From Caenispirillum bisanense (GTDB lineage: Bacteria; Pseudomonadota; Alphaproteobacteria; Rhodospirillales; UBA2165): a stretch of 64,000 nt of DNA. The position numbers were made by a program, and so were the translations under genes. The notes under the pieces are model-generated. The model did no database searches. It was not told the origin of the DNA and saw only the letters and a program-made list of their open reading frames with translations. Position 1 is the stretch's first letter, and each line of letters starts with the position of its first letter. Shown in pieces: positions 1 to 64,000 of this stretch. The stretch is taken from positions 1 through 64,000 of the forward strand of contig CAMDWJ010000021.1 in NCBI GenBank assembly GCA_945877815.1, in the 5' to 3' direction.

Positions 1-376
1 CACGAGAGTAGTTGGCGGAGGAAACGAACCTGAAATCCAACGGTCTCTGGCAGGGTCGCGAACGGCTTCGCGGCGGCGCGCTGCGGGAGCGCAAGGTGAG
101 AAACTCTCGGCCGTCGAGGGGCAACATGCTGGCCGTCAAACAGGCGCTCGTCGCCGCCGGGCTCTACGAGATTCCCGAGTAGGGCGTGACGCCCAATCCA
201 GACGAGAACATTTTCCCGAGTCTTGCCGCCCTTCAGAGCCACGAGGGCCTTTCCGATTCCGCCGGCGAGACCGACCACGCGCTGGAGCAATACGGGTCGG
301 GCGCGGACGGATCGGTTCATGTGAGCGCCTACGCGCAGGACCGCGACGAAACGGCGCGCCCGATCCGCTGCCGGCC
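1..376. other. Left flank without a confident gene
   Basis: A short plus-strand frame is open from 12 (TTG) to the stop at 180-182, 56 codons, with an in-frame stop just upstream at 9-11. Its product is basic and matches no family I recognise. It could be a degraded 3' gene end. From 183 to 376 I see no convincing coding frame, RNA or repeat. Confidence 0.3.
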
Positions 377-1093
377 TCAGCGCGCGTCGGCCTGCGCCAA
401 GAGCCGCGCCACCTCGGTCTGGCCGCGGCCTCGGGCGTGGGCGAGCGGGGAGGCGCCGTTGCTGTCGGCCAGGTTCACGTCCGCACCAGCGGCGATCAGC
501 AGGCGGACGATCTCGGCATGGCGCGGCCCACCGTCACCCAGGATCACCGCCTCGAGCAGCGCCGTCCAGCCCAGACGGTTGACGTGATCGACGGCGATTT
601 TGGTCGCCAGCAACGTCCGCACTGTCTCGACGTGGCCGTAGTGGGCGGCGGGGATCAGCGCCGTGCCGCCGTAGCGGTTGACGCTCGCCAGATCGGCGCC
701 AGCGGCAAGCGTGAGCTTGAGGATCTCCAGATGTCCGCTGGCGCCGGCCAGCAGAAAGGGGCTGTCGGCGATCGCGTCCTGGGCGTTCACGTCGGCGCCC
801 GCCGCGATCAGCAGGCGCGCCGCCGCCACGTGGTTGCCCTGGGTGGCGGCAAGCAGCGCCGTGCGCCCCGCGTCGTCGCGTTCCTTAACGGACGCGCTGG
901 CAGCTAGTAGGCGGCCGACCTCGGCCGTGTCGCCCCGCTGGGCAGCCACGATCAAGGCCCGATCGGCCGACACCGTCTGTCCCACGGCCGCACCCCCGGC
1001 GATCATGCCTGCCGCGGCAAGAATCAGGAATGCGCCCACGCGCACGATGTGGCGGCGGCAGATGACGCGACCGGACGGCATCGGCCTCAGCAT
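377..1093 (-). CDS. Exported ankyrin-repeat protein
   Basis: This is a protein of about 238 residues. It begins with a signal peptide (basic residues, then a hydrophobic stretch around residues 16-35) and continues with four to five ankyrin repeats, seen as recurring GxTALxxAxxxGHxxxxxLLxAGADV units. Ankyrin repeats mediate protein-protein contacts, so a periplasmic scaffold or inhibitor role is likely but the partner is unknown. I chose the ATG at 1093 because it overlaps the stop of the upstream deaminase gene (ATGCTGA), which suggests translational coupling. An ATG four codons further in is the alternative. A longer frame upstream exists but would run inside the deaminase gene. Confidence 0.8.
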   Translation of the reverse strand: MLRPMPSGRVICRRHIVRVGAFLILAAAGMIAGGAAVGQTVSADRALIVAAQRGDTAEVGRLLAASASVKERDDAGRTALLAATQGNHVAAARLLIAAGADVNAQDAIADSPFLLAGASGHLEILKLTLAAGADLASVNRYGGTALIPAAHYGHVETVRTLLATKIAVDHVNRLGWTALLEAVILGDGGPRHAEIVRLLIAAGADVNLADSNGASPLAHARGRGQTEVARLLAQADAR

Positions 1094-1635
1094 CGGCTTA
1101 AGCGGGGGGCGCCGGCATCCGCAAGGCCCGTGCCGTGCACCATCTGCTCGATGCCCGCCCAATAGGCGGCGGCTTCGCACATCGCGCAGGGCCGCGACGA
1201 GGAATAGAGCGTGGCCCCAACGAGATCGCGCCGGCCGAGCCTCCGGGCGGCGTCGCGGATCGCCTGCATCTCGGCATGCGCGGTGGGATCGGAGGCGGTT
1301 ACCACCGCACTCGAGGCCTCGCCGATGATGCGGCCCCCCTGCACGACGACCGCGCCATAAGGCTGGTCACCGGCGGCCTCGGCCGCGCTTCGCATGGCCA
1401 GCGCGCGCGCCATGAACGCCTGCGGCTCGGGTGCGACGGGCTGCGGGATGAGGGCTTCGCCTTGGGGCTGGGCCAACACCCGCCCGCGTCCCGCGAACAG
1501 CCCCAGCCCCGCCCCGGCGAGCGCGGCGCCAGCCAGCCAAAGCCGGCGAGAAAGCCTATTGGAGGGCGGGACAGAATCCATGAGGTCGATGCTAAGCAAG
1601 GGGCGTGCGCTTGTCGATTGCGGAAGAGTGTCCAT
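1087..1635 (-). CDS. Nucleoside/cytidine deaminase-like protein with Tat-type leader
   Basis: The product (182 aa) has the zinc-dependent deaminase signature: HAEMQ (Zn ligand His plus catalytic Glu) followed by PCAMC (two Zn-ligand cysteines). This is the pattern of TadA/guanine deaminase-like enzymes that hydrolytically remove an amino group from a base or nucleoside. Unusually, the N-terminus carries a twin-arginine-like segment (SRRLWLAG) followed by a hydrophobic stretch, so the enzyme is probably exported. The methionine at 1581 is an alternative start that keeps the leader. It is coupled to the ankyrin gene downstream. The substrate cannot be read from the sequence. Confidence 0.75.
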
Positions 1636-1642
1636 CGGGGGA

Positions 1643-1737
1643 TCAGTCGAGCGCGATCAGCCCCCCGCCGCCGGCGGCGGCGGCGGGGTCGTGGAACACC
1701 AGCACGGCGAGCAGGCCGCGCTCGCTCAAATGGGCGA
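1643..1737 (-). pseudogene. 3' remnant of a gene resembling an ABC ATPase tail, cut by IS3
   Basis: Minus-strand codons from about 1737 to the stop at 1643 read [17 protein letters not shown] followed by an Ala/Gly-rich stretch and LIALD. This resembles the H-loop region and last residues of ABC ATPases (VLVxxHDP...). The frame continues upstream only into antisense IS3 sequence, so the rest of the gene appears lost at the IS3 junction. The stop lies just before the deaminase gene, as expected for the upstream member of that operon. The family assignment rests on about 30 residues and is tentative. Confidence 0.4.
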
Positions 1738-2231
1738 AGACAGCCGCGAATGTCTGGCGCTCATTGTTGCGCGCCAACTCCGCCACGAGGATGTGCTGGC
1801 GGCGTTGGCGGAGCTGTTCGTCTTGCGCGGGCCGCCTGCCAACATCAGGTCCGACAATGGCCCGGAGTTTATCGCCACCGCCGTACGAAAATGGCTGGGC
1901 AGGATCGGCGTGACGACACTCTACATCACGCCCGCTTCCCCTTGGGAGAACGGCTACAACGAGAGCTTCAACGGGTCGCTGCGTGACGAACTGCTCAACG
2001 GTGAGATCTTCTACAGCCTCGCCGAAGCCAAAGTTCTGATCGAGGCCTGGCGGCGGCATTACAACACGATCCGCCCGCACAGCAGCCTTGGCTACCGACC
2101 GCCGGCCCCGGAAACCGCGACGCCGCCATTGCCGTCCTCCGGTTCCGCTACGCTCCACCTACAGCCGGCAATGGCGAAAGAGGACACAATGCACTAACAT
2201 TCAAACCGGACCACCTAATGGGGGCCGATCA
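1738..2231 (+). mobile_element. IS3 family (IS407-like group) 3' fragment with truncated orfB
   Basis: From about 1738 to 2197 the plus strand encodes the C-terminal part of an IS3-family OrfB integrase-core transposase. Visible are RSDNGPEF (second catalytic Asp region), [13 protein letters not shown] (catalytic Glu) and the typical [14 protein letters not shown] end. The first catalytic Asp and the whole of orfA are missing. The right end appears to lie near 2231, where the inward sequence starts TGATCGGCCCCC and contains GTGGTCCGGTTTG. A matching left end lies at 6885 in the opposite orientation, so the two pieces may be halves of one broken element. Confidence 0.75.
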
Positions 2232-2359
2232 ATCTAACGTCGGGTTTGCCCGACTCGTCCTTTTTGCGCTGCGAATTGTTTTCTCTGTAAACTCACCCAG
2301 TGACGCGCCGCGCCTGGCGCGGCCTCTACCGTCCACATCCCACACTGGAGCCGATCCGA

Positions 2360-3598
2360 GTGGCTGACGAAAGACCCCCGGGAGTCCTGTCTCGACAACT
2401 CGTCCTGTCGCTCTATCTGCCGGCAACCCTGCTGGCGCTCGGCCAGAGTATGGTCGCCCCCGTCATCCCGGGGCTCACCAAGTCTTTCGGGATCGGCGTC
2501 GATGCCGCCTCCCTCGTCTTCGTGGCCTTCAGCGCCGGCGCGCTCGTCGCCACCTTTCCGGCGGGCTACCTCATGGACAAGATCGGCCGCCGCCCGGTGC
2601 TGCTGGCCGGTCCCCTGCTGACGGCGGTCGGCTCGTTCATGACTCCTTTCTCGCATACCTTTATCGAGCTGCTGTTCTGGCGCTTCGTGGTCGGCGCCGC
2701 TAGCCAGCTCTGGCAGCAAGGCCGTGTGCTCGTCATCGCCGATACGGCGCCGCAGGACCAGCGGGCGCGCCAGATGCAATGGATGGTGGGGATGACCCGC
2801 ACCGGCCAACTCTTCGGGCCTGCCGTGGGTGGCTTCCTGGCGGCGGGGTTCGGCCTGTGGATTCCGTTCGCGATCCATGCCGCGCTGACCATCGTCGCCA
2901 TGATCCCTGCGTATAAGATGATTCAGGAGACCGCGCCGCGCCGACGTCGAAAGGACGATCAATCCGACGAGGCTTCCGAAGAGGCAAAGGCGCAGGGATG
3001 GGGGCCGGTGATCACCTATATGCTCACCATCCAGATCGTCGTCTTTCTCTGCATCCAGGTTTTCGCCCAGTTCGCTCGCGGCGGCCAGGATCAAGGCTCG
3101 CTCAACCTCTATGCGGTCTACGCTTACGACATGGGCCCCGGCGAACTCGGCCTGCTGAACACCATCGCCATCGCCTTCGGCATCCCGGTGCCGTTCCTCA
3201 CCGGCTATCTCATGGACAGGTTCGGACGCCGCGCGGTCATCGCGCCCGGTTTCGCGGCCTATGCGATCGCGGTGGCGCTCATGTCGCTGACCGCCTTTTA
3301 TCCGCTGCCGATGAGCTATTTCCTCGCGACCTACGTCATGGTGCAGGCGGCGGCGGGCACCACCGGCGGCACCATGCAGGTGCTGGGCACGGATCTTTCG
3401 CCGCGCGAAAATCGCGGGCGGTTTTTCGCGATCTGGCGCACCATCGCCGAGATCGGGGCGACGATCTCGCCGGCGATCTACGGCGTGATTGCCGAGCACG
3501 CCGGCTTCGGGGTCGCCTTCTTGTACCTGTCGCTCTGTGCCATCGGCGTCGTCTTCGGCTTGAGCCGGGTCCTCGCCGACACTCAGGCCAAGCGCTAG
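2360..3598 (+). CDS. Major facilitator superfamily (MFS) permease
   Basis: The product (412 aa from a GTG start) is a 12-helix integral membrane transporter. The MFS motif A, GYLMDKIGRRP, follows the second helix, and a repeat of it (GYLMDRFGRRA) appears in the second half, as expected from the internal duplication. A hydrophilic, charged central loop separates the halves. I chose the GTG at 2360 because GGAG sits nine bases upstream; a GTG at 2300 gives 20 extra residues without a clear ribosome site. The substrate is unknown. The gene lies isolated between IS fragments, and the stop codon directly abuts the IS481 remnant, so its original terminator may have been displaced. Confidence 0.85.
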   Translation: MADERPPGVLSRQLVLSLYLPATLLALGQSMVAPVIPGLTKSFGIGVDAASLVFVAFSAGALVATFPAGYLMDKIGRRPVLLAGPLLTAVGSFMTPFSHTFIELLFWRFVVGAASQLWQQGRVLVIADTAPQDQRARQMQWMVGMTRTGQLFGPAVGGFLAAGFGLWIPFAIHAALTIVAMIPAYKMIQETAPRRRRKDDQSDEASEEAKAQGWGPVITYMLTIQIVVFLCIQVFAQFARGGQDQGSLNLYAVYAYDMGPGELGLLNTIAIAFGIPVPFLTGYLMDRFGRRAVIAPGFAAYAIAVALMSLTAFYPLPMSYFLATYVMVQAAAGTTGGTMQVLGTDLSPRENRGRFFAIWRTIAEIGATISPAIYGVIAEHAGFGVAFLYLSLCAIGVVFGLSRVLADTQAKR

Positions 3599-3599
3599 T

Positions 3600-4040
3600 T
3601 GTTTGATCCCGGGATTTGATGGTGCATTATTTTCCTCTGAGTGGAGGGATGCGCTATGGGCCAAGTACTTCACGGCTGCGCCACGACGACTGAGGCGATC
3701 CGTCGAGCGATACAACATAGTCAAGAGAGTCTGAGGAGCCTGTCCCGGCGCTACGGGATCAACCCGAAGACTGTTGCCAAGTGGAGGAAGCGCGGTTCCG
3801 TCGCCGATCTACCGACCGGCCCGAAAGAGCCGAAATCCACAGTGCTGTCGATCGAACAGGAGGCGATCGTCGTCGCCTTTCGCCGGCATACGCTGCTGCC
3901 GCTCGACGATTGCCTCTATGCCTTGCAGGCGACCATCCCGCACCTGACCCGCTCATCGCTGCATCGCTGTCTGCAGCGTCACGGTATCAGTCGATTGCCG
4001 GAGGTCGAAGGCGATAAGCCAGGCAGGCACAAGTTCAAAG
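3600..4040 (+). mobile_element. IS481-type element, 5' fragment
   Basis: The fragment begins immediately after the MFS stop codon and carries the upstream region and first 129 or so codons of an IS481-type transposase. It is interrupted at 4040 by the IS21 element. The missing 3' half is not found on the other side of IS21, so the insertion was followed by deletion or rearrangement. Confidence 0.75.
3656..4040 (+). pseudogene. Truncated IS481-type transposase (N-terminal part)
   Basis: The frame starts with an ATG at 3656 and encodes an N-terminal helix-turn-helix (SLRSLSRRYGINPKTVAKWR) followed by the conserved region up to the DKPGRHKF segment just before the catalytic domain. The DDE integrase core is absent. 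The frame then runs about 16 codons into the IS21 left end before a stop at 4090. It cannot encode an active transposase. Confidence 0.85.
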
Positions 4041-4149
4041 TGTGTAGGGCGGTGACAAAACAGGCCATTGGAGCGTCGGCGCTGTGCTGATGCGGGCGGT
4101 GTAAAAGCCGGCCAGTGGCTAGGCTGTTTCCTTTTGGGGGCGGTCGGGG

Positions 4150-5649
4150 ATGTTTGCCGTGGAAGTTTATGCCGCCGTTCGGCGTTTTGTATTTGTTGAT
4201 GGGAACAGCCGTCGCGAAGCGGCGCGGGTTTTTGGGCTGAGCCGCGAGACGGTTACGAAGATGTGCCGATTTTCGCTGCCACCTGGTTACACGCGCATGG
4301 TGCCGGTAGTGAAGCCGAAGCTGGGGGCGCTGCTTGCGGCGATCGATGCGATCCTTGAGGCGGACGGGGGCGCGCCGGTGAAGCAGCGCCACACGGCAAA
4401 GCGGATTTTTGAGCGGCTTCGTGATGAGCATGGCTTTGCCGGTGGTTACACGGTGGTAAAGGATTATGTGCGCGTTAGCCGGGTGCGCGGACGCGAGACG
4501 TTCGTTCCGTTGGCGCATCCGCCAGGGCACGCACAGGTGGACTTCGGTGAAGCGGTCAGGGTGATCGGCGGTGTGCGTCAGAAGATCCATTTTTTCTGCA
4601 TGGACCTGCCGCAGTCTGACGCCTGCTTCGTGAAGGCCTATCCGGGAGAGACGACCGAGGCATTCCTCGACGGCCACGTCGCGTCCTTCGCCTTCATCGG
4701 CGGTGTGCCGTTATCGATCCTCTACGACAACCTCAAGATCGCGGTGGCGAAGATCTGCGGCGACGGAAAGCGGGAGCGCACACGGGCTTTTACCGAGTTG
4801 GTCAGCCATTACCTGTTCGCCGATCGCTTTGGTCGCCCCGGCAAGGGCAATGACAAAGGAAAAGTTGAAGGGCTGGTAAAATACGCGCGCGCCAACTTCA
4901 TGACGCCGATCCCGATTGCGGCCAGCTACGACGATCTGAACGCGATGATGGCCGAGCGCTGCCGCCAGCGTCAATCTGAACGGGCCGGACGTCACGCTGA
5001 GACTATCGGCGAACGGCTCATCGCTGACCGCGCGGTGCTGCGCGATCTTCCGGTCGTACCCCTGGAACCGTGCGAGAAGCGAGCAGGACGGGTCTCTTCG
5101 ACCGCACTGGTCCGTTACCGCTGCAACGATTACTCGGTGCCGACGGCCTATGGCTTCCAGGACGTCGTCGTGAAAGGCTTCGTCGACGAGGTCGTGATCC
5201 AGTGTGCGAGCGCCGTTATCGCCCGGCATCCGCGCTCCTATGGCGAGGGCGAGCTCGTGGCCAATCCGCTGCATTATCTCGCGTTGATCGAGACCAAGCC
5301 GAATGCCCTCGATCAGGCGGCAGCTCTGCAGGGCTGGGTGCTGCCCGAGGAGTTCCAGCATCTGCGCCACCTGCTGGAAGCGCGCATGGGCAACCGCGGC
5401 AAGCGTGAGTTTATCGAGGTGTTGCGGCTGCTGGAGGCGCTACCGCAGGAGATCGTAGCCACCTCTGTGGTCGAGGCGATCCGGCTCGGCGCCATTAGCT
5501 TCGATGCGGTCAAGCTGATCGCGCTGGCGCGCATCGAACGTCGGCCCGCCCGTCTCGACCTGACGGCCTATCCGCATCTGCCCAAGCTGACGGTGAAGAT
5601 AACATCGCCAGCCGATTATGCGGCCCTGGTTCCGGAACTGGCGGCATGA
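4150..5649 (+). CDS. istA: IS21-family transposase IstA
   Basis: IstA (499 aa) catalyses strand transfer of the IS21 element. The N-terminus has a helix-turn-helix (NSRREAARVFGLSRETV). The integrase core follows, with the catalytic acidic residues in QVDFGEA (around residue 132), LYDNLK (around 196) and KGKVEGLVKYAR (around 240). The C-terminal region is the usual Mu-transposase-like tail. The length is typical, there is no internal stop, and it overlaps istB by four bases (ATGA at 5646-5649). It looks intact and potentially active. Confidence 0.93.
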   Translation: MFAVEVYAAVRRFVFVDGNSRREAARVFGLSRETVTKMCRFSLPPGYTRMVPVVKPKLGALLAAIDAILEADGGAPVKQRHTAKRIFERLRDEHGFAGGYTVVKDYVRVSRVRGRETFVPLAHPPGHAQVDFGEAVRVIGGVRQKIHFFCMDLPQSDACFVKAYPGETTEAFLDGHVASFAFIGGVPLSILYDNLKIAVAKICGDGKRERTRAFTELVSHYLFADRFGRPGKGNDKGKVEGLVKYARANFMTPIPIAASYDDLNAMMAERCRQRQSERAGRHAETIGERLIADRAVLRDLPVVPLEPCEKRAGRVSSTALVRYRCNDYSVPTAYGFQDVVVKGFVDEVVIQCASAVIARHPRSYGEGELVANPLHYLALIETKPNALDQAAALQGWVLPEEFQHLRHLLEARMGNRGKREFIEVLRLLEALPQEIVATSVVEAIRLGAISFDAVKLIALARIERRPARLDLTAYPHLPKLTVKITSPADYAALVPELAA

Positions 5650-6506
5650 TCGGCCCTGACGCGACGCCGACGGGAACGATGAATGGTGCCCCGCAGGTCC
5701 TGCTGGCCCATCATCTCAAGCAATTGAAGCTGCCGACGGTGCTGCGCGAGTATGATAAGATCGCGCGAGAATGCGCACGTGATGGCGTAGATCATCCCAG
5801 CTACCTGCTGCGGCTGAACGAACTCGAGCTGATCGACCGTGAGCGGCGGACGGTCGAGCGGCGGATCCGGGCGGCTCGGTTCCCGGCAGTTAAGAGCTTC
5901 GACACGTTCGAGTTCACCGCCATCCCCAGCCTCAACAAGATGCTCGTGCTGGAACTCGCACGCTGCGAGTACATTCTGCGCCGGGAGAACATCATCGCGC
6001 TCGGCAACAGCGGCACCGGCAAGACCCATGTCGCGCTCGCGCTGGGCCTGGCAGCCTGCCAGAAGGGCTTCACGGTGACGTTTACAACCGCCGCCGCGCT
6101 GGTCAACCAATTGATGGAAGCGCCAGACGACCGCCGCTTGCTCAAGCTCCAGCGCGATCTGCAGGCGGTGAAGCTGCTCATTATCGACGAACTCGGCTAT
6201 GTGCCGCTGTCGCAGACCGGCGCCGAACTGTTGTTCGAGACCTTCTCGCAGCGCTATGAGCGTGGCTCAACCATAATCACTTCAAACCTGCCGTTCGAAG
6301 ACTGGACCTCGGTGCTGGGCTCCGAGCGGCTTACCGGTGCGCTGCTCGACCGGCTCACCCACCACGTCAGCATCCTGGCTATGAACGGTGATAGCTATCG
6401 TCTTAAACAATCCACCGGTCGCCAACGCACCACAGTCAGGGCGAACCAAAACCAAGCCCCTACCGAGATCGTCGATCCCGACACCGGCGAGATTAACCCA
6501 AGCTGA
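5646..6506 (+). CDS. istB: IS21-family helper ATPase IstB
   Basis: IstB (286 aa) is the AAA+ ATPase that assists IstA in target choice and transposition. The Walker A motif GNSGTGKTH lies near residues 119-127 and Walker B LLIIDELGY near 177-185, with the sensor region STIITSNL further on. The start ATG overlaps the istA stop (ATGA). A methionine 13 codons in is the alternative start and is closer to the usual family N-terminus. The gene appears intact. Confidence 0.93.
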   Translation: MIGPDATPTGTMNGAPQVLLAHHLKQLKLPTVLREYDKIARECARDGVDHPSYLLRLNELELIDRERRTVERRIRAARFPAVKSFDTFEFTAIPSLNKMLVLELARCEYILRRENIIALGNSGTGKTHVALALGLAACQKGFTVTFTTAAALVNQLMEAPDDRRLLKLQRDLQAVKLLIIDELGYVPLSQTGAELLFETFSQRYERGSTIITSNLPFEDWTSVLGSERLTGALLDRLTHHVSILAMNGDSYRLKQSTGRQRTTVRANQNQAPTEIVDPDTGEINPS

Positions 6507-6527
6507 TCGGCAACCATCTCAATCGAA

Positions 6528-6559
6528 TGCAAATGGGGCCCGATCGGGCCCCATTTGCA
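6528..6559. repeat. Perfect 32-bp palindrome after istB
   Basis: The sequence 6528-6559 is its own exact reverse complement (arms TGCAAATGGGGCCCGA), centred on CGATCG. It lies 21 bp after the istB stop and inside the IS21 element, before its right-end repeats. It would form a strong hairpin in RNA and could act as a terminator, although no U-run follows. Confidence 0.75.
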
Positions 6560-6632
6560 AAGCATCCTGCATCGCCATCATTGGCCTGCTTTTACTCCGC
6601 CACGTTGGCCTGGAATCACTCCGCCGTTGACA

Positions 6633-6885
6633 TCGCTCACCTGCTTCAGCTCTCGGACTTGGCTCGGTTCCAGTCCGCCATACTGCTTCTTCCAGCGGTA
6701 ATAGGTCTGTTCCGAGATCCCGACCTGGCGGATCAAATCGCCAACCGGCAATCCCAACTCCGCCTGCTTCAAAACCGCTACAATCTGCTCTACCGAATAT
6801 CGCTTCCGATTCATACGAACTCCCTCCCTTGGAAATCCGCTGAAAATCTAACCCTAAATCCGGACCAATTTCACCGTGCCACCTC
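6633..6885 (-). mobile_element. IS3 family 5' fragment with truncated orfA
   Basis: Minus-strand codons from the ATG at 6814 encode the N-terminal helix-turn-helix of an IS3 OrfA (YSVEQIVAVLKQAELGLPVG, then ISEQTYYRWKKQYGGLEP). Homology stops at the IS21 right end (6632), and the frame then runs into IS21 until 6578. The element end lies near 6885, where the inward strand reads TGAGGTGG and contains TTGGTCCGGATTT, similar to the inverted end at 2231. OrfB is absent here. Confidence 0.8.
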
Positions 6886-6983
6886 AGTGGTCTTAGTGAC
6901 GCTAGGTTTGCTGGCGCAGGCCGTGTCGTTGAACAATGAAATCAGTAGCCCGCCTATTCAGCGTGCCCTGTGGGGCAGGCTCC

Positions 6984-7070
6984 ACTGAGTGTAATCGCGA
7001 CTGAGTGTAGAAGTGCTATTTTCACATCAGTCTGCTGACTGAGTGTAAAGATCAGCTGACCATAAAAGTC
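6984..7070. repeat. Left boundary repeat block (ACTGAGTGTAA units)
   Basis: Three copies of ACTGAGTGTA(A/G) start at 6984, 7000 and 7038, the last followed by CATAAAAGTC. The block 6984-7055 aligns without gaps to 19312-19383, at an offset of exactly 12,328 bp. The part 7037-7070 also matches 19139-19170. The region otherwise (6886-7119) shows no gene. The unit resembles the spaced terminal repeats of IS21-type elements (GTGTAAA core), but no istAB genes accompany it, so it may be a solo end or the boundary of a lost or larger mobile unit. Confidence 0.7.
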
Positions 7071-7119
7071 TCTCGTCGGGCCGCCATCCGAGTTCGAATA
7101 GCGCATTTGTATTCCAGCT

Positions 7120-8286
7120 CTATCTTTCCCATGGAATCAAATATTCGTCCTTGAGGTCCATGCCAAAGCCCGGTGCATCGGATGGGACAAGTTTGCCATC
7201 CTTCGGTGTTGCGACTCCTGGGATGTGCATAGTCTCGGCGAGCGGCACGCCAGGATCGCCATGTAGCCAGTATTCGGCTAGCTGTGTTTCGGGCATAGCA
7301 AAGTGGAAGTGCTGACCGAAAGGTAGACTTGCTCCAGAATGCGGAAAGGTCGAGATGCCAGCCGCCTCGGCAAGGGTATAAACCTTCAACGCCTCCGTAA
7401 GACCGCCAAACCAACGCAGGTCCGGCTGCACGACATCGACGCATCGGCGGGCGATCAGCTCTCGGAATTCATGACGCCCATGATGATCTTCGCCGGTTGC
7501 GATCGGCTGCGTCGGTACGGCACGCTTGATCTGATCCAAGCCATCGTAATCGTGCGGCATCAACGGCTCCTCGATCCAGCGCAGCTGATACGGCCGCAGC
7601 CGTTCGAACAGACGGATGGCGAATTCCACGTTATAAGACATGACCGGATTGAGCATCAGATCCGAACTCGGCCCGACGATTTCGCGCGCTTTGGCGACCT
7701 TTTCCTCGAGGCGATTGATGCCTTCGATGCTTTCTTCGTAATGTACCGGATTGCTGATCTTGAAGGCCTTGAACCCAAGTTCCGTGGTCCAATCGAGATC
7801 GTCGCTGGTGCAATAGCAGTTGATGTATTCACGGCACGGGCCGCCGATCAAACTATAGACCGGTAGCTTCAACAGCTTTCCTTTCAGATCCCACAGGGCG
7901 AGATCGATGCCGCTGCGAGCGACGGCAACGAGCCCGTTCGCGCCGAAACGCTGGCTCGCGCGCCACATCAGATCGTTGAGGAATTCGATCGCCAAGCAGT
8001 CGCGGCCGAGGAGCAGCGGCGTGAAATGGTCGCGAATCAGCGCTTCGATCAGATTGCCCCAGTGACAGATTCCCAGGCCCCACGTTCCGTCCTCGGCCGT
8101 GACCTTGATCCAGACTTCATGCGCGACTTCGCCGGGTATGCGCCGGAGCTGACGTGGAAATTCGGGATATTTATTGACCGGAAACGCGCGCCAGGCGGTC
8201 TGATTGTAGCTCGGACGGCGCGGTGTGGTTTTCTTGCCGTGCTGCGGAACCTGCAGCTTAACCATCTCGATGGATTTTATTTTCAC
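7120..8286 (-). CDS. Enolase-superfamily dehydratase, L-rhamnonate dehydratase-like
   Basis: The protein (388 aa, GTG start preceded by GGGGAGA) is a mandelate racemase/enolase-superfamily member most like the L-rhamnonate dehydratase group, which removes water from sugar acids to give 2-keto-3-deoxy acids. The N-terminal capping domain is followed by the barrel. Metal-ligand positions are Glu in WIEEP (239/240) and Glu in ATGEDHH (266), and the catalytic His is in FPHSGAS (316). The first metal ligand, normally Asp, reads Asn (LMLNPVMSY, residue 213), which may alter metal binding or specificity. It lies just downstream of the IclR regulator on the same strand. The real substrate is unknown. 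Confidence 0.8.
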   Translation of the reverse strand: MKIKSIEMVKLQVPQHGKKTTPRRPSYNQTAWRAFPVNKYPEFPRQLRRIPGEVAHEVWIKVTAEDGTWGLGICHWGNLIEALIRDHFTPLLLGRDCLAIEFLNDLMWRASQRFGANGLVAVARSGIDLALWDLKGKLLKLPVYSLIGGPCREYINCYCTSDDLDWTTELGFKAFKISNPVHYEESIEGINRLEEKVAKAREIVGPSSDLMLNPVMSYNVEFAIRLFERLRPYQLRWIEEPLMPHDYDGLDQIKRAVPTQPIATGEDHHGRHEFRELIARRCVDVVQPDLRWFGGLTEALKVYTLAEAAGISTFPHSGASLPFGQHFHFAMPETQLAEYWLHGDPGVPLAETMHIPGVATPKDGKLVPSDAPGFGMDLKDEYLIPWER

Positions 8287-8310
8287 GCCATCGTCTCCCC
8301 GTTTTGTTTT

Positions 8311-9093
8311 TTAAAGAATGTGCGAAATCAATTCCGCCGTACGCAGCACGTCGCCAATATCCTTGATCAGCGGTTCGAGCGAACGCGCACTTACACTGAT
8401 GGCCGCGATCGGGCGATCGTGACTGTCGAAGATGGGAACTCCGATACACGACGAGGTCGCCGAATTTTCGCCGTTCTCGGTCGAATAGCCGCGTGCGCGC
8501 ACCGCCTCGAGATCCTCCAGCAGTGCGGACACATTTGTTATGGTTTTCGCTGTACGCGCGGTGAGCGGATAGGCTTTCGCAATTGCTAGCGCTTCTCCAG
8601 GCGGCAGGAAGGCCAGCATTGCCTTGCCCAACGCACAGCAATGTACCGGCACCGTGCGCCCGAAGCGGGAATAAATCGTCGGCAGGCTTGGCTTCTCCCC
8701 ACCCGCAAGAATGAGAACACGATTGCGATTGAGGATGCCCAGATTCACCCGCTCGTTCATCTTATGGGCGAGCGCCTGCACGTGGGGCAGGGCTTCCAGC
8801 CGCAGGCGGTTGCGGTCGAGCAGGCTCGATGCGAGTGGGAGGACGGCGTAACCGATCGTCAGCCGATTATCCAAAGGGTCTTGCTGTACGAAACCGGCCG
8901 AGACCAGCGTCTGGACCAAGCGGTGCGCGGTCGGGCGGGTCAGACCAGCCCTCACGGCCAATTCACTGACTGTCGGGGGATGTTCCGCTGTGGCAACGAC
9001 ATCGAGCAGGGTCAACGCCTTGGCCAGCGTTTTGACGCCTGGGAGGCGGGTGTCGTCCGAGGTGTTTCGATTTTCGGCAGTCGCGACAGTCAT
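8311..9093 (-). CDS. IclR-family transcriptional regulator
   Basis: The product (260 aa from the ATG at 9093) has an N-terminal winged helix-turn-helix (TVSELAVRAGLTRPTAHRLV) and a C-terminal IclR effector-binding domain (region SSCIGVPIFDSHDRPIAAIS). Such regulators repress or activate neighbouring catabolic operons until a small acid binds. It is divergent from the ABC transporter/dioxygenase operon and cotranscribed with the dehydratase. A perfect palindrome upstream at 9131-9147 is the likely operator. A frame extending 20 codons further upstream exists, but AGAGACGA before the chosen ATG and the position of the operator favour 9093. Confidence 0.9.
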   Translation of the reverse strand: MTVATAENRNTSDDTRLPGVKTLAKALTLLDVVATAEHPPTVSELAVRAGLTRPTAHRLVQTLVSAGFVQQDPLDNRLTIGYAVLPLASSLLDRNRLRLEALPHVQALAHKMNERVNLGILNRNRVLILAGGEKPSLPTIYSRFGRTVPVHCCALGKAMLAFLPPGEALAIAKAYPLTARTAKTITNVSALLEDLEAVRARGYSTENGENSATSSCIGVPIFDSHDRPIAAISVSARSLEPLIKDIGDVLRTAELISHIL

Positions 9094-9130
9094 GCCATTC
9101 GTCTCTATTTTTCTGCAATCACGAGCATTT

Positions 9131-9147
9131 TGTCCACTATGTGGACA
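9131..9147. promoter_or_regulatory. Probable IclR operator (perfect 17-bp palindrome)
   Basis: TGTCCACTATGTGGACA has two exact 7-bp arms around TAT. It lies 37 bp upstream of the IclR start and in the divergent region ahead of the ABC transporter operon. Its size and symmetry fit known IclR-family sites. Control of both directions is inferred. Confidence 0.7.
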
Positions 9148-9273
9148 CTTCAATCATAAAACGACAATTTTGGTTGTTTTTTGTCAAGCCGCTTTGTAAA
9201 TCCGAACAAAGCCGTTCGCGATAGACTCATGAAAAGCGAACAGCCGGTTCGTAAAAGTTACGGGGAGAAGCAG

Positions 9274-10431
9274 GTGACCGAGAGCCCGATCCGGGTATCA
9301 TCCGGCATCACTGTCGATGTTCAACGACTTCACAAGGTCTATCGCGGTAATGCGCGTAAGGGACATCCTGATGTGCTTGCCGTCGACGATGTTGACCTGA
9401 CGGTCCGCGAAGGTGAGCTTGTTGTGCTTCTCGGGCCCAGCGGCTGCGGCAAGACCACATTGCTGCGCTGCATCGCCGGTCTGGAACGTCCGGCCTCGGG
9501 CGAGATCAAGATCAACGATCGTGTTGTCTATTCGTCGAAAAACGGAACGTACGTGCCGCCCGAAGATCGGCGTATCGGCATGATGTTCCAATCCTACGCG
9601 CTGTGGCCGCATATGACGGTGTTTCAGAACGTGGCCTATCCGTTGGCGTCACTGACCGGATATGACAAGGAGTCGACCGCCGCGCGCGTACAGGAAGTTC
9701 TCACCAATCTCGGCGTTGCCGGTCTCGATCATCGCTATCCCGGCGAATTGAGCGGCGGCCAGCAGCAACGCGTGGCGCTGGCCCGCGCCCTTGTCGGATC
9801 GCCCTCGGTCCTGCTGTTCGATGAGCCGTTATCGAATGTCGATGCCAAGGTGCGCCGACGTCTTCGAGCACAGTTACGCGATCTTAAGAAGCAGACGAGT
9901 TTTGCCGGCGTCTACGTGACGCACGATCAGGAAGAGGCCATGGAACTGGCCGACACCCTAGCCGTCATGGAAAACGGTAAGATCCGCCAACTGGCGCCGA
10001 GCCGAGAAGTCTATACCCGGCCCGTCTCCATCTATGTCGCCGACTTCGTGGGCGAGATCAATCGCTGGAAAGGTCGCGTCGAAAGCGTTGCGAACGGCAC
10101 AGCGGAGATTTCCACAGAACTCGGCCGTTTCACTGTCACCGATGTTCCCGGCACAGTGTCGCGCGACAGTACGGGCTGGCTGGCGATCCGCCCCGAACGC
10201 GTCGGCTTGACCCCGGCAGGTGGCGTCGCCGACGACAAGACGCATCGCTTCCGCGGCAAGTTGCGCGATGCGATCTTTTTCGGCGCACGCTTCGAATATC
10301 GCATTGTGATGGCTGGAACGGAGATCACGGCGTGGTTGCCCGATGGTGCCCAGTATAATTTCCAGCCCCTTGCCGGCGACGAAATCGATGTAATCCTGCC
10401 GAAGGACAGCGTGCGATGGCTGGCGGAGTAG
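9274..10431 (+). CDS. ABC transporter ATP-binding protein (Fe3+/polyamine/phosphonate-type)
   Basis: This ATPase energises the uptake system encoded by the next three genes. All ABC motifs are visible: Walker A GPSGCGKTT, Q-loop region FQSYALWPH, signature LSGGQQQRVALARAL, Walker B VLLFDEPLSNVD and H-loop VTHDQEEAMELAD. A C-terminal TOBE-type regulatory region follows, as in FbpC/PotA proteins. I favour the GTG at 9274 (385 aa), which has GGGGAG seven bases upstream. An ATG at 9229 without a ribosome site is the alternative. The permease gene start lies inside its last codons. Confidence 0.9.
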   Translation: MTESPIRVSSGITVDVQRLHKVYRGNARKGHPDVLAVDDVDLTVREGELVVLLGPSGCGKTTLLRCIAGLERPASGEIKINDRVVYSSKNGTYVPPEDRRIGMMFQSYALWPHMTVFQNVAYPLASLTGYDKESTAARVQEVLTNLGVAGLDHRYPGELSGGQQQRVALARALVGSPSVLLFDEPLSNVDAKVRRRLRAQLRDLKKQTSFAGVYVTHDQEEAMELADTLAVMENGKIRQLAPSREVYTRPVSIYVADFVGEINRWKGRVESVANGTAEISTELGRFTVTDVPGTVSRDSTGWLAIRPERVGLTPAGGVADDKTHRFRGKLRDAIFFGARFEYRIVMAGTEITAWLPDGAQYNFQPLAGDEIDVILPKDSVRWLAE

Positions 10432-12158
10432 TAGCCGCGACACCGAGTCTTGTCGAACGGCGCCCCGTCCGGCGCGTTCCGATTCTGATTGCCGCCGGGC
10501 TTCTGCTTCTGGCCGTCCTGTTTATTGTTTTTTACCCCATCGGCATCATCGTTGTCCGTGCGATCTTTCCGTTCGATGCCCAGCTCTGGGTAACGACCCT
10601 GACGGCCCCCGCCTTGGGCGTCGCGGTGCGCAACACGATGATCATCGCCGCGTTCACCACGACCATCTCGGTGCCGCTTGGCGTCTTCTTCGCCTGGCTG
10701 ATCGAACGCACGGACGCACGCTGGGGCGCGTTGTCGCGCCTGCTACCCGTCATTCCGCTTCTGCTGCCGCCGGTCGCGATGGCGATCGGCTGGTTGTTTC
10801 TGGCTGATCCGCGCGCCGGGTTCCTCGCGCGCCCGATCATCGACGGCATCCAGGCGATCGGGATTGATGTCGACCCCTCGACCTTAGCGATCCAGAGTTG
10901 GAAGGGTTTGATCTTCCTCTACGTACTCTGGGCTGTGCCGCACGTTTATGTCGTCGCTGCAGCTGCCTTCAGTGGGCTCGATCCATCGCTCGAAGAAGCC
11001 GCGCGCATGTGCGGCAAGGGCCGCATGCGCTGCTTCTGGGGTGTCTCGCTGCCGGCGATCCGCCACGCGGTCGGTGCCTCGGTTCTGCTCTGCGTGATTT
11101 CGAGCATCGGCCTGTATTCCATAGCCGCGTTGTTGGGTTCTGCTGCTCGCATCGACATCCTATCGGTCTATATCTACCGCCTGCTCAATTTCTCTTACCC
11201 GCCGAAGACCGGGCAGGCTGTGGTTCTCGGCCTCGTGCTCATGGTCGTCATCGGCTCGATCTGGCTGCTGCAGCGCAAGATCGCGTCGCGCACCGGCCAC
11301 GCAACGATCGGAGGGCAAGGACTGCGACCAAATCTTCTGGCGCTCGGCGGCTGGAAATGGCCGGCCCGAATCCTGATCGTCCTGTATGTCCTGCTAACTT
11401 CCGTCCTGCCGCTCCTTGCACTGTTCATTGTTGCGCTGCAGCCGTTCTGGCGGCCGAATATCGTGTTCGCCAACCTGTCCTTCGACAATTTCGCCGAATT
11501 CGCCTCTTCAGCGTCCTCGCGTGCAGCGATAAGCAACAGTGCGATGCTCGCCATCGGCACATCGACCGTCGTCGTCCTGGTTGCCGGCCTGATGGCGATC
11601 GCAGCCAAGCAGTTGGGCGGCACGCGGGAAAAATTTCTAGGCGTCATCACGAAGATGCCGACCGCGATCCCGCACATCGTCTTCGCGGTCGGCGTTCTGG
11701 TCGCCTTCGGCTTCGCGCCGTTTTACCTGAGCGGCGGCTGGTTCATTCTGTTCCTCTGCTATCTCGCGGTTTACCTGCCGTCGGCCTCCATTGCCGCGGA
11801 ATCCTCGGTCCAGCAGGTCGGCAACCAGCTCGTCGAGGCGTCGCGCATTTTCGGCGCCTCGCCCAGCCGCACCTTCTTCCGCGTTCAGCTTCCGCTGATC
11901 CTGCCCGGACTGGCTGCGGGCTGGGCTTCGATCTTTGCGCTCGTGCTGGGCGAATTGAATGCCGCCGCGATCCTCTCGGGCCCGCGCAATCCGGTGATCG
12001 GATATCTGATCATCACTTTGTTCGATAACGGCACTTATTCGCAGCTTGCGGCCATCGGCAGCATCATCGGCGTTGTATCCGCCATCACCGTGTCGGCCGT
12101 ATTGATCTTCGGCAGACCCAAATACGGCCGTTCGGTCGCAATCGGAGGGGGGCAATAA
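10416..12158 (+). CDS. ABC transporter permease, fused two-domain type
   Basis: The product (580 aa) is an inner-membrane protein carrying two fused permease domains of about 260-280 residues each, as in FbpB-like iron permeases and some 2-aminoethylphosphonate permeases. Each half has the ATPase-docking EAA loop: EEAARMCGKGRMRCFWGVSL in the first and VEASRIFGASPSRTFFRVQL in the second. The start overlaps the ATPase gene by 16 bases, pointing to coupled translation. Substrate type cannot be fixed from the permease. Confidence 0.9.
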   Translation: MAGGVVAATPSLVERRPVRRVPILIAAGLLLLAVLFIVFYPIGIIVVRAIFPFDAQLWVTTLTAPALGVAVRNTMIIAAFTTTISVPLGVFFAWLIERTDARWGALSRLLPVIPLLLPPVAMAIGWLFLADPRAGFLARPIIDGIQAIGIDVDPSTLAIQSWKGLIFLYVLWAVPHVYVVAAAAFSGLDPSLEEAARMCGKGRMRCFWGVSLPAIRHAVGASVLLCVISSIGLYSIAALLGSAARIDILSVYIYRLLNFSYPPKTGQAVVLGLVLMVVIGSIWLLQRKIASRTGHATIGGQGLRPNLLALGGWKWPARILIVLYVLLTSVLPLLALFIVALQPFWRPNIVFANLSFDNFAEFASSASSRAAISNSAMLAIGTSTVVVLVAGLMAIAAKQLGGTREKFLGVITKMPTAIPHIVFAVGVLVAFGFAPFYLSGGWFILFLCYLAVYLPSASIAAESSVQQVGNQLVEASRIFGASPSRTFFRVQLPLILPGLAAGWASIFALVLGELNAAAILSGPRNPVIGYLIITLFDNGTYSQLAAIGSIIGVVSAITVSAVLIFGRPKYGRSVAIGGGQ

Positions 12159-12159
12159 T

Positions 12160-13176
12160 ATGAAAGCCATATTCAAGATTGGTTTCGCGGCCGTCGCAGC
12201 GTTGGCGCTCGGTCATGGCGCAGCCGGGGCGCAAGAGCCGTCGCCCGAATTGGTCAAGGCTGCGCAGAAGGAAGGCGCGCTCATGTTCTACGCGTCGATC
12301 AATGAAGATCAAGTGAAACTTCTCGCCGCCAGCTTCGAGAAAAAATACGGCATCAAGAGCACCTATCTCCGTCTGGTCTCGGGCCAATTGGCGCAACGCT
12401 TCGTCACCGAGAACGACGGCAAGAGCAATGAAGCCGATGTCTTCCTCGACAGCTCTCCGGTTGCATTCCAGATGCACGCGAATTTGTTCGCGCCGATATC
12501 AGCCGAGAAGGCACCTGCCGCAGGCACTTGGCCGAAAGAATACAGGGTCGGCGACCGCGGCATAACCATGCAAACGAGCCCGATGGTCGTTAATTTCAAC
12601 ACCGAGCTGGTCAAAGCGAACGAAATTCCCAAAACTTGGGCGGAATTGGCCGATCCAAAATGGAAGGGCAAAGCCCTCTTCACCGATCCGCGCACGTCCG
12701 AGACCTACACCGGATGGATGGATACGGTCGAAAAGGTTCTTGGCGCGGACTATCTGAAACAAATCGCCGCGCTGAACGTCACAATCACACCGAGCGGCGC
12801 ATCGGGCGCGCAGATGATCGCCGCCGGCGCGCAGGCGATCAATTTTCCGACCTACGCGAGCTTCGCTATCCCCCTGAAGGCCAAGAAGGCGCCGATCGAG
12901 TCCAAGATCATGACCAATCCGGTCATCGTCAGCCAATCGACGGTCGGCATCGCGGCCAACGCCAAGCATCCGAACGTCGCCCAGCTGTTCCTGAACTATC
13001 TTCTGTCGGAAGAAGGTATCAGGGTCGCGTGCAACGCCTTCCCGGTCACCACGCCGGGGGATTTCGCGGGCAAGTTAGGCTGCGTTCCCATCGAGGAGCC
13101 GCAGATGATGGATTACAATGTGTCAGAGGCCCGCAAGCAGGCCTTGCTGCAATTGATCGGCCTAACTAGTCGCTAA
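12160..13176 (+). CDS. Periplasmic ABC substrate-binding protein 1
   Basis: The protein (338 aa) has a cleavable signal peptide (MKAIFKIGFAAVAALALGHG...AGA) and the two-lobed fold of the iron/organic-anion binding family (SBP_bac_6/AfuA type). GGAGGGGGG precedes the ATG, two bases after the permease stop. It delivers solute to the adjacent permease. It is a clear paralogue of the next gene; both share the K.EG..M.Y.S, Q...RF, K.A and SGASGAQM segments. Confidence 0.88.
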   Translation: MKAIFKIGFAAVAALALGHGAAGAQEPSPELVKAAQKEGALMFYASINEDQVKLLAASFEKKYGIKSTYLRLVSGQLAQRFVTENDGKSNEADVFLDSSPVAFQMHANLFAPISAEKAPAAGTWPKEYRVGDRGITMQTSPMVVNFNTELVKANEIPKTWAELADPKWKGKALFTDPRTSETYTGWMDTVEKVLGADYLKQIAALNVTITPSGASGAQMIAAGAQAINFPTYASFAIPLKAKKAPIESKIMTNPVIVSQSTVGIAANAKHPNVAQLFLNYLLSEEGIRVACNAFPVTTPGDFAGKLGCVPIEEPQMMDYNVSEARKQALLQLIGLTSR

Positions 13177-13213
13177 GGCCAACCGCTAAAAAACGAATCT
13201 CTAAGGAGGCAAC

Positions 13214-14242
13214 ATGTCGCATTTCAATCCCCTACTGGCCGCCGGCGCTGTTGCGCTCACTCTCGCCTTCACCGGCAGCGCTTCGGCGCAGGGCATCGGC
13301 CATATCGAACAGCCCGACGCGTTGATCAAAGCCGCCCAGAAAGAAGGCAAGTTCATGATCTATACGTCGGCCGACGAATCCCAAACAAAACCGCTCTTCG
13401 CCGCGTTCGAGAAGAAATTCGGCATCAAGGGGGATTTCGTGCGCTTCCCGACGGGACCCTTGATGCAACGCTTCGCCAGCGAAGCCGACGGCAGGAACGT
13501 ACAAGCCGACCTTTTGAGCGTCAGTTCGCCAATCCCGTACGAGGACAAGCCGGAATGGTTCGCCGACCTGACGCCGCAGGCGGTCCCGAACCTGGCCAAA
13601 TGGCCGGCGCAGTGGGTGGCGAAGAATCATTTCACCTGGACGACGGAGATCGTCTCGCTCGCCTACAACACTGATCTCGTTCCCAAAGGAACCCAGCCCA
13701 CCAAATGGACCGACCTGACCGATCCGAAGTGGAAAGGTAAGTTTCTGCTTACCGATCCGCAGGTCGCCGACAATTATCTCGGCTGGCTGGATGCGGTCGA
13801 GAAGGTTAACGGCATGGATTTCCTTAAGAAGATCTCGGTCCAAGATTATAAGGTTACGCAGAGCGGTGCTTCAGGCGCGCAGATGGTCGCGGCCGGCGCG
13901 CACTTGTTCAATGCGCCGACGTTCCCTTCCTTCTCCAATGTGCTGATCGCCAAGCAGGCGCCGATTGCGGTTCAATATATGTCGGGCCCGTCGGTGTTGT
14001 CGCCGCGCGACTACGGCATCGTCAAGGCGGCACCGCAGCCGAACGCGGCGCGCCTGTTCCTGAACTGGCTGATGTCGGATGAGGGGACGAAAGCTACCTG
14101 CGCCATCGCGGCTTATTCGGTCACCAGCGATCCTGAAGGCAAACTCGGTTGCATTCCGGTGCGTGACGGCATGGCAATGGACTTCAAGGTCCCCGAAGCG
14201 CGTAAGCAGGCGCTTGCTAAGGCGATCGGCGTTGCCAAGTAG
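13214..14242 (+). CDS. Periplasmic ABC substrate-binding protein 2
   Basis: This second binding protein (342 aa) has a signal peptide ending near SASA-QG and the same family fold as its upstream neighbour, sharing TQSGASGAQMVAAGAH-like and RLFLNWLMSDEGTKATC-like segments. AAGGAGG lies directly before the ATG. The two genes look like an old tandem duplication, which would let one transporter accept two related solutes. Which acid each binds cannot be predicted. Confidence 0.88.
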   Translation: MSHFNPLLAAGAVALTLAFTGSASAQGIGHIEQPDALIKAAQKEGKFMIYTSADESQTKPLFAAFEKKFGIKGDFVRFPTGPLMQRFASEADGRNVQADLLSVSSPIPYEDKPEWFADLTPQAVPNLAKWPAQWVAKNHFTWTTEIVSLAYNTDLVPKGTQPTKWTDLTDPKWKGKFLLTDPQVADNYLGWLDAVEKVNGMDFLKKISVQDYKVTQSGASGAQMVAAGAHLFNAPTFPSFSNVLIAKQAPIAVQYMSGPSVLSPRDYGIVKAAPQPNAARLFLNWLMSDEGTKATCAIAAYSVTSDPEGKLGCIPVRDGMAMDFKVPEARKQALAKAIGVAK

Positions 14243-14260
14243 TATAGGTAGGAGGACACT

Positions 14261-15280
14261 ATGAGAGAAGTCTGCCGCGAGCTCATCGCTCACCCGAGTG
14301 CTTGGAAGAGTGCCGAGCTAAACGCCCAACCGGGCGGCGGCAAGGCTGCGATCACCCGTCGGTTGAGTGTCGATGAGATCCAGGCCTTCGACGATCTGCT
14401 CAACCGAACCAGGCACCTGGCACCGCAGGCCGTGACCCGCGCAGAATTCGATCATCCCAAGGTTGCCGGTATGATCGAAGAGCTGCGCAAGGAGGTGATG
14501 GAGGCCCGCGGGATCATCCTGGTTTCGGGCCTCGATCCCGCGCGCTATTCGCCAGAAGAGCTTGAACGGATCTATTGGGGGATCGGGACCCACCTCGGCG
14601 TACCGGCGGTCCAAAGCCGCACCGGCGACCGCTTGGGGCGCGTCGAACAGGATGACACTGATCCGGTGTCGCGTGGTTATCGCAGTTCATCCGAACTTCA
14701 CATGCATACCGATTCTTACGAAATGGTCGGCCTGATGTGCATCCAGAAGGGCGCGACCGGCGGCCAGAGTGCGCTAGTCAGCTCGCTCGCTATCCACAAC
14801 GAAGTCGTCAAGGCGCACCCGGAATATCTGGACGCGCTGTACGACGGCTTCAACATGGCCATCCCGGAAGCCCGGCTCAGCAACAAGCCGATCACGGATG
14901 AACGCATCCCGGTCTATTGCTGCGTCGACGGCAAGGTGAGCTGCCTCTATACCGGCCGCTTCATGCACGAAGCCGCCAAACAGATGAATGTCGATCTGCC
15001 AGGCAATTTGAAAGAGGCCCTGGAATTTGTCGCGGCAACGGCCGAACGCGACGATCTGGCGCTGCGCTTCATGCTGGAGTCTGGCGAATTCGTGCTATGG
15101 CACAATTTTCTGAATCTGCATTCTAGGACGCAATTCGAGAACGACGCGACGCATAAGCGCCTGCTGCTGCGTCTGTGGCTGAACGTGCCGAACGGGCGGC
15201 CGGTTGTGCCCGAGCTTTACGCCCGGGGTGCCACCTACGATCGCGTCTTCCAAGAACATCGTGCACGGGGAGCTGTCTGA
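14261..15280 (+). CDS. TauD/TfdA-superfamily Fe(II)/2-oxoglutarate dioxygenase
   Basis: The enzyme (339 aa) is expected to hydroxylate its substrate using O2 and 2-oxoglutarate. The iron-binding HxD motif is HMHTD (His149, Asp151). The distal His is likely in WHNFLNLHSRTQF, and the 2-oxoglutarate-binding Arg in KRLLLRLWL. The N-terminal 80 residues and overall pattern are closer to the clavaminate synthase-like branch than to TauD itself. AGGAGG precedes the ATG. It is the first of three such dioxygenases in this operon. Confidence 0.85.
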   Translation: MREVCRELIAHPSAWKSAELNAQPGGGKAAITRRLSVDEIQAFDDLLNRTRHLAPQAVTRAEFDHPKVAGMIEELRKEVMEARGIILVSGLDPARYSPEELERIYWGIGTHLGVPAVQSRTGDRLGRVEQDDTDPVSRGYRSSSELHMHTDSYEMVGLMCIQKGATGGQSALVSSLAIHNEVVKAHPEYLDALYDGFNMAIPEARLSNKPITDERIPVYCCVDGKVSCLYTGRFMHEAAKQMNVDLPGNLKEALEFVAATAERDDLALRFMLESGEFVLWHNFLNLHSRTQFENDATHKRLLLRLWLNVPNGRPVVPELYARGATYDRVFQEHRARGAV

Positions 15281-15282
15281 GT

Positions 15283-16242
15283 ATGCGTGTCGTTTTCGGA
15301 ACTACCATCGCGCGGCCGCCGGTCAAGGCCGCCCTTTCGAAGATCAAGGACATTGAGGTCGTCGAGGTCGAGACCATCGCCGACGTCGTCCCGCTCGCAC
15401 ACGATGCCGACGTTTTGGTCATCTCGGATCCGCGCGGCGTCGACGGCAAAAATCTCGTCGCCGAGCTGAAGAAGCCGGGCTGCAAGGTTCGTCTCGTTCA
15501 GGTGCTGTCGGCTGGCTTCGAAGGGTTGAGCGCGCACGGCGTGCCCGCGAACATCCCGGTCGCCAACCAGGGCGGCGCGGTCGCGCCCGCCGTCGCCGAT
15601 CATGCCATCGGCATGATCCTGGCGATGACCCGCCAGATCAGCCAGATCACCCTGCAATCCAAGGAGCAGGACTGGAACAAGGATTTCGCGCGGCCCGTGG
15701 TAGCGCTTGAAGGCAAGACCATGGCCATCGTCGGCTACGGCAATATCGGCCGCGAGATCGCCAAACGCGCCAAGGCGTTCGACGTGACCGTGCTCGGCGT
15801 ATCGCGTTCACTGACCTCGGATCAATATGCCGACGAAATGTTCCCGATGGAAAAACTGCACGAGGTCCTGGGCCGCGCCGACGTCGTTGCCCTTGCGGTC
15901 GCGTCCTCAACGACGACGCGCCACCTGATGAATATGGCAGCCTTCAACGCGACTAAGAAAGGCGCTATGTTCGTCAATGTGACGCGCGGCGAAACCGTCG
16001 ATCAGGTCGCATTACGCGAGGCGCTGGTAAGCGGTCAGCTCGCCGCGGCCTTCATCGATGTGACTGACCCCGAACCGCTGCCGAAGAACGATCCGTTATG
16101 GACCGCGCCCAATCTGGTGATCTCCCCTCATGCCGCCGGCGGCGGCAGCATGCGCGGCGGCAGCCGTATCGCCGGCGTGGTGACCGAAAATATTGAGCGG
16201 TTGAAGACGGGGCGACCGTTCGTTCATCTCATCAAGACCTGA
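15283..16242 (+). CDS. D-isomer-specific 2-hydroxyacid dehydrogenase
   Basis: The enzyme (319 aa) interconverts a 2-hydroxy acid and a 2-keto acid with NAD(P). The nucleotide motif is GYGNIGREIAKRA (151-163), and the catalytic triad is Arg235 (NVTRGE), Glu264 (DPEP) and His283 (SPHAAGG). The true start is the ATG at 15283, two bases after the preceding stop and with CGGGGAG upstream; the open frame extends further upstream only as overlap with the dioxygenase gene. The context suggests it processes a hydroxy or keto acid produced by the operon's dioxygenases or dehydratases. Confidence 0.9.
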   Translation: MRVVFGTTIARPPVKAALSKIKDIEVVEVETIADVVPLAHDADVLVISDPRGVDGKNLVAELKKPGCKVRLVQVLSAGFEGLSAHGVPANIPVANQGGAVAPAVADHAIGMILAMTRQISQITLQSKEQDWNKDFARPVVALEGKTMAIVGYGNIGREIAKRAKAFDVTVLGVSRSLTSDQYADEMFPMEKLHEVLGRADVVALAVASSTTTRHLMNMAAFNATKKGAMFVNVTRGETVDQVALREALVSGQLAAAFIDVTDPEPLPKNDPLWTAPNLVISPHAAGGGSMRGGSRIAGVVTENIERLKTGRPFVHLIKT

Positions 16243-16255
16243 GACGAGGTCCGGC

Positions 16256-17434
16256 ATGAAGGTCGTCAAAGTCGAGGATTTCCAAGTCAGCGGGGGATGG
16301 GACAATTGGTCATTCCTGAAGCTGACGACCGATGAGGGGTTGATCGGCTGGTCGGAGTTCAACCAGGCGCGGGGGCGTCGCGGGCTGGCCTCGGTGATCC
16401 GCGAAATGGCCGATCTCGTCATCGGAGAGGATCCGCGCGATTTCGGGCGTCTCACCGCCAAGCTTTACAGTCTCACCCAATCGACTACCGGCGGGCTTCA
16501 ATCTTTGGCCATCGGCGCCTATGAAAACGCCTGCGTGGACATCAAGGCGAAAAGCCTGAGTGTGCCGGTCTACGAATTGTTCGGCGGCGCCTTGCGCCGG
16601 ACGTTGCCGACCTATTGGTCGCATTGCGGGCTCTATCGCTCGCGTAATATTGACCTGTTCGAGAAGGTCATCGGTCAATTCGCGGTTCATGGCTACGACG
16701 ATATCAAAAAGCTCGGCCAGGAAGTCGCCAAGCGTGGCTTCAAGGCGTTGAAGACCAACCTGATGATCTTCGAGCCGGGCAAGCCCGCCTATGTCGGGCG
16801 CGGTTCCGGCGCCTTCGAGATGAATATCGAAAGTTCGATCGTCGAACGTGTGGTTACGCAACTCGCCGCTTTCCGCGAGGGCGCTGGGCCCGGTGTTGGG
16901 CTGATGATGGATCTCAATTTCAATTACAAATCCGAGGGCTTCCGCCGTCTCGCGAAAGCCGTCGAGCCATTCAACATGACCTGGCTCGAGATGGATACGC
17001 ACGAACCCAAGGCGCTGGCGGCGATCCGCCAGTCCACCAGTACGCCCATCGCCTCGCTCGAAGCCGTGCTTGGACGGCGCGCGCTGAAGCCCTATCTCGA
17101 TGCCCAATCGGTCGATGTCGCTATCGTCGATGTCGTGTTCAACGGCATGATGGAATCCTTCAAAATGGCATCCATGTTGGATGCCTACGAGATCAATGTC
17201 GCGGCGCACAATTCGCATGGGCCCTTAGGCTCTCTGATGAGCGCGCATTTCTGCAGCGTGATTCCGAACTTCCGCATCCTCGAATTCGATGAGGACGAAG
17301 TGCCATGGCGGCGTCAGCTTCTGACCAATTCATTCACTGTGGAACGCGGCGAGTTTGTCCTGCCCGCAGGTCCGGGCTGGGGTGCGGACATCAACGAAGA
17401 GGTCGCTCGTGCCCATCCCGCGAAATTGGATTGA
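16256..17434 (+). CDS. Mandelate racemase/muconate lactonizing enzyme-family protein
   Basis: This second enolase-superfamily enzyme (392 aa) abstracts a proton alpha to a carboxylate. The N-terminal cap domain is followed by a barrel with the expected metal ligands Asp219 (LMMDLNFN), Glu245 (WLEMD) and Glu269 (ASLEA), and candidate acid/base residues in the KALK segment (163-166) and AAHNSHG (His318/His321). Unlike the enzyme encoded at 7120-8286, the full acidic triad is present. The gene is 13 bases after the hydroxyacid dehydrogenase and seven before a dioxygenase. The substrate is probably a sugar acid or related hydroxy acid. Confidence 0.85.
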   Translation: MKVVKVEDFQVSGGWDNWSFLKLTTDEGLIGWSEFNQARGRRGLASVIREMADLVIGEDPRDFGRLTAKLYSLTQSTTGGLQSLAIGAYENACVDIKAKSLSVPVYELFGGALRRTLPTYWSHCGLYRSRNIDLFEKVIGQFAVHGYDDIKKLGQEVAKRGFKALKTNLMIFEPGKPAYVGRGSGAFEMNIESSIVERVVTQLAAFREGAGPGVGLMMDLNFNYKSEGFRRLAKAVEPFNMTWLEMDTHEPKALAAIRQSTSTPIASLEAVLGRRALKPYLDAQSVDVAIVDVVFNGMMESFKMASMLDAYEINVAAHNSHGPLGSLMSAHFCSVIPNFRILEFDEDEVPWRRQLLTNSFTVERGEFVLPAGPGWGADINEEVARAHPAKLD

Positions 17435-17440
17435 GTTGTC

Positions 17441-18253
17441 ATGCGCAAGAACGGCTTGGCCATCCATCCGCTGAATGATTCCGTCGGCGCGGAGATCGAC
17501 CTCGATCTGTCCACACCGCATGAGGATTGGGTCTACCGCGAGATTCGCCAAGCCATTGATGCCCACGGCGTCGTTTTCTTCCGCGATCAGAATCTGGATT
17601 CCGAGCAATACGCGACGTTCGCTCGCCATTTCGGCAAGACCATCGTACCGACCAGCGATATCATCCCTGCGTTTAACGGGTCGTCGGAAATCGCCGAGGT
17701 GCGCAAGGAGCCAGAACAGACGCGCAATATAGGCGGCAGCTGGCATACCGACCAGGCGTTTCGGCCGGCGCCTTATTGGGGCACTATGCTATTGGCGCGC
17801 GAAGTACCGGACTACGGCGGCGATACCTTGTTCATCGGCATGGCAGCTGTCTACGAGGCATTATCCGACGGCCTGAAGCAGACGCTCGACGGCTTGCGTG
17901 CCGTGCACTCGAACGCGCGCGTGCAGGCCAAGATGACCGACGGCAAGCCGGCACAGCCGGACGTTACCCATCCGGTGGTGGCTCGCCATCCAGGCGACGG
18001 CCATCGTTTCCTCTACGTCAATCCGGCTTACACGGTGCGGTTCGACGGCTGGAGCGAGCAGGAAAGCCAAGGACTGCTCGACTATCTGTTTCGCTTCGCG
18101 CAACGTCCCGAATTTGCTTGCCGGTTCCGTTGGCGGGAAGGGTCACTTGCCTTTTGGGACAATTATCAGACTTGGCACTACGCGACGAACGATTATCAAG
18201 GCGAACGCCGCGTGATGCACAGGATCGTCGTCGAGAGCGATCCCTTTTTCTGA
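17441..18253 (+). CDS. TauD/TfdA-family dioxygenase (copy A)
   Basis: The enzyme (270 aa) has the complete Fe(II)/2-oxoglutarate set: WHTD (His102, Asp104), distal His246 in WDNYQTWHYA, and Arg261 in RRVMHRI for 2-oxoglutarate. Length and spacing match taurine dioxygenase and 2,4-D dioxygenase relatives, which oxidise a carbon next to a heteroatom and so release sulfite or phenol. It is strongly similar to the next gene, with the same VRKEPEQT and YTVRFDGW blocks. Confidence 0.9.
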   Translation: MRKNGLAIHPLNDSVGAEIDLDLSTPHEDWVYREIRQAIDAHGVVFFRDQNLDSEQYATFARHFGKTIVPTSDIIPAFNGSSEIAEVRKEPEQTRNIGGSWHTDQAFRPAPYWGTMLLAREVPDYGGDTLFIGMAAVYEALSDGLKQTLDGLRAVHSNARVQAKMTDGKPAQPDVTHPVVARHPGDGHRFLYVNPAYTVRFDGWSEQESQGLLDYLFRFAQRPEFACRFRWREGSLAFWDNYQTWHYATNDYQGERRVMHRIVVESDPFF

Positions 18254-18262
18254 GGAGTGTGA

Positions 18263-19144
18263 ATGATGCGCAACCAGATCATCGAAGAAAAGCCGGTTGC
18301 CGGCGTTGGTGCGGAGATCTTCGGCCTCGATCTGCGCGAGAAGTTAAGCGAGCAAGCGTATCTGGAGGTCCGTCAGGCGCTCAATACTTACGGGGTGATC
18401 TTCTTTCGCGATCAGAACCTGACGCCCGAACAGCATCTGGGGTTTGCCGAACGCTTCGGCGAGATCAACGTGAGCAAGTTCCTTGTCCAGGTCCCGGGTC
18501 ATCCCGGTATCGCCGAGGTGCGTAAGGAACCCGAACAGACCCATAATGTTGGCGGCGGATGGCACACGGACCACAGCTACGATCAAGCTCCGGCGCTGGG
18601 CTCTATCCTGCTGGCGCGTCAACTGCCCGATCGCGGCGGCGATACTTTGTTCGCCAATATGTCCGCGGCCTTCGAAGCTTTGTCGGACGGCTTGAAGAGG
18701 ACGCTGTTGGGTCTCAAGGCGGTCCACAGCAATGCGCATGTGTTCGGCCCTAAGCGCCCAGCGAGCCGCAACAATATCGACGCGCAGATGAGGAACACCG
18801 AGAACGCGATCCAGGAAGCGATCCATCCGGTGGTCATCCTTCATCCGGAATCGGGTAAGCGCGTCCTCTACGTGAACCAGACCTACACTGTGCGCTTTGA
18901 TGGCTGGACCGAGCAGGAAAGCGCGCCATTGCTGAATTTCCTGTTCCAGCATGCGATCCGACCCGAATTTACCTGCCGGTTCCGTTGGCGCGAAGGTTCC
19001 ATTGCCTTTTGGGATAACCGAGCGACCTGGCATCTTGCGGTCAATGATTATCATGGCGAACGTCGCTTGATGCATCGTGTCACAATTGAGGGCGTTCCGC
19101 TCCCTGCGGCACGGGACTCGTTTTCGACATCAGCCGAGAGCTGA
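18263..19144 (+). CDS. TauD/TfdA-family dioxygenase (copy B)
   Basis: This dioxygenase (293 aa) is a paralogue of the preceding gene. It carries WHTD (His101, Asp103), the distal His in WDNRATWHLAVNDY and the Arg in RRLMHRV. A loop between the VHSNAHV and AIHPVV blocks is longer than in copy A and may change the substrate pocket. It is the last gene of the operon. Its final codons overlap the first boundary repeat unit, so the 3' end may have been shaped by the mobile event. Confidence 0.9.
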   Translation: MMRNQIIEEKPVAGVGAEIFGLDLREKLSEQAYLEVRQALNTYGVIFFRDQNLTPEQHLGFAERFGEINVSKFLVQVPGHPGIAEVRKEPEQTHNVGGGWHTDHSYDQAPALGSILLARQLPDRGGDTLFANMSAAFEALSDGLKRTLLGLKAVHSNAHVFGPKRPASRNNIDAQMRNTENAIQEAIHPVVILHPESGKRVLYVNQTYTVRFDGWTEQESAPLLNFLFQHAIRPEFTCRFRWREGSIAFWDNRATWHLAVNDYHGERRLMHRVTIEGVPLPAARDSFSTSAES

Positions 19145-19383
19145 GGGTAAAGACGGCTGGGCATAAAAGTCGTATGGCCGGCACCTGATTTTAGCGACTG
19201 AGTGTAAAAATCAGCAATTTCCCACTCAGTTCGTGGTTCGCAACTGAGTGCATTAGTCGCGATTTACACTCAGTCAGCCGAAAAGCTCAATGAGCACGAT
19301 GATTGAACCTAACCGAGTGTAACCGCGATTGAGGGTACTAGTGCCCTTTTCACAACAGTTATGTGACTGAGTGTAAGATCGAG
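19139..19383. repeat. Right boundary repeat block of the catabolic cassette
   Basis: Several ACTGAGTGTAA-type units lie here: a variant at 19139-19151 followed by CATAAAAGT, exact or near copies at 19197, 19243, 19312 and 19366, and an inverted copy at 19264-19274. The stretch 19312-19383 aligns gaplessly with 6984-7055. No gene is visible in 19145-19652. The mix of direct and inverted units suggests at least two element ends were joined here. Confidence 0.65.
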
Positions 19384-19479
19384 CAGTCCGTAACGCCAGA
19401 CGCGAGCTCCGCAGTGAGCATTAGATTAAGACAGTTGTGTGTCCCCGCAACCAAGATTTTCGACGGATCCGTTGAGACA

Positions 19480-19502
19480 GGCTCGCTTAGGCGGGCCTTT
19501 TT
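19480..19502 (+). terminator. Rho-independent terminator
   Basis: GGCTCGC and GCGGGCC pair (one G-T wobble) around a TTAG loop and are followed by TTTTT. It lies beyond the dioxygenase operon and the repeat block and 150 bp before the next gene. Confidence 0.7.
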
Positions 19503-19652
19503 CGTGTGCATTTCGCTCCAATCGTGAGGGACCGATGCCATCCTGGAATGCCGATGTCAGACGCGACCGCAATAATTCGATAGCGACAGATTCCCCGTTG
19601 AAGGCAGTGTCTTGCGGTGAAACGATGCGGCGAATGATGGTAAGGGAATAAC

Positions 19653-20591
19653 ATGCGAGCGATCGGCGTGACGAATTACGGCCCCCCGGAAGTCCTCAAG
19701 GTAATCGACCTTCCGGAAGTCCACGCGGGGCCGGGACAGGTTCGAATTCGCGTCCTTGCGGCGACGGTGAATCCCACAGATATGTCAGTTCGAAATGGTT
19801 CGCGGGCGGAAATGCAGAAAAGCGATCCCCCGCCTTACGTGCCGGGCATGGACATCGCCGGCGTTATCGATGAAGTCGGGGCGGGAGCCTTGGGCGCCTT
19901 CCTCGTGGGAGATTCTGTTATGGCGATGGTGATACCAAAGGGAAGCCATGGCGGATACCGCCAACAAATTGCCCTGAATTCTCGATCGGTGGTTCGCGCC
20001 CCGGCAGGTGCGACCCTTGTCGAAGCGGCCACACTCCCGATGAATGGCCTTACCGCTCGCCAAACACTCGACCTGCTTGCGCTTAAGCCGGCCCAAATTC
20101 TCGCGGTGACCGGGGCTGCGGGTGCCTATGGCGGTTATGTTATTCAATTGGCAAAAGCGGGCGGTTTGACGGTCATTGCGGATGCATCCGATTCAGACCG
20201 ATCGCTCGTATCAGCGCTCGGTGCCGATATCGTCGTTCAACGTGGGGATGACGTTGCGACTCGTATTCGCGCGCATTTTCCCAATGGAGTCGACGGCCTG
20301 GCCGACGGCGCCGTTCAAAAAGAACTAGTGATTCCCGCGGTGCGCGACGGTGGGGCCTTTGCATCGGTGCGCGGGTTCAAGGGCGAATCTCAGCGCGGAA
20401 TCCGTTTCGAGACCGTTTCCGTCCGCATATACGACGGCGACTTCGAAAAATTGGACCAATTGAGACGCATGGTCGAAGAGGGCAAAATCACGCTGAGAGT
20501 GGCGGAAACCTATCCTCCGGAACGCGCCGCCGAGGCGCACCGACGGCTGGAGGCAGGAGGGACGCGGGGCCGTCTGGTGATCCAGTTCTGA
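19653..20591 (+). CDS. Quinone oxidoreductase-like NADP(H)-dependent oxidoreductase (MDR superfamily)
   Basis: The protein (312 aa) is a medium-chain dehydrogenase/reductase without the catalytic zinc ligands, as in zeta-crystallin/quinone reductase relatives. The N-terminal GroES-like domain ([32 protein letters not shown]) is followed by a Rossmann domain with [18 protein letters not shown] around residues 151-168. It probably reduces quinones or enones with NADPH. AAGGGAA precedes the ATG. It stands alone downstream of a terminator. Confidence 0.85.
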
Positions 20592-20678
20592 CCGGGACTT
20601 TAATCGGGAAAACCGGGCGCAAATCCGAGCCGAACGAAATGAAAATGATTTAAATTAGGTGTTTGACGGTGAAAACTT

Positions 20679-21389
20679 GTGAGTGAATGGCTTCCATTCC
20701 ACGGTTGGATGGGGTTCCCCAAAATTGATACCCGGAATGGCAAAGTTAGCGCTTTCACCATCGCATACAATTTTGTCGACGATGGTTCCGAAGTTTGGAG
20801 CTCTCGCTTCCTGCGCTTTCGACAAGACGAGGAGCATGCCCGCGTCGCGGCTCGGGTTCTTATTCTCCAAGCTTTTCCGATTCTGTTCGACCGCCTGAAC
20901 GTGACACGCGAAGACAGCGCGATCGTGCCGGTGCTGCGGTCGAATGAGACTAAAATCACGGGCGAAAATTATATCGCGAAGATCGCGCGCGCGTGCGCCA
21001 ACGCCGTGAAATGCCGCTACGCCGGAGAGTTGCTGAAGAAAAATATCCACAAGCCGCTCCATGAAGTCGTTGGAACGTCGAACGTCGTTGCCGAACTGAA
21101 TAGAGCGGCCTACCGCTCGGATCGCATCGAAACCAAAAATGTGTTTCTGTTTGACGACTTCATTGATCGAGGCGAGGCAATGTCTCGCATCGGACAAGCT
21201 GTTCTCACATCAAATCCGAATTCCACGATTTGGGGCATCACTCTTGGTAAATCCGAGAAACACTCGTGGAACCCGGAACTCAATAATGGTCATGTTTCGA
21301 AAAAATGGGGCGACATTTGGGAACAGGGCGAACAATTGGCCAGAACATTGGAGGCGCAAAGAACACAAGAACCACCCCATTCGGAATGA
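20679..21389 (+). CDS. Phosphoribosyltransferase-like protein of unknown function
   Basis: The protein (236 aa, GTG start) is not a recognised named enzyme. VFLFDDFIDRGEAMSRIGQ (residues about 152-170) resembles the PRPP-binding loop of type I phosphoribosyltransferases (hydrophobic strand, two acidic residues, then a small-residue turn), and an upstream IVPVLRSNE strand fits the same fold. The gene is less GC-rich than its neighbours, which hints at transfer. It converges on tex with a hairpin between. Phosphoribosyl transfer is inferred only from the motif. Confidence 0.55.
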   Translation: MSEWLPFHGWMGFPKIDTRNGKVSAFTIAYNFVDDGSEVWSSRFLRFRQDEEHARVAARVLILQAFPILFDRLNVTREDSAIVPVLRSNETKITGENYIAKIARACANAVKCRYAGELLKKNIHKPLHEVVGTSNVVAELNRAAYRSDRIETKNVFLFDDFIDRGEAMSRIGQAVLTSNPNSTIWGITLGKSEKHSWNPELNNGHVSKKWGDIWEQGEQLARTLEAQRTQEPPHSE

Positions 21390-21424
21390 TCCCGTAAGCA
21401 ATTAAAATGGATTCCCTCAGCACT

Positions 21425-21451
21425 GCGGGCCGGACCGTAATCTCGGCCCGC
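21425..21451. terminator. Hairpin between convergent genes
   Basis: GCGGGCC (21425-21431) and GGCCCGC (21445-21451) form a 7-bp stem around a 13-base loop between the convergent phosphoribosyltransferase-like gene and tex. It lacks a clear U-run on either strand, so it is only a possible terminator. Confidence 0.35.
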
Positions 21452-21474
21452 TGAGCGAATACGGCGGCTGCTGG

Positions 21475-23808
21475 CTATTTCCGCTTAAACGCTTCGGCCA
21501 AAGCGGCACCCAGCGCCCCTTGCGGCGTTTTCGGGGCCGGTACCGGATTGCCGGAGCGCGGGTGCTTCTGCGGCTGTGATCGCTGAAGCTGCTTGTCGGC
21601 ATCGGAATGGGGCTTCTGCGCCGGTGCAGCGCCTTCACCGTCTTTGCGCATGGACAGGCCGATACGCTTACGTGCGATATCCACCTCGACCACGCGCACC
21701 TTCACGACGTCGCCGGCCTTTACGACCTCATGCGCATCCTTCACGAACCGATCGGCAAGTTGCGAGACATGGACGAGGCCATCTTGGTGGACGCCGATAT
21801 CCACGAAAGCACCGAAGGCGGCAACGTTGGTCACGGTACCTTCCAACAGCATGCCCGGCACCAGGTCCTTGATGTCTTCGACTCCGTCGGCAAACGTCGC
21901 CGTTTTGAAGCCTGGGCGCGGATCGCGACCGGGTTTTTCCAGTTCTGCGATGATGTCGCGCACGGTTGGCAGGCCGAATCGTTCATCGACGAACACGCGC
22001 GGATCGAGCGCTTTCAGCGCGGCGCTGTCGCCCATGATCGAACCTACGTCGCGCTCGCACGCAGCCACGATTTTCTTCGCGACGTCGTAAGCTTCGGGGT
22101 GGACTGCCGAGGCATCGAGTGGTTCCGTCCCATTGGTGATGCGCAGGAAGCCCGCGCATTGCTCAAAGGTGCGCTGGCCGAGACGACCAACCTTCAGTAG
22201 ATCCTTGCGGCTGGCGAACGGCCCTGTCGCATCGCGATGCGCGACGATGGCATCGGCCAGCGAAGTGCTGAGCCCAGACACGCGAGAGAGAACCGATGCT
22301 GACGCGGTATTGAGATCGACGCCGACGGCATTCACTGCGTCCTCAACCACTGCTTCCAAAGACCGGCCGAGCCTATATTGATCGATGTCATGCTGGTACT
22401 GCCCGACGCCGATCGATTTCGGCTCGATTTTCACCAGTTCGGCGAGCGGATCTTGCAGCCGCCGGGCTATCGACACTGCGCCGCGTAGAGAGACGTCGAG
22501 CGTGGGGAACTCGCGTGCTGCGGTTTCAGACGCGGAATAGACCGATGCTCCTGCCTCGCTCACGATCACTTTGAGCGGTTTAGGCGCGGGCATTTCCGAC
22601 AGCATGTCGACGACCAGCTTCTCGGTTTCGCGGCTGCCGGTGCCATTGCCGATAGATATCAATTCTACGGCATGTTTACGCACGAGGCTCGCGAGTTCGG
22701 CTTGGGTGCCGCGAACGTCATTCCTGGGCGGAAACGGATACACGGTCGATGTCGTCAGCAGTTTGCCAGTGCCGTCAACCACCGCAACTTTTACGCCGGT
22801 GCGGATGCCGGGATCCAATCCCATCGCGGGGCGCGAGCCCGCGGGCGCCGCCAGCAATAGATCCTTGAGGTTGCGCGCGAAGACATGAATTGCTTCTTCC
22901 TCCGCGCGTTCGCGCATGTCGCCCATCAGATCGAGCAGAAGATGCAGCGATAATTTGACCTTCCAGGTCCAGCGCACGACGTCCATCAACCACAGATCGG
23001 CGGGCAGTGTCCGGCCGATCGCGTAGGCATCCGCGATCATCTGCTCGACCGGCTTCACGGGCGCGGGATGGTCGGAATCGATATCGATATCGATATCGAG
23101 AAACAGGATATCTTCGCGTCGTCCCCGCAGCATTGCGAGTGCGCGATGGCCGGGCACGGTCGCCCAGCGTTCCGAATGGTCGAAATAGTCGGAAAATTTC
23201 GCGCCGGCGTCCCGTTTGTCGTCGGCGACGCGCGAGCGCAAGAAGGCGCGTTCCTTCATATAGGTGCGAAGCTTACCGACCAGCTCGGCGTTTTCCGAGA
23301 ATTGTTCGGACAGGATGTCGCGGGCCCCTTCGAGCGCCGTTTTGGCATCGAGGATGGCATCGTTGATGTGCGCGAGCGCAAGGTCCGATGGCACTGCAGC
23401 GCGATCGGCGAGCAGGGCTTCGGCGAGCGGACCAAGCCCGTGCTCGCGTGCGATTTCGGCCTTGGTGCGGCGCTTCGGCTTGTAGGGCAGATAAATGTCT
23501 TCGAGTTCTGCCTTGGTCGCTACGGCCGCAATCCTCGTCTCTAGGTCATCCGTCAGCTTACCCTGATCGCGGATCGATCCGAGAATGCTGTCGCGGCGTG
23601 CGTCGAGTTCGCGCAGATAGACCAGCCGTTCCGCCAGAAGACGGAGCTGCGTGTCGTCCAAGCCGTCTGTTGCTTCCTTGCGGTAGCGCGCGATGAACGG
23701 AACCGTCGCTCCGCCATCCAAAAGGGCGATGGCAGCTGCCGCTTGATCTGATTTTGAATTGATCTCCACCGCAATGATCGCAGCGATACGCTTGATGTCG
23801 GTGGGCAT
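21475..23808 (-). CDS. tex: Tex family RNA-binding transcription accessory protein
   Basis: Tex (777 aa from the ATG at 23808) is a conserved cytoplasmic nucleic-acid-binding protein. Domains in order are an N-terminal helical Tex region, a YqgF-like RNase H fold ([17 protein letters not shown]), paired helix-hairpin-helix segments ([18 protein letters not shown] onwards) and a C-terminal S1 RNA-binding domain ([20 protein letters not shown]). A Lys/Pro-rich tail follows. Length is normal. A run of GATATC repeats near 23079-23098 encodes alternating Asp and Ile. I reject a start 20 codons upstream because the MPTDIKRIA start matches the family N-terminus. Confidence 0.95.
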
Positions 23809-24320
23809 GTCTGTCCTAGACTGTTCGATCGGATGGTGAAAATAGGTACGATCGCGGGGCGATGCCAAGAGATTTAAAAGGGCCGGGCGCGTAGCCCCGC
23901 TTGCCTTGAAGAAAATGGCCCGACCGACCTAGCTTTCTCTTCGTCAATTGCTGCCAGAGTGCCGGGTTCGACGAATCGTACGGTGTAAAATCGCACCAAC
24001 ATTGGCTCTGGCTCACACTCGGTTCAGGTTTATCGATTGAGTTCATTCAGTTCGCGCCGATTAGGCGCACTTCAAGAAGGTCGGGTTTGGTTCGGCCATA
24101 CATTTGCCGTTTCAGGCTTCGAACCTGTGAATGCTGACTAAGAAACACAGTCAGTCAATTCGATATTGCCAATAAAATTAACAAATCAGACGTTTTTTAT
24201 TCTGCCAGGATGGAAATGCGCACCGTCAATTCTCGGGGGTTTCGTGTTCCCGCAACCAAAGACGCCTCTGAAAACAAAAGGCCCGCAATCGCGGACATTT
24301 TTTGGGCCTGGGTGGTCGGT
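23809..24320. other. Intergenic region upstream of tex
   Basis: No convincing gene or RNA was found in this 512-bp stretch. It must hold the tex promoter on the minus strand and, near its right edge, the terminator of the sulfur operon. Confidence 0.5.
24271..24296 (-). terminator. Terminator of the sulfur operon
   Basis: Read on the minus strand, GTCCGC and GCGGGC pair (one wobble) around GATT and are followed by CTTTTGTTTT. It lies 25 bp after the stop of the soxYZ-like gene. Confidence 0.6.
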
Positions 24321-25172
24321 TTACTCGATGACGAAGGGCGCGCTCGCCGTTGCACGTCGCCCGGTATCTTCCGTCCAGGCGAAGTCGATCGTGCCGGCGC
24401 GCTTGGGGGTCAGGAAAAACCGGAAATAGGGATTGGCCGCGACAGAGCGGAATAGATCGACCTCGAACAGTGGTGTGCCGTCGAGCGACGCGACGAAGCT
24501 TTTGACGATGCGCTGGGGGATGATTTTGCCAGTGGCATCCGGGCGCAGCCCGGTTTCCATGGGATGGCTGATCAGGGTAACGATCTCGGCCGGCTTGTTC
24601 GCCGCGAGTTTGGCCGGAACGCGCACGCGCGGGGTCATCTCGTCCGCCGTGCCTGCATCCGCCCGCACAAAGCATCCGCTTGTCGTGATGCGCACCTCGC
24701 GCGCGACGACGCGCACCGTGCCGTCGCTCAGTTTCGCGATCGCGCCCACGGTTTGGGTTTCGCCGAGACGCACACGTGTCGCGACGACGGCGCGGTCGAC
24801 CGTTGGCGTAAGCCGGATCGCCGCGATCTCCGGCGTCGGATTGCGCGTCGCGAAGAGATGGATCTCGCGCACATAAGTCGTATCGTTCATCGGGGTGTCC
24901 ACCGATACCGTCAGCGGCACGTTCGATCCGTCTTCGGACAGCAGCGGGAGATCGAGCGCGATGCCGATTTCGAAGGGGGTGGCGCCGCCGACCACGGCGC
25001 GCGCGGCATCGAGCCGTTCCCACCAGCGCGGTGCGGCGGCCGCAAATGCGGCCCGCATCGGCCAGACGAGTCCCGCTGCCACGAAGCAGGCACCCGACAG
25101 GCTCGCGCCGCGCAGGAAGGTGCGTCGCGTTGGTTTGCTCGTCCGAGCGTCGTGTCCCATCGGGAAGTCCAT
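24321..25172 (-). CDS. SoxY-SoxZ fusion sulfur carrier protein
   Basis: The product (283 aa) has a Tat signal (PTRRTFLRG, residues 14-22) and joins a SoxY-like domain (about 45-168) to a SoxZ-like domain (about 180-283; RVRVPAKL through VDLFRSVAANPYFRFFL). In the Sox system SoxYZ carries sulfur intermediates on a cysteine in the C-terminal GGCGG arm of SoxY. Here that arm is replaced by an internal TTSGC (Cys167) at the domain junction. It may therefore be a carrier for a different sulfur reaction, possibly fed by the flavocytochrome c encoded upstream. It starts two bases after the YeeE-type gene. Confidence 0.85.
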   Translation of the reverse strand: MDFPMGHDARTSKPTRRTFLRGASLSGACFVAAGLVWPMRAAFAAAAPRWWERLDAARAVVGGATPFEIGIALDLPLLSEDGSNVPLTVSVDTPMNDTTYVREIHLFATRNPTPEIAAIRLTPTVDRAVVATRVRLGETQTVGAIAKLSDGTVRVVAREVRITTSGCFVRADAGTADEMTPRVRVPAKLAANKPAEIVTLISHPMETGLRPDATGKIIPQRIVKSFVASLDGTPLFEVDLFRSVAANPYFRFFLTPKRAGTIDFAWTEDTGRRATASAPFVIE

Positions 25173-25174
25173 GT

Positions 25175-26212
25175 CTATAACTTGGTCAATGCGAGCGGCC
25201 CCTTCAAGGCCAAACGTGCGCCCGCGAGGATTCCCGCCGCCGCCACGACGGAGGGCAACGCCAACGTCGAGAGGCCGGTGAGTCCTTGTCCGATCGAGCA
25301 GCCGAGCGCCAAGGCGCCGCCTGCGCCCATCAGCGCGCCGCCGCCCATCAGGCGCAGCATATGCCCCGGTCCGCTGAAGCCCAGGAGCGCCGTCGTGCCG
25401 GAGACGAGCGCCGCGATCGCGGAGCCGAGCAGGACGCCGCCGACGGTCGCGATGCCGAAATCGATGGAGGCGCCGGTCGCGATCATCAGATATTGCAAAG
25501 CGGCGCCGATGGGGGCGACGAAGGTCAGGGACGCCACCGGTACCGGATCGAAATCGTCGTTGCCGAGCCAGCCGGTGGTGAGCCAGCCGAGCGGCACCAG
25601 GGCGCCGATGAGCAGGGCGCCTGCAAGCTCGTTCCCGGCCGGACGATGTGCCGGCGCGCGCAAGGCGAACATCGCGAGTGCGCAGGCGGCGAGGCCCGCG
25701 ACGATCCAGCGTGCAACCCCATTGTGGATTCCGAGCGTTGCGAGAAAGGCCGGAACGGAAACGCCAGGGATTGCGCTATCCACCGTCGATATGAGCCAGA
25801 TGCGGGCGGGCGCGAGAATTCCGGTGAGCACGGCATAGGCCGTGATTCCGAGACAAACCAGGACGACGAAGGAGCGCAGATTGCCCGATCCCAGCAACAC
25901 GAGCGCGCGTGCGCCGCAGCCATTCGCCGCCACCATGCCGTAGCCGAACAGAATGCCGCCTGCGGGAACGAGCAGCCACGATGCCGGTGCTTGGAGATAG
26001 AGCGACTTGCCCACATCGACCAAGCCAGCGGACACGAACGCCTGAGTGCCGAGCACAGCAACCGCCAGCGCGAGGGCGAAGGCGGAAATTCGACTTCGGT
26101 CGCCTTCGGTCCACCAAGATTGGAGTCCGCGCATCAGGCAAAAGCCGGTGCGCTGTCCGGCGGCGCCGAACAGAAGCCCTATGATGAACCCGGCGAGCGT
26201 GACCGACATCAT
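25175..26212 (-). CDS. YeeE/YedE family sulfur-compound transporter
   Basis: The protein (345 aa from the ATG at 26212) is a polytopic membrane protein of the YeeE/YedE family, whose studied members take up thiosulfate. Conserved cysteine-containing motifs are visible: RTGFCLMRG near the N-terminus, NGCGARALVLLG in the middle and LGCSIGQGLTGLS near the end, matching the paired repeats of the family. The open frame extends 80 codons further upstream, but that part is antisense-like Arg-rich sequence over the intergenic region and fccB end. Its place in a sulfide-oxidation operon supports transport of a sulfur species. Confidence 0.88.
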   Translation of the reverse strand: MMSVTLAGFIIGLLFGAAGQRTGFCLMRGLQSWWTEGDRSRISAFALALAVAVLGTQAFVSAGLVDVGKSLYLQAPASWLLVPAGGILFGYGMVAANGCGARALVLLGSGNLRSFVVLVCLGITAYAVLTGILAPARIWLISTVDSAIPGVSVPAFLATLGIHNGVARWIVAGLAACALAMFALRAPAHRPAGNELAGALLIGALVPLGWLTTGWLGNDDFDPVPVASLTFVAPIGAALQYLMIATGASIDFGIATVGGVLLGSAIAALVSGTTALLGFSGPGHMLRLMGGGALMGAGGALALGCSIGQGLTGLSTLALPSVVAAAGILAGARLALKGPLALTKL

Positions 26213-26279
26213 AGGGCACCTCGCGTCGTTCCCGGGCGCAGTCGCCGCACGGTCAGGACCGCGCCGGCGGCGGCGTCGG

Positions 26280-27572
26280 TTAGGCTGTGCCCCACGTGTC
26301 CTGCGTGATCGCGGCGTACCAGCCTTTGGTATATTCCGCCTCGCGTTGGCGGAACCCGGCATCCGCGTCGCGCGGGCTGACCCCGCCCGAATTTGGTACC
26401 TCGATGATCTTGCCGTCTGCCACGCGATAAACACCCGCGACCGAGATTGCATAGTCAGGCGCGATCATGCTGTAGCAGGTGTTGAGCCAAAGGGGAGCAA
26501 CCGGCTGCTTGCCGTCCAGGGCCGCGGCAATCGCGGCGGCCGCGACCTTGCCTTGGGCATTGGCACAGAAGCCGGACTTCGGCATCGGCGCGGCAACGGT
26601 GGCATCGCCGACGACATAGATGTTGGCATCCTTCGTCGAGGCAAAGGTGCTTGGGTTCACCGGCACCCAGCCATTTTCGGCTGTCACGCCTGCGCGTTCG
26701 GCAATCACGCCTGCCTTCTGCGGCGGCACGACATTGAGGACCGAGGCTTTGTGCCTGGTGCCGAATTCGGTTTCGACTTCAAGCGCGCCCGCATCGACAC
26801 GGACGACCTTGCCGTCTTTCGACTGGGGCACCCATTCGATCATGCTTCCGTAGACCGCTTTCCAGCCGTCCATGAACAGGGCCTGCTTGGAGAAATTCTC
26901 CTTGGCGTCGAGCACAAGTATCTTCGACTTCGGCTTATTGGTCTTGAGGTAGTGCGCAATCATGCTAACGCGCTCGTAGGGGCCGGGCGGGCAGCGGTAC
27001 GGATTGTCGGGTGCCGACATGATGAAAACGCCGCCGTCGGGCATCCTATCCAGCTGCCGTTTGAGGAGCTGGGTCTGAGAACCGGCTTTCCAAGCGTGCG
27101 GGGCTTGGATCGATGCGGCTTCGTCGTAGCCGGAAATCGCGCCCCAGCGGATATCGATGCCGGGCGACAGTACGAGCTTGTCGTAGTTCAGTGTGCGGCC
27201 GCCGGCGAGGCGCACTGTGCGCGCCGAGGCATTCACGTCCTCGGCCATCGCATGCACGACGTCGATGCCCATGGCCTTCAGTGCATCGTAGCCGTGGCCG
27301 ATGGATTCGAACGATCGCAATCCGCCCAGATATAAATTGCTGAAAGGGCAGGTGTAGAAGCGCTGCGCCGGTTCGACCAATGTGACACGGATGTTGGAAT
27401 CCGCGCGCTTCAGGTATTTGGCAGCAGTCGCCCCGCCGAAGCCGCCGCCAACGACAATCACGTGGCCCGAGGCCGCGCGTGAGATGGATGGCATAGCGAG
27501 GCTGCCCGCACCGACGAAAGCAGCCGAGGTACCGAACAGTTGAAGGGCACGACGCCGAGATATCTTTGACAT
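26280..27572 (-). CDS. fccB: Flavocytochrome c sulfide dehydrogenase, flavoprotein subunit
   Basis: FccB (430 aa) is a periplasmic FAD enzyme that oxidises sulfide to sulfur or polysulfide and passes electrons to its cytochrome partner. A Tat leader (SRRRALQLFG) is followed by the dinucleotide motif VIVVGGGFGGATAAKYL (about 38-54). The redox cysteines are likely those in YTCPFSN and NTCYSM, and the C-terminal domain ends with the typical FCSD flavin-binding region. AGGAGGG precedes the ATG, and the cytochrome gene ends 12 bases upstream. Confidence 0.92.
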   Translation of the reverse strand: MSKISRRRALQLFGTSAAFVGAGSLAMPSISRAASGHVIVVGGGFGGATAAKYLKRADSNIRVTLVEPAQRFYTCPFSNLYLGGLRSFESIGHGYDALKAMGIDVVHAMAEDVNASARTVRLAGGRTLNYDKLVLSPGIDIRWGAISGYDEAASIQAPHAWKAGSQTQLLKRQLDRMPDGGVFIMSAPDNPYRCPPGPYERVSMIAHYLKTNKPKSKILVLDAKENFSKQALFMDGWKAVYGSMIEWVPQSKDGKVVRVDAGALEVETEFGTRHKASVLNVVPPQKAGVIAERAGVTAENGWVPVNPSTFASTKDANIYVVGDATVAAPMPKSGFCANAQGKVAAAAIAAALDGKQPVAPLWLNTCYSMIAPDYAISVAGVYRVADGKIIEVPNSGGVSPRDADAGFRQREAEYTKGWYAAITQDTWGTA

Positions 27573-27584
27573 GGCTGTACCCTC

Positions 27585-27908
27585 CTATTTCTTCATGTCG
27601 GCGAAATGCCGCGCGAGCGTTTGCAGTTCGGCTTCGGTGAAGCCCTTGGCGATCCGGGTCATGACCGTGGTGCCCTGAATTTCATCGGCGCGAAAAGAGT
27701 CGAGCTGAGCCTTCAGAACGGCAAACGGCATACCCGCGATCGGTGGAATCGGGCCGGGCGAACGCCCGTCCGTGCCGTGGCAATTCGCGCAAGACCCCGC
27801 GAGCACGGTCGTAGCCGCATCGGCGGCAATGGAAGACTTCGCTGGCAAAATCATCGCTGCACCGACCAAAATGGCAATGTGCGCTGCTCGTACGAATTGT
27901 GGCATCAT
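27585..27908 (-). CDS. Monoheme cytochrome c subunit of sulfide dehydrogenase
   Basis: The protein (107 aa from the ATG at 27908) has a signal peptide and one c-type heme site, CANCH (Cys40, Cys43, His44), with a likely distal Met in TVMTRIAKG. This is the size of the small cytochrome that partners FccB in single-heme systems. GGAGGG stands before the start. It is the first gene of a four-gene operon with fccB, the transporter and the SoxYZ-like carrier. A longer frame 16 codons upstream lacks a signal-peptide character. Confidence 0.88.
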   Translation of the reverse strand: MMPQFVRAAHIAILVGAAMILPAKSSIAADAATTVLAGSCANCHGTDGRSPGPIPPIAGMPFAVLKAQLDSFRADEIQGTTVMTRIAKGFTEAELQTLARHFADMKK

Positions 27909-28046
27909 TCCCTCCCAAGCCCGCCGGAGTGCCGGTCGAGCGCCTTTTTCCCGCATGACCCCTACACCGGCCGATCAAAACGCTCAACAAGATTTCGCGC
28001 GCATGGGAGCAAAGAGCGGGACTGACAGACAAATTGCCGGCCGGCT

Positions 28047-28427
28047 TTAGGCCGGGGTGAAGAACGGAATCGGGGGTCCGCCTTCGGTGGGAACAAGTTT
28101 TAAACGCACCTTTTGACCGATCGTGAGTTTCTCGTAATCGCAATCGACCAGTGCGCTCAGCAGGGTGATTCCTTCGTCGAGCGTCACGAACACCGGCGCC
28201 GACGCCACCGCGCCTTTGCTGCGAACCAGCGAAAAGGAATAGATGGTCCCATTGCCGGAGACCGGCAGCCATTCGACATTCTTGCTCATGCACGACGGAC
28301 AAAAGGGCCGCGGATAGTGATAGCGATTGCCGCAGTCATTGCAGGCTTGAATCAAGAATTTTCCTTCGGCCAAGGCATCCCAATAGGGTTTGGCTTCGGG
28401 CCGTACTTCTGGAGCGGGAAGTGCCAT
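28047..28427 (-). CDS. DUF35 zinc-ribbon/OB-fold protein (thiolase partner)
   Basis: The protein (126 aa) has an N-terminal rubredoxin-like zinc ribbon (Cys29, Cys32, Cys43, Cys46) and a C-terminal OB fold that binds acyl-CoA in studied relatives. Such proteins form stable complexes with thiolase-like enzymes, for example ChsH2-DUF35 with the aldolase Ltp2 in steroid side-chain breakdown. The start at 28427 lies four bases after the thiolase stop, so the two are cotranscribed. Confidence 0.88.
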   Translation of the reverse strand: MALPAPEVRPEAKPYWDALAEGKFLIQACNDCGNRYHYPRPFCPSCMSKNVEWLPVSGNGTIYSFSLVRSKGAVASAPVFVTLDEGITLLSALVDCDYEKLTIGQKVRLKLVPTEGGPPIPFFTPA

Positions 28428-28431
28428 ATCT

Positions 28432-29598
28432 TTATTCCCTTTCGAGGATGACGGTGGCGCCGCAATGGTCGCCGGACAACGTGCCGCCGGTTCCGTGGGC
28501 CACGACAAATTTGTGATCGGATACCTGAACGGCGGGATGTGCTTCGCCGCGCGATTGGCGTACCGCTTCCAGAATCTTGGTCATACCGCCGCGATTGCCG
28601 GGATGGTTGCTGCACAGGCCGCCGCCATCCGTATTGAAGGCAAGTTTCCCGACGCCGGAAATCAAGCCGCCATCGGCGACGAATTTCCCGCCCTCGCCCT
28701 TTTTGCAGAAGCCCAGATCCTCTAGCTGCATGATGACGGTGATCGTGAAGCTATCGTAGAGAGAGGCATATTTGACGTCGGCCGGCGTGCAGCCTGCTTC
28801 CTCGAAGGCGCGGGCGCCCGTAAAGCGGCCGGCGGAATAGGTGAGGTCCACATGGCCGCCGTCGTTGGTTTTCACAAATTCCGATGCGCCGGCGATCTTC
28901 ACCAAAGGCCGCTTGAGCGTTTTCGCGATTTCGGGGCGCGTGATCACCACGCCGCCGCCGCCATCGGTGACGACACAGCAATCGAAGCGATGCAGGGGAT
29001 CGGCCACCAAGGGCGAATTCAGCACGTCCTCCACGGTGACGACTTCGCGCCGCAATGCGTACGGATTGTGCTGGGCATGATGCGAAGCGGCGACCTTTAC
29101 CCAGGCGAGTTGTTCCGACGTCGTGCCGTATTCGTACATGTGCCGGCGCGCGACCATCGCATACATTCCGGCCGGAAAGGTTCGATAGGGACCGCTGAAA
29201 GGGGTTTCCGGCGCTCCGCGGGTGTCGACGCCGCCGAGGCTGAAGGACATGCCTTCCGATAGCTGCGTATCGCCCATGGTTATCAGTGCGACATTGCAGC
29301 GTCCCGTCGCAACGGCCATCGCGGCGTGGTGAACCAGCACCAGATAGGACGAGCCGCCGGTTTCCGTGCTTTCAACATAGCGCGGCTTGAGCCCAAGATA
29401 ATTTGGCATATTAAGCGTGCCCATTCCCGGAGCCTCGCAGGCGCAAAAATATCCGTCGACATCGCGTGTCGTCAGCCCGGCGTCCTCAAGCGCGCCAATG
29501 GCGACATCGGCATGCAATTGCGCGAGCGAAATTCCATCCGCCCGCCGCGTCGGATGTTCGTATATTCCGACGATATTGGCTTTTCCGTTCAGGCTCAT
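28432..29598 (-). CDS. Thiolase-like (SCP2/Ltp2-type) enzyme lacking the nucleophilic Cys
   Basis: This thiolase-superfamily protein (388 aa) has GGAGG upstream of the ATG at 29598. The C-terminal region carries the expected GGLISGVGKLAFNTDGGGLCSNHPGNRGG segment in pieces. Where biosynthetic and degradative thiolases have the acyl-accepting Cys, this protein reads TETGGSS (residues 78-84), with no Cys. Together with the DUF35 partner this points to the lipid-transfer-protein thiolase/aldolase group, which cleaves or forms C-C bonds without a covalent intermediate. The natural acyl-CoA is unknown. Confidence 0.85.
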   Translation of the reverse strand: MSLNGKANIVGIYEHPTRRADGISLAQLHADVAIGALEDAGLTTRDVDGYFCACEAPGMGTLNMPNYLGLKPRYVESTETGGSSYLVLVHHAAMAVATGRCNVALITMGDTQLSEGMSFSLGGVDTRGAPETPFSGPYRTFPAGMYAMVARRHMYEYGTTSEQLAWVKVAASHHAQHNPYALRREVVTVEDVLNSPLVADPLHRFDCCVVTDGGGGVVITRPEIAKTLKRPLVKIAGASEFVKTNDGGHVDLTYSAGRFTGARAFEEAGCTPADVKYASLYDSFTITVIMQLEDLGFCKKGEGGKFVADGGLISGVGKLAFNTDGGGLCSNHPGNRGGMTKILEAVRQSRGEAHPAVQVSDHKFVVAHGTGGTLSGDHCGATVILERE

Positions 29599-29653
29599 TT
29601 TCTGGTTATCCTCCCTGGCGTTTATTGATGCATATTGAATTCGGCCTTTTAGG

Positions 29654-30313
29654 TCAAATGACGGTGAGTCCGAAGCCGTGGAGCAATTCGGTAGCTTGGC
29701 TGCGCGAGATTGTCGCCCCTTTGAATATGCCAGCATCGTTCAGGCTGATTCTGCCGAGATCGCAGCCTCGAAGATCGGCTCCGGCGAACTGTGTTGCTCT
29801 AAGTAATGCCCCGTTCAGGCGACAGTCGTTCATAGTGCACTCGCGGAAATCGGCACCCCCAAGATCGGCCTGAGTGAAGTCGTTTCCCTCCAGGGTCATG
29901 CATCGGAACGATATGCCCCGCAGGTAGGCGCTGACCAGGAGGACATTTTTGAAAGAGATGCCCAATAATTTCGATTCGCGAAAATCCGCGCCGGTCAGTT
30001 TGCAGTCTTGAAACGAAGCCGATGCAAGACGTGAACCGGCCCAGTCGGTATTCGCAAAGTTACAGTGCGAAAAAGCAGCGCTCTCTGCATCCACTGCTTT
30101 GAATGACGTTTTCATGGCGCGGCAACGTGTCCAAACCGTATTGTTCAATTTGCTGGCGGTGAAATTTACGCCGTCGAAATTGCAATTCGTAATCGTGATG
30201 TCGGAAAAATCGATCCTGGATAGATCGGTTCCGGCGAGTTCCAGATCGGAAAATGCCTTCTGGCCGGCTGCCAGCCGGTCGCACAAATATTGCCTATCGA
30301 CGCCGCCGATCAT
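29654..30313 (-). CDS. Pentapeptide-repeat protein
   Basis: The protein (219 aa) consists almost entirely of pentapeptide repeats with the A(D/N)LxX pattern (e.g. LAGTDLSRIDF, TGADFRESKL, AGADLRGCDL), predicted to fold as a right-handed quadrilateral beta-helix. Some members mimic DNA and protect gyrase; most have unknown roles. It is the last gene of a three-gene set with two small hypothetical proteins (20 bases after the first of these upstream). The ATG at 30313 is preferred over an upstream frame that overlaps the neighbour. Confidence 0.85.
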   Translation of the reverse strand: MIGGVDRQYLCDRLAAGQKAFSDLELAGTDLSRIDFSDITITNCNFDGVNFTASKLNNTVWTRCRAMKTSFKAVDAESAAFSHCNFANTDWAGSRLASASFQDCKLTGADFRESKLLGISFKNVLLVSAYLRGISFRCMTLEGNDFTQADLGGADFRECTMNDCRLNGALLRATQFAGADLRGCDLGRISLNDAGIFKGATISRSQATELLHGFGLTVI

Positions 30314-30333
30314 GTTTCGTCTGACCTGATTCG

Positions 30334-30549
30334 CTATGGAATTTCCGTTTCCTTGATGGCGCTCGACAAATGCCGGATGGCCTCCCCGACAACCTGTTCC
30401 AGGCGTTCGGGCTCTCCTTCGCACGTATGAACAATGAGCCTCCCGAGATTGGCCGCGACAAGGTTGATCATTTCCTCGTCGCTGATGCCGTTATCCAAGG
30501 CGACATCGTTGAGCGCCGTCAGGACCGCATCTGAAAGTTCGGTTTGCAT
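30334..30549 (-). CDS. Small acidic helical protein, unknown
   Basis: The frame encodes 71 residues, acidic and predicted mostly helical (LSDAVLTALNDVALDNGISD, then EEMINLVAANLGRLIV). I recognise no family. It lies tightly between another small gene and the pentapeptide gene on the same strand, and its composition is typical of translated sequence, so I consider it real. Confidence 0.6.
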   Translation of the reverse strand: MQTELSDAVLTALNDVALDNGISDEEMINLVAANLGRLIVHTCEGEPERLEQVVGEAIRHLSSAIKETEIP

Positions 30550-30582
30550 CTTTAATTGTCTCTTTGTGCGGCAGGGGCGAAA

Positions 30583-30843
30583 TCACGCAAGTTCGGGAAC
30601 GCGACCATGTCGACCCAAATATTCGGGCTCGCCATATTCGCCCGCATCGGGATCGGCGGTCTGTTTCACGACATCGGCGCCAAGAATTCTGCCGCCGGCC
30701 ATCAGTTTCTCAGCACGCGCATGGGCGTTCTGCTCACTGTGACACGGAATTTGTTCCCCAACCTTCAACGATCCCCGTGCGCCCGCGACATAGGTCACAA
30801 CGGCGAAGGTGGTCTTGCTTGTGCCGGCCTTGCTGTCTTTCAT
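30583..30843 (-). CDS. Small hypothetical protein
   Basis: The frame from the ATG at 30843 encodes 86 residues with no recognised domain. A central KVGEQIPCHSEQNAHARAEK segment and a C-terminal acidic/tyrosine-rich part (DAGEYGEPEYLGRHG) are the main landmarks. It is the first gene of a probable operon with the 71-aa protein and the pentapeptide protein. A longer frame upstream (36 codons) looks non-coding. Confidence 0.5.
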   Translation of the reverse strand: MKDSKAGTSKTTFAVVTYVAGARGSLKVGEQIPCHSEQNAHARAEKLMAGGRILGADVVKQTADPDAGEYGEPEYLGRHGRVPELA

Positions 30844-31089
30844 GATGATACTCCGCGCGCGGTCGACCGGCCAAATGTCCGGTCTCGCGGGCGCGGCAAG
30901 TATGCTTGAGTCGCGCCTAAAGAACACACCGCACTGGCGCGGCTCTGACAAGGGCCCTTTCCCGAACCTTCAGGCCGTGAGCCAAGTGGCGAATCGTTTG
31001 TGACATCCTCGATGGCAGGCAATCGAAGCCGCGATCGTTCGCCTCGCACATGGTGGTTTGTGCGGGGATCGCCGTCGCGATGCCGGGGA

Positions 31090-32274
31090 TCAAACAACCC
31101 GGTCCTTGTGCAGCGCCTCGATCGTCGATTTGTCGTAACCGAACTCGGCGAGGATCTCGTCGGTATGCTCACCAAGGCCCGGCGTCGGCATGGCGATGCT
31201 CGCCGGTGTGCGCGACATGGTCACCGGCTGTCCGACGATATTGATCTTGCCGCGGCTCGGCGTATTCATCTCCTGCGCGATGCCCAGATGTTTCACCTGC
31301 GGATCGGCGAAGACCTGATCCATCGTGTTTATAGGACCGCACGGGATACGGTCCGCATTCAGCAGTTCGATCCATTCGGCCGTTGTCTTGGCTTTCATCT
31401 TCTCGGCGATCATCGCGTCGAGCTTCACGCGGTTCTTGCGCCGCGCCTGCTGCGAGTTGAATTCCTCGCTTTTGGCCGCCTCTGGCATTCCGAGTTGCGC
31501 GCACAGCCGATCGAACATTGGGCCCGTGGGCGCTATGTTCACCCAGCCGTCCCGGGTCGGGAAGGTGCCGGTCGGCACGTTGGTCGGATGGTTGTTGCCT
31601 TCCTGGCCAGGCACATCGCCGTCGACGAGATAGCGCGCCGCCTGGAAATCCAAGATGAATATCTGGGCTTGCAGCAGCGAGGTGTGGAGCCATTGCCCCT
31701 CGCCCGAGCTTTCGCGTTCGAGCAGCGCCGCCATGATTCCGCCCGCCGTCAGCATACCGGCGGTCATATCCGAGATCGCGGCACCCGAACGCACCGGTCC
31801 GCCGCCCTTGGGCCCGGTCACCGACATATGTCCGCCCATGCCTTGGGCGATCTGGTCGAGACCCGGTCGGTCGGCGTAAGGCCCGGTCTGCCCGAAGCCG
31901 GAGATGCTGGCATAGACGATGCGCGGATTGATCTTTTTGACCGCTTCATAATCGATGCCGAGGTTGAACTTTACGACCGGACGGTAGTTTTCGACGATGA
32001 CGTCGGCTTTCGCCGCCATCCTCATGAAAATCTCTTTGCCGCGCGAATCCTTGAGATTCAACGCTACCGACTGCTTGTTGCGGTGCAAATTTTGGAAATC
32101 GGGGCCGTTGCGGGAGCCGAAATCGGCGGTAGCGGGATCGCCCGGTTCCTCGATCTTGATCACCCGCGCGCCGAAATCCGCAAGCTGGCGCGCTGCCGTG
32201 GGCCCTGCGCGCGCGCGCGTCAGGTCGAGCACCATAAATTTGCGCAATGCCTGCGAAGCATGTTTAAACGGCAT
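31090..32274 (-). CDS. CaiB/BaiF (class III CoA-transferase) family protein
   Basis: The product (394 aa) has the family fold and hallmark segments (VLDLTRARAGP, QLADFGARVIKIEEP, ADVIVENYRP, SISGFGQTGPYADRPG). These enzymes move CoA between carboxylic acids through an aspartyl-CoA intermediate. The position of the catalytic Asp in formyl-CoA transferase reads Gln here (SLLQAQIFILDFQ, Gln202), so activity may differ. It is divergent from an acyl-CoA dehydrogenase gene with only 69 bp between starts, suggesting shared control and a joint role in acyl-CoA metabolism. Confidence 0.88.
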   Translation of the reverse strand: MPFKHASQALRKFMVLDLTRARAGPTAARQLADFGARVIKIEEPGDPATADFGSRNGPDFQNLHRNKQSVALNLKDSRGKEIFMRMAAKADVIVENYRPVVKFNLGIDYEAVKKINPRIVYASISGFGQTGPYADRPGLDQIAQGMGGHMSVTGPKGGGPVRSGAAISDMTAGMLTAGGIMAALLERESSGEGQWLHTSLLQAQIFILDFQAARYLVDGDVPGQEGNNHPTNVPTGTFPTRDGWVNIAPTGPMFDRLCAQLGMPEAAKSEEFNSQQARRKNRVKLDAMIAEKMKAKTTAEWIELLNADRIPCGPINTMDQVFADPQVKHLGIAQEMNTPSRGKINIVGQPVTMSRTPASIAMPTPGLGEHTDEILAEFGYDKSTIEALHKDRVV

Positions 32275-32343
32275 GAGGACGTGTTCCCTGTATGGTTTCT
32301 GACTCGCGTTTTAGCGGGCGGGACGGGATTTGGCGAGGGCTGG

Positions 32344-33507
32344 GTGAGTAACGCACTTAACGATGATTTCGAGGACGTTCGCGTCTCGGTCCGAGCGCTT
32401 TGCGCAGGCTTCCCGGGCGAGTATTGGCGAGCGCTCGATCGAGAACGCGCCTATCCCGAGGCTTTCGTGAAAGCGATGACCGATGCGGGTTTCCTCGCCG
32501 TGCTGATCCCGGAGGCCTATGGCGGCAGCGGGCTCGGCCTGTCGGCGGCGGCCGCCATCTTGGAAGAGATTCACAAAAGCGGCGCCAACGCTGCGGCCTG
32601 TCACGCCCAAATGTATATGATGGGAACGATCTTACGGCACGGCAGCGACGCGCAAAAGCAGACCTATCTGCCGCAGGTTGCTTCGGGGGCCTTGCGGCTG
32701 CAGGCGTTCGGCGTCACAGAACCCACAAGTGGGACCGATACCGCGGCGATCAAGACGACCGCGCGGCGGGACGGTGATTTTTACGTCGTTAACGGCCAAA
32801 AGGTCTGGACCTCGCGTGCCGAACATTCCGATCTCATGCTGCTGCTTGCGAGGACCAGCTCCGCCGAGGAGGGCGCCAAGCGCCATGACGGCCTATCCGT
32901 CTTTCTGGTCGATATGCGCGAGGCTGTCGGCCACGGCCTCACGATCCGGCCGATCCGCGCCATGATCAATCACGCAACCACGGAAGTTTTCTTCGACGAT
33001 CTGCGCATCCCAGCAAGCAACCTGATCGGCGAGGAGGGCAAAGGGTTTCGCTACATCCTCGACGGGATGAATGCAGAGCGGATTCTCATAGCCGCCGAAT
33101 GCGTCGGCGATGCGCGCTGGTTCATCGCCAAGGCCACTTCCTATGCAAACGAGCGCATAGTCTTCGGTCGTCCGATCGGCCAGAATCAAGGCATCCAATT
33201 CCCGATCGCGCGGGCCTTCGCCGAAAGCGAGGCGGCCGATCTGATGGCGAAGAAGGCGGCGGCGCTGTTCGACGCTGGTGTGCCGTGCGGCGCCGAGGCC
33301 AATATGGCGAAGATGCTCGCTTCGGAAGCATCATGGCATGCGGCAGAGATGTGTTTGCAGACGCATGGCGGATTTGGCTTCGCCGAGGAATACGACATCG
33401 AACGCAAATTCCGCGAAACGCGGCTCTATCAGGTGGCGCCGGTCTCGACCAATCTCATCCTCTCTTACGTCGCCGAGCACGTACTGGGATTGCCCAGAGC
33501 GTTCTAG
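32344..33507 (+). CDS. Acyl-CoA dehydrogenase
   Basis: The FAD enzyme (387 aa) introduces a 2,3-double bond into an acyl-CoA. Family motifs are visible: FGVTEPTSGTD, VVNGQKVWTSRAEHSD and QTHGGFGFAEEYDIERKFRE. The usual C-terminal catalytic Glu position reads VAPVST instead of YEGT, whereas MNAERIL (Glu245) matches the helix G Glu used by isovaleryl-CoA and long-chain enzymes. The GTG at 32344, with GCGAGGG nearby, gives the expected length. The very long open frame upstream overlaps the opposite-strand CaiB gene and is not coding. Confidence 0.9.
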   Translation: MSNALNDDFEDVRVSVRALCAGFPGEYWRALDRERAYPEAFVKAMTDAGFLAVLIPEAYGGSGLGLSAAAAILEEIHKSGANAAACHAQMYMMGTILRHGSDAQKQTYLPQVASGALRLQAFGVTEPTSGTDTAAIKTTARRDGDFYVVNGQKVWTSRAEHSDLMLLLARTSSAEEGAKRHDGLSVFLVDMREAVGHGLTIRPIRAMINHATTEVFFDDLRIPASNLIGEEGKGFRYILDGMNAERILIAAECVGDARWFIAKATSYANERIVFGRPIGQNQGIQFPIARAFAESEAADLMAKKAAALFDAGVPCGAEANMAKMLASEASWHAAEMCLQTHGGFGFAEEYDIERKFRETRLYQVAPVSTNLILSYVAEHVLGLPRAF

Positions 33508-33530
33508 TCACCTTCGTGCCAAGGTAAGTT

Positions 33531-36164
33531 TTATCGCTGCCCTTTTGCAATCGGCCAGCGTTCCAATAACAGCGGCAGCACGGTCAGCGAACAAATCAAC
33601 GTCAGCAGGATCGAAACCGTCAGCAAGATACCCATGCTGGCGGTTCCGGGATGATCGGACAGCGCCACGGTCCCGAACGAGGCGATGGTGGTCAACGTCG
33701 AGAAGAATACGGCGCGCGGCGTTGATGTTTCGCTCACGCCGAGCGTGCTTGCTGCGCTCCGCTCGCGCAGCACTAAGTGAATTCCAGACGCGATGCCGAG
33801 CCCGAACAGCAAAGGCAGTACGATCACATTGGCGAAGTTGAACGGCATATCGAACAGGACCGAGATGCCTGCCGTCAGGATCGCGGCGAGGAACAGCGGG
33901 ACATAGATGAAGAGGATATCGCGCCAGCGCCTCAGCAGCGCGAAGGCCAGGATGGTGATGGCGGCGAACGACCACAGGCCGGCTTGGACGAAGGCGCGCA
34001 CGACCGCGTCGCCGGCTTCGAGGATGGTGACAGGCGCACCAGTGGCATGGGGGGCGAGCGTACGCACCTCCTCGACGAAAGCGCGGAGTTTCTCGCGGTC
34101 GCGCATATCGTCCTTTGGGTTCACCTCGATCATGGTCTGCCCGTTGATCGCGACCTGTCGGCTGCGTAGGGCAGTGGGGATCATGTCGAGCGTGATCTGG
34201 GTCGGTTCCAAAGTGTCTTTAAGCTCTTGCAGTCGCGCGGGAAGGGAGCCGGTCAGGGCGCGATCGAGCGCCGCCAATGCCTTCGGGTCGAGGCGCGATT
34301 GGGTCGAGAACGCCGCGATCGATGTGAGCAAACCTTGGGCCGCTTGGGCCATGGGCGCGTCTTTATTCGCCTCCACATAACGCACAATTGTGCGGCGTAG
34401 CCCGGCGATGGCGGCAAGGCGTTCTTCGTCGGTGGCCTGGACGCGGATAGGCGGCGTCGACAGTGCTGGCAACAAGGTGAAAGCGGCCGATTCGATCAGG
34501 GCGATCTTCTCGTCCTGATCCACCGGTACGTAGTTGCTGAGCGTCGTCGCATCTTCGACCAGCGGCAGCTTTCGCAGTTGTGCGGCCAGATGATCGGCCG
34601 TGACGAGATTGTCGGCCAATATTTCGATCGTATAGGGGCCGGTATTGCCCGCATCCATCATGTCCTGGATGGTTTTGATCGACTCGCTTTTGGGATTGCG
34701 CAGGTTCATCGGATCGAAGTCGAAACGGACATTGGGGACCAGGAACAGGCTGACGAGCGCGAGCGCACCGATCACCATCGTCCCGGGCTTGGCGAGGCGG
34801 TGGAGATCCCAACCGCTTTTCTCGGTGGGCGGGACGCCAAGCGATGCCTTGCCCGGCCAGATCGCCAATAGTGCAGGCAGAAGTGTGAGATTGGTGAAGA
34901 GCGCGATAAACATGCCGCCGGCCGCGATGATGCCGAGTTCGGCAAGCCCGCGGTAATCGGTCGGCACGAAAGCGAGAAATCCGATGGCTGCCGTCGCGGC
35001 CGACAGCGCAAGGGCTCCGCCGACATCGGCCGCCGATATGGCGAGGCTTTTGTTCCGGGCCTCGCCCAGACGTATTTCCTCGCGATAGCGCAGGCAGAAA
35101 TGGACGCCGAAATCCTCGCCCAATCCAATGAACAAGATGGCGAAGGCAACCGAGATCAAATTGAGTTCGCCGACCGAGACGGCGGCCCATCCGGCAGTCA
35201 GGACCAGCCCGACGAACAGGGTAATTAAGGTGGCGCCCACCAGTACGCCGGAGCGCATGCCCCAGGCCAGTAGGGCGCCGACAAGCACGAAGGACAGTAG
35301 GCTCGCCAATCCCATATTCGTGCGCAGGGTGTCGAGCTCGTCGTAATCGATGGCGACCGAGCCCGTCAGCCGCACGCGGACGCCGAAGCGGGTCTCGATT
35401 TCGAGTTTGCGCGCAATCTCATGCACCAGATCGATGGCGTCGCCGCCGGGTGCCAAGGATTCGTAGTCCAGGCGGGGATGCACGAGGATGGTTCTGAAGT
35501 CCGGCTTGTCGGTTTCGGCTGCGTTTGCGAAAAGTTTGCGCCAGAACAGCGGGCTCGGTTTGCCCGCGGCCTCTCCATCGATGGTTTTTCCGATTTCGGC
35601 GAATAGATCGGTTGTAGCTTTCGCGCCGCCGCCGCCACTTTCGCTGCTGCCCTCGGTCAGGATCAACTCAATGGTCGAGAATAGGCCGACGAGGGTCGGG
35701 TCGTTCCAGAGTTTGCCGAGGAAGGGTTGTGCCGCAACCAGGCGGTCGAGCAATCCCGAGAGATCTTCGGTGTTTTTGTAGAGCAGGCCGTTCTTGCGAA
35801 ACAAAGGCTCGGCCGCCGGATCGAAGGCTTCGCCCAAGACCGCTTCATGCTTGCGCAATTCCGCCAGCAGAAGCTCGGCCGCGTCGGCCAGTCGGTCGGG
35901 ATTGCGGCCATCGAGAACGACGGCCATCGTGGCGGACGATTGCGGGAAGGCCTTGTCGAGAGCGATCGCATTCTGGCGGAACGGTAAATCCGCCGACAGC
36001 ATGTCGTTCGAGTCTGTATTGATGCCGAGATTGCGGGCGACATAGAAACCCACCGCTACTGTGGCGACCAGCAGGATCGGCACGACCCAGCGCGCCCGCA
36101 ACGTGACCTGCGCAACCCACCATCGCGCGATTCGTCCGGCTATATCAGTATGTTCGGAGGACAT
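33531..36164 (-). CDS. hpnN: Hopanoid transporter HpnN (RND/MMPL family)
   Basis: HpnN (877 aa from the ATG at 36164) is an inner-membrane RND-type transporter needed to move hopanoids to the outer membrane. Two repeats of one helix, a large periplasmic loop and five helices are visible, with the SSD-like motif FIGLGEDFGVHFCLRYREE near residue 340-360 and a counterpart LLFGLGIASGIHLVLRER near the end. The first loop includes the GINTDSNDMLS segment typical of HpnN. Its 3' end converges on the acyl-CoA dehydrogenase gene. It is divergent from phnW, so the phosphonate module starts right beside it. Confidence 0.92.
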   Translation of the reverse strand: MSSEHTDIAGRIARWWVAQVTLRARWVVPILLVATVAVGFYVARNLGINTDSNDMLSADLPFRQNAIALDKAFPQSSATMAVVLDGRNPDRLADAAELLLAELRKHEAVLGEAFDPAAEPLFRKNGLLYKNTEDLSGLLDRLVAAQPFLGKLWNDPTLVGLFSTIELILTEGSSESGGGGAKATTDLFAEIGKTIDGEAAGKPSPLFWRKLFANAAETDKPDFRTILVHPRLDYESLAPGGDAIDLVHEIARKLEIETRFGVRVRLTGSVAIDYDELDTLRTNMGLASLLSFVLVGALLAWGMRSGVLVGATLITLFVGLVLTAGWAAVSVGELNLISVAFAILFIGLGEDFGVHFCLRYREEIRLGEARNKSLAISAADVGGALALSAATAAIGFLAFVPTDYRGLAELGIIAAGGMFIALFTNLTLLPALLAIWPGKASLGVPPTEKSGWDLHRLAKPGTMVIGALALVSLFLVPNVRFDFDPMNLRNPKSESIKTIQDMMDAGNTGPYTIEILADNLVTADHLAAQLRKLPLVEDATTLSNYVPVDQDEKIALIESAAFTLLPALSTPPIRVQATDEERLAAIAGLRRTIVRYVEANKDAPMAQAAQGLLTSIAAFSTQSRLDPKALAALDRALTGSLPARLQELKDTLEPTQITLDMIPTALRSRQVAINGQTMIEVNPKDDMRDREKLRAFVEEVRTLAPHATGAPVTILEAGDAVVRAFVQAGLWSFAAITILAFALLRRWRDILFIYVPLFLAAILTAGISVLFDMPFNFANVIVLPLLFGLGIASGIHLVLRERSAASTLGVSETSTPRAVFFSTLTTIASFGTVALSDHPGTASMGILLTVSILLTLICSLTVLPLLLERWPIAKGQR

Positions 36165-36303
36165 GTTCCGCACTAAGCCATGAGGGGCTTGGATGTGGCA
36201 AGGCCTCTCGGGGTGGTCATGGCCCGGTCGATGATCCTTTGCTATGGTCCGTTCCCATTGAGCCCATACGACCAGCACCGATGCTGGACCAGAGTAGGAA
36301 AAA

Positions 36304-37425
36304 ATGAACGTTCCTTTGTTGCTGACGCCGGGGCCCCTGACCACATCCGGCAGCGTGAAGCGCGCCATGCTGCGCGATTGGGGTTCGCGCGATCAGGGCT
36401 TCATCGCACTGACCGCGCGGGTGCGCGCCGCACTTGTGCGGATCGCGGGCGCCGATCCGGAGGAAGGCGTCTATTCCTGCGTGCCGATCCAGGGTAGCGG
36501 TACATTTGCCGTCGAGGCGACGATCGATACGCTGGTGCCGCGCGGAGCCGCGGTGCTCGTGCTGGCGAACGGCGCGTATGGCGAACGCATTGCGAAGATC
36601 GCCGAACGCCTGCAGCGAACATGCACAATCTATCGGACCGAGGAAACCGAACCGCCGTCGCCCGCCGATATCGACAAGCTGCTGCAGGACGATCCGGCCC
36701 TATCGCATATCGTCATGGTCCACTGCGAAACCACGGCCGGCATCCTCAATCCGTTGGCCGAGATCGCCGAGGTCGTATTGCGCCACGGACGCGCCCTGAT
36801 CGTCGATGCGATGAGTTCCTTTGGCGCCTTGCCCATCGATGTTACCCGCCTGGGCCTGACGGCAGTGATCGCTTCGTCCAACAAATGCCTGGAAGGCGTG
36901 CCCGGCATGGGGTTCGTGATTGCGCGCACGGACGCGCTGCGCGCGGCGGAGGGGAACGCCGTCTCGCTCAGTCTCGATCTCGCCGAGCAGTGGCAATATA
37001 TGGAAAAGACCGGGCAATGGCGTTTCACGCCGCCGACCCACGTGTTGGCCGCCTTCGATCAGGCGGTCACGGAATTCGAGGAAGAAGGGGGCGTCGAAGG
37101 GCGTGGTCGGCGCTATGCCGAGAATTGCCGCGTGCTGGTCAACGGCATGACGGCGCTCGGCTTCGAGCCGCTGCTGTCGCACAACCTGCAAGCCCCGATC
37201 ATCGTGACCTTTCGCACACCCGCGGATCCGAACTACGAGTTCGAGCGTTTCTATAATGCGTTGCGTGCGCGCGGCTACGCCATCTATCCGGGCAAACTGA
37301 CCAAGGCCGATTCTTTTCGCATCGGCTGCATCGGACGAATCTATCCGAAGGACCTCGAGGGGGCGATCGCCGCCGTCAAATCGGTCGTCGAGGAAATGGG
37401 TATCAAGAGACTCGGGAAAGCCTAG
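36304..37425 (+). CDS. phnW: 2-aminoethylphosphonate aminotransferase
   Basis: PhnW (373 aa) is a PLP enzyme that interconverts phosphonoacetaldehyde plus alanine with 2-aminoethylphosphonate (AEP) plus pyruvate. The start LLLTPGPLTTS, the PLP-interacting Asp168 (IVDAMSSFG) and Lys194 (SSNKCLEGVPG) are diagnostic. In degradation PhnW is normally next to phosphonatase (PhnX); here it is beside phosphonopyruvate decarboxylase and PEP mutase, so it most likely works in the biosynthetic direction. Its stop codon overlaps the decarboxylase stop on the other strand (CTAG). Confidence 0.93.
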   Translation: MNVPLLLTPGPLTTSGSVKRAMLRDWGSRDQGFIALTARVRAALVRIAGADPEEGVYSCVPIQGSGTFAVEATIDTLVPRGAAVLVLANGAYGERIAKIAERLQRTCTIYRTEETEPPSPADIDKLLQDDPALSHIVMVHCETTAGILNPLAEIAEVVLRHGRALIVDAMSSFGALPIDVTRLGLTAVIASSNKCLEGVPGMGFVIARTDALRAAEGNAVSLSLDLAEQWQYMEKTGQWRFTPPTHVLAAFDQAVTEFEEEGGVEGRGRRYAENCRVLVNGMTALGFEPLLSHNLQAPIIVTFRTPADPNYEFERFYNALRARGYAIYPGKLTKADSFRIGCIGRIYPKDLEGAIAAVKSVVEEMGIKRLGKA

Positions 37426-38561
37426 GTTTTCGCCAGGAACGCCTTGAAGCGCCGCGCGACTTCCGGCGGTTTCACGGTCGGGCGGCCGAGCGGGTTGAGC
37501 GAGCCCGCCGAAATCTTCACGCGGATTAGATGCGGCCCCTCGGACCCGCGTGCCGCCGCCAAAGCTTCCTTGAAACCGCCCGTCTCGTCGCAGGTCCAGG
37601 CGGTGCGATAGCCGCAAGCCTGGGCGATCACCGCGAAATCGATATTCGGACTGACGGTCGCCTGGCCGCCGGTCGAATCGTGCATGCCGTTGTCGAGCAG
37701 AAGATGGATTAGGTTGCGCGGGGCATAGGCGCCGATGGTCGCGAAGGTGCCCATCTTCATGAGGGCCGCACCATCGCCGTCGAGCACCACGATTGGTTTG
37801 TCGCTGTTGAGCGCCACGCCGAGGCCCATGCCGGCAGCGCAGCCCATTGAGCCGACTTGATAGATATGCTGTTCGCGGTCAGCCAGGGTGAACAACTCGC
37901 GCCCGCATTTTCCTGTCGTCGCGATGATGCCGGTTCGCTCGTCGACGGCTTTCAGCAGTTCTTGGAGGATTTCGAAGCGTGGCGGCTGGGCCTTGCCGGT
38001 GGCGAGGTCGTATTCCGCACCGATCGGGCGCTTCGCCGGAGCCGGCGCCTCGAGCTTCGAATCGGCTACGGTGTCCTTTTCCATGATCATGCCGAAGGGT
38101 AGGTCGGTTTCGGCCATGACCTTTTCCGCAGCGTCGAGCAGGGGCGCCACTTCCTCCGCCATGCGCGGAAAGGTCATGCAGCGCACGCGCACCAATTCCA
38201 TCATGGATTGGGTGATTTGGCTCATCAGTTCGTGCTGCGGCTCGTCGGCGATGCCGGGTTGCCCGCGCCAGGTCGTGATCAGCAAGGTCGGGATGCGGAA
38301 CGGAAAATTGAGCGAGGTGAGCGGATTGATGCAATTGCCGAGGCCGGAATTCTGGCACATCACGACAGTCTTGCGGCCTGCGAGCCAGGCGCCGGCGGCG
38401 ATCGCGATCGCTTCGCCTTCGGAAGCCGCGCCGACATAGTCGGTCATGTTCGAGCTGATCGCCCGATTGATGAAGGGGGTTAGGAACGAGCAGGGTACGC
38501 CGGTATAGAAATCGTATCCGCGCTGATGCGCGGGCACGATGAAATCGTCAGCTTGGATCAT
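37422..38561 (-). CDS. Phosphonopyruvate decarboxylase
   Basis: The enzyme (379 aa from the ATG at 38561) is a ThDP-dependent decarboxylase that turns phosphonopyruvate into phosphonoacetaldehyde, the step that pulls PEP mutase forward. Characteristic segments are YTGVPCSFLTPFIN at the N-terminus, the active Glu in AASEGEAIAIAAGAWLAGRK, and the ThDP motif GDGAALMKMGTFATIGA...LLLDN. It shares the strand with the PEP mutase fusion downstream of REP-like hairpins. The enzyme is known as AepY/Ppd in other clusters. Confidence 0.92.
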   Translation of the reverse strand: MIQADDFIVPAHQRGYDFYTGVPCSFLTPFINRAISSNMTDYVGAASEGEAIAIAAGAWLAGRKTVVMCQNSGLGNCINPLTSLNFPFRIPTLLITTWRGQPGIADEPQHELMSQITQSMMELVRVRCMTFPRMAEEVAPLLDAAEKVMAETDLPFGMIMEKDTVADSKLEAPAPAKRPIGAEYDLATGKAQPPRFEILQELLKAVDERTGIIATTGKCGRELFTLADREQHIYQVGSMGCAAGMGLGVALNSDKPIVVLDGDGAALMKMGTFATIGAYAPRNLIHLLLDNGMHDSTGGQATVSPNIDFAVIAQACGYRTAWTCDETGGFKEALAAARGSEGPHLIRVKISAGSLNPLGRPTVKPPEVARRFKAFLAKT

Positions 38562-38582
38562 CGGAATCCCCCTAATATCGTC

Positions 38583-38606
38583 ATGCCCGGGCAAGGACCC
38601 GGGCAT
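38583..38606. repeat. REP-like hairpin
   Basis: ATGCCCGGG and CCCGGGCAT form an exact 9-bp stem around CAAGGA, just upstream of the decarboxylase gene. It belongs to the same short palindrome family as the paired elements at 38706-38837 and 41442-41542. Confidence 0.7.
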
Positions 38607-38705
38607 CCATCTTAACTGTGCCGCAGGGTAAGAAGCTGGATGGCCGGGTCAAGCCCACTGCCGTCCGGCTTAAAATGTTTCCGGGCGGCATAAAATAGGT
38701 CCGTC

Positions 38706-38837
38706 ATGGCCGTACTTGTTACGGCCATCCACGAATCGGTGAGCGGATCATGCAGGCGAAACCGAGTATCCGCGCTCCCGCGGCCTTTTCGCGCTACTGC
38801 GCTTTTGTCCGTGGATGCCCGTAACAAGTACGGGCAT
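38706..38837. repeat. Paired REP-like hairpins (BIME-like element 1)
   Basis: Two hairpins lie in opposite orientation: ATGGCCGTA-CTTGT-TACGGCCAT (38706-38728) and ATGCCCGTA-ACAAG-TACGGGCAT (38815-38837). One is roughly the reverse complement of the other, and CCACG/GTGG borders them on the inside, as in bacterial interspersed mosaic elements. No gene is visible from 38562 to 38893. Confidence 0.75.
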
Positions 38838-38893
38838 CACGGCGGAGTTTAAACGGCACAGCCACGACGAAGCTCGGCCATGACCGATGAGCG

Positions 38894-40555
38894 TTACAGG
38901 AATTTCTGGGCGTTTTCGAGATCGGTGGCGTTGTCGACGTCGAGCCAATGACCGGTGACGTAAAGTACGCGGACATCGGCGCTGCCCGCGACCAGCCGGC
39001 TGAACAGCATGTTCAGATCGGCGCGGTCGAGGCTTCCCTCGGCGCGCATGGCGGCGAGCTCGGCTTTCACTCGTTCGGCGCCCTTGGCCGATAGCTTGGC
39101 GAGACCGATCCATTCGCCGTGCACGTTGTCTTCGTCGAGATCGCGCCCGATGCGTTGCACCGTGACCGGGCCATCGTCGAGATAGTGGGTCTTGAAGGCG
39201 CGCGAGCCTTGAACAAGATCGCGCACGTGGCTATGCGGATCGGGATCGCGTTCGCGCCACAATGCATCGACGGCGAGCACGATATCGCCTTCGGATTCGA
39301 TCAGCAGCGGCAGGATATAGTGGCGGAATAGGATGTCGCCGTAGGAAAGAACACACTCGCCTTTGAGGAACTTCTCGGCGCAGGCCAAGGTCGCGGCTTC
39401 GCCGGTGACCATGTAACGGTCGTTATCGACATAATCGATCGACGGAAGGTTCACGGTTTCCTTCTTGTAGCCGCGCACCACCGCGATCTCGCGGATTTTT
39501 TCCTCGTTGAGAGTCGATACCATGCGGCGCAGCAGGGGCTGGCCACGGATGTCGATCATGCATTTGGGGTGATGTTCGGTCAGTCCGCCAAGCTCGTTGC
39601 CGCGCGACGCCGCGAGGATGATGGCGCGTGGGCCGGATTTCGTGGTCGGAAGGTAGCGTTTTTCGGCCTGGGCAAGTTCATCGTTCTCGGCCAGACGGAA
39701 AATATCATCCACCGTCGCGATCTCGTCTTCGACGCCGCCGAGATATTGTTCGCGCTGAATACGGCGCGACACTTCGCGCATCGCGGCGATGGAGGCTCGG
39801 ATATTGTGGTTCGCCCAGATGACGACCGAGGTCTTGGCGTCGCGGAACTCCTGGGTCGGCGTTTTGTAATAGGTGGTCGGCACGATGACGACCGGCGACC
39901 GGTTTGCCCATTCCTTGAGGAAGGTCAGGATCTCCTGCGCGTCGCGTCGCTTGGAATGGATCAGGATGCCGTCGGCGCCGGCCTTGCGGTAGGCCTCGGC
40001 GCGCTTCAGCGCCTCTTCCATGCCCCAGCCTGAGATCAAAGCCTCGACCCGCGCGACGATGGAGAAATCGGGATCTTCCTGGCTGTCCTTGCCGGCTTTG
40101 ATCTTGCCGCAAAACTCGTCGATATCGGCGAGCGGCTGCCCCTCGCCGATGAAGGAATTGGTTTTGGGGAACAGCTTGTCTTCGATGCAGATGCCGCCAA
40201 TGCCGCGTTGGCACAGTTTCTGGACGGCGCGGCGCATATTGTTGAAATTGCCGTAGCCGGTATCGCCATCGACCAGGATCGGAATCTTGGTGGCGTCGGC
40301 CATGAATTCCAGGACTTCCAGAACCTGGGTCCACGACGCCTCGTTGCTGTCGCGCACGCCGAGTGCGGCGGAAATCGACAGACCCGAGGCCCAGATGCCC
40401 TTGAAGCCCGATTCCTCGGCGATTTTCGCCGAAATGCCGTTATGGGCTTCCATCAAGAATTCGGTTTCGGCCGAGACCAATAGCTCGCGGAGCTGGCGGA
40501 ACTTGCTCGGTGCCGGCTGCGGAATCGGGGTCGTCTCGCTTTTGATAGCGCGCAT
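38894..40555 (-). CDS. PEP mutase fused to a nucleotidyltransferase (PepM-PntC type)
   Basis: The protein (553 aa from the ATG at 40555) has two domains. Residues about 15-290 are phosphoenolpyruvate phosphomutase, which makes the C-P bond of phosphonopyruvate; VDGDTGYG (95-102) and the diagnostic [10 protein letters not shown] (125-134) are present. From about 305 to the end is a nucleotidyltransferase ([20 protein letters not shown], then SYGDILFR and [11 protein letters not shown]). Such fusions are known for PntC, which makes CMP-2-aminoethylphosphonate for phosphonolipid or phosphonoglycan synthesis. The open frame continues upstream without supporting homology and overlaps the PhyH gene. 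Confidence 0.92.
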
Positions 40556-40639
40556 TAAGTAATCTACCGGATTTGCTTCGGCGGGAAATTCGACTATTTT
40601 CCCCCAAGAATCCAGCGAAAACAGCGAGATAACCAGAAC

Positions 40640-41398
40640 ATGCTGCACGCACCGGTTCTGACCAAGGATCAAATCGATAGTTTTCACCAGAACGGCTATG
40701 TCTTCGTGCCGGGCGCATTTGCGCCCGCGGAGGCGCATATGCTTGATGTTTGGGCCCGCGATCTCGCCGAACGGCCCGAGCAGGTGGGCAGTCATTGGGT
40801 CTATCACGAGCCGAGCCTGCGGGGTGACGGAACCCAGCTCATCAATCGTATCGAGAACATGACCCCGTTCCATGCCGGCTACCGCAATCTTGCCGAATCG
40901 TTGCGCGCAGGGATCGGCCAGCTGCTGGGCGAGGAAGCCGTCCTGTTCAAGGACAAGATCAATTTCAAGATGCCGGGCGGCGATGGTTTCAAACCGCATC
41001 AGGACGCCCAAGCGGGATGGGAAACCTATGCCCGTTATTATATCAATGCGATGGTCACCATCGACGAGGCGACCAGCGAAAACGGCTGCCTAGAAGTAGC
41101 CAAGCGGCCGGACGCGAAACTGGTCGGCAACGAGTGGGAACCGCTGACCATCGAACAGACGGCATCGATGGATTTCAAAATGCTGCCGACCAAGCCGGGC
41201 GACGTGCTTTATTTCGACGCCTACGTGCCGCATCGCTCCGAGCCGAACACCAGTGACAAAATCCGCCGCATCTATTTCGCGACCTATAATCGCCTGTCCG
41301 AAGGCGACTTTCTCGAACGCTATTACGCGGACAAGCGCCAGAGCTTTCCGCCCGATATCGAGCGGATTGCCGGCAAGGAATACGTCTACCGGGTTTGA
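40640..41398 (+). CDS. PhyH-family Fe(II)/2-oxoglutarate oxygenase, PhnY-like
   Basis: The enzyme (252 aa) belongs to the phytanoyl-CoA dioxygenase family. The metal site is His120-x-Asp122 (KPHQDAQ) with distal His198 (YVPHRSEPN), and Arg210 probably binds 2-oxoglutarate. PhnY, which hydroxylates 2-aminoethylphosphonate at C1, is in this family, and the neighbours make AEP, so hydroxylation of AEP or of an AEP-bearing product is likely. It is divergent from the PEP mutase fusion with 84 bp between starts, suggesting one shared control region. The exact substrate is inferred. Confidence 0.85.
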
Positions 41399-41441
41399 CG
41401 CGCGGGGCGGCAGAGACTCGGACTCCAAAAATAGGTTCATC

Positions 41442-41542
41442 ATGGCCGCACTTGTTGCGGCTATCCACGGTTAGAGGCGCGTCCGCGCCGATGTGATGAT
41501 TGCTGTAACTTCGACGTGGATGCCCGGACCAAGTCCGGGCAT
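41442..41542. repeat. Paired REP-like hairpins (BIME-like element 2)
   Basis: ATGGCCGCA-CTTGT-TGCGGCTAT (41442-41464, one mismatch) and ATGCCCGGA-CCAAG-TCCGGGCAT (41520-41542, exact) reproduce the arrangement of element 1 in the same order. The two elements therefore flank the PEP mutase and PhyH genes. Confidence 0.75.
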
Positions 41543-41766
41543 GACGACCCATAGTAAATATAAATAATCCCCGTTTAATTGGAATTATTTTCTTGACTCG
41601 CGTGGGCCGTCCGCGTTAGACTGACCGCCATTCATTGCCTTCGAAGTCTCTGCATCGCACAGTTCCGAAACTCGGACGGTGCGTGTGGGGGAGATTCTGT
41701 CCGGGCCGGTCTAAGAAAAAGAAATGTCGATTGGGTGTTTGGTTCCTGTCGATCGCCGGACTATCG

Positions 41767-41843
41767 AATGTCGATCCGATGTCGATGAAATGTCGATGCG
41801 ATGTCGATCCAATGTCGACGAGATGTCGGCCCGATGTCGATGT
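41767..41843. repeat. Seven tandem 11-bp repeats
   Basis: Seven consecutive units of the form (G/A)ATGTCGATCC occupy 41767-41843, each exactly 11 bp with only the last few bases varying. The array lies between the convergent PhyH and nucleotidyltransferase genes. The rest of 41543-41882 holds no convincing gene. Confidence 0.85.
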
Positions 41844-41882
41844 ATCGGAACAAAAATATCGCGAAAATCTTGGATTTTTGGA

Positions 41883-42638
41883 TCAGCGGGTTCCGATTTT
41901 CTCGATCGAGGGCAGGACGATGTCGCGCGCTTTGGCGACGTCTTCGGGAAAATCGATCTCGATCCACGGAAGATCTGTCACGTCGCAGATGCCGAAGGTG
42001 CCGGACGGCTGGCCGCGTACCAGATCGCGGACCGCATCCTCCATCGGACGGTTGCGCCCTCCTGCTGACACGAAATGATCGAGCCGGTCGGCAAGTTGGC
42101 CGGCAATCGTCGGTGTCAGTTTCAGGAAGCCGACCCATTCGCCGAAGCCATCAAAGGTGTCGCTGACGATCTTGCCGAACTCGGCCGGGAACCCGCCCTG
42201 CAGGCAGATTTTAACCGGTTCATCGCCGGGCTCGATGTCGCGATCGTAGAGCAGGCAATTCGGTATGGCCGTGCGGACCAAGCGTCCCAATACATCGGGG
42301 TGATACAGAACATCTGCGTCCATGAAGATCACCTCGGCGCCGCTTCGCAGCACGTCGCGCGCGCACCAGAGCGACACCGCGCTGCCCTCGCGGTAATCGG
42401 GATTCTCGACGAAGCTCACGAAGCGGTCGTGATCGAGCTTGCGGATCGCGGCCTGCAATTCCTCGGCATGATAGCCGACGACAAGTGTCAGGCTCGTGAT
42501 GCCGACGCTTTTCATGGTGGCGAGATGGCGTTCGATCAGCGTCTTGCCGCCGAATTCCAGCAGGCTTTTCGGTTTGGCGGTCGGGTCGCCGCCGAACAAA
42601 CGTTGACCAACACCGGCCGCGAGCATGATTGCGTGCAT
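41883..42638 (-). CDS. Nucleotidyltransferase (LicC/PntC-like)
   Basis: The protein (251 aa) is a stand-alone NTP transferase. It opens with MHAIMLAAGVGQRL, has a lysine-bearing KPKSLLEFGGKTLIERHL segment, and the metal-binding FMDADVLYHP, as in enzymes that activate sugar-, choline- or aminoethylphosphonate-type substrates with CTP or another NTP. Its ATG overlaps the hpnA stop (TGATG), so it is translated together with hpnA. This links it to hopanoid side-chain work or to the phosphonate module. Which donor and acceptor it uses cannot be told from sequence. Confidence 0.85.
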   Translation of the reverse strand: MHAIMLAAGVGQRLFGGDPTAKPKSLLEFGGKTLIERHLATMKSVGITSLTLVVGYHAEELQAAIRKLDHDRFVSFVENPDYREGSAVSLWCARDVLRSGAEVIFMDADVLYHPDVLGRLVRTAIPNCLLYDRDIEPGDEPVKICLQGGFPAEFGKIVSDTFDGFGEWVGFLKLTPTIAGQLADRLDHFVSAGGRNRPMEDAVRDLVRGQPSGTFGICDVTDLPWIEIDFPEDVAKARDIVLPSIEKIGTR

Positions 42639-43624
42639 CAGATATATCCGTTGTCTTTGAACCAGCGCAGCGAATCGGCGATCGCGTCCCGTGCCGGGCG
42701 CGGCGCGTAGCCCAGTTCGCGTTTAGCCTTTTCGGAGCTGTAGAACATTTTCTTTCGCGCCATTCGCGCCGCATCACCGGTTGCCATCGGCTCGCCGCCG
42801 AATAGCCGGCACCATGTTTCGGCGATATAACCGATCGGGATCGTCACCGCGTGGGGCAGCCGGATCGTCGGCGGCTTGCGGCCGACCAGTTCGGCGATGA
42901 TCGTCAGCAATTCGCGCAAGCTGAGGTTCTCGCCACCCAGAATATATCGCTCGCCGATTTGGCCTTTCTCGAACGCCAGCAGATGGCCTTCGGCGACATC
43001 GTCGACATGGACGACATTGAGACCGGTATCGACATAGACCGGAATTTTGCCCTTGGCGGCATCGACCACGATTCGTCCCGTCGGGGTCGGCTTCGCGTCG
43101 CGCGGACCCATCGGAGCCGAGGGATTGACGATCACGGCGGGGAGACCTTTTTCGGCGATGCGCCGGGTTACCTCGGCCTCGGCCAGGAATTTGGACCGCT
43201 TGTAGAGCCCGATCATCTGGGCGGACGAGGCCTGGACCGATTCATCGGCCGATTCGCCGTTCGGCCTGGGTAGGATCGCGGCCACGCTGCTGCAATAAAC
43301 GATTCGGCTGATTCCAGCGGCTAAGGCGGCATCCATGATATTGGCGGTGCCTGCGATATTGCTGTCCAAAAGTTCCTGTGGCCGCGGTGTCCAGATCCGG
43401 TAGTCGGCGGCGACATGGAATAGGGCGTCCATGCCGCCGAGCGCGCGCGCCAGGGAAGCCGGGTCGCGCAAGTCACCGATGCAGGTTTCGACCGGCAAAT
43501 CGGCGATATTCCCTAGGTTGCTGGTCGGCCGGACCAGGACCCGGACCGAATGACCTGCGGTCAGCAGGCGTCGGGCGACGGCGGCGCCCACAAATCCGGT
43601 CGCACCAGTGACGAGCGTCCGCAC
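42638..43624 (-). CDS. hpnA: Hopanoid-associated NAD-dependent epimerase/dehydratase HpnA
   Basis: HpnA (328 aa) is an extended short-chain dehydrogenase. The N-terminal VTGATGFVGAAVARRLL motif binds NAD(P), and the YKRSKFLAE (Tyr-x-x-x-Lys) motif near residue 143-150 is catalytic. Family members acting on nucleotide sugars or dihydroflavonols are the nearest analogues. Its function in hopanoid-making bacteria is not settled, but it is a standard part of hpn loci. It is divergent from ispH, and its stop overlaps the start of a nucleotidyltransferase gene. Confidence 0.93.
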   Translation of the reverse strand: MRTLVTGATGFVGAAVARRLLTAGHSVRVLVRPTSNLGNIADLPVETCIGDLRDPASLARALGGMDALFHVAADYRIWTPRPQELLDSNIAGTANIMDAALAAGISRIVYCSSVAAILPRPNGESADESVQASSAQMIGLYKRSKFLAEAEVTRRIAEKGLPAVIVNPSAPMGPRDAKPTPTGRIVVDAAKGKIPVYVDTGLNVVHVDDVAEGHLLAFEKGQIGERYILGGENLSLRELLTIIAELVGRKPPTIRLPHAVTIPIGYIAETWCRLFGGEPMATGDAARMARKKMFYSSEKAKRELGYAPRPARDAIADSLRWFKDNGYI

Positions 43625-43714
43625 GCTAACTCCCTAAATTTCCAAGGGTTAATAAGCACATAAGGGTTTTTAAGGATTTGACAGAGAAGCGTTTGCAGAC
43701 CATTTTCCTGCATA

Positions 43715-44692
43715 ATGCAAGAGCTTACACCGATTCGCGTCATTCTGGCGCAACCGCGCGGATTCTGCGCCGGCGTTGAACGTGCCATCGAGATCGTGGA
43801 GCAAGCTCTTTCGATTTTTGGCGCGCCGGTCTACGTGCGCCATGAAATCGTCCACAACAAGCGCGTCGTCGAGACCCTGAAAAAGAAGGGCGCTATCTTC
43901 GTCGAGGAAGTCGAAGACATTCCCGATGGCGGCGTCACGATCTTCAGCGCGCACGGAATATCCGAGGCTGTCGAAAACGACGCTAAGCGCCGTTGCCTGC
44001 CGATCATCGATGCGACCTGTCCGTTGGTCTCGAAGGTCCATAAGGAAGGCCAGAACCATGCTGCGCGCGGCCGCGATGTCGTCCTGATCGGCCATGCCGG
44101 CCATCCCGAGGTCGAAGGCACAATGGGCCGTATCCCTGGCGGCGTGCATCTGGTCACCAAGACCGCCGATGTCGAGACGCTTGTCGTCGGCGATCCCGAG
44201 AACGTCTCCTACGTCACGCAAACCACCCTAAGCGTCGACGATACCCGCGAGATCATCCGGGCACTTCAGGCGAAATTCCCGAAGATCGTGGGCCCCGACG
44301 TGCGCGACATTTGCTACGCGACCCAGAATCGCCAAACGGCGGTCCGCGATATCGTGCAGGCGGTCGATCTTCTTCTCGTCGTGGGCGCGCAGAACAGCTC
44401 GAATTCCAATCGCCTGCGCGAGATCGGCGCGGAGATGGGCGTTCGCAGCTATCTCATCAACGACGCGCGCGAGCTCGATCCGAAATGGTTGGAGGGTGTC
44501 GAGACGGTTGGCGTGACGGCCGGTGCTTCGGCACCGGAAGAATTGGTTCTCGAATTGATCGAGAAGCTGAAAAGCTATCGTACGGTGACCGTGGAAACGG
44601 TCGTCGGGGTCCAGGAAAACGTGCAATTCAAATTGCCTCCCGAATTGATGGAAGCCCGATCGAGCCCACGTGCGCTCGCGAGAAGGAGCTGA
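43715..44692 (+). CDS. ispH: 4-hydroxy-3-methylbut-2-enyl diphosphate reductase
   Basis: IspH (325 aa) is the last enzyme of the MEP pathway and forms IPP and DMAPP. The three cysteines that bind its iron-sulfur cluster are in [10 protein letters not shown] (Cys18), [11 protein letters not shown] and [10 protein letters not shown], and the [10 protein letters not shown] and [13 protein letters not shown] segments are characteristic. It lies in the hopanoid locus and is followed at once by hpnH, whose ribosome site overlaps the ispH end. It supplies precursors for squalene made by the neighbouring genes. Confidence 0.96.
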
Positions 44693-44694
44693 AC

Positions 44695-45834
44695 GTGGCC
44701 GTACCTTTGATGCAACAAGCCCGGGTCGGGGCCTATCTCCTCAAGCAGAGGCTGAAGGGCGTCGAGCGCTACCCGTTGGTGCTGATGCTCGAGCCGCTGT
44801 TCCGCTGCAACCTCGCTTGCCCCGGTTGCGGGAAGATCGATTATAGCGAAGCCATCCTCAACAAGCGTTTGAGCGTGCACGATTGCCTCGAAGCAGTCGA
44901 TCAATGCGGCGCGCCGGTTGTCTCTATTCCCGGCGGCGAGCCTCTGATCCACAAGGAAATCGTCGAGATCGTCGAAGGAATCGTTGCGCGCAAGAAGTTC
45001 GTCTATCTGTGCACCAACGCGCTGCTGCTCGAAAAGAACCTGCATAAATTCAAGCCGTCGGTGTACCTCACATTTTCGGTCCACCTGGATGGCCTCGGCG
45101 AAGCACACGACAAGGCCGTCGCTCAGAAGGGAACCTTCGATCGCGCCGTGTCCGCGATCCGCGCCGCCAAGAAGGCGGGCTTCCGCGTGAACGTCAATTG
45201 CACCGTTTTCAACAATATGTCTTCGGACGAGGCGATCGAATTCTTCGATTTCTGCACCAACGATCTGCAAGTCGAGGGCATTACGGTTTCGCCGGGCTAT
45301 GCCTATGAGCGCGCCGAGGATCAGGGCCATTTCCTGACCCGCGAAACCACCAAGAACCTGTTCCGCGATATTTTACGCGCCGGCAAGGGTCGCAAATGGC
45401 GCTTCAGCCAATCGAGCCTGTTCCTCGACTTTTTGGCCGGCAATCAGGAATACAAATGCACGCCGTGGGGCAACCCGACGCGCAATGTCTTCGGCTGGCA
45501 GAAGCCTTGTTATCTGTTGAGCGAGGGCTACGCCAAATCCTTCAAGGAATTGATGGAAACGGTCGAGTGGAATAAATACGGCACCGGCGCCTACGAAAAA
45601 TGTGCCGATTGCATGGTGCATTGCGGCTATGAGCCGACGGCAGTCTCCGATACCTTCGCGCATCCGTTGAAGGCGCTGGGTGTCTGGCTGCGCGGTCCGC
45701 GTACCGATGGCCCGATGGCGCCCGAAATCGCGCTCGATAAGCAACGCCCCGCTCAATATGTGTTTGAGGATGTCGTGAAGCGCGCGTCAGAGACGGTTGG
45801 CGGCACCAACGACAACCGGAGCGACGCGGCGTAA
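44695..45834 (+). CDS. hpnH: Adenosyl-hopene transferase (radical SAM) HpnH
   Basis: HpnH (379 aa) joins the 5'-deoxyadenosyl group to diploptene, the first step to extended C35 hopanoids. The radical-SAM cluster motif CNLACPGC gives Cys38, Cys42 and Cys45, followed by SIPGGEPLIHKEI for SAM binding. The C-terminal part has the DUF3463-type cysteines (CTPWGNPTRN, CADCMVHCGYEP). The GTG at 44695 is chosen because GAAGGAG lies just upstream and the residues match the family start; the frame is open far upstream inside ispH. The last 48 bases overlap hpnG on the other strand. Confidence 0.95.
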   Translation: MAVPLMQQARVGAYLLKQRLKGVERYPLVLMLEPLFRCNLACPGCGKIDYSEAILNKRLSVHDCLEAVDQCGAPVVSIPGGEPLIHKEIVEIVEGIVARKKFVYLCTNALLLEKNLHKFKPSVYLTFSVHLDGLGEAHDKAVAQKGTFDRAVSAIRAAKKAGFRVNVNCTVFNNMSSDEAIEFFDFCTNDLQVEGITVSPGYAYERAEDQGHFLTRETTKNLFRDILRAGKGRKWRFSQSSLFLDFLAGNQEYKCTPWGNPTRNVFGWQKPCYLLSEGYAKSFKELMETVEWNKYGTGAYEKCADCMVHCGYEPTAVSDTFAHPLKALGVWLRGPRTDGPMAPEIALDKQRPAQYVFEDVVKRASETVGGTNDNRSDAA

Positions 45835-46458
45835 GCTCGCATGCGCGGCGCGCGCATAAGATGCCAGCCGCAAAAGCGCGAACAGATCCCACGGCCGACG
45901 GGCGAGTTGCCCGATCACACGTTTGATAACGGGGACCCCCGTCTCATCGACGGCGTGAAGAGCTGCGTCCGGTAGCCTTGCGTCGTGCGGATCGGCGATC
46001 GCGCGGACGGCAACGAAATCCAACCCTGCGTCTCGGGCGCACCGCGCGATGTGATGCGTCTCCATATCGACCGCACTTGCGCCTGTGCGTTGCTGCAAAA
46101 GGGCTTTGTCGCTCGGCGACGCAACTATCGTGCTACTGCCGGCAAGGCGGACGCCGCGCGCTCCGGGGATCGAGCGGATCAGCGCGTCGGTAAGTTCCTT
46201 ATGGGCCACGAAAGTTTGGCCGTCGGGTGCCACGACGGTTTCGACAATAATGATGCTGCCCGGAATGACACCCGCGGCGACGCCCCCAGCCAGTCCAAAA
46301 CTCACCAGCAGCTCGCAGCCCTGAGCGATCAGTTCGCGCGCGCATCGTTCGGCCGCAGCGGGGCCGATGCCCGCGGCGCGGAGGTTGGAGGGATCGATAA
46401 ACGGAATGAGGCAATCCGCCTCGCTGACCAGTCCGGTGATGAAGCCAGCTCGGGCCAC
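45787..46458 (-). CDS. hpnG: Adenosylhopane nucleosidase/phosphorylase HpnG
   Basis: HpnG (223 aa) releases adenine from adenosylhopane to give ribosylhopane. It has the nucleoside phosphorylase fold: LVSFGLAGGV phosphate/base region, DMETHHIARCA (a VDME-type motif that binds ribose) and FVAVRAIADPHDARLP near the end with the catalytic Asp. It is cotranscribed with shc (nine bases apart) and ends inside the 3' end of hpnH, so the two genes for consecutive steps converge on each other. Confidence 0.93.
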   Translation of the reverse strand: MARAGFITGLVSEADCLIPFIDPSNLRAAGIGPAAAERCARELIAQGCELLVSFGLAGGVAAGVIPGSIIIVETVVAPDGQTFVAHKELTDALIRSIPGARGVRLAGSSTIVASPSDKALLQQRTGASAVDMETHHIARCARDAGLDFVAVRAIADPHDARLPDAALHAVDETGVPVIKRVIGQLARRPWDLFALLRLASYARAAHASLRRVAPVVVGAANRL

Positions 46459-46467
46459 CTAGTCCCC

Positions 46468-48420
46468 TTAAATGCCGTATGCAGTCCGCTTGGAGTTGCT
46501 ATGCGTCAGGTTGCGGTAGCGCGAGAGCGCGAGCACCGGGAAATATTTCGCATAGCCATGATACCGGAGATAGAAGACCCGTGCGAAACCGACGGCGTTG
46601 TAGAGCCGTTCCTGCCAGCCGCTCTCGTCGGAGCGGGTACGCACCAGATAAACGATGCCGCGGCGCACGGTGTCCGAATCGACGCGTCCGGCCGCCATCA
46701 GCGCCAGCACGGCCCAACTCGTTTGGGATGGCAGCGGAGCGCAGGTAAGGTGCCGACGCTCGGGCCAATAGCTTTCGCACGATTCACCCCATCCGCCATT
46801 GGCCTGCTGTCTCGATTCCAGCCAATCGGCGGCGCGTTGGATATAGGGCTGGTCGAGATCTTCGCCGGCGGCATTGAGCGCGCTCAACACGGACCAGGTT
46901 CCGTAGACATAATTGGTGCCCCACCGTCCGAACCACGAACCATCGGATTCCTGTTCGCGCTTCAGAAACTCGATCGCCTGGCGGACGGCCGGGTGAGACC
47001 GATCGTAGCCGAGTTGCACCAGCATGCCGAGGCAACGGGCTGTGACGTCGGACGTGGGCGGATCGAGCAGGGCGCCATGATCGGCAAATGGAATATGGTT
47101 GAGCGCGTAGTGTTCGTTGTCGGCATCGAAGGCGCCCCAACCGCCATTAGCGGACTGCATGCCTAGAACCCAGTCGGTCGCTCGTGAGATAGCATCGCGA
47201 TAACGTTCCGCTCCGGCGCGGTGCAGCGCCATGACCACGACAGCCGTGTCGTCGACATCCGGATAATAGTCGTTGCGGTATTGGAAGGCCCATCCGCCGG
47301 GGGTGATGCCGGGTCGGCGCGAACGATAGTCGCCGACGACATTCGTGATCTGACGTCCGACGAGCCAATCGCAGGCTCGCTGGATAGAGGCCGGGACGTT
47401 CTCGCGCGATGATTCCAATAGGGCCAGCGAAGCAAGGCCAGTATCCCAGATGGGCGACAGGCATGGTTGGCAATAGGCTTCGTCGCCGTCGAATTTGAGC
47501 AATTTGTCGATCGCTTTGCGGGCGATCAGGACACGTGGATCGTCGGCCGGGTAGCCCAAAACACGAAAGGCCATTAGGGCATTCGCCATTGCGGGAAATA
47601 TTCCGCCGAGGCCGTCTTCGCCGTTCAATCGGAGGGTGACGAAATCCATCGCGCGGGCGATGGCCTTATTGGTGATCCAGCGTGGGATCAGCCGTTCGAA
47701 CGGACGGGCCAGAGCATCCAGCGCGATCAGGCTCGATCCCAGCCAATGGCCGGTCGGGTTGTGAAGGCGGAATCGCCGTGCGACGGGATCGGCGGGCATC
47801 AGTTCGTCGAGCCGAACGTTGCGCGGGTTCTTTGCGGTGGCTCGCAAAGCCGTCAGGACCAGCAACGGCACCATTACCGTGCGCGACCAATAGGACACCT
47901 TTTCCGTGTGCATCGGAAACCAGCGCGGCGCGAACATGATTTCGACCCGCATGACGGGAAGAGCGCTCTGCGGGATCAGACCGAAAAAGGCCAGCATGAT
48001 CCGTGTGAAGACGTTGCTGGCGGGCAGCCCGCCGAGCGCTAGGATATTGGCCCGCGCGTGCTGCATATGCGGCGCGTCGATATCGTCACCGACCATCTTG
48101 AGCGCCAGGTAGGCTTTAATCGAGGCGCTGGCATTCGCCTCGCCGTCCGGGAAAAGCGGCCAGCCACCGTCGGAGCCCTGAATGCGGCGGATATAGCGGG
48201 CGAGCTTTTGCTCGGTCGCATCGTCGATTTCGCCCAAGAAATGATTGAGGATCACGTACTCGGCAGGAATCGTCACATCGGCTTCGAGTTCGTAGGACCA
48301 ATGGCCGTCATCAGCCTGCTCGGAAACAAGATGCGTGCTCGCTCGATCGATCACGTCATCGACGGCGCTCAATAGTTCAAGGTCGGACGGCGACGCGTCC
48401 ATGGGGGTTTGATCTGGCAT
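46468..48420 (-). CDS. shc: Squalene-hopene cyclase
   Basis: Shc (HpnF, 650 aa) folds squalene into hopene and diplopterol at the inner membrane. The catalytic DVDDTAVV motif that protonates squalene is near residue 388, and several QW motifs are visible (e.g. QQANGGWGESCESYW, MQSANGGWGAFDADN, QGSDGGWPLF). Length is normal. It is transcribed after hpnD with 51 bases between and before hpnG. Confidence 0.97.
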   Translation of the reverse strand: MPDQTPMDASPSDLELLSAVDDVIDRASTHLVSEQADDGHWSYELEADVTIPAEYVILNHFLGEIDDATEQKLARYIRRIQGSDGGWPLFPDGEANASASIKAYLALKMVGDDIDAPHMQHARANILALGGLPASNVFTRIMLAFFGLIPQSALPVMRVEIMFAPRWFPMHTEKVSYWSRTVMVPLLVLTALRATAKNPRNVRLDELMPADPVARRFRLHNPTGHWLGSSLIALDALARPFERLIPRWITNKAIARAMDFVTLRLNGEDGLGGIFPAMANALMAFRVLGYPADDPRVLIARKAIDKLLKFDGDEAYCQPCLSPIWDTGLASLALLESSRENVPASIQRACDWLVGRQITNVVGDYRSRRPGITPGGWAFQYRNDYYPDVDDTAVVVMALHRAGAERYRDAISRATDWVLGMQSANGGWGAFDADNEHYALNHIPFADHGALLDPPTSDVTARCLGMLVQLGYDRSHPAVRQAIEFLKREQESDGSWFGRWGTNYVYGTWSVLSALNAAGEDLDQPYIQRAADWLESRQQANGGWGESCESYWPERRHLTCAPLPSQTSWAVLALMAAGRVDSDTVRRGIVYLVRTRSDESGWQERLYNAVGFARVFYLRYHGYAKYFPVLALSRYRNLTHSNSKRTAYGI

Positions 48421-48471
48421 GAGGCGGTCTTTTCATGATTGATCGACCATTTTGTCAAGCAATTCCGAGAT

Positions 48472-49299
48472 TTAGCCGAAAATGAGCGATCGGGCGACCA
48501 ACGCATATCGACGCAATTTGGATCGCTTGAGGGGCGTCGAAATATGGTCCCATCCGCGCCGTTGCAAGCCATTCAGGATATCGCGATAGACGGCCTTCAT
48601 GACGAGTGCCGGGCGGACCGCGTTGCGATCACAGCGCGATATGATCGTTTCGGCCGCGGCGAAGCGTTCTTCGGCGATCGCCGCGATCTCGCGGCATACC
48701 GCCGCCAGCCCAGGTTGGTCGACCAGTTTCGCCGCATCTGTTGGGTCGCAATCGTGGCGGCGCAGAAGGTCGGCCGGCAGGTAGACATGGTCGCGCAAAG
48801 CGTCTTCGTGAATGTCGCGCAGAATATTCGTGAGCTGCAACGCTTCGCCGAGGTTCTTGGCGAGAGGCTGCGCCAGCTCGGACGGAATGCCGAAGACAGC
48901 GCACGATAGCCTGCCGACGGCGCAGGCGACCCGGTCGCAATAAAGTTCGAGTTCCGCCGAGTCGGCGATACGTAGCCGATCGACCGCATCCATTTGCATT
49001 CCGGCGATGACGGCATCGAAATCCGCGCGCGCGAATCCGAAAGTCTGGACCGGCGTCGCGAGGGCCTGGGTGACGAGGTGTGTCGGATTGCCGTCGTATA
49101 AGCGGTCGATCTCATCCTGCCAGATGTCCAATTCCTGAATCTTCCGGGTTGGCCTCTCTGGACCGTCGGCTATATCGTCGACCTCGCGACAAAAGGCGTA
49201 GACCGTGAACATGGCATTACGCTTGAACGGCGGAAGAACCCGCATGGCCCAATAGAATGACGTGCCGGATCGCTTGACGATCTGGGTGATCCGGGCCAT
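48472..49299 (-). CDS. hpnD: Presqualene diphosphate synthase HpnD
   Basis: HpnD (275 aa) condenses two farnesyl diphosphates to presqualene diphosphate. Both aspartate-rich motifs are present: DDIAD (41-45) and DIHED (162-166), with GTSFYWAMRVLP near the start. I give the ATG at 49299. A TTG at 49338, with GGACGAG upstream, would add 13 residues (LDDAISQLG...) that resemble the usual N-terminus and is a serious alternative. Longer frames upstream are antisense-like over hpnB. It follows hpnB closely on the same strand. Confidence 0.9.
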   Translation of the reverse strand: MARITQIVKRSGTSFYWAMRVLPPFKRNAMFTVYAFCREVDDIADGPERPTRKIQELDIWQDEIDRLYDGNPTHLVTQALATPVQTFGFARADFDAVIAGMQMDAVDRLRIADSAELELYCDRVACAVGRLSCAVFGIPSELAQPLAKNLGEALQLTNILRDIHEDALRDHVYLPADLLRRHDCDPTDAAKLVDQPGLAAVCREIAAIAEERFAAAETIISRCDRNAVRPALVMKAVYRDILNGLQRRGWDHISTPLKRSKLRRYALVARSLIFG

Positions 49300-49340
49300 C
49301 GGGTCGGCATGCCCGAGTTGCGAGATCGCATCATCCAAAA

Positions 49341-50522
49341 TTAGCTCGTCCCCGCGTCCATCCCATGACGTCGATCTTTCCAGCTCGGGCCATTTCCGAG
49401 AAGTGTCATATAAGCTGCCCCAATCGTCATGAGAGTATAGAGCACCGCCGCAAGCGGGAGTAGCGCGGCATACCACAGCGGTAAATCGTAGAGTCGCAAT
49501 GTTGGAATATATGACAGTCCCATAACTATCCAAATGCTTAGTCCGCAAAGTGCATTGATCGGCGCTCCGAATAACAAACCGCCGATAGCAGCTGTAGGTG
49601 GCACTAGATAGATGAGCATCATTCCAAGCACCGTGCCGGCCAGCAGCCAAAGCGAATGGCGCAATTGAACAAAAGCCGTGCGCGTCACCATGCCCCAAAT
49701 GTCGGAGAAATGGTCGTAGCGGCGCAGGCTGCGTGAATGTCGCGTGAGGCCGAGCCAGATGGGTTGCATCGGCTTGAGGGTACGAGCCAGCGCGCAATCG
49801 TCGATGATTTCGCCTTTGATGCGTTGGATCCCTCCGGCCAAGTCCAGCGCTTCGCGCTGAACCAGCATGCAGCCGCCGGCAGCTCCGGTGATTGTCGTGC
49901 GGGGATCGTTGATTCGAGCGAAGGGGTAGAGTTTTTTGAAAAAGTAGATGAAGGCAGGGATCAACAGCTTTTCCCAAAAGCTCTCGCTGCGCAGTAAGAC
50001 CATCTGAGAGACCAAGGCCAGCCGATCGCGCTCCGCCTTCGCTACAAGATCGCGCAGCACCGAAGGTTCATGCGTAATGTCTGCGTCGGTCAGGAACAGA
50101 TATTTCGCATCGGGATTTTGCCGGCGCACCGCTTCGATCCCTTGCGCGACGGCCCACATCTTGCCGGTCCAGCCATGCGGCAAGGGTGTCCCCGCGACGA
50201 TGCTCACGGGCGGGACCATGCCGCGCGCTTCGCGTGCACGTTCCTGCGTGCGGTCGTCGCTTTGGTCGTCGACGAGGATGATCGCGAAGGCGCCCGGATA
50301 ATCCTGCGCGGCAAGGGCTGTGAGTGTCGCTGCGATGGTTTCGGCTTCATTGCGCGCCGGGACGACGGCAACGACGCTCGGCCAATCGCGCGGCGCCGGA
50401 ATATTGGTCGATAAATAGGGGCCGTCGCGCCAGAAGCCGCCGTGCAGGAAAATCAGGTAGAACCAAGCAATGGCGCTGATCACCAGGCACAGAACGAATG
50501 CCATCTCGGCAATGTCTGTCAT
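49341..50522 (-). CDS. hpnB: Hopanoid-associated glycosyltransferase HpnB
   Basis: HpnB (393 aa) is a family 2 glycosyltransferase anchored by an N-terminal helix and about three C-terminal helices. The GT-A signatures are VVAVVPARNEAETIAATL (about 50-67), LVDDQSDDRT and LTDADITHEP (DxD), followed by the QWRR-like region. It is thought to modify hopanoids or their sugar carriers. It sits between hpnC and hpnD, an order different from the usual hpnCDE block. Confidence 0.92.
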   Translation of the reverse strand: MTDIAEMAFVLCLVISAIAWFYLIFLHGGFWRDGPYLSTNIPAPRDWPSVVAVVPARNEAETIAATLTALAAQDYPGAFAIILVDDQSDDRTQERAREARGMVPPVSIVAGTPLPHGWTGKMWAVAQGIEAVRRQNPDAKYLFLTDADITHEPSVLRDLVAKAERDRLALVSQMVLLRSESFWEKLLIPAFIYFFKKLYPFARINDPRTTITGAAGGCMLVQREALDLAGGIQRIKGEIIDDCALARTLKPMQPIWLGLTRHSRSLRRYDHFSDIWGMVTRTAFVQLRHSLWLLAGTVLGMMLIYLVPPTAAIGGLLFGAPINALCGLSIWIVMGLSYIPTLRLYDLPLWYAALLPLAAVLYTLMTIGAAYMTLLGNGPSWKDRRHGMDAGTS

Positions 50523-50541
50523 GAATAACGCCGCATCTGTC

Positions 50542-51444
50542 TCAACGGTGCCATATGGCGCGCAGAACGCCGGTGAGGCAGCACGTCACATATTGCGGTT
50601 TGGTCAGCACGACACGCGAGGCTAAGGGATCGTTGCGACGCAGTTTCGTCGAAAGCGAGCGCGCGATCGAACAAATGGCCTCGGCTTCCATCGCGAGGCG
50701 CGTATTGATGATGGCGGTTCCCACCGTATCGGCGGCGACCAGCAGATCGTCGACGCTATCGATCGCGCGATCGAGCACGCGTCGTATCGCGGAGTTCGAC
50801 CGGGCCGCCCTTAGTTCGGTGACGTTCGTGCCTTCCTCGGCGAACCACCCGGTCGGAAAATAGACCCGGTCGAGATCGAGATAGTCCGCCTTGGCATCTT
50901 GGATATGATTAAGGATCTGGAGCGCAACACACAGTGCGTCGGAGGAGGCATAGTCGTCTTCCGATCCGCCATGCAGATCGATGAGATAGCGTCCGACAGG
51001 TGCTGCTGACAGCCGGCAATAGCCGATCAGCTCGCCCCAATTCTTGTATCGAAGTTTGATGGCATCTTGTTTGAAGGCCGTCAGTAAATCGACGCAGTGC
51101 CGCGCGGATGTCCGCGTCGCGGCGAGGCTTGCCCGCATTGCGTGTGCCTTGGCATAGGCGAGGTTGTCGATTTCTCCGCCCAGCAGCGCGCGTTCGAAGC
51201 CCGATAGCCGTTCGACTTTCTCGGTTGCGTTCAGAGTGGGCGAATCGGCGATATCGTCGGTCGCACGCGCAAAAGCGTAAAATACGGCGATTGGCCCGCG
51301 CAGATGACGAGGTAATAGCCATGATCCGACTGGAAAATTTTCATAAGCCACGTCTTTTCCGGACGACACTTCGGCGGCCAATGTCGGTAAATCCTGCATT
51401 GGCTGGAAGATGACGGTCGCGGCCGGTGGATTCAAGCGCCGCAT
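50542..51444 (-). CDS. hpnC: Hydroxysqualene synthase HpnC
   Basis: HpnC (300 aa) converts presqualene diphosphate to hydroxysqualene. It is a squalene/phytoene synthase relative with DDIAD (about 87-91) and the second motif DAKAD (about 203-207), plus FPVGSWLLPRHLR near the start. The ATG at 51444 is used; an ATG 15 codons later (51399) is equally plausible. It is the first gene of the hpnC-hpnB-hpnD-shc-hpnG transcription unit. Confidence 0.93.
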   Translation of the reverse strand: MRRLNPPAATVIFQPMQDLPTLAAEVSSGKDVAYENFPVGSWLLPRHLRGPIAVFYAFARATDDIADSPTLNATEKVERLSGFERALLGGEIDNLAYAKAHAMRASLAATRTSARHCVDLLTAFKQDAIKLRYKNWGELIGYCRLSAAPVGRYLIDLHGGSEDDYASSDALCVALQILNHIQDAKADYLDLDRVYFPTGWFAEEGTNVTELRAARSNSAIRRVLDRAIDSVDDLLVAADTVGTAIINTRLAMEAEAICSIARSLSTKLRRNDPLASRVVLTKPQYVTCCLTGVLRAIWHR

Positions 51445-51558
51445 TCGGTTTTCCCCGGGGCGCGTATCGGTTGAGTAAGTAGGGTTGGAAGCTTAAGCTT
51501 CGCGCCGAGGAAAACGGGTCGCATTTGCGCGCGCCAACGACAATAAGGGTGACCTATC

Positions 51559-52864
51559 ATGGCTCGCATCATCATTAGTCTCGTAGTCGTTGCCGTAGTT
51601 GGCGTCGGGGCGTGGCTTTATTTTTTTTGGCCCGAAGCGCGAGGCGAACACGCCGATGGCGGACGCCTCTTCGAACATCATATCCAAGGGCGGCGATGCG
51701 AAGATGCAAACCGGCGTCGGCGTGCGCTCCAATTTCGATCCGGATAAGGAATTTGTGGCCAACGAACTCTTGGTTATCAATCCCCCGGCCAATTTCAACG
51801 ACGTCGTTCGTAAACTCAATTTTGTGGTCATCGAGCGCTTTACCTTCCAAGGACTCGGATTCGGCGTGGCGCGCCTGCGGGTTCCGCCGGGTATGCCCTT
51901 GGCTCAAGCGCGCTCGGTGCTCGGGGCCGAAATGCCGGGCGTTCGAATCGACGTCAATCATCGCTACGACGCCTCGCAGGGCCGTCCGCCTCAATCGGCC
52001 GGATCGGCGGCCGATCAGCTCAAAAAGGGTGGCAAGGTCACAAGTCTCGCGCAGGCGGCGATCGGATGGCGCGATGTGCCGCCGACCTGCGGCAAGGGCA
52101 TCCGTCTCGGCATGATCGACACCGGCGTCGATGTCGGCCACCCGGTCTTGAAGGGGCAGGATATCGAATTCCGCTCCTTCCACAGTGCCGATGTGTCGGC
52201 CGGCGACAATGAACATGGAACGGCGGTCGCTGCGTTATTGATCGGCAAGCCGGCGGATTCGGGTCTCGGCGGACTGCTGCCGGGGGCCACCCTCAAGGCC
52301 GCCAATATGTTCGAGCGCAGTGCAACCGGCGCCAATGCGGGAAACGCCATGTCTCTGCTGCGCGGCTTGGACTGGTTGATCCGTGAAAAGGTCCAAGTCA
52401 TCAATATGTCGATCGCGGGCGGCAAAAATGCTGCCCTCGAACGCGGCATCGCCGCTGCCGTGGAACGCGGAGTTTCCATTGTGGCCGCGGCCGGCAATTG
52501 GGGCCGTGCCGACATGCCGGCCTATCCGGCGGCGATCGAGCCGGTCTTCGCGGTGACGGCCATCGATTCGTACGAAGGCATTTATGAACATGCCAATACC
52601 GGCACCTATATCGATTTCGCAGCCCCCGGCGTGAATATCCTGACTGCGGCTCCGGGCGGCGGGTCCAAACGCCAATCCGGGACCTCCTTCGCCGCCCCCT
52701 TCATCACCGCGATTCTTGCCTTGGAGATCGCCAACGGCAAGGGCACCAATGCCGCCGCTCTGCAAGCCAGCCTCGGCAAGGTCGTGCACGATCTCGGTCC
52801 CAGCGGCAAGGATACGACCTATGGGATGGGGGCTCCGCAGACGACACCAAAATGCCCCGGCTGA
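51559..52864 (+). CDS. Subtilisin-like serine protease with a frameshift in its membrane anchor
   Basis: The main frame (from an ATG at 51656, 402 aa) is an S8 protease with the triad Asp155 (GMIDTGVDVGHP), His187 (NEHGTAVAALL) and Ser344 (SGTSFAAP), plus the oxyanion Asn281 (AAAGN). Upstream, a different frame beginning with the ATG at 51559 encodes MARIIISLVVVAVVGVGAWL, a signal anchor. The two frames join perfectly (YFF-GPKREA) if one T is removed from the T8 run at 51621-51628. This could be a sequencing error, a mutation, phase variation or transcriptional slippage. The start at 51656 would give a protease without export signal. Confidence 0.8.
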
Positions 52865-52929
52865 CATATAATCATAATAGCTAACGCGTCGGATTGGCCG
52901 TGCCAGACGTGGTGCCGATTGCTATATAG

Positions 52930-54189
<1,260 letters not shown>

Positions 54190-54276
54190 CGCCGCATTGG
54201 CGCGCCGGAGGCGCGCTGGACAGGGCATTGGAAATTCCCTATAAGCGGCGGTCCTCGCGTTCGCCGAGTGTCAAAT

Positions 54277-54352
54277 GCCCGGGTAGCTCAGTTGGTAGAG
54301 CACATGACTGAAAATTATGGTGTCGGTGGTTCAAATCCGCCCCCGGGCACCA
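54277..54352 (+). tRNA. tRNA-Phe (anticodon GAA)
   Basis: The 76-nt sequence folds into a full cloverleaf: acceptor GCCCGGG/CCCGGGC, D-arm with GCTCAGTTGGTAGAGC, anticodon loop CTGAAAA with GAA, T-arm GGTGG-TTCAAAT-CCGCC, and an encoded CCA end. A decayed integrase on the minus strand begins right at its 3' end, which fits use as an attachment site. Confidence 0.96.
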
Positions 54353-54680
54353 CCTTTCCCCTTAAGTTCAATGGCCCCAGGCCCATTCTGGCCCAACAGG
54401 CTGGCGTGTAATTCCTGTGTAATGCTATGAGCCTCATTCTTTCTCGGCTTACTTCCAATCTGTTCCCGTCTTGCCGAGCTGAGACGTTGGATATTGTAGT
54501 CCACGTCCGATAGGGCGAGTCGCATTGTCGATGTGCGGCGCGTGAACGTGCGAATATTTTAAAATCATCGCCGGCGTCTTGTGCCGCAAATTTTTTGGAT
54601 TGTGGGAAGGTCAATCCCAGCCGTCACGAGGTTGGTGATGGCGGTATGGCGCATTACATGCGGTGTTATCACCTCGACGT
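54331..54680 (-). pseudogene. Decayed tyrosine-recombinase (phage integrase) C-terminus
   Basis: Reading the minus strand, three frames in turn give HVMRHTAITNLVTAGIDLP (H-x-x-R catalytic box), then HKTPAMILKYSHVHAPHID (second His/Tyr region), then LALSDVDYNIQRLSS and a tail. Together these form a typical integrase C-terminus broken by two frameshifts. The N-terminal two-thirds is missing; the toxin gene stops two bases away. The tail runs into the 3' end of tRNA-Phe, as for tRNA-targeted islands. Confidence 0.7.
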
Positions 54681-54682
54681 TG

Positions 54683-55042
54683 CTAACCCGGTTCATCCTC
54701 TCGGAGCAGACGAACCAGCATATGGCGGACATGATCTGGGCCACCGAAGAAGATCGCGAGGATGCGGACCTTCTGCGCAGCCTCATCGACGTCGAACCAG
54801 TAGATGGCGCGATCAATGGTGAGATATCGGACGCCGGGCAGAACATCGTCGCGGGCGGTGCCACGGATAGGATACGTCGCCAGTCGGTCGGCGGCGCTTC
54901 GGATACCAATGCCCCGTTGCGCGGCGCGCTCCAGCGCTTCTTTGGGGCTTTCGCCGAAGCCGATATAGCTTTCGAACAGGTGGTCGAAGATCAGCTCGAA
55001 ATCGCGCTCGCTCTCGGCCGAAAACTCAACCGCGAACGACAT
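54683..55042 (-). CDS. RelE/ParE-family toxin
   Basis: The protein (119 aa) has the ParE-like fold pattern: FSAESERDFELIFDHL at the start, RGTARDDVLPGVRYLTIDRAIYWF in the centre and a final beta-strand region VRILAIFFGGPDH. ParE toxins inhibit gyrase; RelE relatives cleave mRNA at the ribosome. The antitoxin gene overlaps its start by 17 bases, the usual antitoxin-first order. It stops directly at the integrase remnant. Confidence 0.85.
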   Translation of the reverse strand: MSFAVEFSAESERDFELIFDHLFESYIGFGESPKEALERAAQRGIGIRSAADRLATYPIRGTARDDVLPGVRYLTIDRAIYWFDVDEAAQKVRILAIFFGGPDHVRHMLVRLLREDEPG

Positions 55043-55301
55043 GCGCCTGGCGCTTCCGAGTTAGAAGCCGGTTAAGACGGTCGTCCATCTTCGACCCTGA
55101 AACGAAGTCGCTTCCTCGGCGCCGGGTCAGCACCTCCGCAAGGGCAGACCGTTCCAGGGCATCGTTTTCCATCTGCTGACGCAGGAGTTCTACGCCCTGT
55201 TGCAGGACCGCACTGACGCTCGGGAAGCGGCCGAGGTCGACCAGGGTTCTGGCGAAGGCATGCTGATCGTCAGTCAGAGAGATCGATGATTTGACTGTCA
55301 T
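55026..55301 (-). CDS. ParD-family antitoxin
   Basis: The protein (91 aa from the ATG at 55301) has an N-terminal ribbon-helix-helix (SSISLTDDQHAFARTLVDLG, then RFPSVSAVLQQGVELLRQQM) that binds operator DNA, and a charged C-terminal tail that would wrap the toxin. AGGAGGCAG lies upstream of the ATG. It is first in the two-gene toxin-antitoxin unit and should autoregulate it. Confidence 0.85.
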   Translation of the reverse strand: MTVKSSISLTDDQHAFARTLVDLGRFPSVSAVLQQGVELLRQQMENDALERSALAEVLTRRRGSDFVSGSKMDDRLNRLLTRKRQAHVVRG

Positions 55302-55399
55302 GGCCCTGCCTCCTGGGAAGTTCGACAGAAAAGTACGGTAATACCCAGTCGTACCGGCGTCAATTGCCATGGGTAAACAGCGCGCCTGCACAATGGGAG

Positions 55400-55658
55400 G
55401 GTTGGTCCGAGTGAATGAGCACTTTTGTCTTCGTCTTCCTGCGCCACACGGCCATCAGCAATGCCTGCAGGACAACATCCGTTGTTTGACGGCTCCTCAT
55501 TGACCAGCAGATCAGGCGGCGGGAGTAGAGATCGATCACGACCGCCAAATAGCCAAAGCCTTCCAGCGCCCTGATGTAGGTAATGTCCGTCACCCAGGCC
55601 CTGTCTGGTATCTCCACGTCGAACTGCCGATCCAGTGTGTTGTCGATGACCATGGATG
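55400..55658 (-). mobile_element. IS3-family internal fragment
   Basis: This fragment of orfB (FDVEIPDRAWVTDITYIRAL through the HSDQ segment) is nearly identical to part of the copy at 59364-60480 and has the same orientation. Both element ends are missing. It sits just upstream of the ParD start region. Confidence 0.85.
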
Positions 55659-56059
55659 ACCGACGCGCGCCTTAATCATGTTGCATGCCGTGGGCGCTGC
55701 ACGCAGCTCCCTCTGGCCTCATCACGACGGACGAACCCTCGTAGTTCGGCTCATAGGTCGGAGCGCGAATGCCCAACCCCTTAACCCGACCAATCTGGTT
55801 TCTCGGGAATTCACGCCTATGAATATGAATTCATAGATGCGCGGCCATATCCCCCCGTTTTTTTGCTAATCAAATTTTGGGAAACTGGTAGCGTCACCAA
55901 TTTTGTTTTGTTTCAGCGACTCTTACCATGGTGGGATTTATCCCATTACACCATGTCACCCGTCTTGCCCCCCAGATCGTGAACAGACACAATAACATCG
56001 GGAATGGCAGTAAATTTCCCAAACAACATGAAAAAAGCGAGAGAGGGGGGGGGCATTTG
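55659..56059. other. AT-rich region upstream of a binding-protein gene
   Basis: No gene is supported in this 401-bp stretch. It contains the small inverted repeat CTATGAAT-ATGA-ATTCATAG at 55817-55836, a possible operator, and becomes AT-rich toward the gene start. It likely holds the promoter for the gene at 56060. Confidence 0.5.
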
Positions 56060-57589
56060 ATGGGGCTGTTAAAAGCTGCCGGTATCGCCGGACTGACTAT
56101 TTGTTTGTGGGTCGCGCCTGCTGCGGCCCAAAAATCGAAAGATACATTGCGGCTGCCCGCGAATGATCCGGACGCCGGAATCGACACTTATCTCATGCCT
56201 GGTTCTTTTGCCAATATTTATGGTCCGTCCGTCTACGACATGCTTCTTGCCTTCGACCCGGCCAAGATCCAAATCATCGGCCATCTAGCCACGTCCTATA
56301 AGCAGATCGACCCGCTTACCTACGAATTCGATCTGCGTACGGACGTGAAATGGCACGACGGGCAGAAATTCGACGCCGACGATGTCGTCTATACGATTAA
56401 CTACCTGATCGATCCCAAGGTCACCCTCCGTTACAAAGCATATTGGGCGTGGATCGCTTCTGTCGAGAAGCTCAGCCCGACCAAGGTACGCATCAATGCA
56501 AAGCAGCCGTCAGTCGATGGGCTGATGTATCTTGCCTCGCGCACCCCGATGTATCCCGAACACGTGCACGGCCCTGCAGCCAATAAGCTCGACTTTGGGT
56601 CGCGCCCCGTCGGTACCGGGCCCCTGCGAATCGTACAGATGGATCAGAACACTGGTGTCATCGGCGATAAAAATAAGGAGTATGTTCCAAGTGCCGTGAA
56701 GGCTCTCTCCGGCGTGGGACGCGTCGTGTCGAGGCCGATAAAGGACATGGGAACTCTCACCGCATCGATGCTGACCGGCGAAGCTGACGTCGCAATGGAT
56801 CTTCCCCCGGATCAGGCCGATGCGTTGAAGCAAACCGGGCGTTTCGAGGTCACCCTCGGACCACCCAGTGTCGGCTATACCTTTCTAGGCTTCCCGTCGA
56901 AGGGGTGGGAAAACGTAAAGGCCTTGGGCGATGAGCGTGTGCGCCTGGCGATCATCAAGGCGATCGATACCAATGCTGTCGCCAGGTTGAGGTATGGAGT
57001 TCTGGCAGCCGACTTGAAACCCATCGAGGGCCTGTGCGCAAAAGAACAACTGGGATGCGGATTGACTAAACTCGTCCCCTCTTACGATCCAGCCGGCGCC
57101 AAGAAGCTTCTAGCCGAGGCCGGCTATGCCGATGGGTTTGACGTCGTGATCAGTTGTTTTCCCACCGCCAAAACCGACGCGACAGCCATGGCCGGCATGT
57201 TGCGCGCTGTCGGCATTCGCGCGACCGTGCGTGAACACCCGACCGCTCAGCGAGTCCAACTCATTAACCAAGGCAAGGTCGAAATCGGGCTTTACGGCTG
57301 GAGCGGCGGCGGTATGTTCGAGGTTTCCGGGCAGATCGGCAGACATGTCGAAAGCCGCGAATATCTCGATCCTGAACTCGATAAGATGGCGGCGGCGACT
57401 TACGCCATTCTGGACGATGCCGAACGGCGCAAAGCGGTTGCCAAGGTTTTCGACCGAATTACCGATCAGGCGTATGCCTTTGTAACGGGGCCGTTCCGTC
57501 CGGTTTTCACGCACACCAAGGAAGTCGAGCTCACAGGAAGGACCTTGCGTGCCGAGCAGGTCAATCCCCACGAATTCGGTTGGAAATAA
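56060..57589 (+). CDS. Family 5 ABC substrate-binding protein (peptide/nickel/opine type)
   Basis: The protein (509 aa from the ATG at 56060) has a signal peptide (MGLLKAAGIAGLTICLWVAP...AAA-QK) and the long three-domain structure of SBP_bac_5. Typical segments are YEFDLRTDVKWHDGQKFDADDVVYTI and GTGPLRIV. No permease or ATPase genes follow, so it must rely on a transporter elsewhere or is an isolated remnant. The GAGAGGGGGGG stretch supports this start; a longer frame to 55928 lacks a signal peptide. It lies between two IS3 remnants with the Rieske oxygenase. Confidence 0.88.
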   Translation: MGLLKAAGIAGLTICLWVAPAAAQKSKDTLRLPANDPDAGIDTYLMPGSFANIYGPSVYDMLLAFDPAKIQIIGHLATSYKQIDPLTYEFDLRTDVKWHDGQKFDADDVVYTINYLIDPKVTLRYKAYWAWIASVEKLSPTKVRINAKQPSVDGLMYLASRTPMYPEHVHGPAANKLDFGSRPVGTGPLRIVQMDQNTGVIGDKNKEYVPSAVKALSGVGRVVSRPIKDMGTLTASMLTGEADVAMDLPPDQADALKQTGRFEVTLGPPSVGYTFLGFPSKGWENVKALGDERVRLAIIKAIDTNAVARLRYGVLAADLKPIEGLCAKEQLGCGLTKLVPSYDPAGAKKLLAEAGYADGFDVVISCFPTAKTDATAMAGMLRAVGIRATVREHPTAQRVQLINQGKVEIGLYGWSGGGMFEVSGQIGRHVESREYLDPELDKMAAATYAILDDAERRKAVAKVFDRITDQAYAFVTGPFRPVFTHTKEVELTGRTLRAEQVNPHEFGWK

Positions 57590-57873
57590 CATAGAAAGCG
57601 TAGTCAAGTTGATAGCAGTGTGCGACCAAATAGCGATCCGCGAGCGGAGCGACCCGAATGAATAGGTTCAACTATTGATCCGGCCCGAAATCATTTGCCA
57701 AACTAAGTCTGTCTCGCCAACGCCGCGAAACGATAAGGTCATGTTTAAATGGTCGATCACTCAAATGGCAGAAGCTAAAATCGATTTATAGTCACACCTA
57801 GTACGCGCGGCCCGTTGGCCGCGGCAAATCGACGGTATCCAGAACGGCGGTCGGCCGCCAAATGAGAGGGATA

Positions 57874-59205
57874 ATGCTTAGCAAAGAACGCAACGAACGG
57901 ATCACGCGTGTCGGTCCGGGAACGCCGATGGGCAATACCATGCGCCGCTACTGGATGCCGGCGCTCCTGTCTTGGGAATTACCTGAACCCGATTGCGAAC
58001 CGGTGCGCTTGCGGATTCTCGGTGAAGACCTAGTCGCTTTCCGCGCTACCGACGGTCGCGTTGGCGTTCTGGACGAGCTGTGCCCGCATCGTTTGGCCTC
58101 TCTCTTTCTAGGCCGCAACGAGGACAACGGTCTGCGCTGCATCTATCACGGTTGGAAGTTCGACGTCGAAGGCCGCTGCGTCGAGCAGTTGAACGAGGCT
58201 CGCAACTTCTGTTCGAAGGTCCGCACCACTGCCTACCCCACAACCGAAGTAGGCGGCGTGATATGGGTCTATATGGGACCGGCGGACAAGCAGCCGGCCC
58301 CGCCGAACTACGCCTGGACACAGGTTCCAGAAAACCAACGTTTCGCGAGCAAGGTGGTCGAGGAATGCAATTGGCTGCAGGCGCTTGAGGGCGGCATCGA
58401 TACCTCGCACTTCACGATCCTGCACCGCGCGATCACGAAGGATACCAAGCAGGCAGGCGTAGAAATCGACAGCCCCGGCGTTCTCGGAGGCGCGCCGAGC
58501 CTTGAGGTCGATATCAAGGATTACGGCTACGCCTATTTCGGCGTCCGCCCCCTCGGCGCCGACGATGTTTATGTGCGCGGCTATCACTTCATCATGCCGT
58601 TCACCCAGTTGCGCCCGCCGGGTCCCAACAAGCAGCAGACCCACGGTCATTATTGGGTGCCGATTGACGACGACAATTGCATGGTTTGGAACTTCTACCA
58701 TACGCACGACGGCCAACCCATCAGCAAAACCGTCGATAGCGGCGCGGGTAATGAACTCGGCGTCGATGTCGACATCCACAATGGCTTCGTCTCGAAGGTG
58801 AATAGATCCAACAACTGGAATATCGACCGCAATATCCAACGGACCGATACCTATTCCGGCATCAAGGGTATTAACGCGCAGGACCGTGCGGTGCAGGAAA
58901 GCATGGGGCGCATTGTCGATCGCTCGCGCGAACATCTCGGCCCCGCCGACCGGGCGATCATTGCAACACGCAAGTTGCTGCTGGAGGCCGTCGATGTGGT
59001 CGAACAGGGCGGCGATCCTTCGGGCACACGCCCGACCTACTACGAAGTGCTGGCCGCCGAGGCAACGCTTCTTAAATCCAAGGATTGGCGTCTGGAATTA
59101 CTGCCGCGCATGTACCCGGAGACCAATGGCAGCGGCACAGCGGGCCGTGCGGATGCGATCCAAATCGCGAAGATGATATATGCCGAGTCGGAAGTGAATA
59201 TGTAG
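57874..59205 (+). CDS. Rieske non-heme iron oxygenase, alpha subunit
   Basis: The enzyme (443 aa) has the Rieske [2Fe-2S] site CPH...CIYH (Cys70, His72, Cys89, His92) and the mononuclear iron site in GGIDTSHFTILH (Asp176, His179, His184). It resembles the phthalate 4,5-dioxygenase/vanillate demethylase branch that uses a separate reductase and hydroxylates aromatic acids. No reductase or ferredoxin gene is adjacent. GAGAGGG lies before the ATG at 57874; an ATG at 57862 is the alternative. It lies with the binding protein between IS3 remnants, consistent with transfer of a small catabolic unit. Confidence 0.9.
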   Translation: MLSKERNERITRVGPGTPMGNTMRRYWMPALLSWELPEPDCEPVRLRILGEDLVAFRATDGRVGVLDELCPHRLASLFLGRNEDNGLRCIYHGWKFDVEGRCVEQLNEARNFCSKVRTTAYPTTEVGGVIWVYMGPADKQPAPPNYAWTQVPENQRFASKVVEECNWLQALEGGIDTSHFTILHRAITKDTKQAGVEIDSPGVLGGAPSLEVDIKDYGYAYFGVRPLGADDVYVRGYHFIMPFTQLRPPGPNKQQTHGHYWVPIDDDNCMVWNFYHTHDGQPISKTVDSGAGNELGVDVDIHNGFVSKVNRSNNWNIDRNIQRTDTYSGIKGINAQDRAVQESMGRIVDRSREHLGPADRAIIATRKLLLEAVDVVEQGGDPSGTRPTYYEVLAAEATLLKSKDWRLELLPRMYPETNGSGTAGRADAIQIAKMIYAESEVNM

Positions 59206-59363
59206 CCGTCCCACATGCCCATCGTCAGGACATTTGGCGCAGATTGCGGTTTAGATCAGCGGAGGATCCGGTTCGTCTTGGGTTGATATTAAGCGGCTAG
59301 TTTTTGGTGCTACAAGCGCTAGTGTTCGATGGTCTGTCGTTTGATCCTTTCGCGCCGTTTGAT

Positions 59364-60480
59364 TGAATAGCCCCGAGTTTTCTAGGCGCCCTCGGTTGTG
59401 ATTTCCTTCTGCCTTTCGAACTCGAGGGGCGACAGCATCCCGTTTCTGAGATGCTTGCGCTTCGGATTGAGGAACATCTCGATGATATCGAACGGATCGT
59501 GGCGGGCCTCGGCTCAGGTTTTGTAGATCTTGCGCCGTATCCGTTCGCGCCTGAGTAGGTTGAAGAAACTCTCCGCCACCGCATTGTCGTGGCAGTTCCC
59601 AAGCCGGCCATGGAATGCTCCAGGTTATGGTGACGCAGGAAGGACGCCCAGTCCATGCTGGTGAACTGGGAACCTTGGTCCGAGTGAATGAGAATTTTTG
59701 TCTTCGGCTTCCTGCGCCACACGGCCATCAGCAATGCCTGCAGGACAACATCCGTTGTCTGACGGCTCTGCATTGACCAGCAGATCAGGCGGTGGGAGTA
59801 GAGATCGATCACGACCGCCAAATAGCCAAAGCCTTCCAGCGTCCTGATGTAGGCAATGTCCGTCACCCAGGCCCTGTCTGGTATCTCCACGTCGAACTGC
59901 CGATCCGGTGTGTTGTCGATGACCATGGATGGCCTACCGCCATAGGCGCCGGGTTGGTGCTTGTAGCCGATTTGCGCCTTGGTGCCGGCCTGCCTGGGCA
60001 GGCGCGCAACTCGGTTCGGACAGCACGCCTCGCCCTGATCGAGAAGATCGTCGTGCAGCTTGCGGTAGCCGTCGACCTTGCCGCTGTCTTTCCACGCCCT
60101 CCGGATAAGCTCGGTCTGGCGAGCATCTTCCCGCGCCCGTTTGTTCAACGGGTTCTTGAGCCAGGCGTAGAAGCCGCTCGGTTGGATGCACAGGCAACGA
60201 CACATCGACCGAACCGGGAACAACGGGCGATGCTCGGCAACGAACGCGTACTTGTCATCGCCACCGGAAACAGAAGACTGAGAGAACTTCCTGTTCCAGG
60301 CGTAAAGGGAGTGCGGGCTCACGTCCAGACGTTGCGAAACCTCCGCAACCGGATAGCCCCGCTCGTTGATCTGCATCACCGCATCGTGCTTGAAATTGTC
60401 ACTGAAATTACCTTTGCCCATCATCGCCTCCTGGCCCCAAAATTAGGGAAGAAGGCGTCTATGAATCTAAGGGCTATTCA
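59364..60480 (-). mobile_element. IS3-family element, internally deleted
   Basis: The element has imperfect inverted ends: TGAATAGCCCCGAG at 59364 and, on the other strand, TGAATAGCCCTTAG from 60480. At 1117 bp it is shorter than typical for this group because orfA is fused to orfB by an internal deletion. The three bases on each side (GAT, GAA) do not match, so no target duplication is seen. Confidence 0.85.
59382..60424 (-). pseudogene. Degenerate IS3 orfA-orfB transposase
   Basis: From the ATG at 60424 the frame reads orfA's helix-turn-helix (NFSDNFKHDAVMQINERGYP) then jumps directly into orfB (KYAFVAEHRPLF), so the end of orfA and the normal frameshift site are missing. Near the C-terminus the frame shifts after LEHSM, and the correct reading (GNCHDNAVAESFFNLLRRER) then meets a stop before PFDIIEMFLNPKRKHLRNGM. 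The element cannot make a functional transposase. Confidence 0.85.
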
Positions 60481-60647
60481 GAATTTGCTTTGAGACGAAT
60501 ATCAAGCGATGCTGAGAAGTTGAGGAATGAGCTTGTCGAGGGGCATTGCGTTAAGCTCCGTCGACCGCCCTCGCGCTGGTACTCAAACATGCTTCGAACT
60601 AGCATGGGCCTTTATCCCGAAACCCTAGCCTAACGAGAAGCGCCGCG

Positions 60648-61766
60648 ATGAGCCGAATTCCCTACCTACGTGAAGATGAGATGAGCCTGCGGCAACGTGA
60701 GATCAATGCGACCTTCGTCGCAGAGCGGGGCGAGCCCGTGCGCGGTCCTGTAGCGTTCTGGATGCGCAACATCGAGCTTGGACTGCGGCATCAGAAGGTG
60801 CGGCTGAAGATGGAGCGCGCGACGTCGTTCCCGCGCGCGCTATCGGAAATCCCCATCCTCGCGGCCAACCGTCATTGGTCGGCCGAGTTCACTTGGTGTC
60901 GGCATGAGCGTGCGGCGATCCGTTCGGGAACCGAGGCCGCGCCGGTCGCGGTCATGCGCGAAGGCGGCCGACCAGCCTTCTCCGACCCGGCGGCGCAGGC
61001 GCTCTACGATTTCTCCCGCGAGCTTCTGGAGACAACCGGCGTCTGCGACGAGACCTACCGACGCGTGCTAGACCTGTTCGGACTCGCGGCGACGATCGAA
61101 CTGGTCGGACTGGTCGCCTATGGCACCATCCTCTCGGTTTCGGCCAACACATTCGGCCCTGAGGAGCTCCATGCGAGCGACTGCACCCTGCCGCCAGTGG
61201 GACCGCCGCCCTTGAATCCGACGCGACGGTCACAGGAGGCGCGGCTCGACGGGGTCGCGCCTGCAGTGGATCTTGATCCGGCATGCGGTGCTGCGGCCGA
61301 GGCCGCGTCGATCTGGCGGCGAGCGGGCGACATGGCCCAACCATGGGAGGACTACGAGGCGGTGATCCGCAGTGACTGCTCGGTGCCGGCGCAGATGCGC
61401 GAACTGTTGACGCTCCGGATCGCACAGCACTGGCGCTGCAACGCGCAATGGTCGCGACACCTGCCGCTCGCCCGCGCGGCAGGCGTCGCACCCGAGGCTA
61501 TCGCCGCACTTGCCGTGGGCGCGCGGGCCTCCGACGTGCCGACCGGCACCGAGAAGCTCGCGCTCGCGCTCGCCTTCGCCGATGCCATCCTCGTCGAGGG
61601 CGTCGCATCCGACCCGCTGCAGGACCGCGCCGTCGCCGCGCTCGGCACCGATACGGTGATCGAGCTCGTCGCCGTGATGGGATTGCAGACCCTGGTAGCG
61701 ATGACACTCAACACGTTCGGCCGCGGTAACCCCGACGATCCTGCCCTCAGGCGAGCCGTTTCTTAG
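60648..61766 (+). CDS. Protein with two carboxymuconolactone decarboxylase-like domains
   Basis: The protein (372 aa) has two AhpD/CMD-like helical domains: about 40-165 (FTWCRHERAAIRSG, FGLAATIELVGLVAYGTIL) and about 225-360 (LLTLRIAQHWRCNAQWSRHL, ALGTDTVIELVAVMGLQTLV). The CxxC peroxidase pair of AhpD is not conserved in either, so a decarboxylase, hydrolase or redox role is uncertain. Such double-domain proteins are often near aromatic-acid genes, which fits the Rieske oxygenase 1.4 kb upstream. It converges on a LysR gene. Confidence 0.8.
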   Translation: MSRIPYLREDEMSLRQREINATFVAERGEPVRGPVAFWMRNIELGLRHQKVRLKMERATSFPRALSEIPILAANRHWSAEFTWCRHERAAIRSGTEAAPVAVMREGGRPAFSDPAAQALYDFSRELLETTGVCDETYRRVLDLFGLAATIELVGLVAYGTILSVSANTFGPEELHASDCTLPPVGPPPLNPTRRSQEARLDGVAPAVDLDPACGAAAEAASIWRRAGDMAQPWEDYEAVIRSDCSVPAQMRELLTLRIAQHWRCNAQWSRHLPLARAAGVAPEAIAALAVGARASDVPTGTEKLALALAFADAILVEGVASDPLQDRAVAALGTDTVIELVAVMGLQTLVAMTLNTFGRGNPDDPALRRAVS

Positions 61767-61775
61767 AGCGCGGGG

Positions 61776-62696
61776 TTATCGAACGCTCTCCGCCGGAGCA
61801 AACGTCATGTCGGGGCGGATCGCAGCACGGGCAAGATTGAGGAAGGCCAGCGCGCTCTTGTTGAGATAGCGACCGTTCTGCCAAGCGACGCCAATGCTGC
61901 GCCGTGCGTGTGGCGAAGAGAGCCGTACAATCTTGAATCCGTCGGGGGTGATGTAATTGGGTGGCACCAGCGCGATGCCAAGGCCCGCAGCGACGTATGT
62001 CATCAGATATGAGCCATCGTCGCATTCGAAGGCTATTTTAGGGGTGAGGCCGGCCGAGGCGAACACAGCGTCGGCAAGGACGCGGAATGCGTGGCCGGTG
62101 CGGAAACTGATGAACGGCTCGTCCTTAACCTCGGCTAGCGAGACCGACTCCTGCGTGGCGATCGGATGCGTTACAGGCACCACCAGATGGATTTCCTGCG
62201 TGCCCAACTCGACCCATGTGAAGGAGCCGGTGTCGCGGATACGGGCAACGAAGATCAGGTCGAGGCGACCGCGTTTCATCTCGTCCTCCAGCCCATCGCT
62301 GTTGCTCTGGAAAAAACCGATCTGCGCTTCGGGATGAGCGGCGCGAAAACGGCTAACGAGTTGCGGGATGAAGATGTGGCTGAGCGAGCGCAAGAATCCA
62401 ATGGATACACGTGCGCGGCCAGCTTCGTTGCGGTCGCCAAGCTCCTCATAACCATCCTCGATGACCCGGAATGCGCGTTCGATATAGCCGAGAAAAATCT
62501 TTCCGTCCGGGGTGAGACTGACCGAGCGACCGCGGCGTTCGAACAACGGAATGCCAATCTCGGACTCGAGCGTCGATATCGCGCGACTCAGCGCGGGCTG
62601 GCTCAGCCCGAGTTCCAGCGCTGCTTGGGTGACGTGTTGGGTTCGCCCCACCGCCCGGAAATACTCCAGCCGGGTCAAATTCATTCTCTTTTCCAT
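61776..62696 (-). CDS. LysR-family transcriptional regulator
   Basis: The regulator (306 aa from the ATG at 62696) has the LysR helix-turn-helix (HVTQAALELGLSQPALSRAI, then STLESEIGIPLFERRGRSV) and a C-terminal periplasmic-binding-like effector domain. It is divergent from a Gfo/Idh/MocA oxidoreductase gene, with an ATAC-N7-GTAT box between them. The very long open frame upstream is antisense to that gene and is not coding. MNLTRLEY, four codons in, is an alternative start. Confidence 0.92.
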   Translation of the reverse strand: MEKRMNLTRLEYFRAVGRTQHVTQAALELGLSQPALSRAISTLESEIGIPLFERRGRSVSLTPDGKIFLGYIERAFRVIEDGYEELGDRNEAGRARVSIGFLRSLSHIFIPQLVSRFRAAHPEAQIGFFQSNSDGLEDEMKRGRLDLIFVARIRDTGSFTWVELGTQEIHLVVPVTHPIATQESVSLAEVKDEPFISFRTGHAFRVLADAVFASAGLTPKIAFECDDGSYLMTYVAAGLGIALVPPNYITPDGFKIVRLSSPHARRSIGVAWQNGRYLNKSALAFLNLARAAIRPDMTFAPAESVR

Positions 62697-62752
62697 CGCG
62701 GTGTCATCCCTGGGGGCCTGTTCAATCTTACATGCACTAGAGTAATGTAAAT

Positions 62753-62767
62753 ATACTATTTTAGTAT
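62753..62767. promoter_or_regulatory. LysR-type operator box
   Basis: ATAC-TATTTTA-GTAT is a symmetric T-N11-A motif of the form recognised by LysR-type regulators, and lies in the AT-rich divergent region between the LysR gene and the oxidoreductase gene. Binding is inferred from the motif and position. Confidence 0.6.
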
Positions 62768-62822
62768 TAGATTTTATGAGCAGCGTTACATACTCTGCCT
62801 TTAGCTGGACGAAAGATTCAGC

Positions 62823-64000
62823 ATGGGAAGGCATATAGCAATAATGGGCACACGGGCTGAAATGGCCGAAGGCCAGGTACTTCGCATCGGCATCGTCGGG
62901 ATGGGCGGCGCCGCCGTGAACATGCTGCCGGCTTTCAAGCGTAGCCCACAATTCCGTATCGCCGCTGCGGCCGATCTCGATACCGACATTCTTGCCCGCT
63001 TCAGCAGCGATTTTCCGGGCACAGCAACCTTCCGGAGCGTTGAGGCGATGGCGGCGTGCGCCGACATCGACCTCATTTACATTGCGACGCCAAGTGTGCT
63101 CCATGCCGAGCACGCGCGCTTGGCGCTTGAGGGCGGCAAGCATGTGCTGATTGAAAAGCCGATGGCGGTGACCCTCGATGAAGCCGACGCGATGATCGCG
63201 GCGGCCGATGCGAACGGCGTCCTGCTCGGCGTCAACGTCAAGCACAGCTTCGAGCCGCGCGTGCTCAAAATCCGCGAGTTCGTGCGCAGCGGTGAACTCG
63301 GCAAGCTGCGGATGCTGCACAGCTGGCGCTATGTCGACTGGCTCTACCGGCCGCGCACCGCAGAGGAGCTGACGCCGGGCTGGGGCAGCGGCATCTTGTG
63401 GCGCCAAGGACCGCACCAGCTCGATATCGTACGAACCATTTGCGGCGGCATGCTGCGCAGCATCCGCGGCTCCTGCCAGACCTTCGATCCGGCGCGGCGG
63501 GTGACCGGCGCTTACACGGGATTTCTCGAGTTCGACGACGACATCGTCGCCAGCGTCGTCTGCAGCGGTTACGACCATTTCGATTCGCAGTCCCTGGTCT
63601 ATGGCTTCGACGGTGGGGCGCCGTCCGGCGATCCCACGCGCCACGCGCGCGCACGCCGCGAACTTGCGAGCCATGCCGGCGAGCCCGGCTGGGAGGCCGA
63701 GGCCGCCGCTTCCGAGCGCTATGGCGGTGGGCGAGACAGCGGTGCACCTGCCGGAGAACCGAAGAGCGTGCAGGCATCGGGCGTCGCAGCCCCGGGCGGT
63801 GGCTGGCTCAGCAGCGGGCCGCTGATCGCAAGCTTCGAACGCGCCGACGTGCGGCTGACGCGCGCGGGGCTCGTCGTCGATGCCGACGACCGGCAATGGA
63901 AGATCGAGTTTCCGCGCGGCTGGGACGGACGCGACGGTAGACTGGCGAGCTTCTATCACGCGATCGCCAACGGTGCGCCGATGCCAGCCGACGGGCGCTG
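62823..64000 (+). CDS. Gfo/Idh/MocA-family oxidoreductase (partial, runs off window)
   Basis: At least 392 residues are encoded before the window ends. The Rossmann start IGIVGMGGAAVNMLPAF, the strand IYIATPSVLHAEHARLAL and the EKP motif (HVLIEKPMAVTLDEADAM) identify this NAD(P)-dependent dehydrogenase family, which often acts on sugars, inositols or aromatic/phthalate dihydrodiols. In-frame ATGs at 62823, 62844 and 62862 are all possible starts. The 3' end lies outside. Control by the divergent LysR protein is likely. Confidence 0.88.
   Translation, partial: MGRHIAIMGTRAEMAEGQVLRIGIVGMGGAAVNMLPAFKRSPQFRIAAAADLDTDILARFSSDFPGTATFRSVEAMAACADIDLIYIATPSVLHAEHARLALEGGKHVLIEKPMAVTLDEADAMIAAADANGVLLGVNVKHSFEPRVLKIREFVRSGELGKLRMLHSWRYVDWLYRPRTAEELTPGWGSGILWRQGPHQLDIVRTICGGMLRSIRGSCQTFDPARRVTGAYTGFLEFDDDIVASVVCSGYDHFDSQSLVYGFDGGAPSGDPTRHARARRELASHAGEPGWEAEAAASERYGGGRDSGAPAGEPKSVQASGVAAPGGGWLSSGPLIASFERADVRLTRAGLVVDADDRQWKIEFPRGWDGRDGRLASFYHAIANGAPMPADGR

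Follow-up and report, generated by a model that had tools for sequence, protein, structure and literature searches.

Hopanoids are bacterial sterol-like lipids. One described route that places a head group onto bacteriohopanetetrol (BHT) is the HpnI/K/J composite pathway for BHT glucosamine and cyclitol ether, whose head group is a carbohydrate and phosphorus-free. In the Kennedy pathway, an analogous head-group transfer is performed by a choline/ethanolamine phosphotransferase. The Kennedy CDP-ethanolamine, IPCT-DIPPS, and AF2299 systems share with the locus described here a cytidylyltransferase and a CDP-alcohol phosphotransferase, but here the group to be activated would be a phosphonate, and the surrounding locus is a hopanoid one. 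The closest phosphonate system is the Pnt pathway of Treponema denticola and A. rimae, for which the available text of PMC6697681 describes PepM, a decarboxylase, a 2-aminoethylphosphonate (AEP) transaminase, and the cytidylyltransferase PntC (catalytic residues Arg15, Lys25, and Lys153). Our locus resembles it in all four enzymes. Unlike the Pnt clusters presented in that text, it lies among hopanoid genes, the partner conserved with it is a CDP-alcohol phosphotransferase, not LicD or glycosyltransferases, and it carries a second nucleotidyltransferase (NT) domain fused to PepM (such fusions are known) as well as a PhyH oxygenase.

A linkage between hopene cyclase and PEP mutase was noted in Roseomonas in 2021, when an undiscovered terpene-phosphonate was proposed (PMC8776678). 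PEP mutase lies beside hopanoid genes there as in our locus, including in R. aerilata DSM 19363, which also occurs in our data set (L141). As far as the accessible parts of that report go, the linkage covers Acetobacteraceae genes only, without a transferase, HpnL, or a co-occurrence analysis, and the family studied here differs in gene order, with hpnN and hpnA involved. A 2025 survey of alphaproteobacterial hopanoids (PMC12583986; 52 strains, which may or may not carry the locus, and 63 structures) uses "phospho" once in its accessible text, within "phosphorylase". The same text names just hpnA, B, L, and M as obvious candidates beside hpn clusters, and treats the roles of hpnA and hpnL as not established. 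Our literature search, which left most subscription journals outside its scope, found neither a transferase or mechanism for a terpene-phosphonate nor a description of phosphonohopanoids as a lipid class.

The window analyzed here is a stretch of 64,000 nucleotides from Caenispirillum bisanense. A five-gene phosphonate block (phnW, ppd, pepM-NT, PhyH, and NT2) fills positions 36304-42638, which is exactly the hpnN-to-hpnA interval; open reading frames and family models agree with the gene content and coordinates given in the initial annotation. The block begins with the AEP transaminase gene phnW (36304..37425, plus strand; TIGR02326, 510 bits against a cut-off of 401, with NF010006 and TIGR03301 also above cut-off), followed by the phosphonopyruvate decarboxylase gene ppd (37422..38561, minus; TIGR03297, 418 bits, cut-off 312.5) and by pepM-NT, encoding the PEP mutase fused to an NT domain (38894..40555, minus; TIGR02320, 393.8 bits, cut-off 320; PF13714 and PF12804). 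A PhyH-family Fe(II)/2-oxoglutarate oxygenase gene (40640..41398, plus; PF05721) and NT2, encoding a PntC-like cytidylyltransferase (41883..42638, minus; PF12804), complete it. The block is not one operon, since phnW and PhyH lie on the plus strand and ppd, pepM-NT, and NT2 on the minus strand. The NT2 start and the hpnA stop overlap as TGATG, i.e., the two genes are translationally coupled.

On one side, the block is preceded by the gene for the RND-type hopanoid transporter HpnN (33531..36164, minus; TIGR03480, 936.9 bits, cut-off 752; start taken at MSSEHTD) and a gap (36165..36303). On the other side lie genes for the hopanoid-associated epimerase/SDR HpnA (42638..43624, minus; TIGR03466, 482.9 bits, cut-off 367.65), IspH (43715..44692, plus; NF002188 and TIGR00216 above cut-off), and the adenosylhopane synthase HpnH (44689..45834, start approximate, plus; TIGR03470, 542.1 bits). 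These are followed by genes for an HpnG-like phosphorylase (45787..46458, minus; TIGR03468, 174.5 bits, slightly below the cut-off of 187.1), squalene-hopene cyclase, shc (46468..48420, minus; PF13243 and PF13249), presqualene diphosphate synthase, hpnD (48472..49308, the 3' part of the reading frame 48472-49977, minus; TIGR03465, 320.6 bits, above cut-off), the glycosyltransferase HpnB (49341..50522, minus; TIGR03469, 503 bits, above cut-off), and the squalene synthase HpnC (50542..51444, minus; TIGR03464, 251.7 bits, cut-off 250.45). Curated models thus recover shc, hpnC, hpnD, hpnH, hpnA, and hpnN in the window, as a hopanoid locus would have. The absence of a degradative phosphonatase, likewise claimed at the outset, holds genome-wide: no PhnX match to TIGR01422 exceeded the cut-off (best 55.1 bits of 220).

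The decarboxylase and the AEP transaminase, which together mark a Pnt-type pathway, are both recognized above the cut-offs of their models. EDK-X5-NS is the PEP mutase motif; it is present in the window PepM, with EDK and NS invariant across 12 aligned rows, and this protein matches PDB 1m1b (E 1.7e-125). Its fused NT domain departs from the GXG(T/S)R-X4-8-PK consensus through an atypical loop that reads AASRG...PKCM, and NT2 carries a near match, GVGQR-X9-PK. The AF2 model of NT2 (pLDDT 96.3), compared with 1000 chains of which 3 were left unaligned, has Tde-PntC as its top PDB match (Z 31.2) and LicC as its second (25.7). In a profile alignment to 6pd1, read by eye, Arg13, Lys24, and Lys156 of NT2, invariant in 29 rows, correspond to PntC Arg15, Lys25, and Lys153; Glu200, invariant in the same 29 rows, matches PntC Glu196, and the PntC Glu104 position is Asp107, as in LicC. 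This resemblance supports the predicted CMP-AEP step of the initial annotation. The nearest curated model of PhyH is methylphosphonate hydroxylase (NF052437; 172.1 bits, under the cut-off of 500).

Relatives carry two CDP-alcohol phosphotransferase genes (T1 and T2; PF01066) between hpnN and phnW, which are missing there in the window genome; a same-genus relative has ~1.46 kb with both genes in place of the 36165..36303 gap (blastn of the window against L025). No true match to such a gene was found within the window, and a T1 match at 36231-36524 was discarded as antisense to phnW, having arisen from an over-long reading frame in L037. Instead, a profile search of the window genome gave two transferase matches on contig C9, both in the genome's second hopanoid cluster (hpnI-J-K-L); a third, weak one lies on C14. 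In the genomes whose hpn locus has pepM but lacks T1 and T2 (G000, G065, and G082), transferases flank hpnI-J-K-L elsewhere. Among the hpnI-J-K clusters read, T1'/T3' flank 11 of 12 (2 of the 12 from pepM-less genomes), a figure that is not a rate because the clusters were fetched around transferase matches.

DGxxARx8Gx3Dx3D is the signature of CDP-alcohol phosphotransferases. It is complete in T1 and invariant in an 18-row alignment; in T2, its last Asp is replaced by a Gly that is invariant in 10 rows. The T1 model has the fold of the AF2299 CDP-alcohol phosphotransferase (TM 0.79) and also matches 4mnd, and the T2 profile matches CEPT1 (8gyw; E 3e-5). Four T proteins were scanned against curated models, of which archaetidylinositol phosphate synthase scored best, though well short of its cut-off. 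Homology to the CDP-alcohol phosphotransferase family leaves donor and acceptor undistinguished.

In family f1 and others, a gapped gene order is conserved: hpnM-hpnL-T3-hpnN-T2-T1-(phnW)-ppd-pepM-PhyH-NT2-hpnA-ispH-hpnH-hpnG-shc. The pepM loci of 75 of the 76 pepM-positive genomes were read, the window included and G075 left out; pepM lies beside hpn genes in 35, and for the other 40 the stretch retrieved contains no hpn gene, with contig ends truncating many of these stretches. A scan of named genomes matched at least 594 stretches, at least 574 of them encoding a relative. Among the best 80 of these, other hpn-adjacent arrangements occur in Roseomonas, Pararoseomonas, Plastoroseomonas, Inquilinus, Sphingomonas, and Phenylobacterium, and a strict rule labels 21 loci as hpn-adjacent. 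A looser rule (any match of 60 bits) gave 26 and was dropped because it counted weak matches at L134 and L137 (hpnA, 26-29%) and L178 (hpnN, 27%); the counts 14/15 and 20/59 were the same under both. On the PepM tree, hpn adjacency changes 9 times and the hpn-adjacent groups are separate.

Across the order, shc is present in 74 of the 76 genomes with pepM-NT and in 107 of the 241 without it (chi2 32.6 when stratified by family, with family borders inferred from genome-handle order and some families pooled; p values are overstated because the genomes are related). Presence was called at E 1e-90 for pepM-NT, 1e-60 for shc, and 1e-20 for the transferase, and many sampled genomes are incomplete MAGs. 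The two pepM-NT-positive exceptions are G022, whose contig stops inside the hpn locus, and G176. The transferase profile was found in 73 of the 76 pepM-positive genomes, and 101 of the 104 transferase-positive genomes have shc. Among shc-positive genomes, a transferase occurs in 71/74 with pepM vs 30/107 without it. Collectively, the co-occurrence, the synteny over several families, and the different gene orders beside hpn genes in further genera support a functional tie between phosphonate and hopanoid genes, as first proposed.

The initial annotation had named a pattern that would speak against such a tie: relatives with the hpn locus but without the module, and the module elsewhere beside glycan genes. 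The first half is borne out, since some hpn loci lack pepM (L191, L193, and L196; family f8 has 10 shc-positive genomes, none with a pepM-NT match) and 40 of 75 pepM loci lack an hpn gene in the stretch read, many being truncated by contig ends. The second half is not: the 20 neighbor proteins assigned by Pfam at 7 sampled non-hpn pepM loci are mixed, and a glycan-gene neighborhood as a rule was rejected, with possible exceptions at L073 (Asn-synthase/ABC) and L102 (GT41 protein). In addition, L201, L205, and L206 retain NT2, PhyH, and T1 in the hpn locus although pepM sits elsewhere in the genome. Where a genome has no pepM-NT match, its hpn locus can still contain transferases, NT2, and in some cases PhyH (L191, L192, L193, and L196), and 30 of the 31 transferase-positive genomes lacking such a match have shc. 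Barring AEP scavenging or a recent loss of pepM, these genes therefore cannot be counted as phosphonate genes in the strict sense, and a purely phosphonate role of the transferases was rejected.

Given these data, we postulate that a phosphonate head group is built and activated here to be joined to a hopanoid-system lipid, with the polyol end of bacteriohopanepolyol as the favored acceptor, a reading to which we give nearly even credence. PepM would convert PEP to phosphonopyruvate, Ppd would yield phosphonoacetaldehyde, and PhnW would form AEP, which PhyH probably hydroxylates to 1-hydroxy-AEP. CMP-AEP would come from NT2, and perhaps also from the PepM-fused domain. A CDP-alcohol phosphotransferase (here one of the two C9 genes beside hpnI-J-K-L) would then move AEP from CMP to a lipid hydroxyl, most likely on bacteriohopanepolyol, and HpnL and HpnN would handle and export the product. 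More tentatively, Kennedy-like transfer of AEP or 1-hydroxy-AEP to the bacteriohopanepolyol tail may give phosphonohopanoids, with relatives that lost PepM and kept NT2, PhyH, and the transferases using scavenged AEP. Counterpoints to the favored reading are the transferases, NT2, and PhyH in hpn loci of pepM-less genomes, the family homology that separates neither donors nor acceptors, the single "phospho" in the accessible text of the 2025 survey, the pepM loci of Bacteriovoracaceae, the 40 hpn-free loci, and the missing Asp of T2. The sequences establish the gene identities, the conserved neighborhood, and the co-occurrence with hopanoid genes; the reactions in the cell, the PhyH substrate, and most of all the acceptor are predictions.

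The main rival acceptor to the hopanoid polyol is diacylglycerol, which we consider a possible but rather unlikely target. AEP from CMP-AEP would then form a phosphono-analogue of phosphatidylethanolamine that accompanies hopanoids as a bulk outer-membrane lipid, and this partnership would account for the shared locus and the exporter. Diacylglycerol is a substrate of known CDP-alcohol phosphotransferases, among which CEPT1 is matched by T2, and three Bacteriovoracaceae loci (L170, L175, and L177) combine pepM and weak transferase matches (30-33% identity) with no hpn genes nearby, as judged from the neighborhood only. Set against this are the near-constant presence of shc with pepM-NT and the position of T1'/T3' beside the hopanoid glycosylation genes hpnI-J-K, in clusters chosen by transferase match.

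Transfer from a CDP-diacylglycerol donor to a hopanoid alcohol, giving a phosphatidyl-hopanoid while the phosphonate genes serve another product sharing the locus, appears improbable. It would fit the best curated models (archaetidylinositol-phosphate and phosphatidylinositol-phosphate synthases, below cut-off) and the transferases kept in pepM-less genomes, but not their much higher frequency in hopanoid genomes with pepM or the PntC-like NT2 that accompanies them. We similarly see little prospect for AEP as a decoration of a glycan or of lipopolysaccharide (perhaps lipid A linked to a hopanoid), on the model of other PntC phosphonoglycan clusters. Most phosphonate clusters are predicted in the available text of PMC6697681 to serve surface phosphonoglycans and phosphonolipids, and the L102 and L073 neighborhoods would suit a glycan, but no LicD-like or polysaccharide-export family turned up when ten proteins around the block were scanned, and what is conserved beside it are CDP-alcohol phosphotransferase and hpn genes. 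Placement by chance or hitch-hiking, which the 40 hpn-free loci would allow, is very improbable and was rejected on co-occurrence, which holds also with pepM elsewhere in the genome, and on synteny, with separate hpn-adjacent groups on the PepM tree.

Phosphonate genes inside, or co-occurring with, hopanoid genes in a large, mostly uncultured alphaproteobacterial group point to a predicted, undescribed phosphonate-bearing hopanoid or partner lipid. The locus offers a concrete, testable route to such a phosphorus-bearing product, candidate genes can be named for the transferase step that it lacks, and the phosphonate link provides a context for hpnA and hpnL. Since many carriers among the best 80 of at least 594 matched stretches are, by record titles, environmental and partly marine Rhodospirillales MAGs, such a lipid could amount to a pool of biogenic phosphonate that has gone unnoticed.

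A phosphonate block lies between hpnN and hpnA in the window, with the gene content and position that the initial annotation had reported. The window proteins scored above the cut-offs of the curated models for hpnN, PhnW, phosphonopyruvate decarboxylase (ppd), PEP mutase, and HpnA, and further hopanoid genes (ispH, hpnH, hpnG, shc, hpnD, hpnB, and hpnC) follow hpnA. The block is not one operon, as phnW and the putative oxygenase gene PhyH are on the strand opposite to the remaining genes; the start of the separate nucleotidyltransferase gene NT2 and the stop of hpnA overlap by one base (TGATG). The genome holding the window is 3.98 Mb, and the window falls within contig C21. A short tandem array of 11/22/33 bp units of the ATGTCGATCCG type is found at 41763-41842, between PhyH and NT2, and 4150-5649 encodes an IS21 family transposase, its score of 269 bits exceeding the model cut-off. 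In addition, an ABC transporter pair at 9181-12158 has the putative 2-aminoethylphosphonate (AEP) transporter subunits PhnT2/PhnU2 as its top curated models, both below cut-off, and may possibly take up AEP or another substrate.

Of the 24 genomes in the window's family, 16 have the fused PEP mutase-nucleotidyltransferase gene (pepM-NT), 15 have hpnA, and 17 have hpnN. All 15 hpnA-containing genomes carry pepM, and all 8 genomes without pepM-NT lack hpnA, with hpnN retained in two of them (G004 and G013). To the contig limits, the recurrent order is hpnN, phnW, ppd, pepM-NT, PhyH, NT2, hpnA, ispH, hpnH, hpnG, shc; the exceptions are two loci without PhyH (L032 and L039) and one with an additional ORF between phnW and ppd (L027).

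Across the order, pepM-NT occurs in 76 and shc (squalene-hopene cyclase) in 181 of 317 genomes, and shc is present in 74 of the 76 pepM-NT-positive genomes versus 107 of the 241 negative ones (family-stratified chi2 of 32.6, with family borders inferred and genomes related). The two pepM-NT-positive genomes without shc are G022, whose contig stops inside the hpn locus, and G176. Hopanoids do not require the block, since 10 of 11 genomes of family f8 carry shc and none carries pepM-NT. phnW was found in 71 of the 76 pepM-positive genomes, frequently at a distance from the block.

Adjacency to hpn genes was scored by a strict rule within the fetched stretch for 75 of the 76 pepM-NT-positive genomes. 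The window, 14 of 15 further loci of the family, and 20 of 59 loci from other families had hpn genes; none were found within the fetched stretch in 40 of the 75 loci. Among named loci (the best 80 of at least 574 relatives), 21 had hpn genes by the strict rule, including those of Roseomonas aerilata, another Roseomonas, Pararoseomonas indoligenes, Plastoroseomonas hellenica, Inquilinus limosus, a Sphingomonas, and a Phenylobacterium MAG, all with gene orders different from the window's. Adjacency changed 9 times on a PepM tree (FastTree, 134 proteins), with 87 rows scored and the 47 with short flanks left out. A locus from a record titled Mycobacterium sp. KBS0706 (L153) clusters with I. limosus in this tree, has an identical hpn gene order, and is probably from a mislabelled genome.

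Treponema PntC was the top match to the NT2 structure model (pLDDT 96.3), with a Z of 31.2 and 2.0 A over 240 residues, followed by LicC (Z 25.7) and IPCT-DIPPS (Z 25.2). In the available text of Rice et al. 2019 (PMC6697681), which defined PntC, alanine replacement of Arg15, Lys25, or Lys153 leaves <10% activity; the NT2 residues aligned to these three in a profile alignment are invariant in 29 NT2 sequences. As for the PntC glutamates near the AEP amine, Glu196 corresponds to NT2 Glu200 and Glu104 to Asp107, an aspartate as in LicC. Because of the fold and residue matches, AEP is the likeliest, not proven, NT2 substrate. The pathway holds two cytidylyltransferase-like domains, NT2 and the C-terminal domain fused to PepM (38894-40555); the latter shows a conserved AASRG loop (12 rows) in place of GXG(T/S)R.

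T1 and T2, which resemble CDP-alcohol phosphotransferases (Pfam PF01066 for the pair in locus L025), lie between hpnN and phnW in all 11 other family loci where that stretch was read. Both are absent from this interval in the window, which measures ~140 bp versus ~1.46 kb in the congener G002. T3, a third transferase-like gene, lies past hpnN and adjoins an hpnL-like gene that scores 182 bits against a cut-off of 196. The window genome has its transferases on contig C9 (L048, 58000-77999), where a second hopanoid cluster at 8376-14281 of that stretch runs T1-like, hpnK, hpnJ, hpnI, hpnL, T3-like. This two-sided flanking recurs in other families: among 12 hpnI-J-K clusters, all picked via a transferase match, 11 have transferases on both sides and one (L210) is cut at its start. 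Ten of their genomes carry pepM and two (G058 and G076) do not; they include G065 and G082, where pepM lies in an hpn locus without T1/T2, as in the window. Transferase profiles matched 104 of the 317 genomes, 101 of them with shc, and 73 of the 76 with pepM; among shc-positive genomes, matches occurred in 71 of 74 with pepM versus 30 of 107 without. All 18 aligned T1 rows carry the complete family signature, and the T1 structure model resembles AF2299 (TM 0.79). T2 (L025 14247-14864; alignment A2), otherwise well conserved, lacks the final Asp of the CDP-alcohol phosphotransferase motif and therefore may be altered or inactive, or is possibly a partner subunit.

Some hpn loci depart from a simple phosphonate cassette. 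Four contain NT2 and T1 but no pepM (L191, from the 98% complete genome G104, and L192, L193, and L196), two of them also keeping PhyH, and four retain ppd alone (L190, L194, L195, and L197). L189 has ppd with an adjoining 51-residue pepM remnant (12143-12295), a trace of pepM loss. In a looser search of the 31 transferase-positive genomes without a pepM-NT match, G028 and G030 had a pepM-like stretch interrupted by in-frame stops, and G048 and G062 had the C-terminal part alone; some losses therefore look recent, or else are assembly gaps. In G084 (L205), G103 (L201), and G072 (L206), pepM is elsewhere in the genome and the hpn locus has NT2, PhyH, and T1. Given these retained genes, NT2, PhyH, and the transferases appear to belong with the hopanoid locus, with C-P bond genes coming and going; scavenged AEP is a candidate that would explain the pepM-less loci.

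PhyH could alternatively be a hydroxylase making bacteriohopanepentol or -hexol, which occur in Rhodospirillales and Sphingomonadales and whose enzymes are reported as unknown in the available text of a 2025 survey (PMC12583986). However, the closest curated model of this PF05721 member is a phosphonate hydroxylase, which favors action on AEP: the top NCBIfam model is methylphosphonate hydroxylase, although the score of 172 bits falls well short of its cut-off (500). PhyH proteins from three loci without local pepM score 156-167 bits against that model.

The hopene cyclase-PEP mutase linkage is already in print for Acetobacteraceae: the available text of PMC8776678 describes it in Roseomonas and suggests an undiscovered terpene-phosphonate. 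Our literature search found no description of the transferases, the NT2 identity, or the order-wide pepM-hopanoid tie, and no word beginning "hopan" occurs in the text of PMC6697681. Collectively, the phosphonate-hopanoid gene association is real and conserved, and it renders a phosphonate-bearing hopanoid, or a hopanoid-tied phosphonolipid, directly testable.
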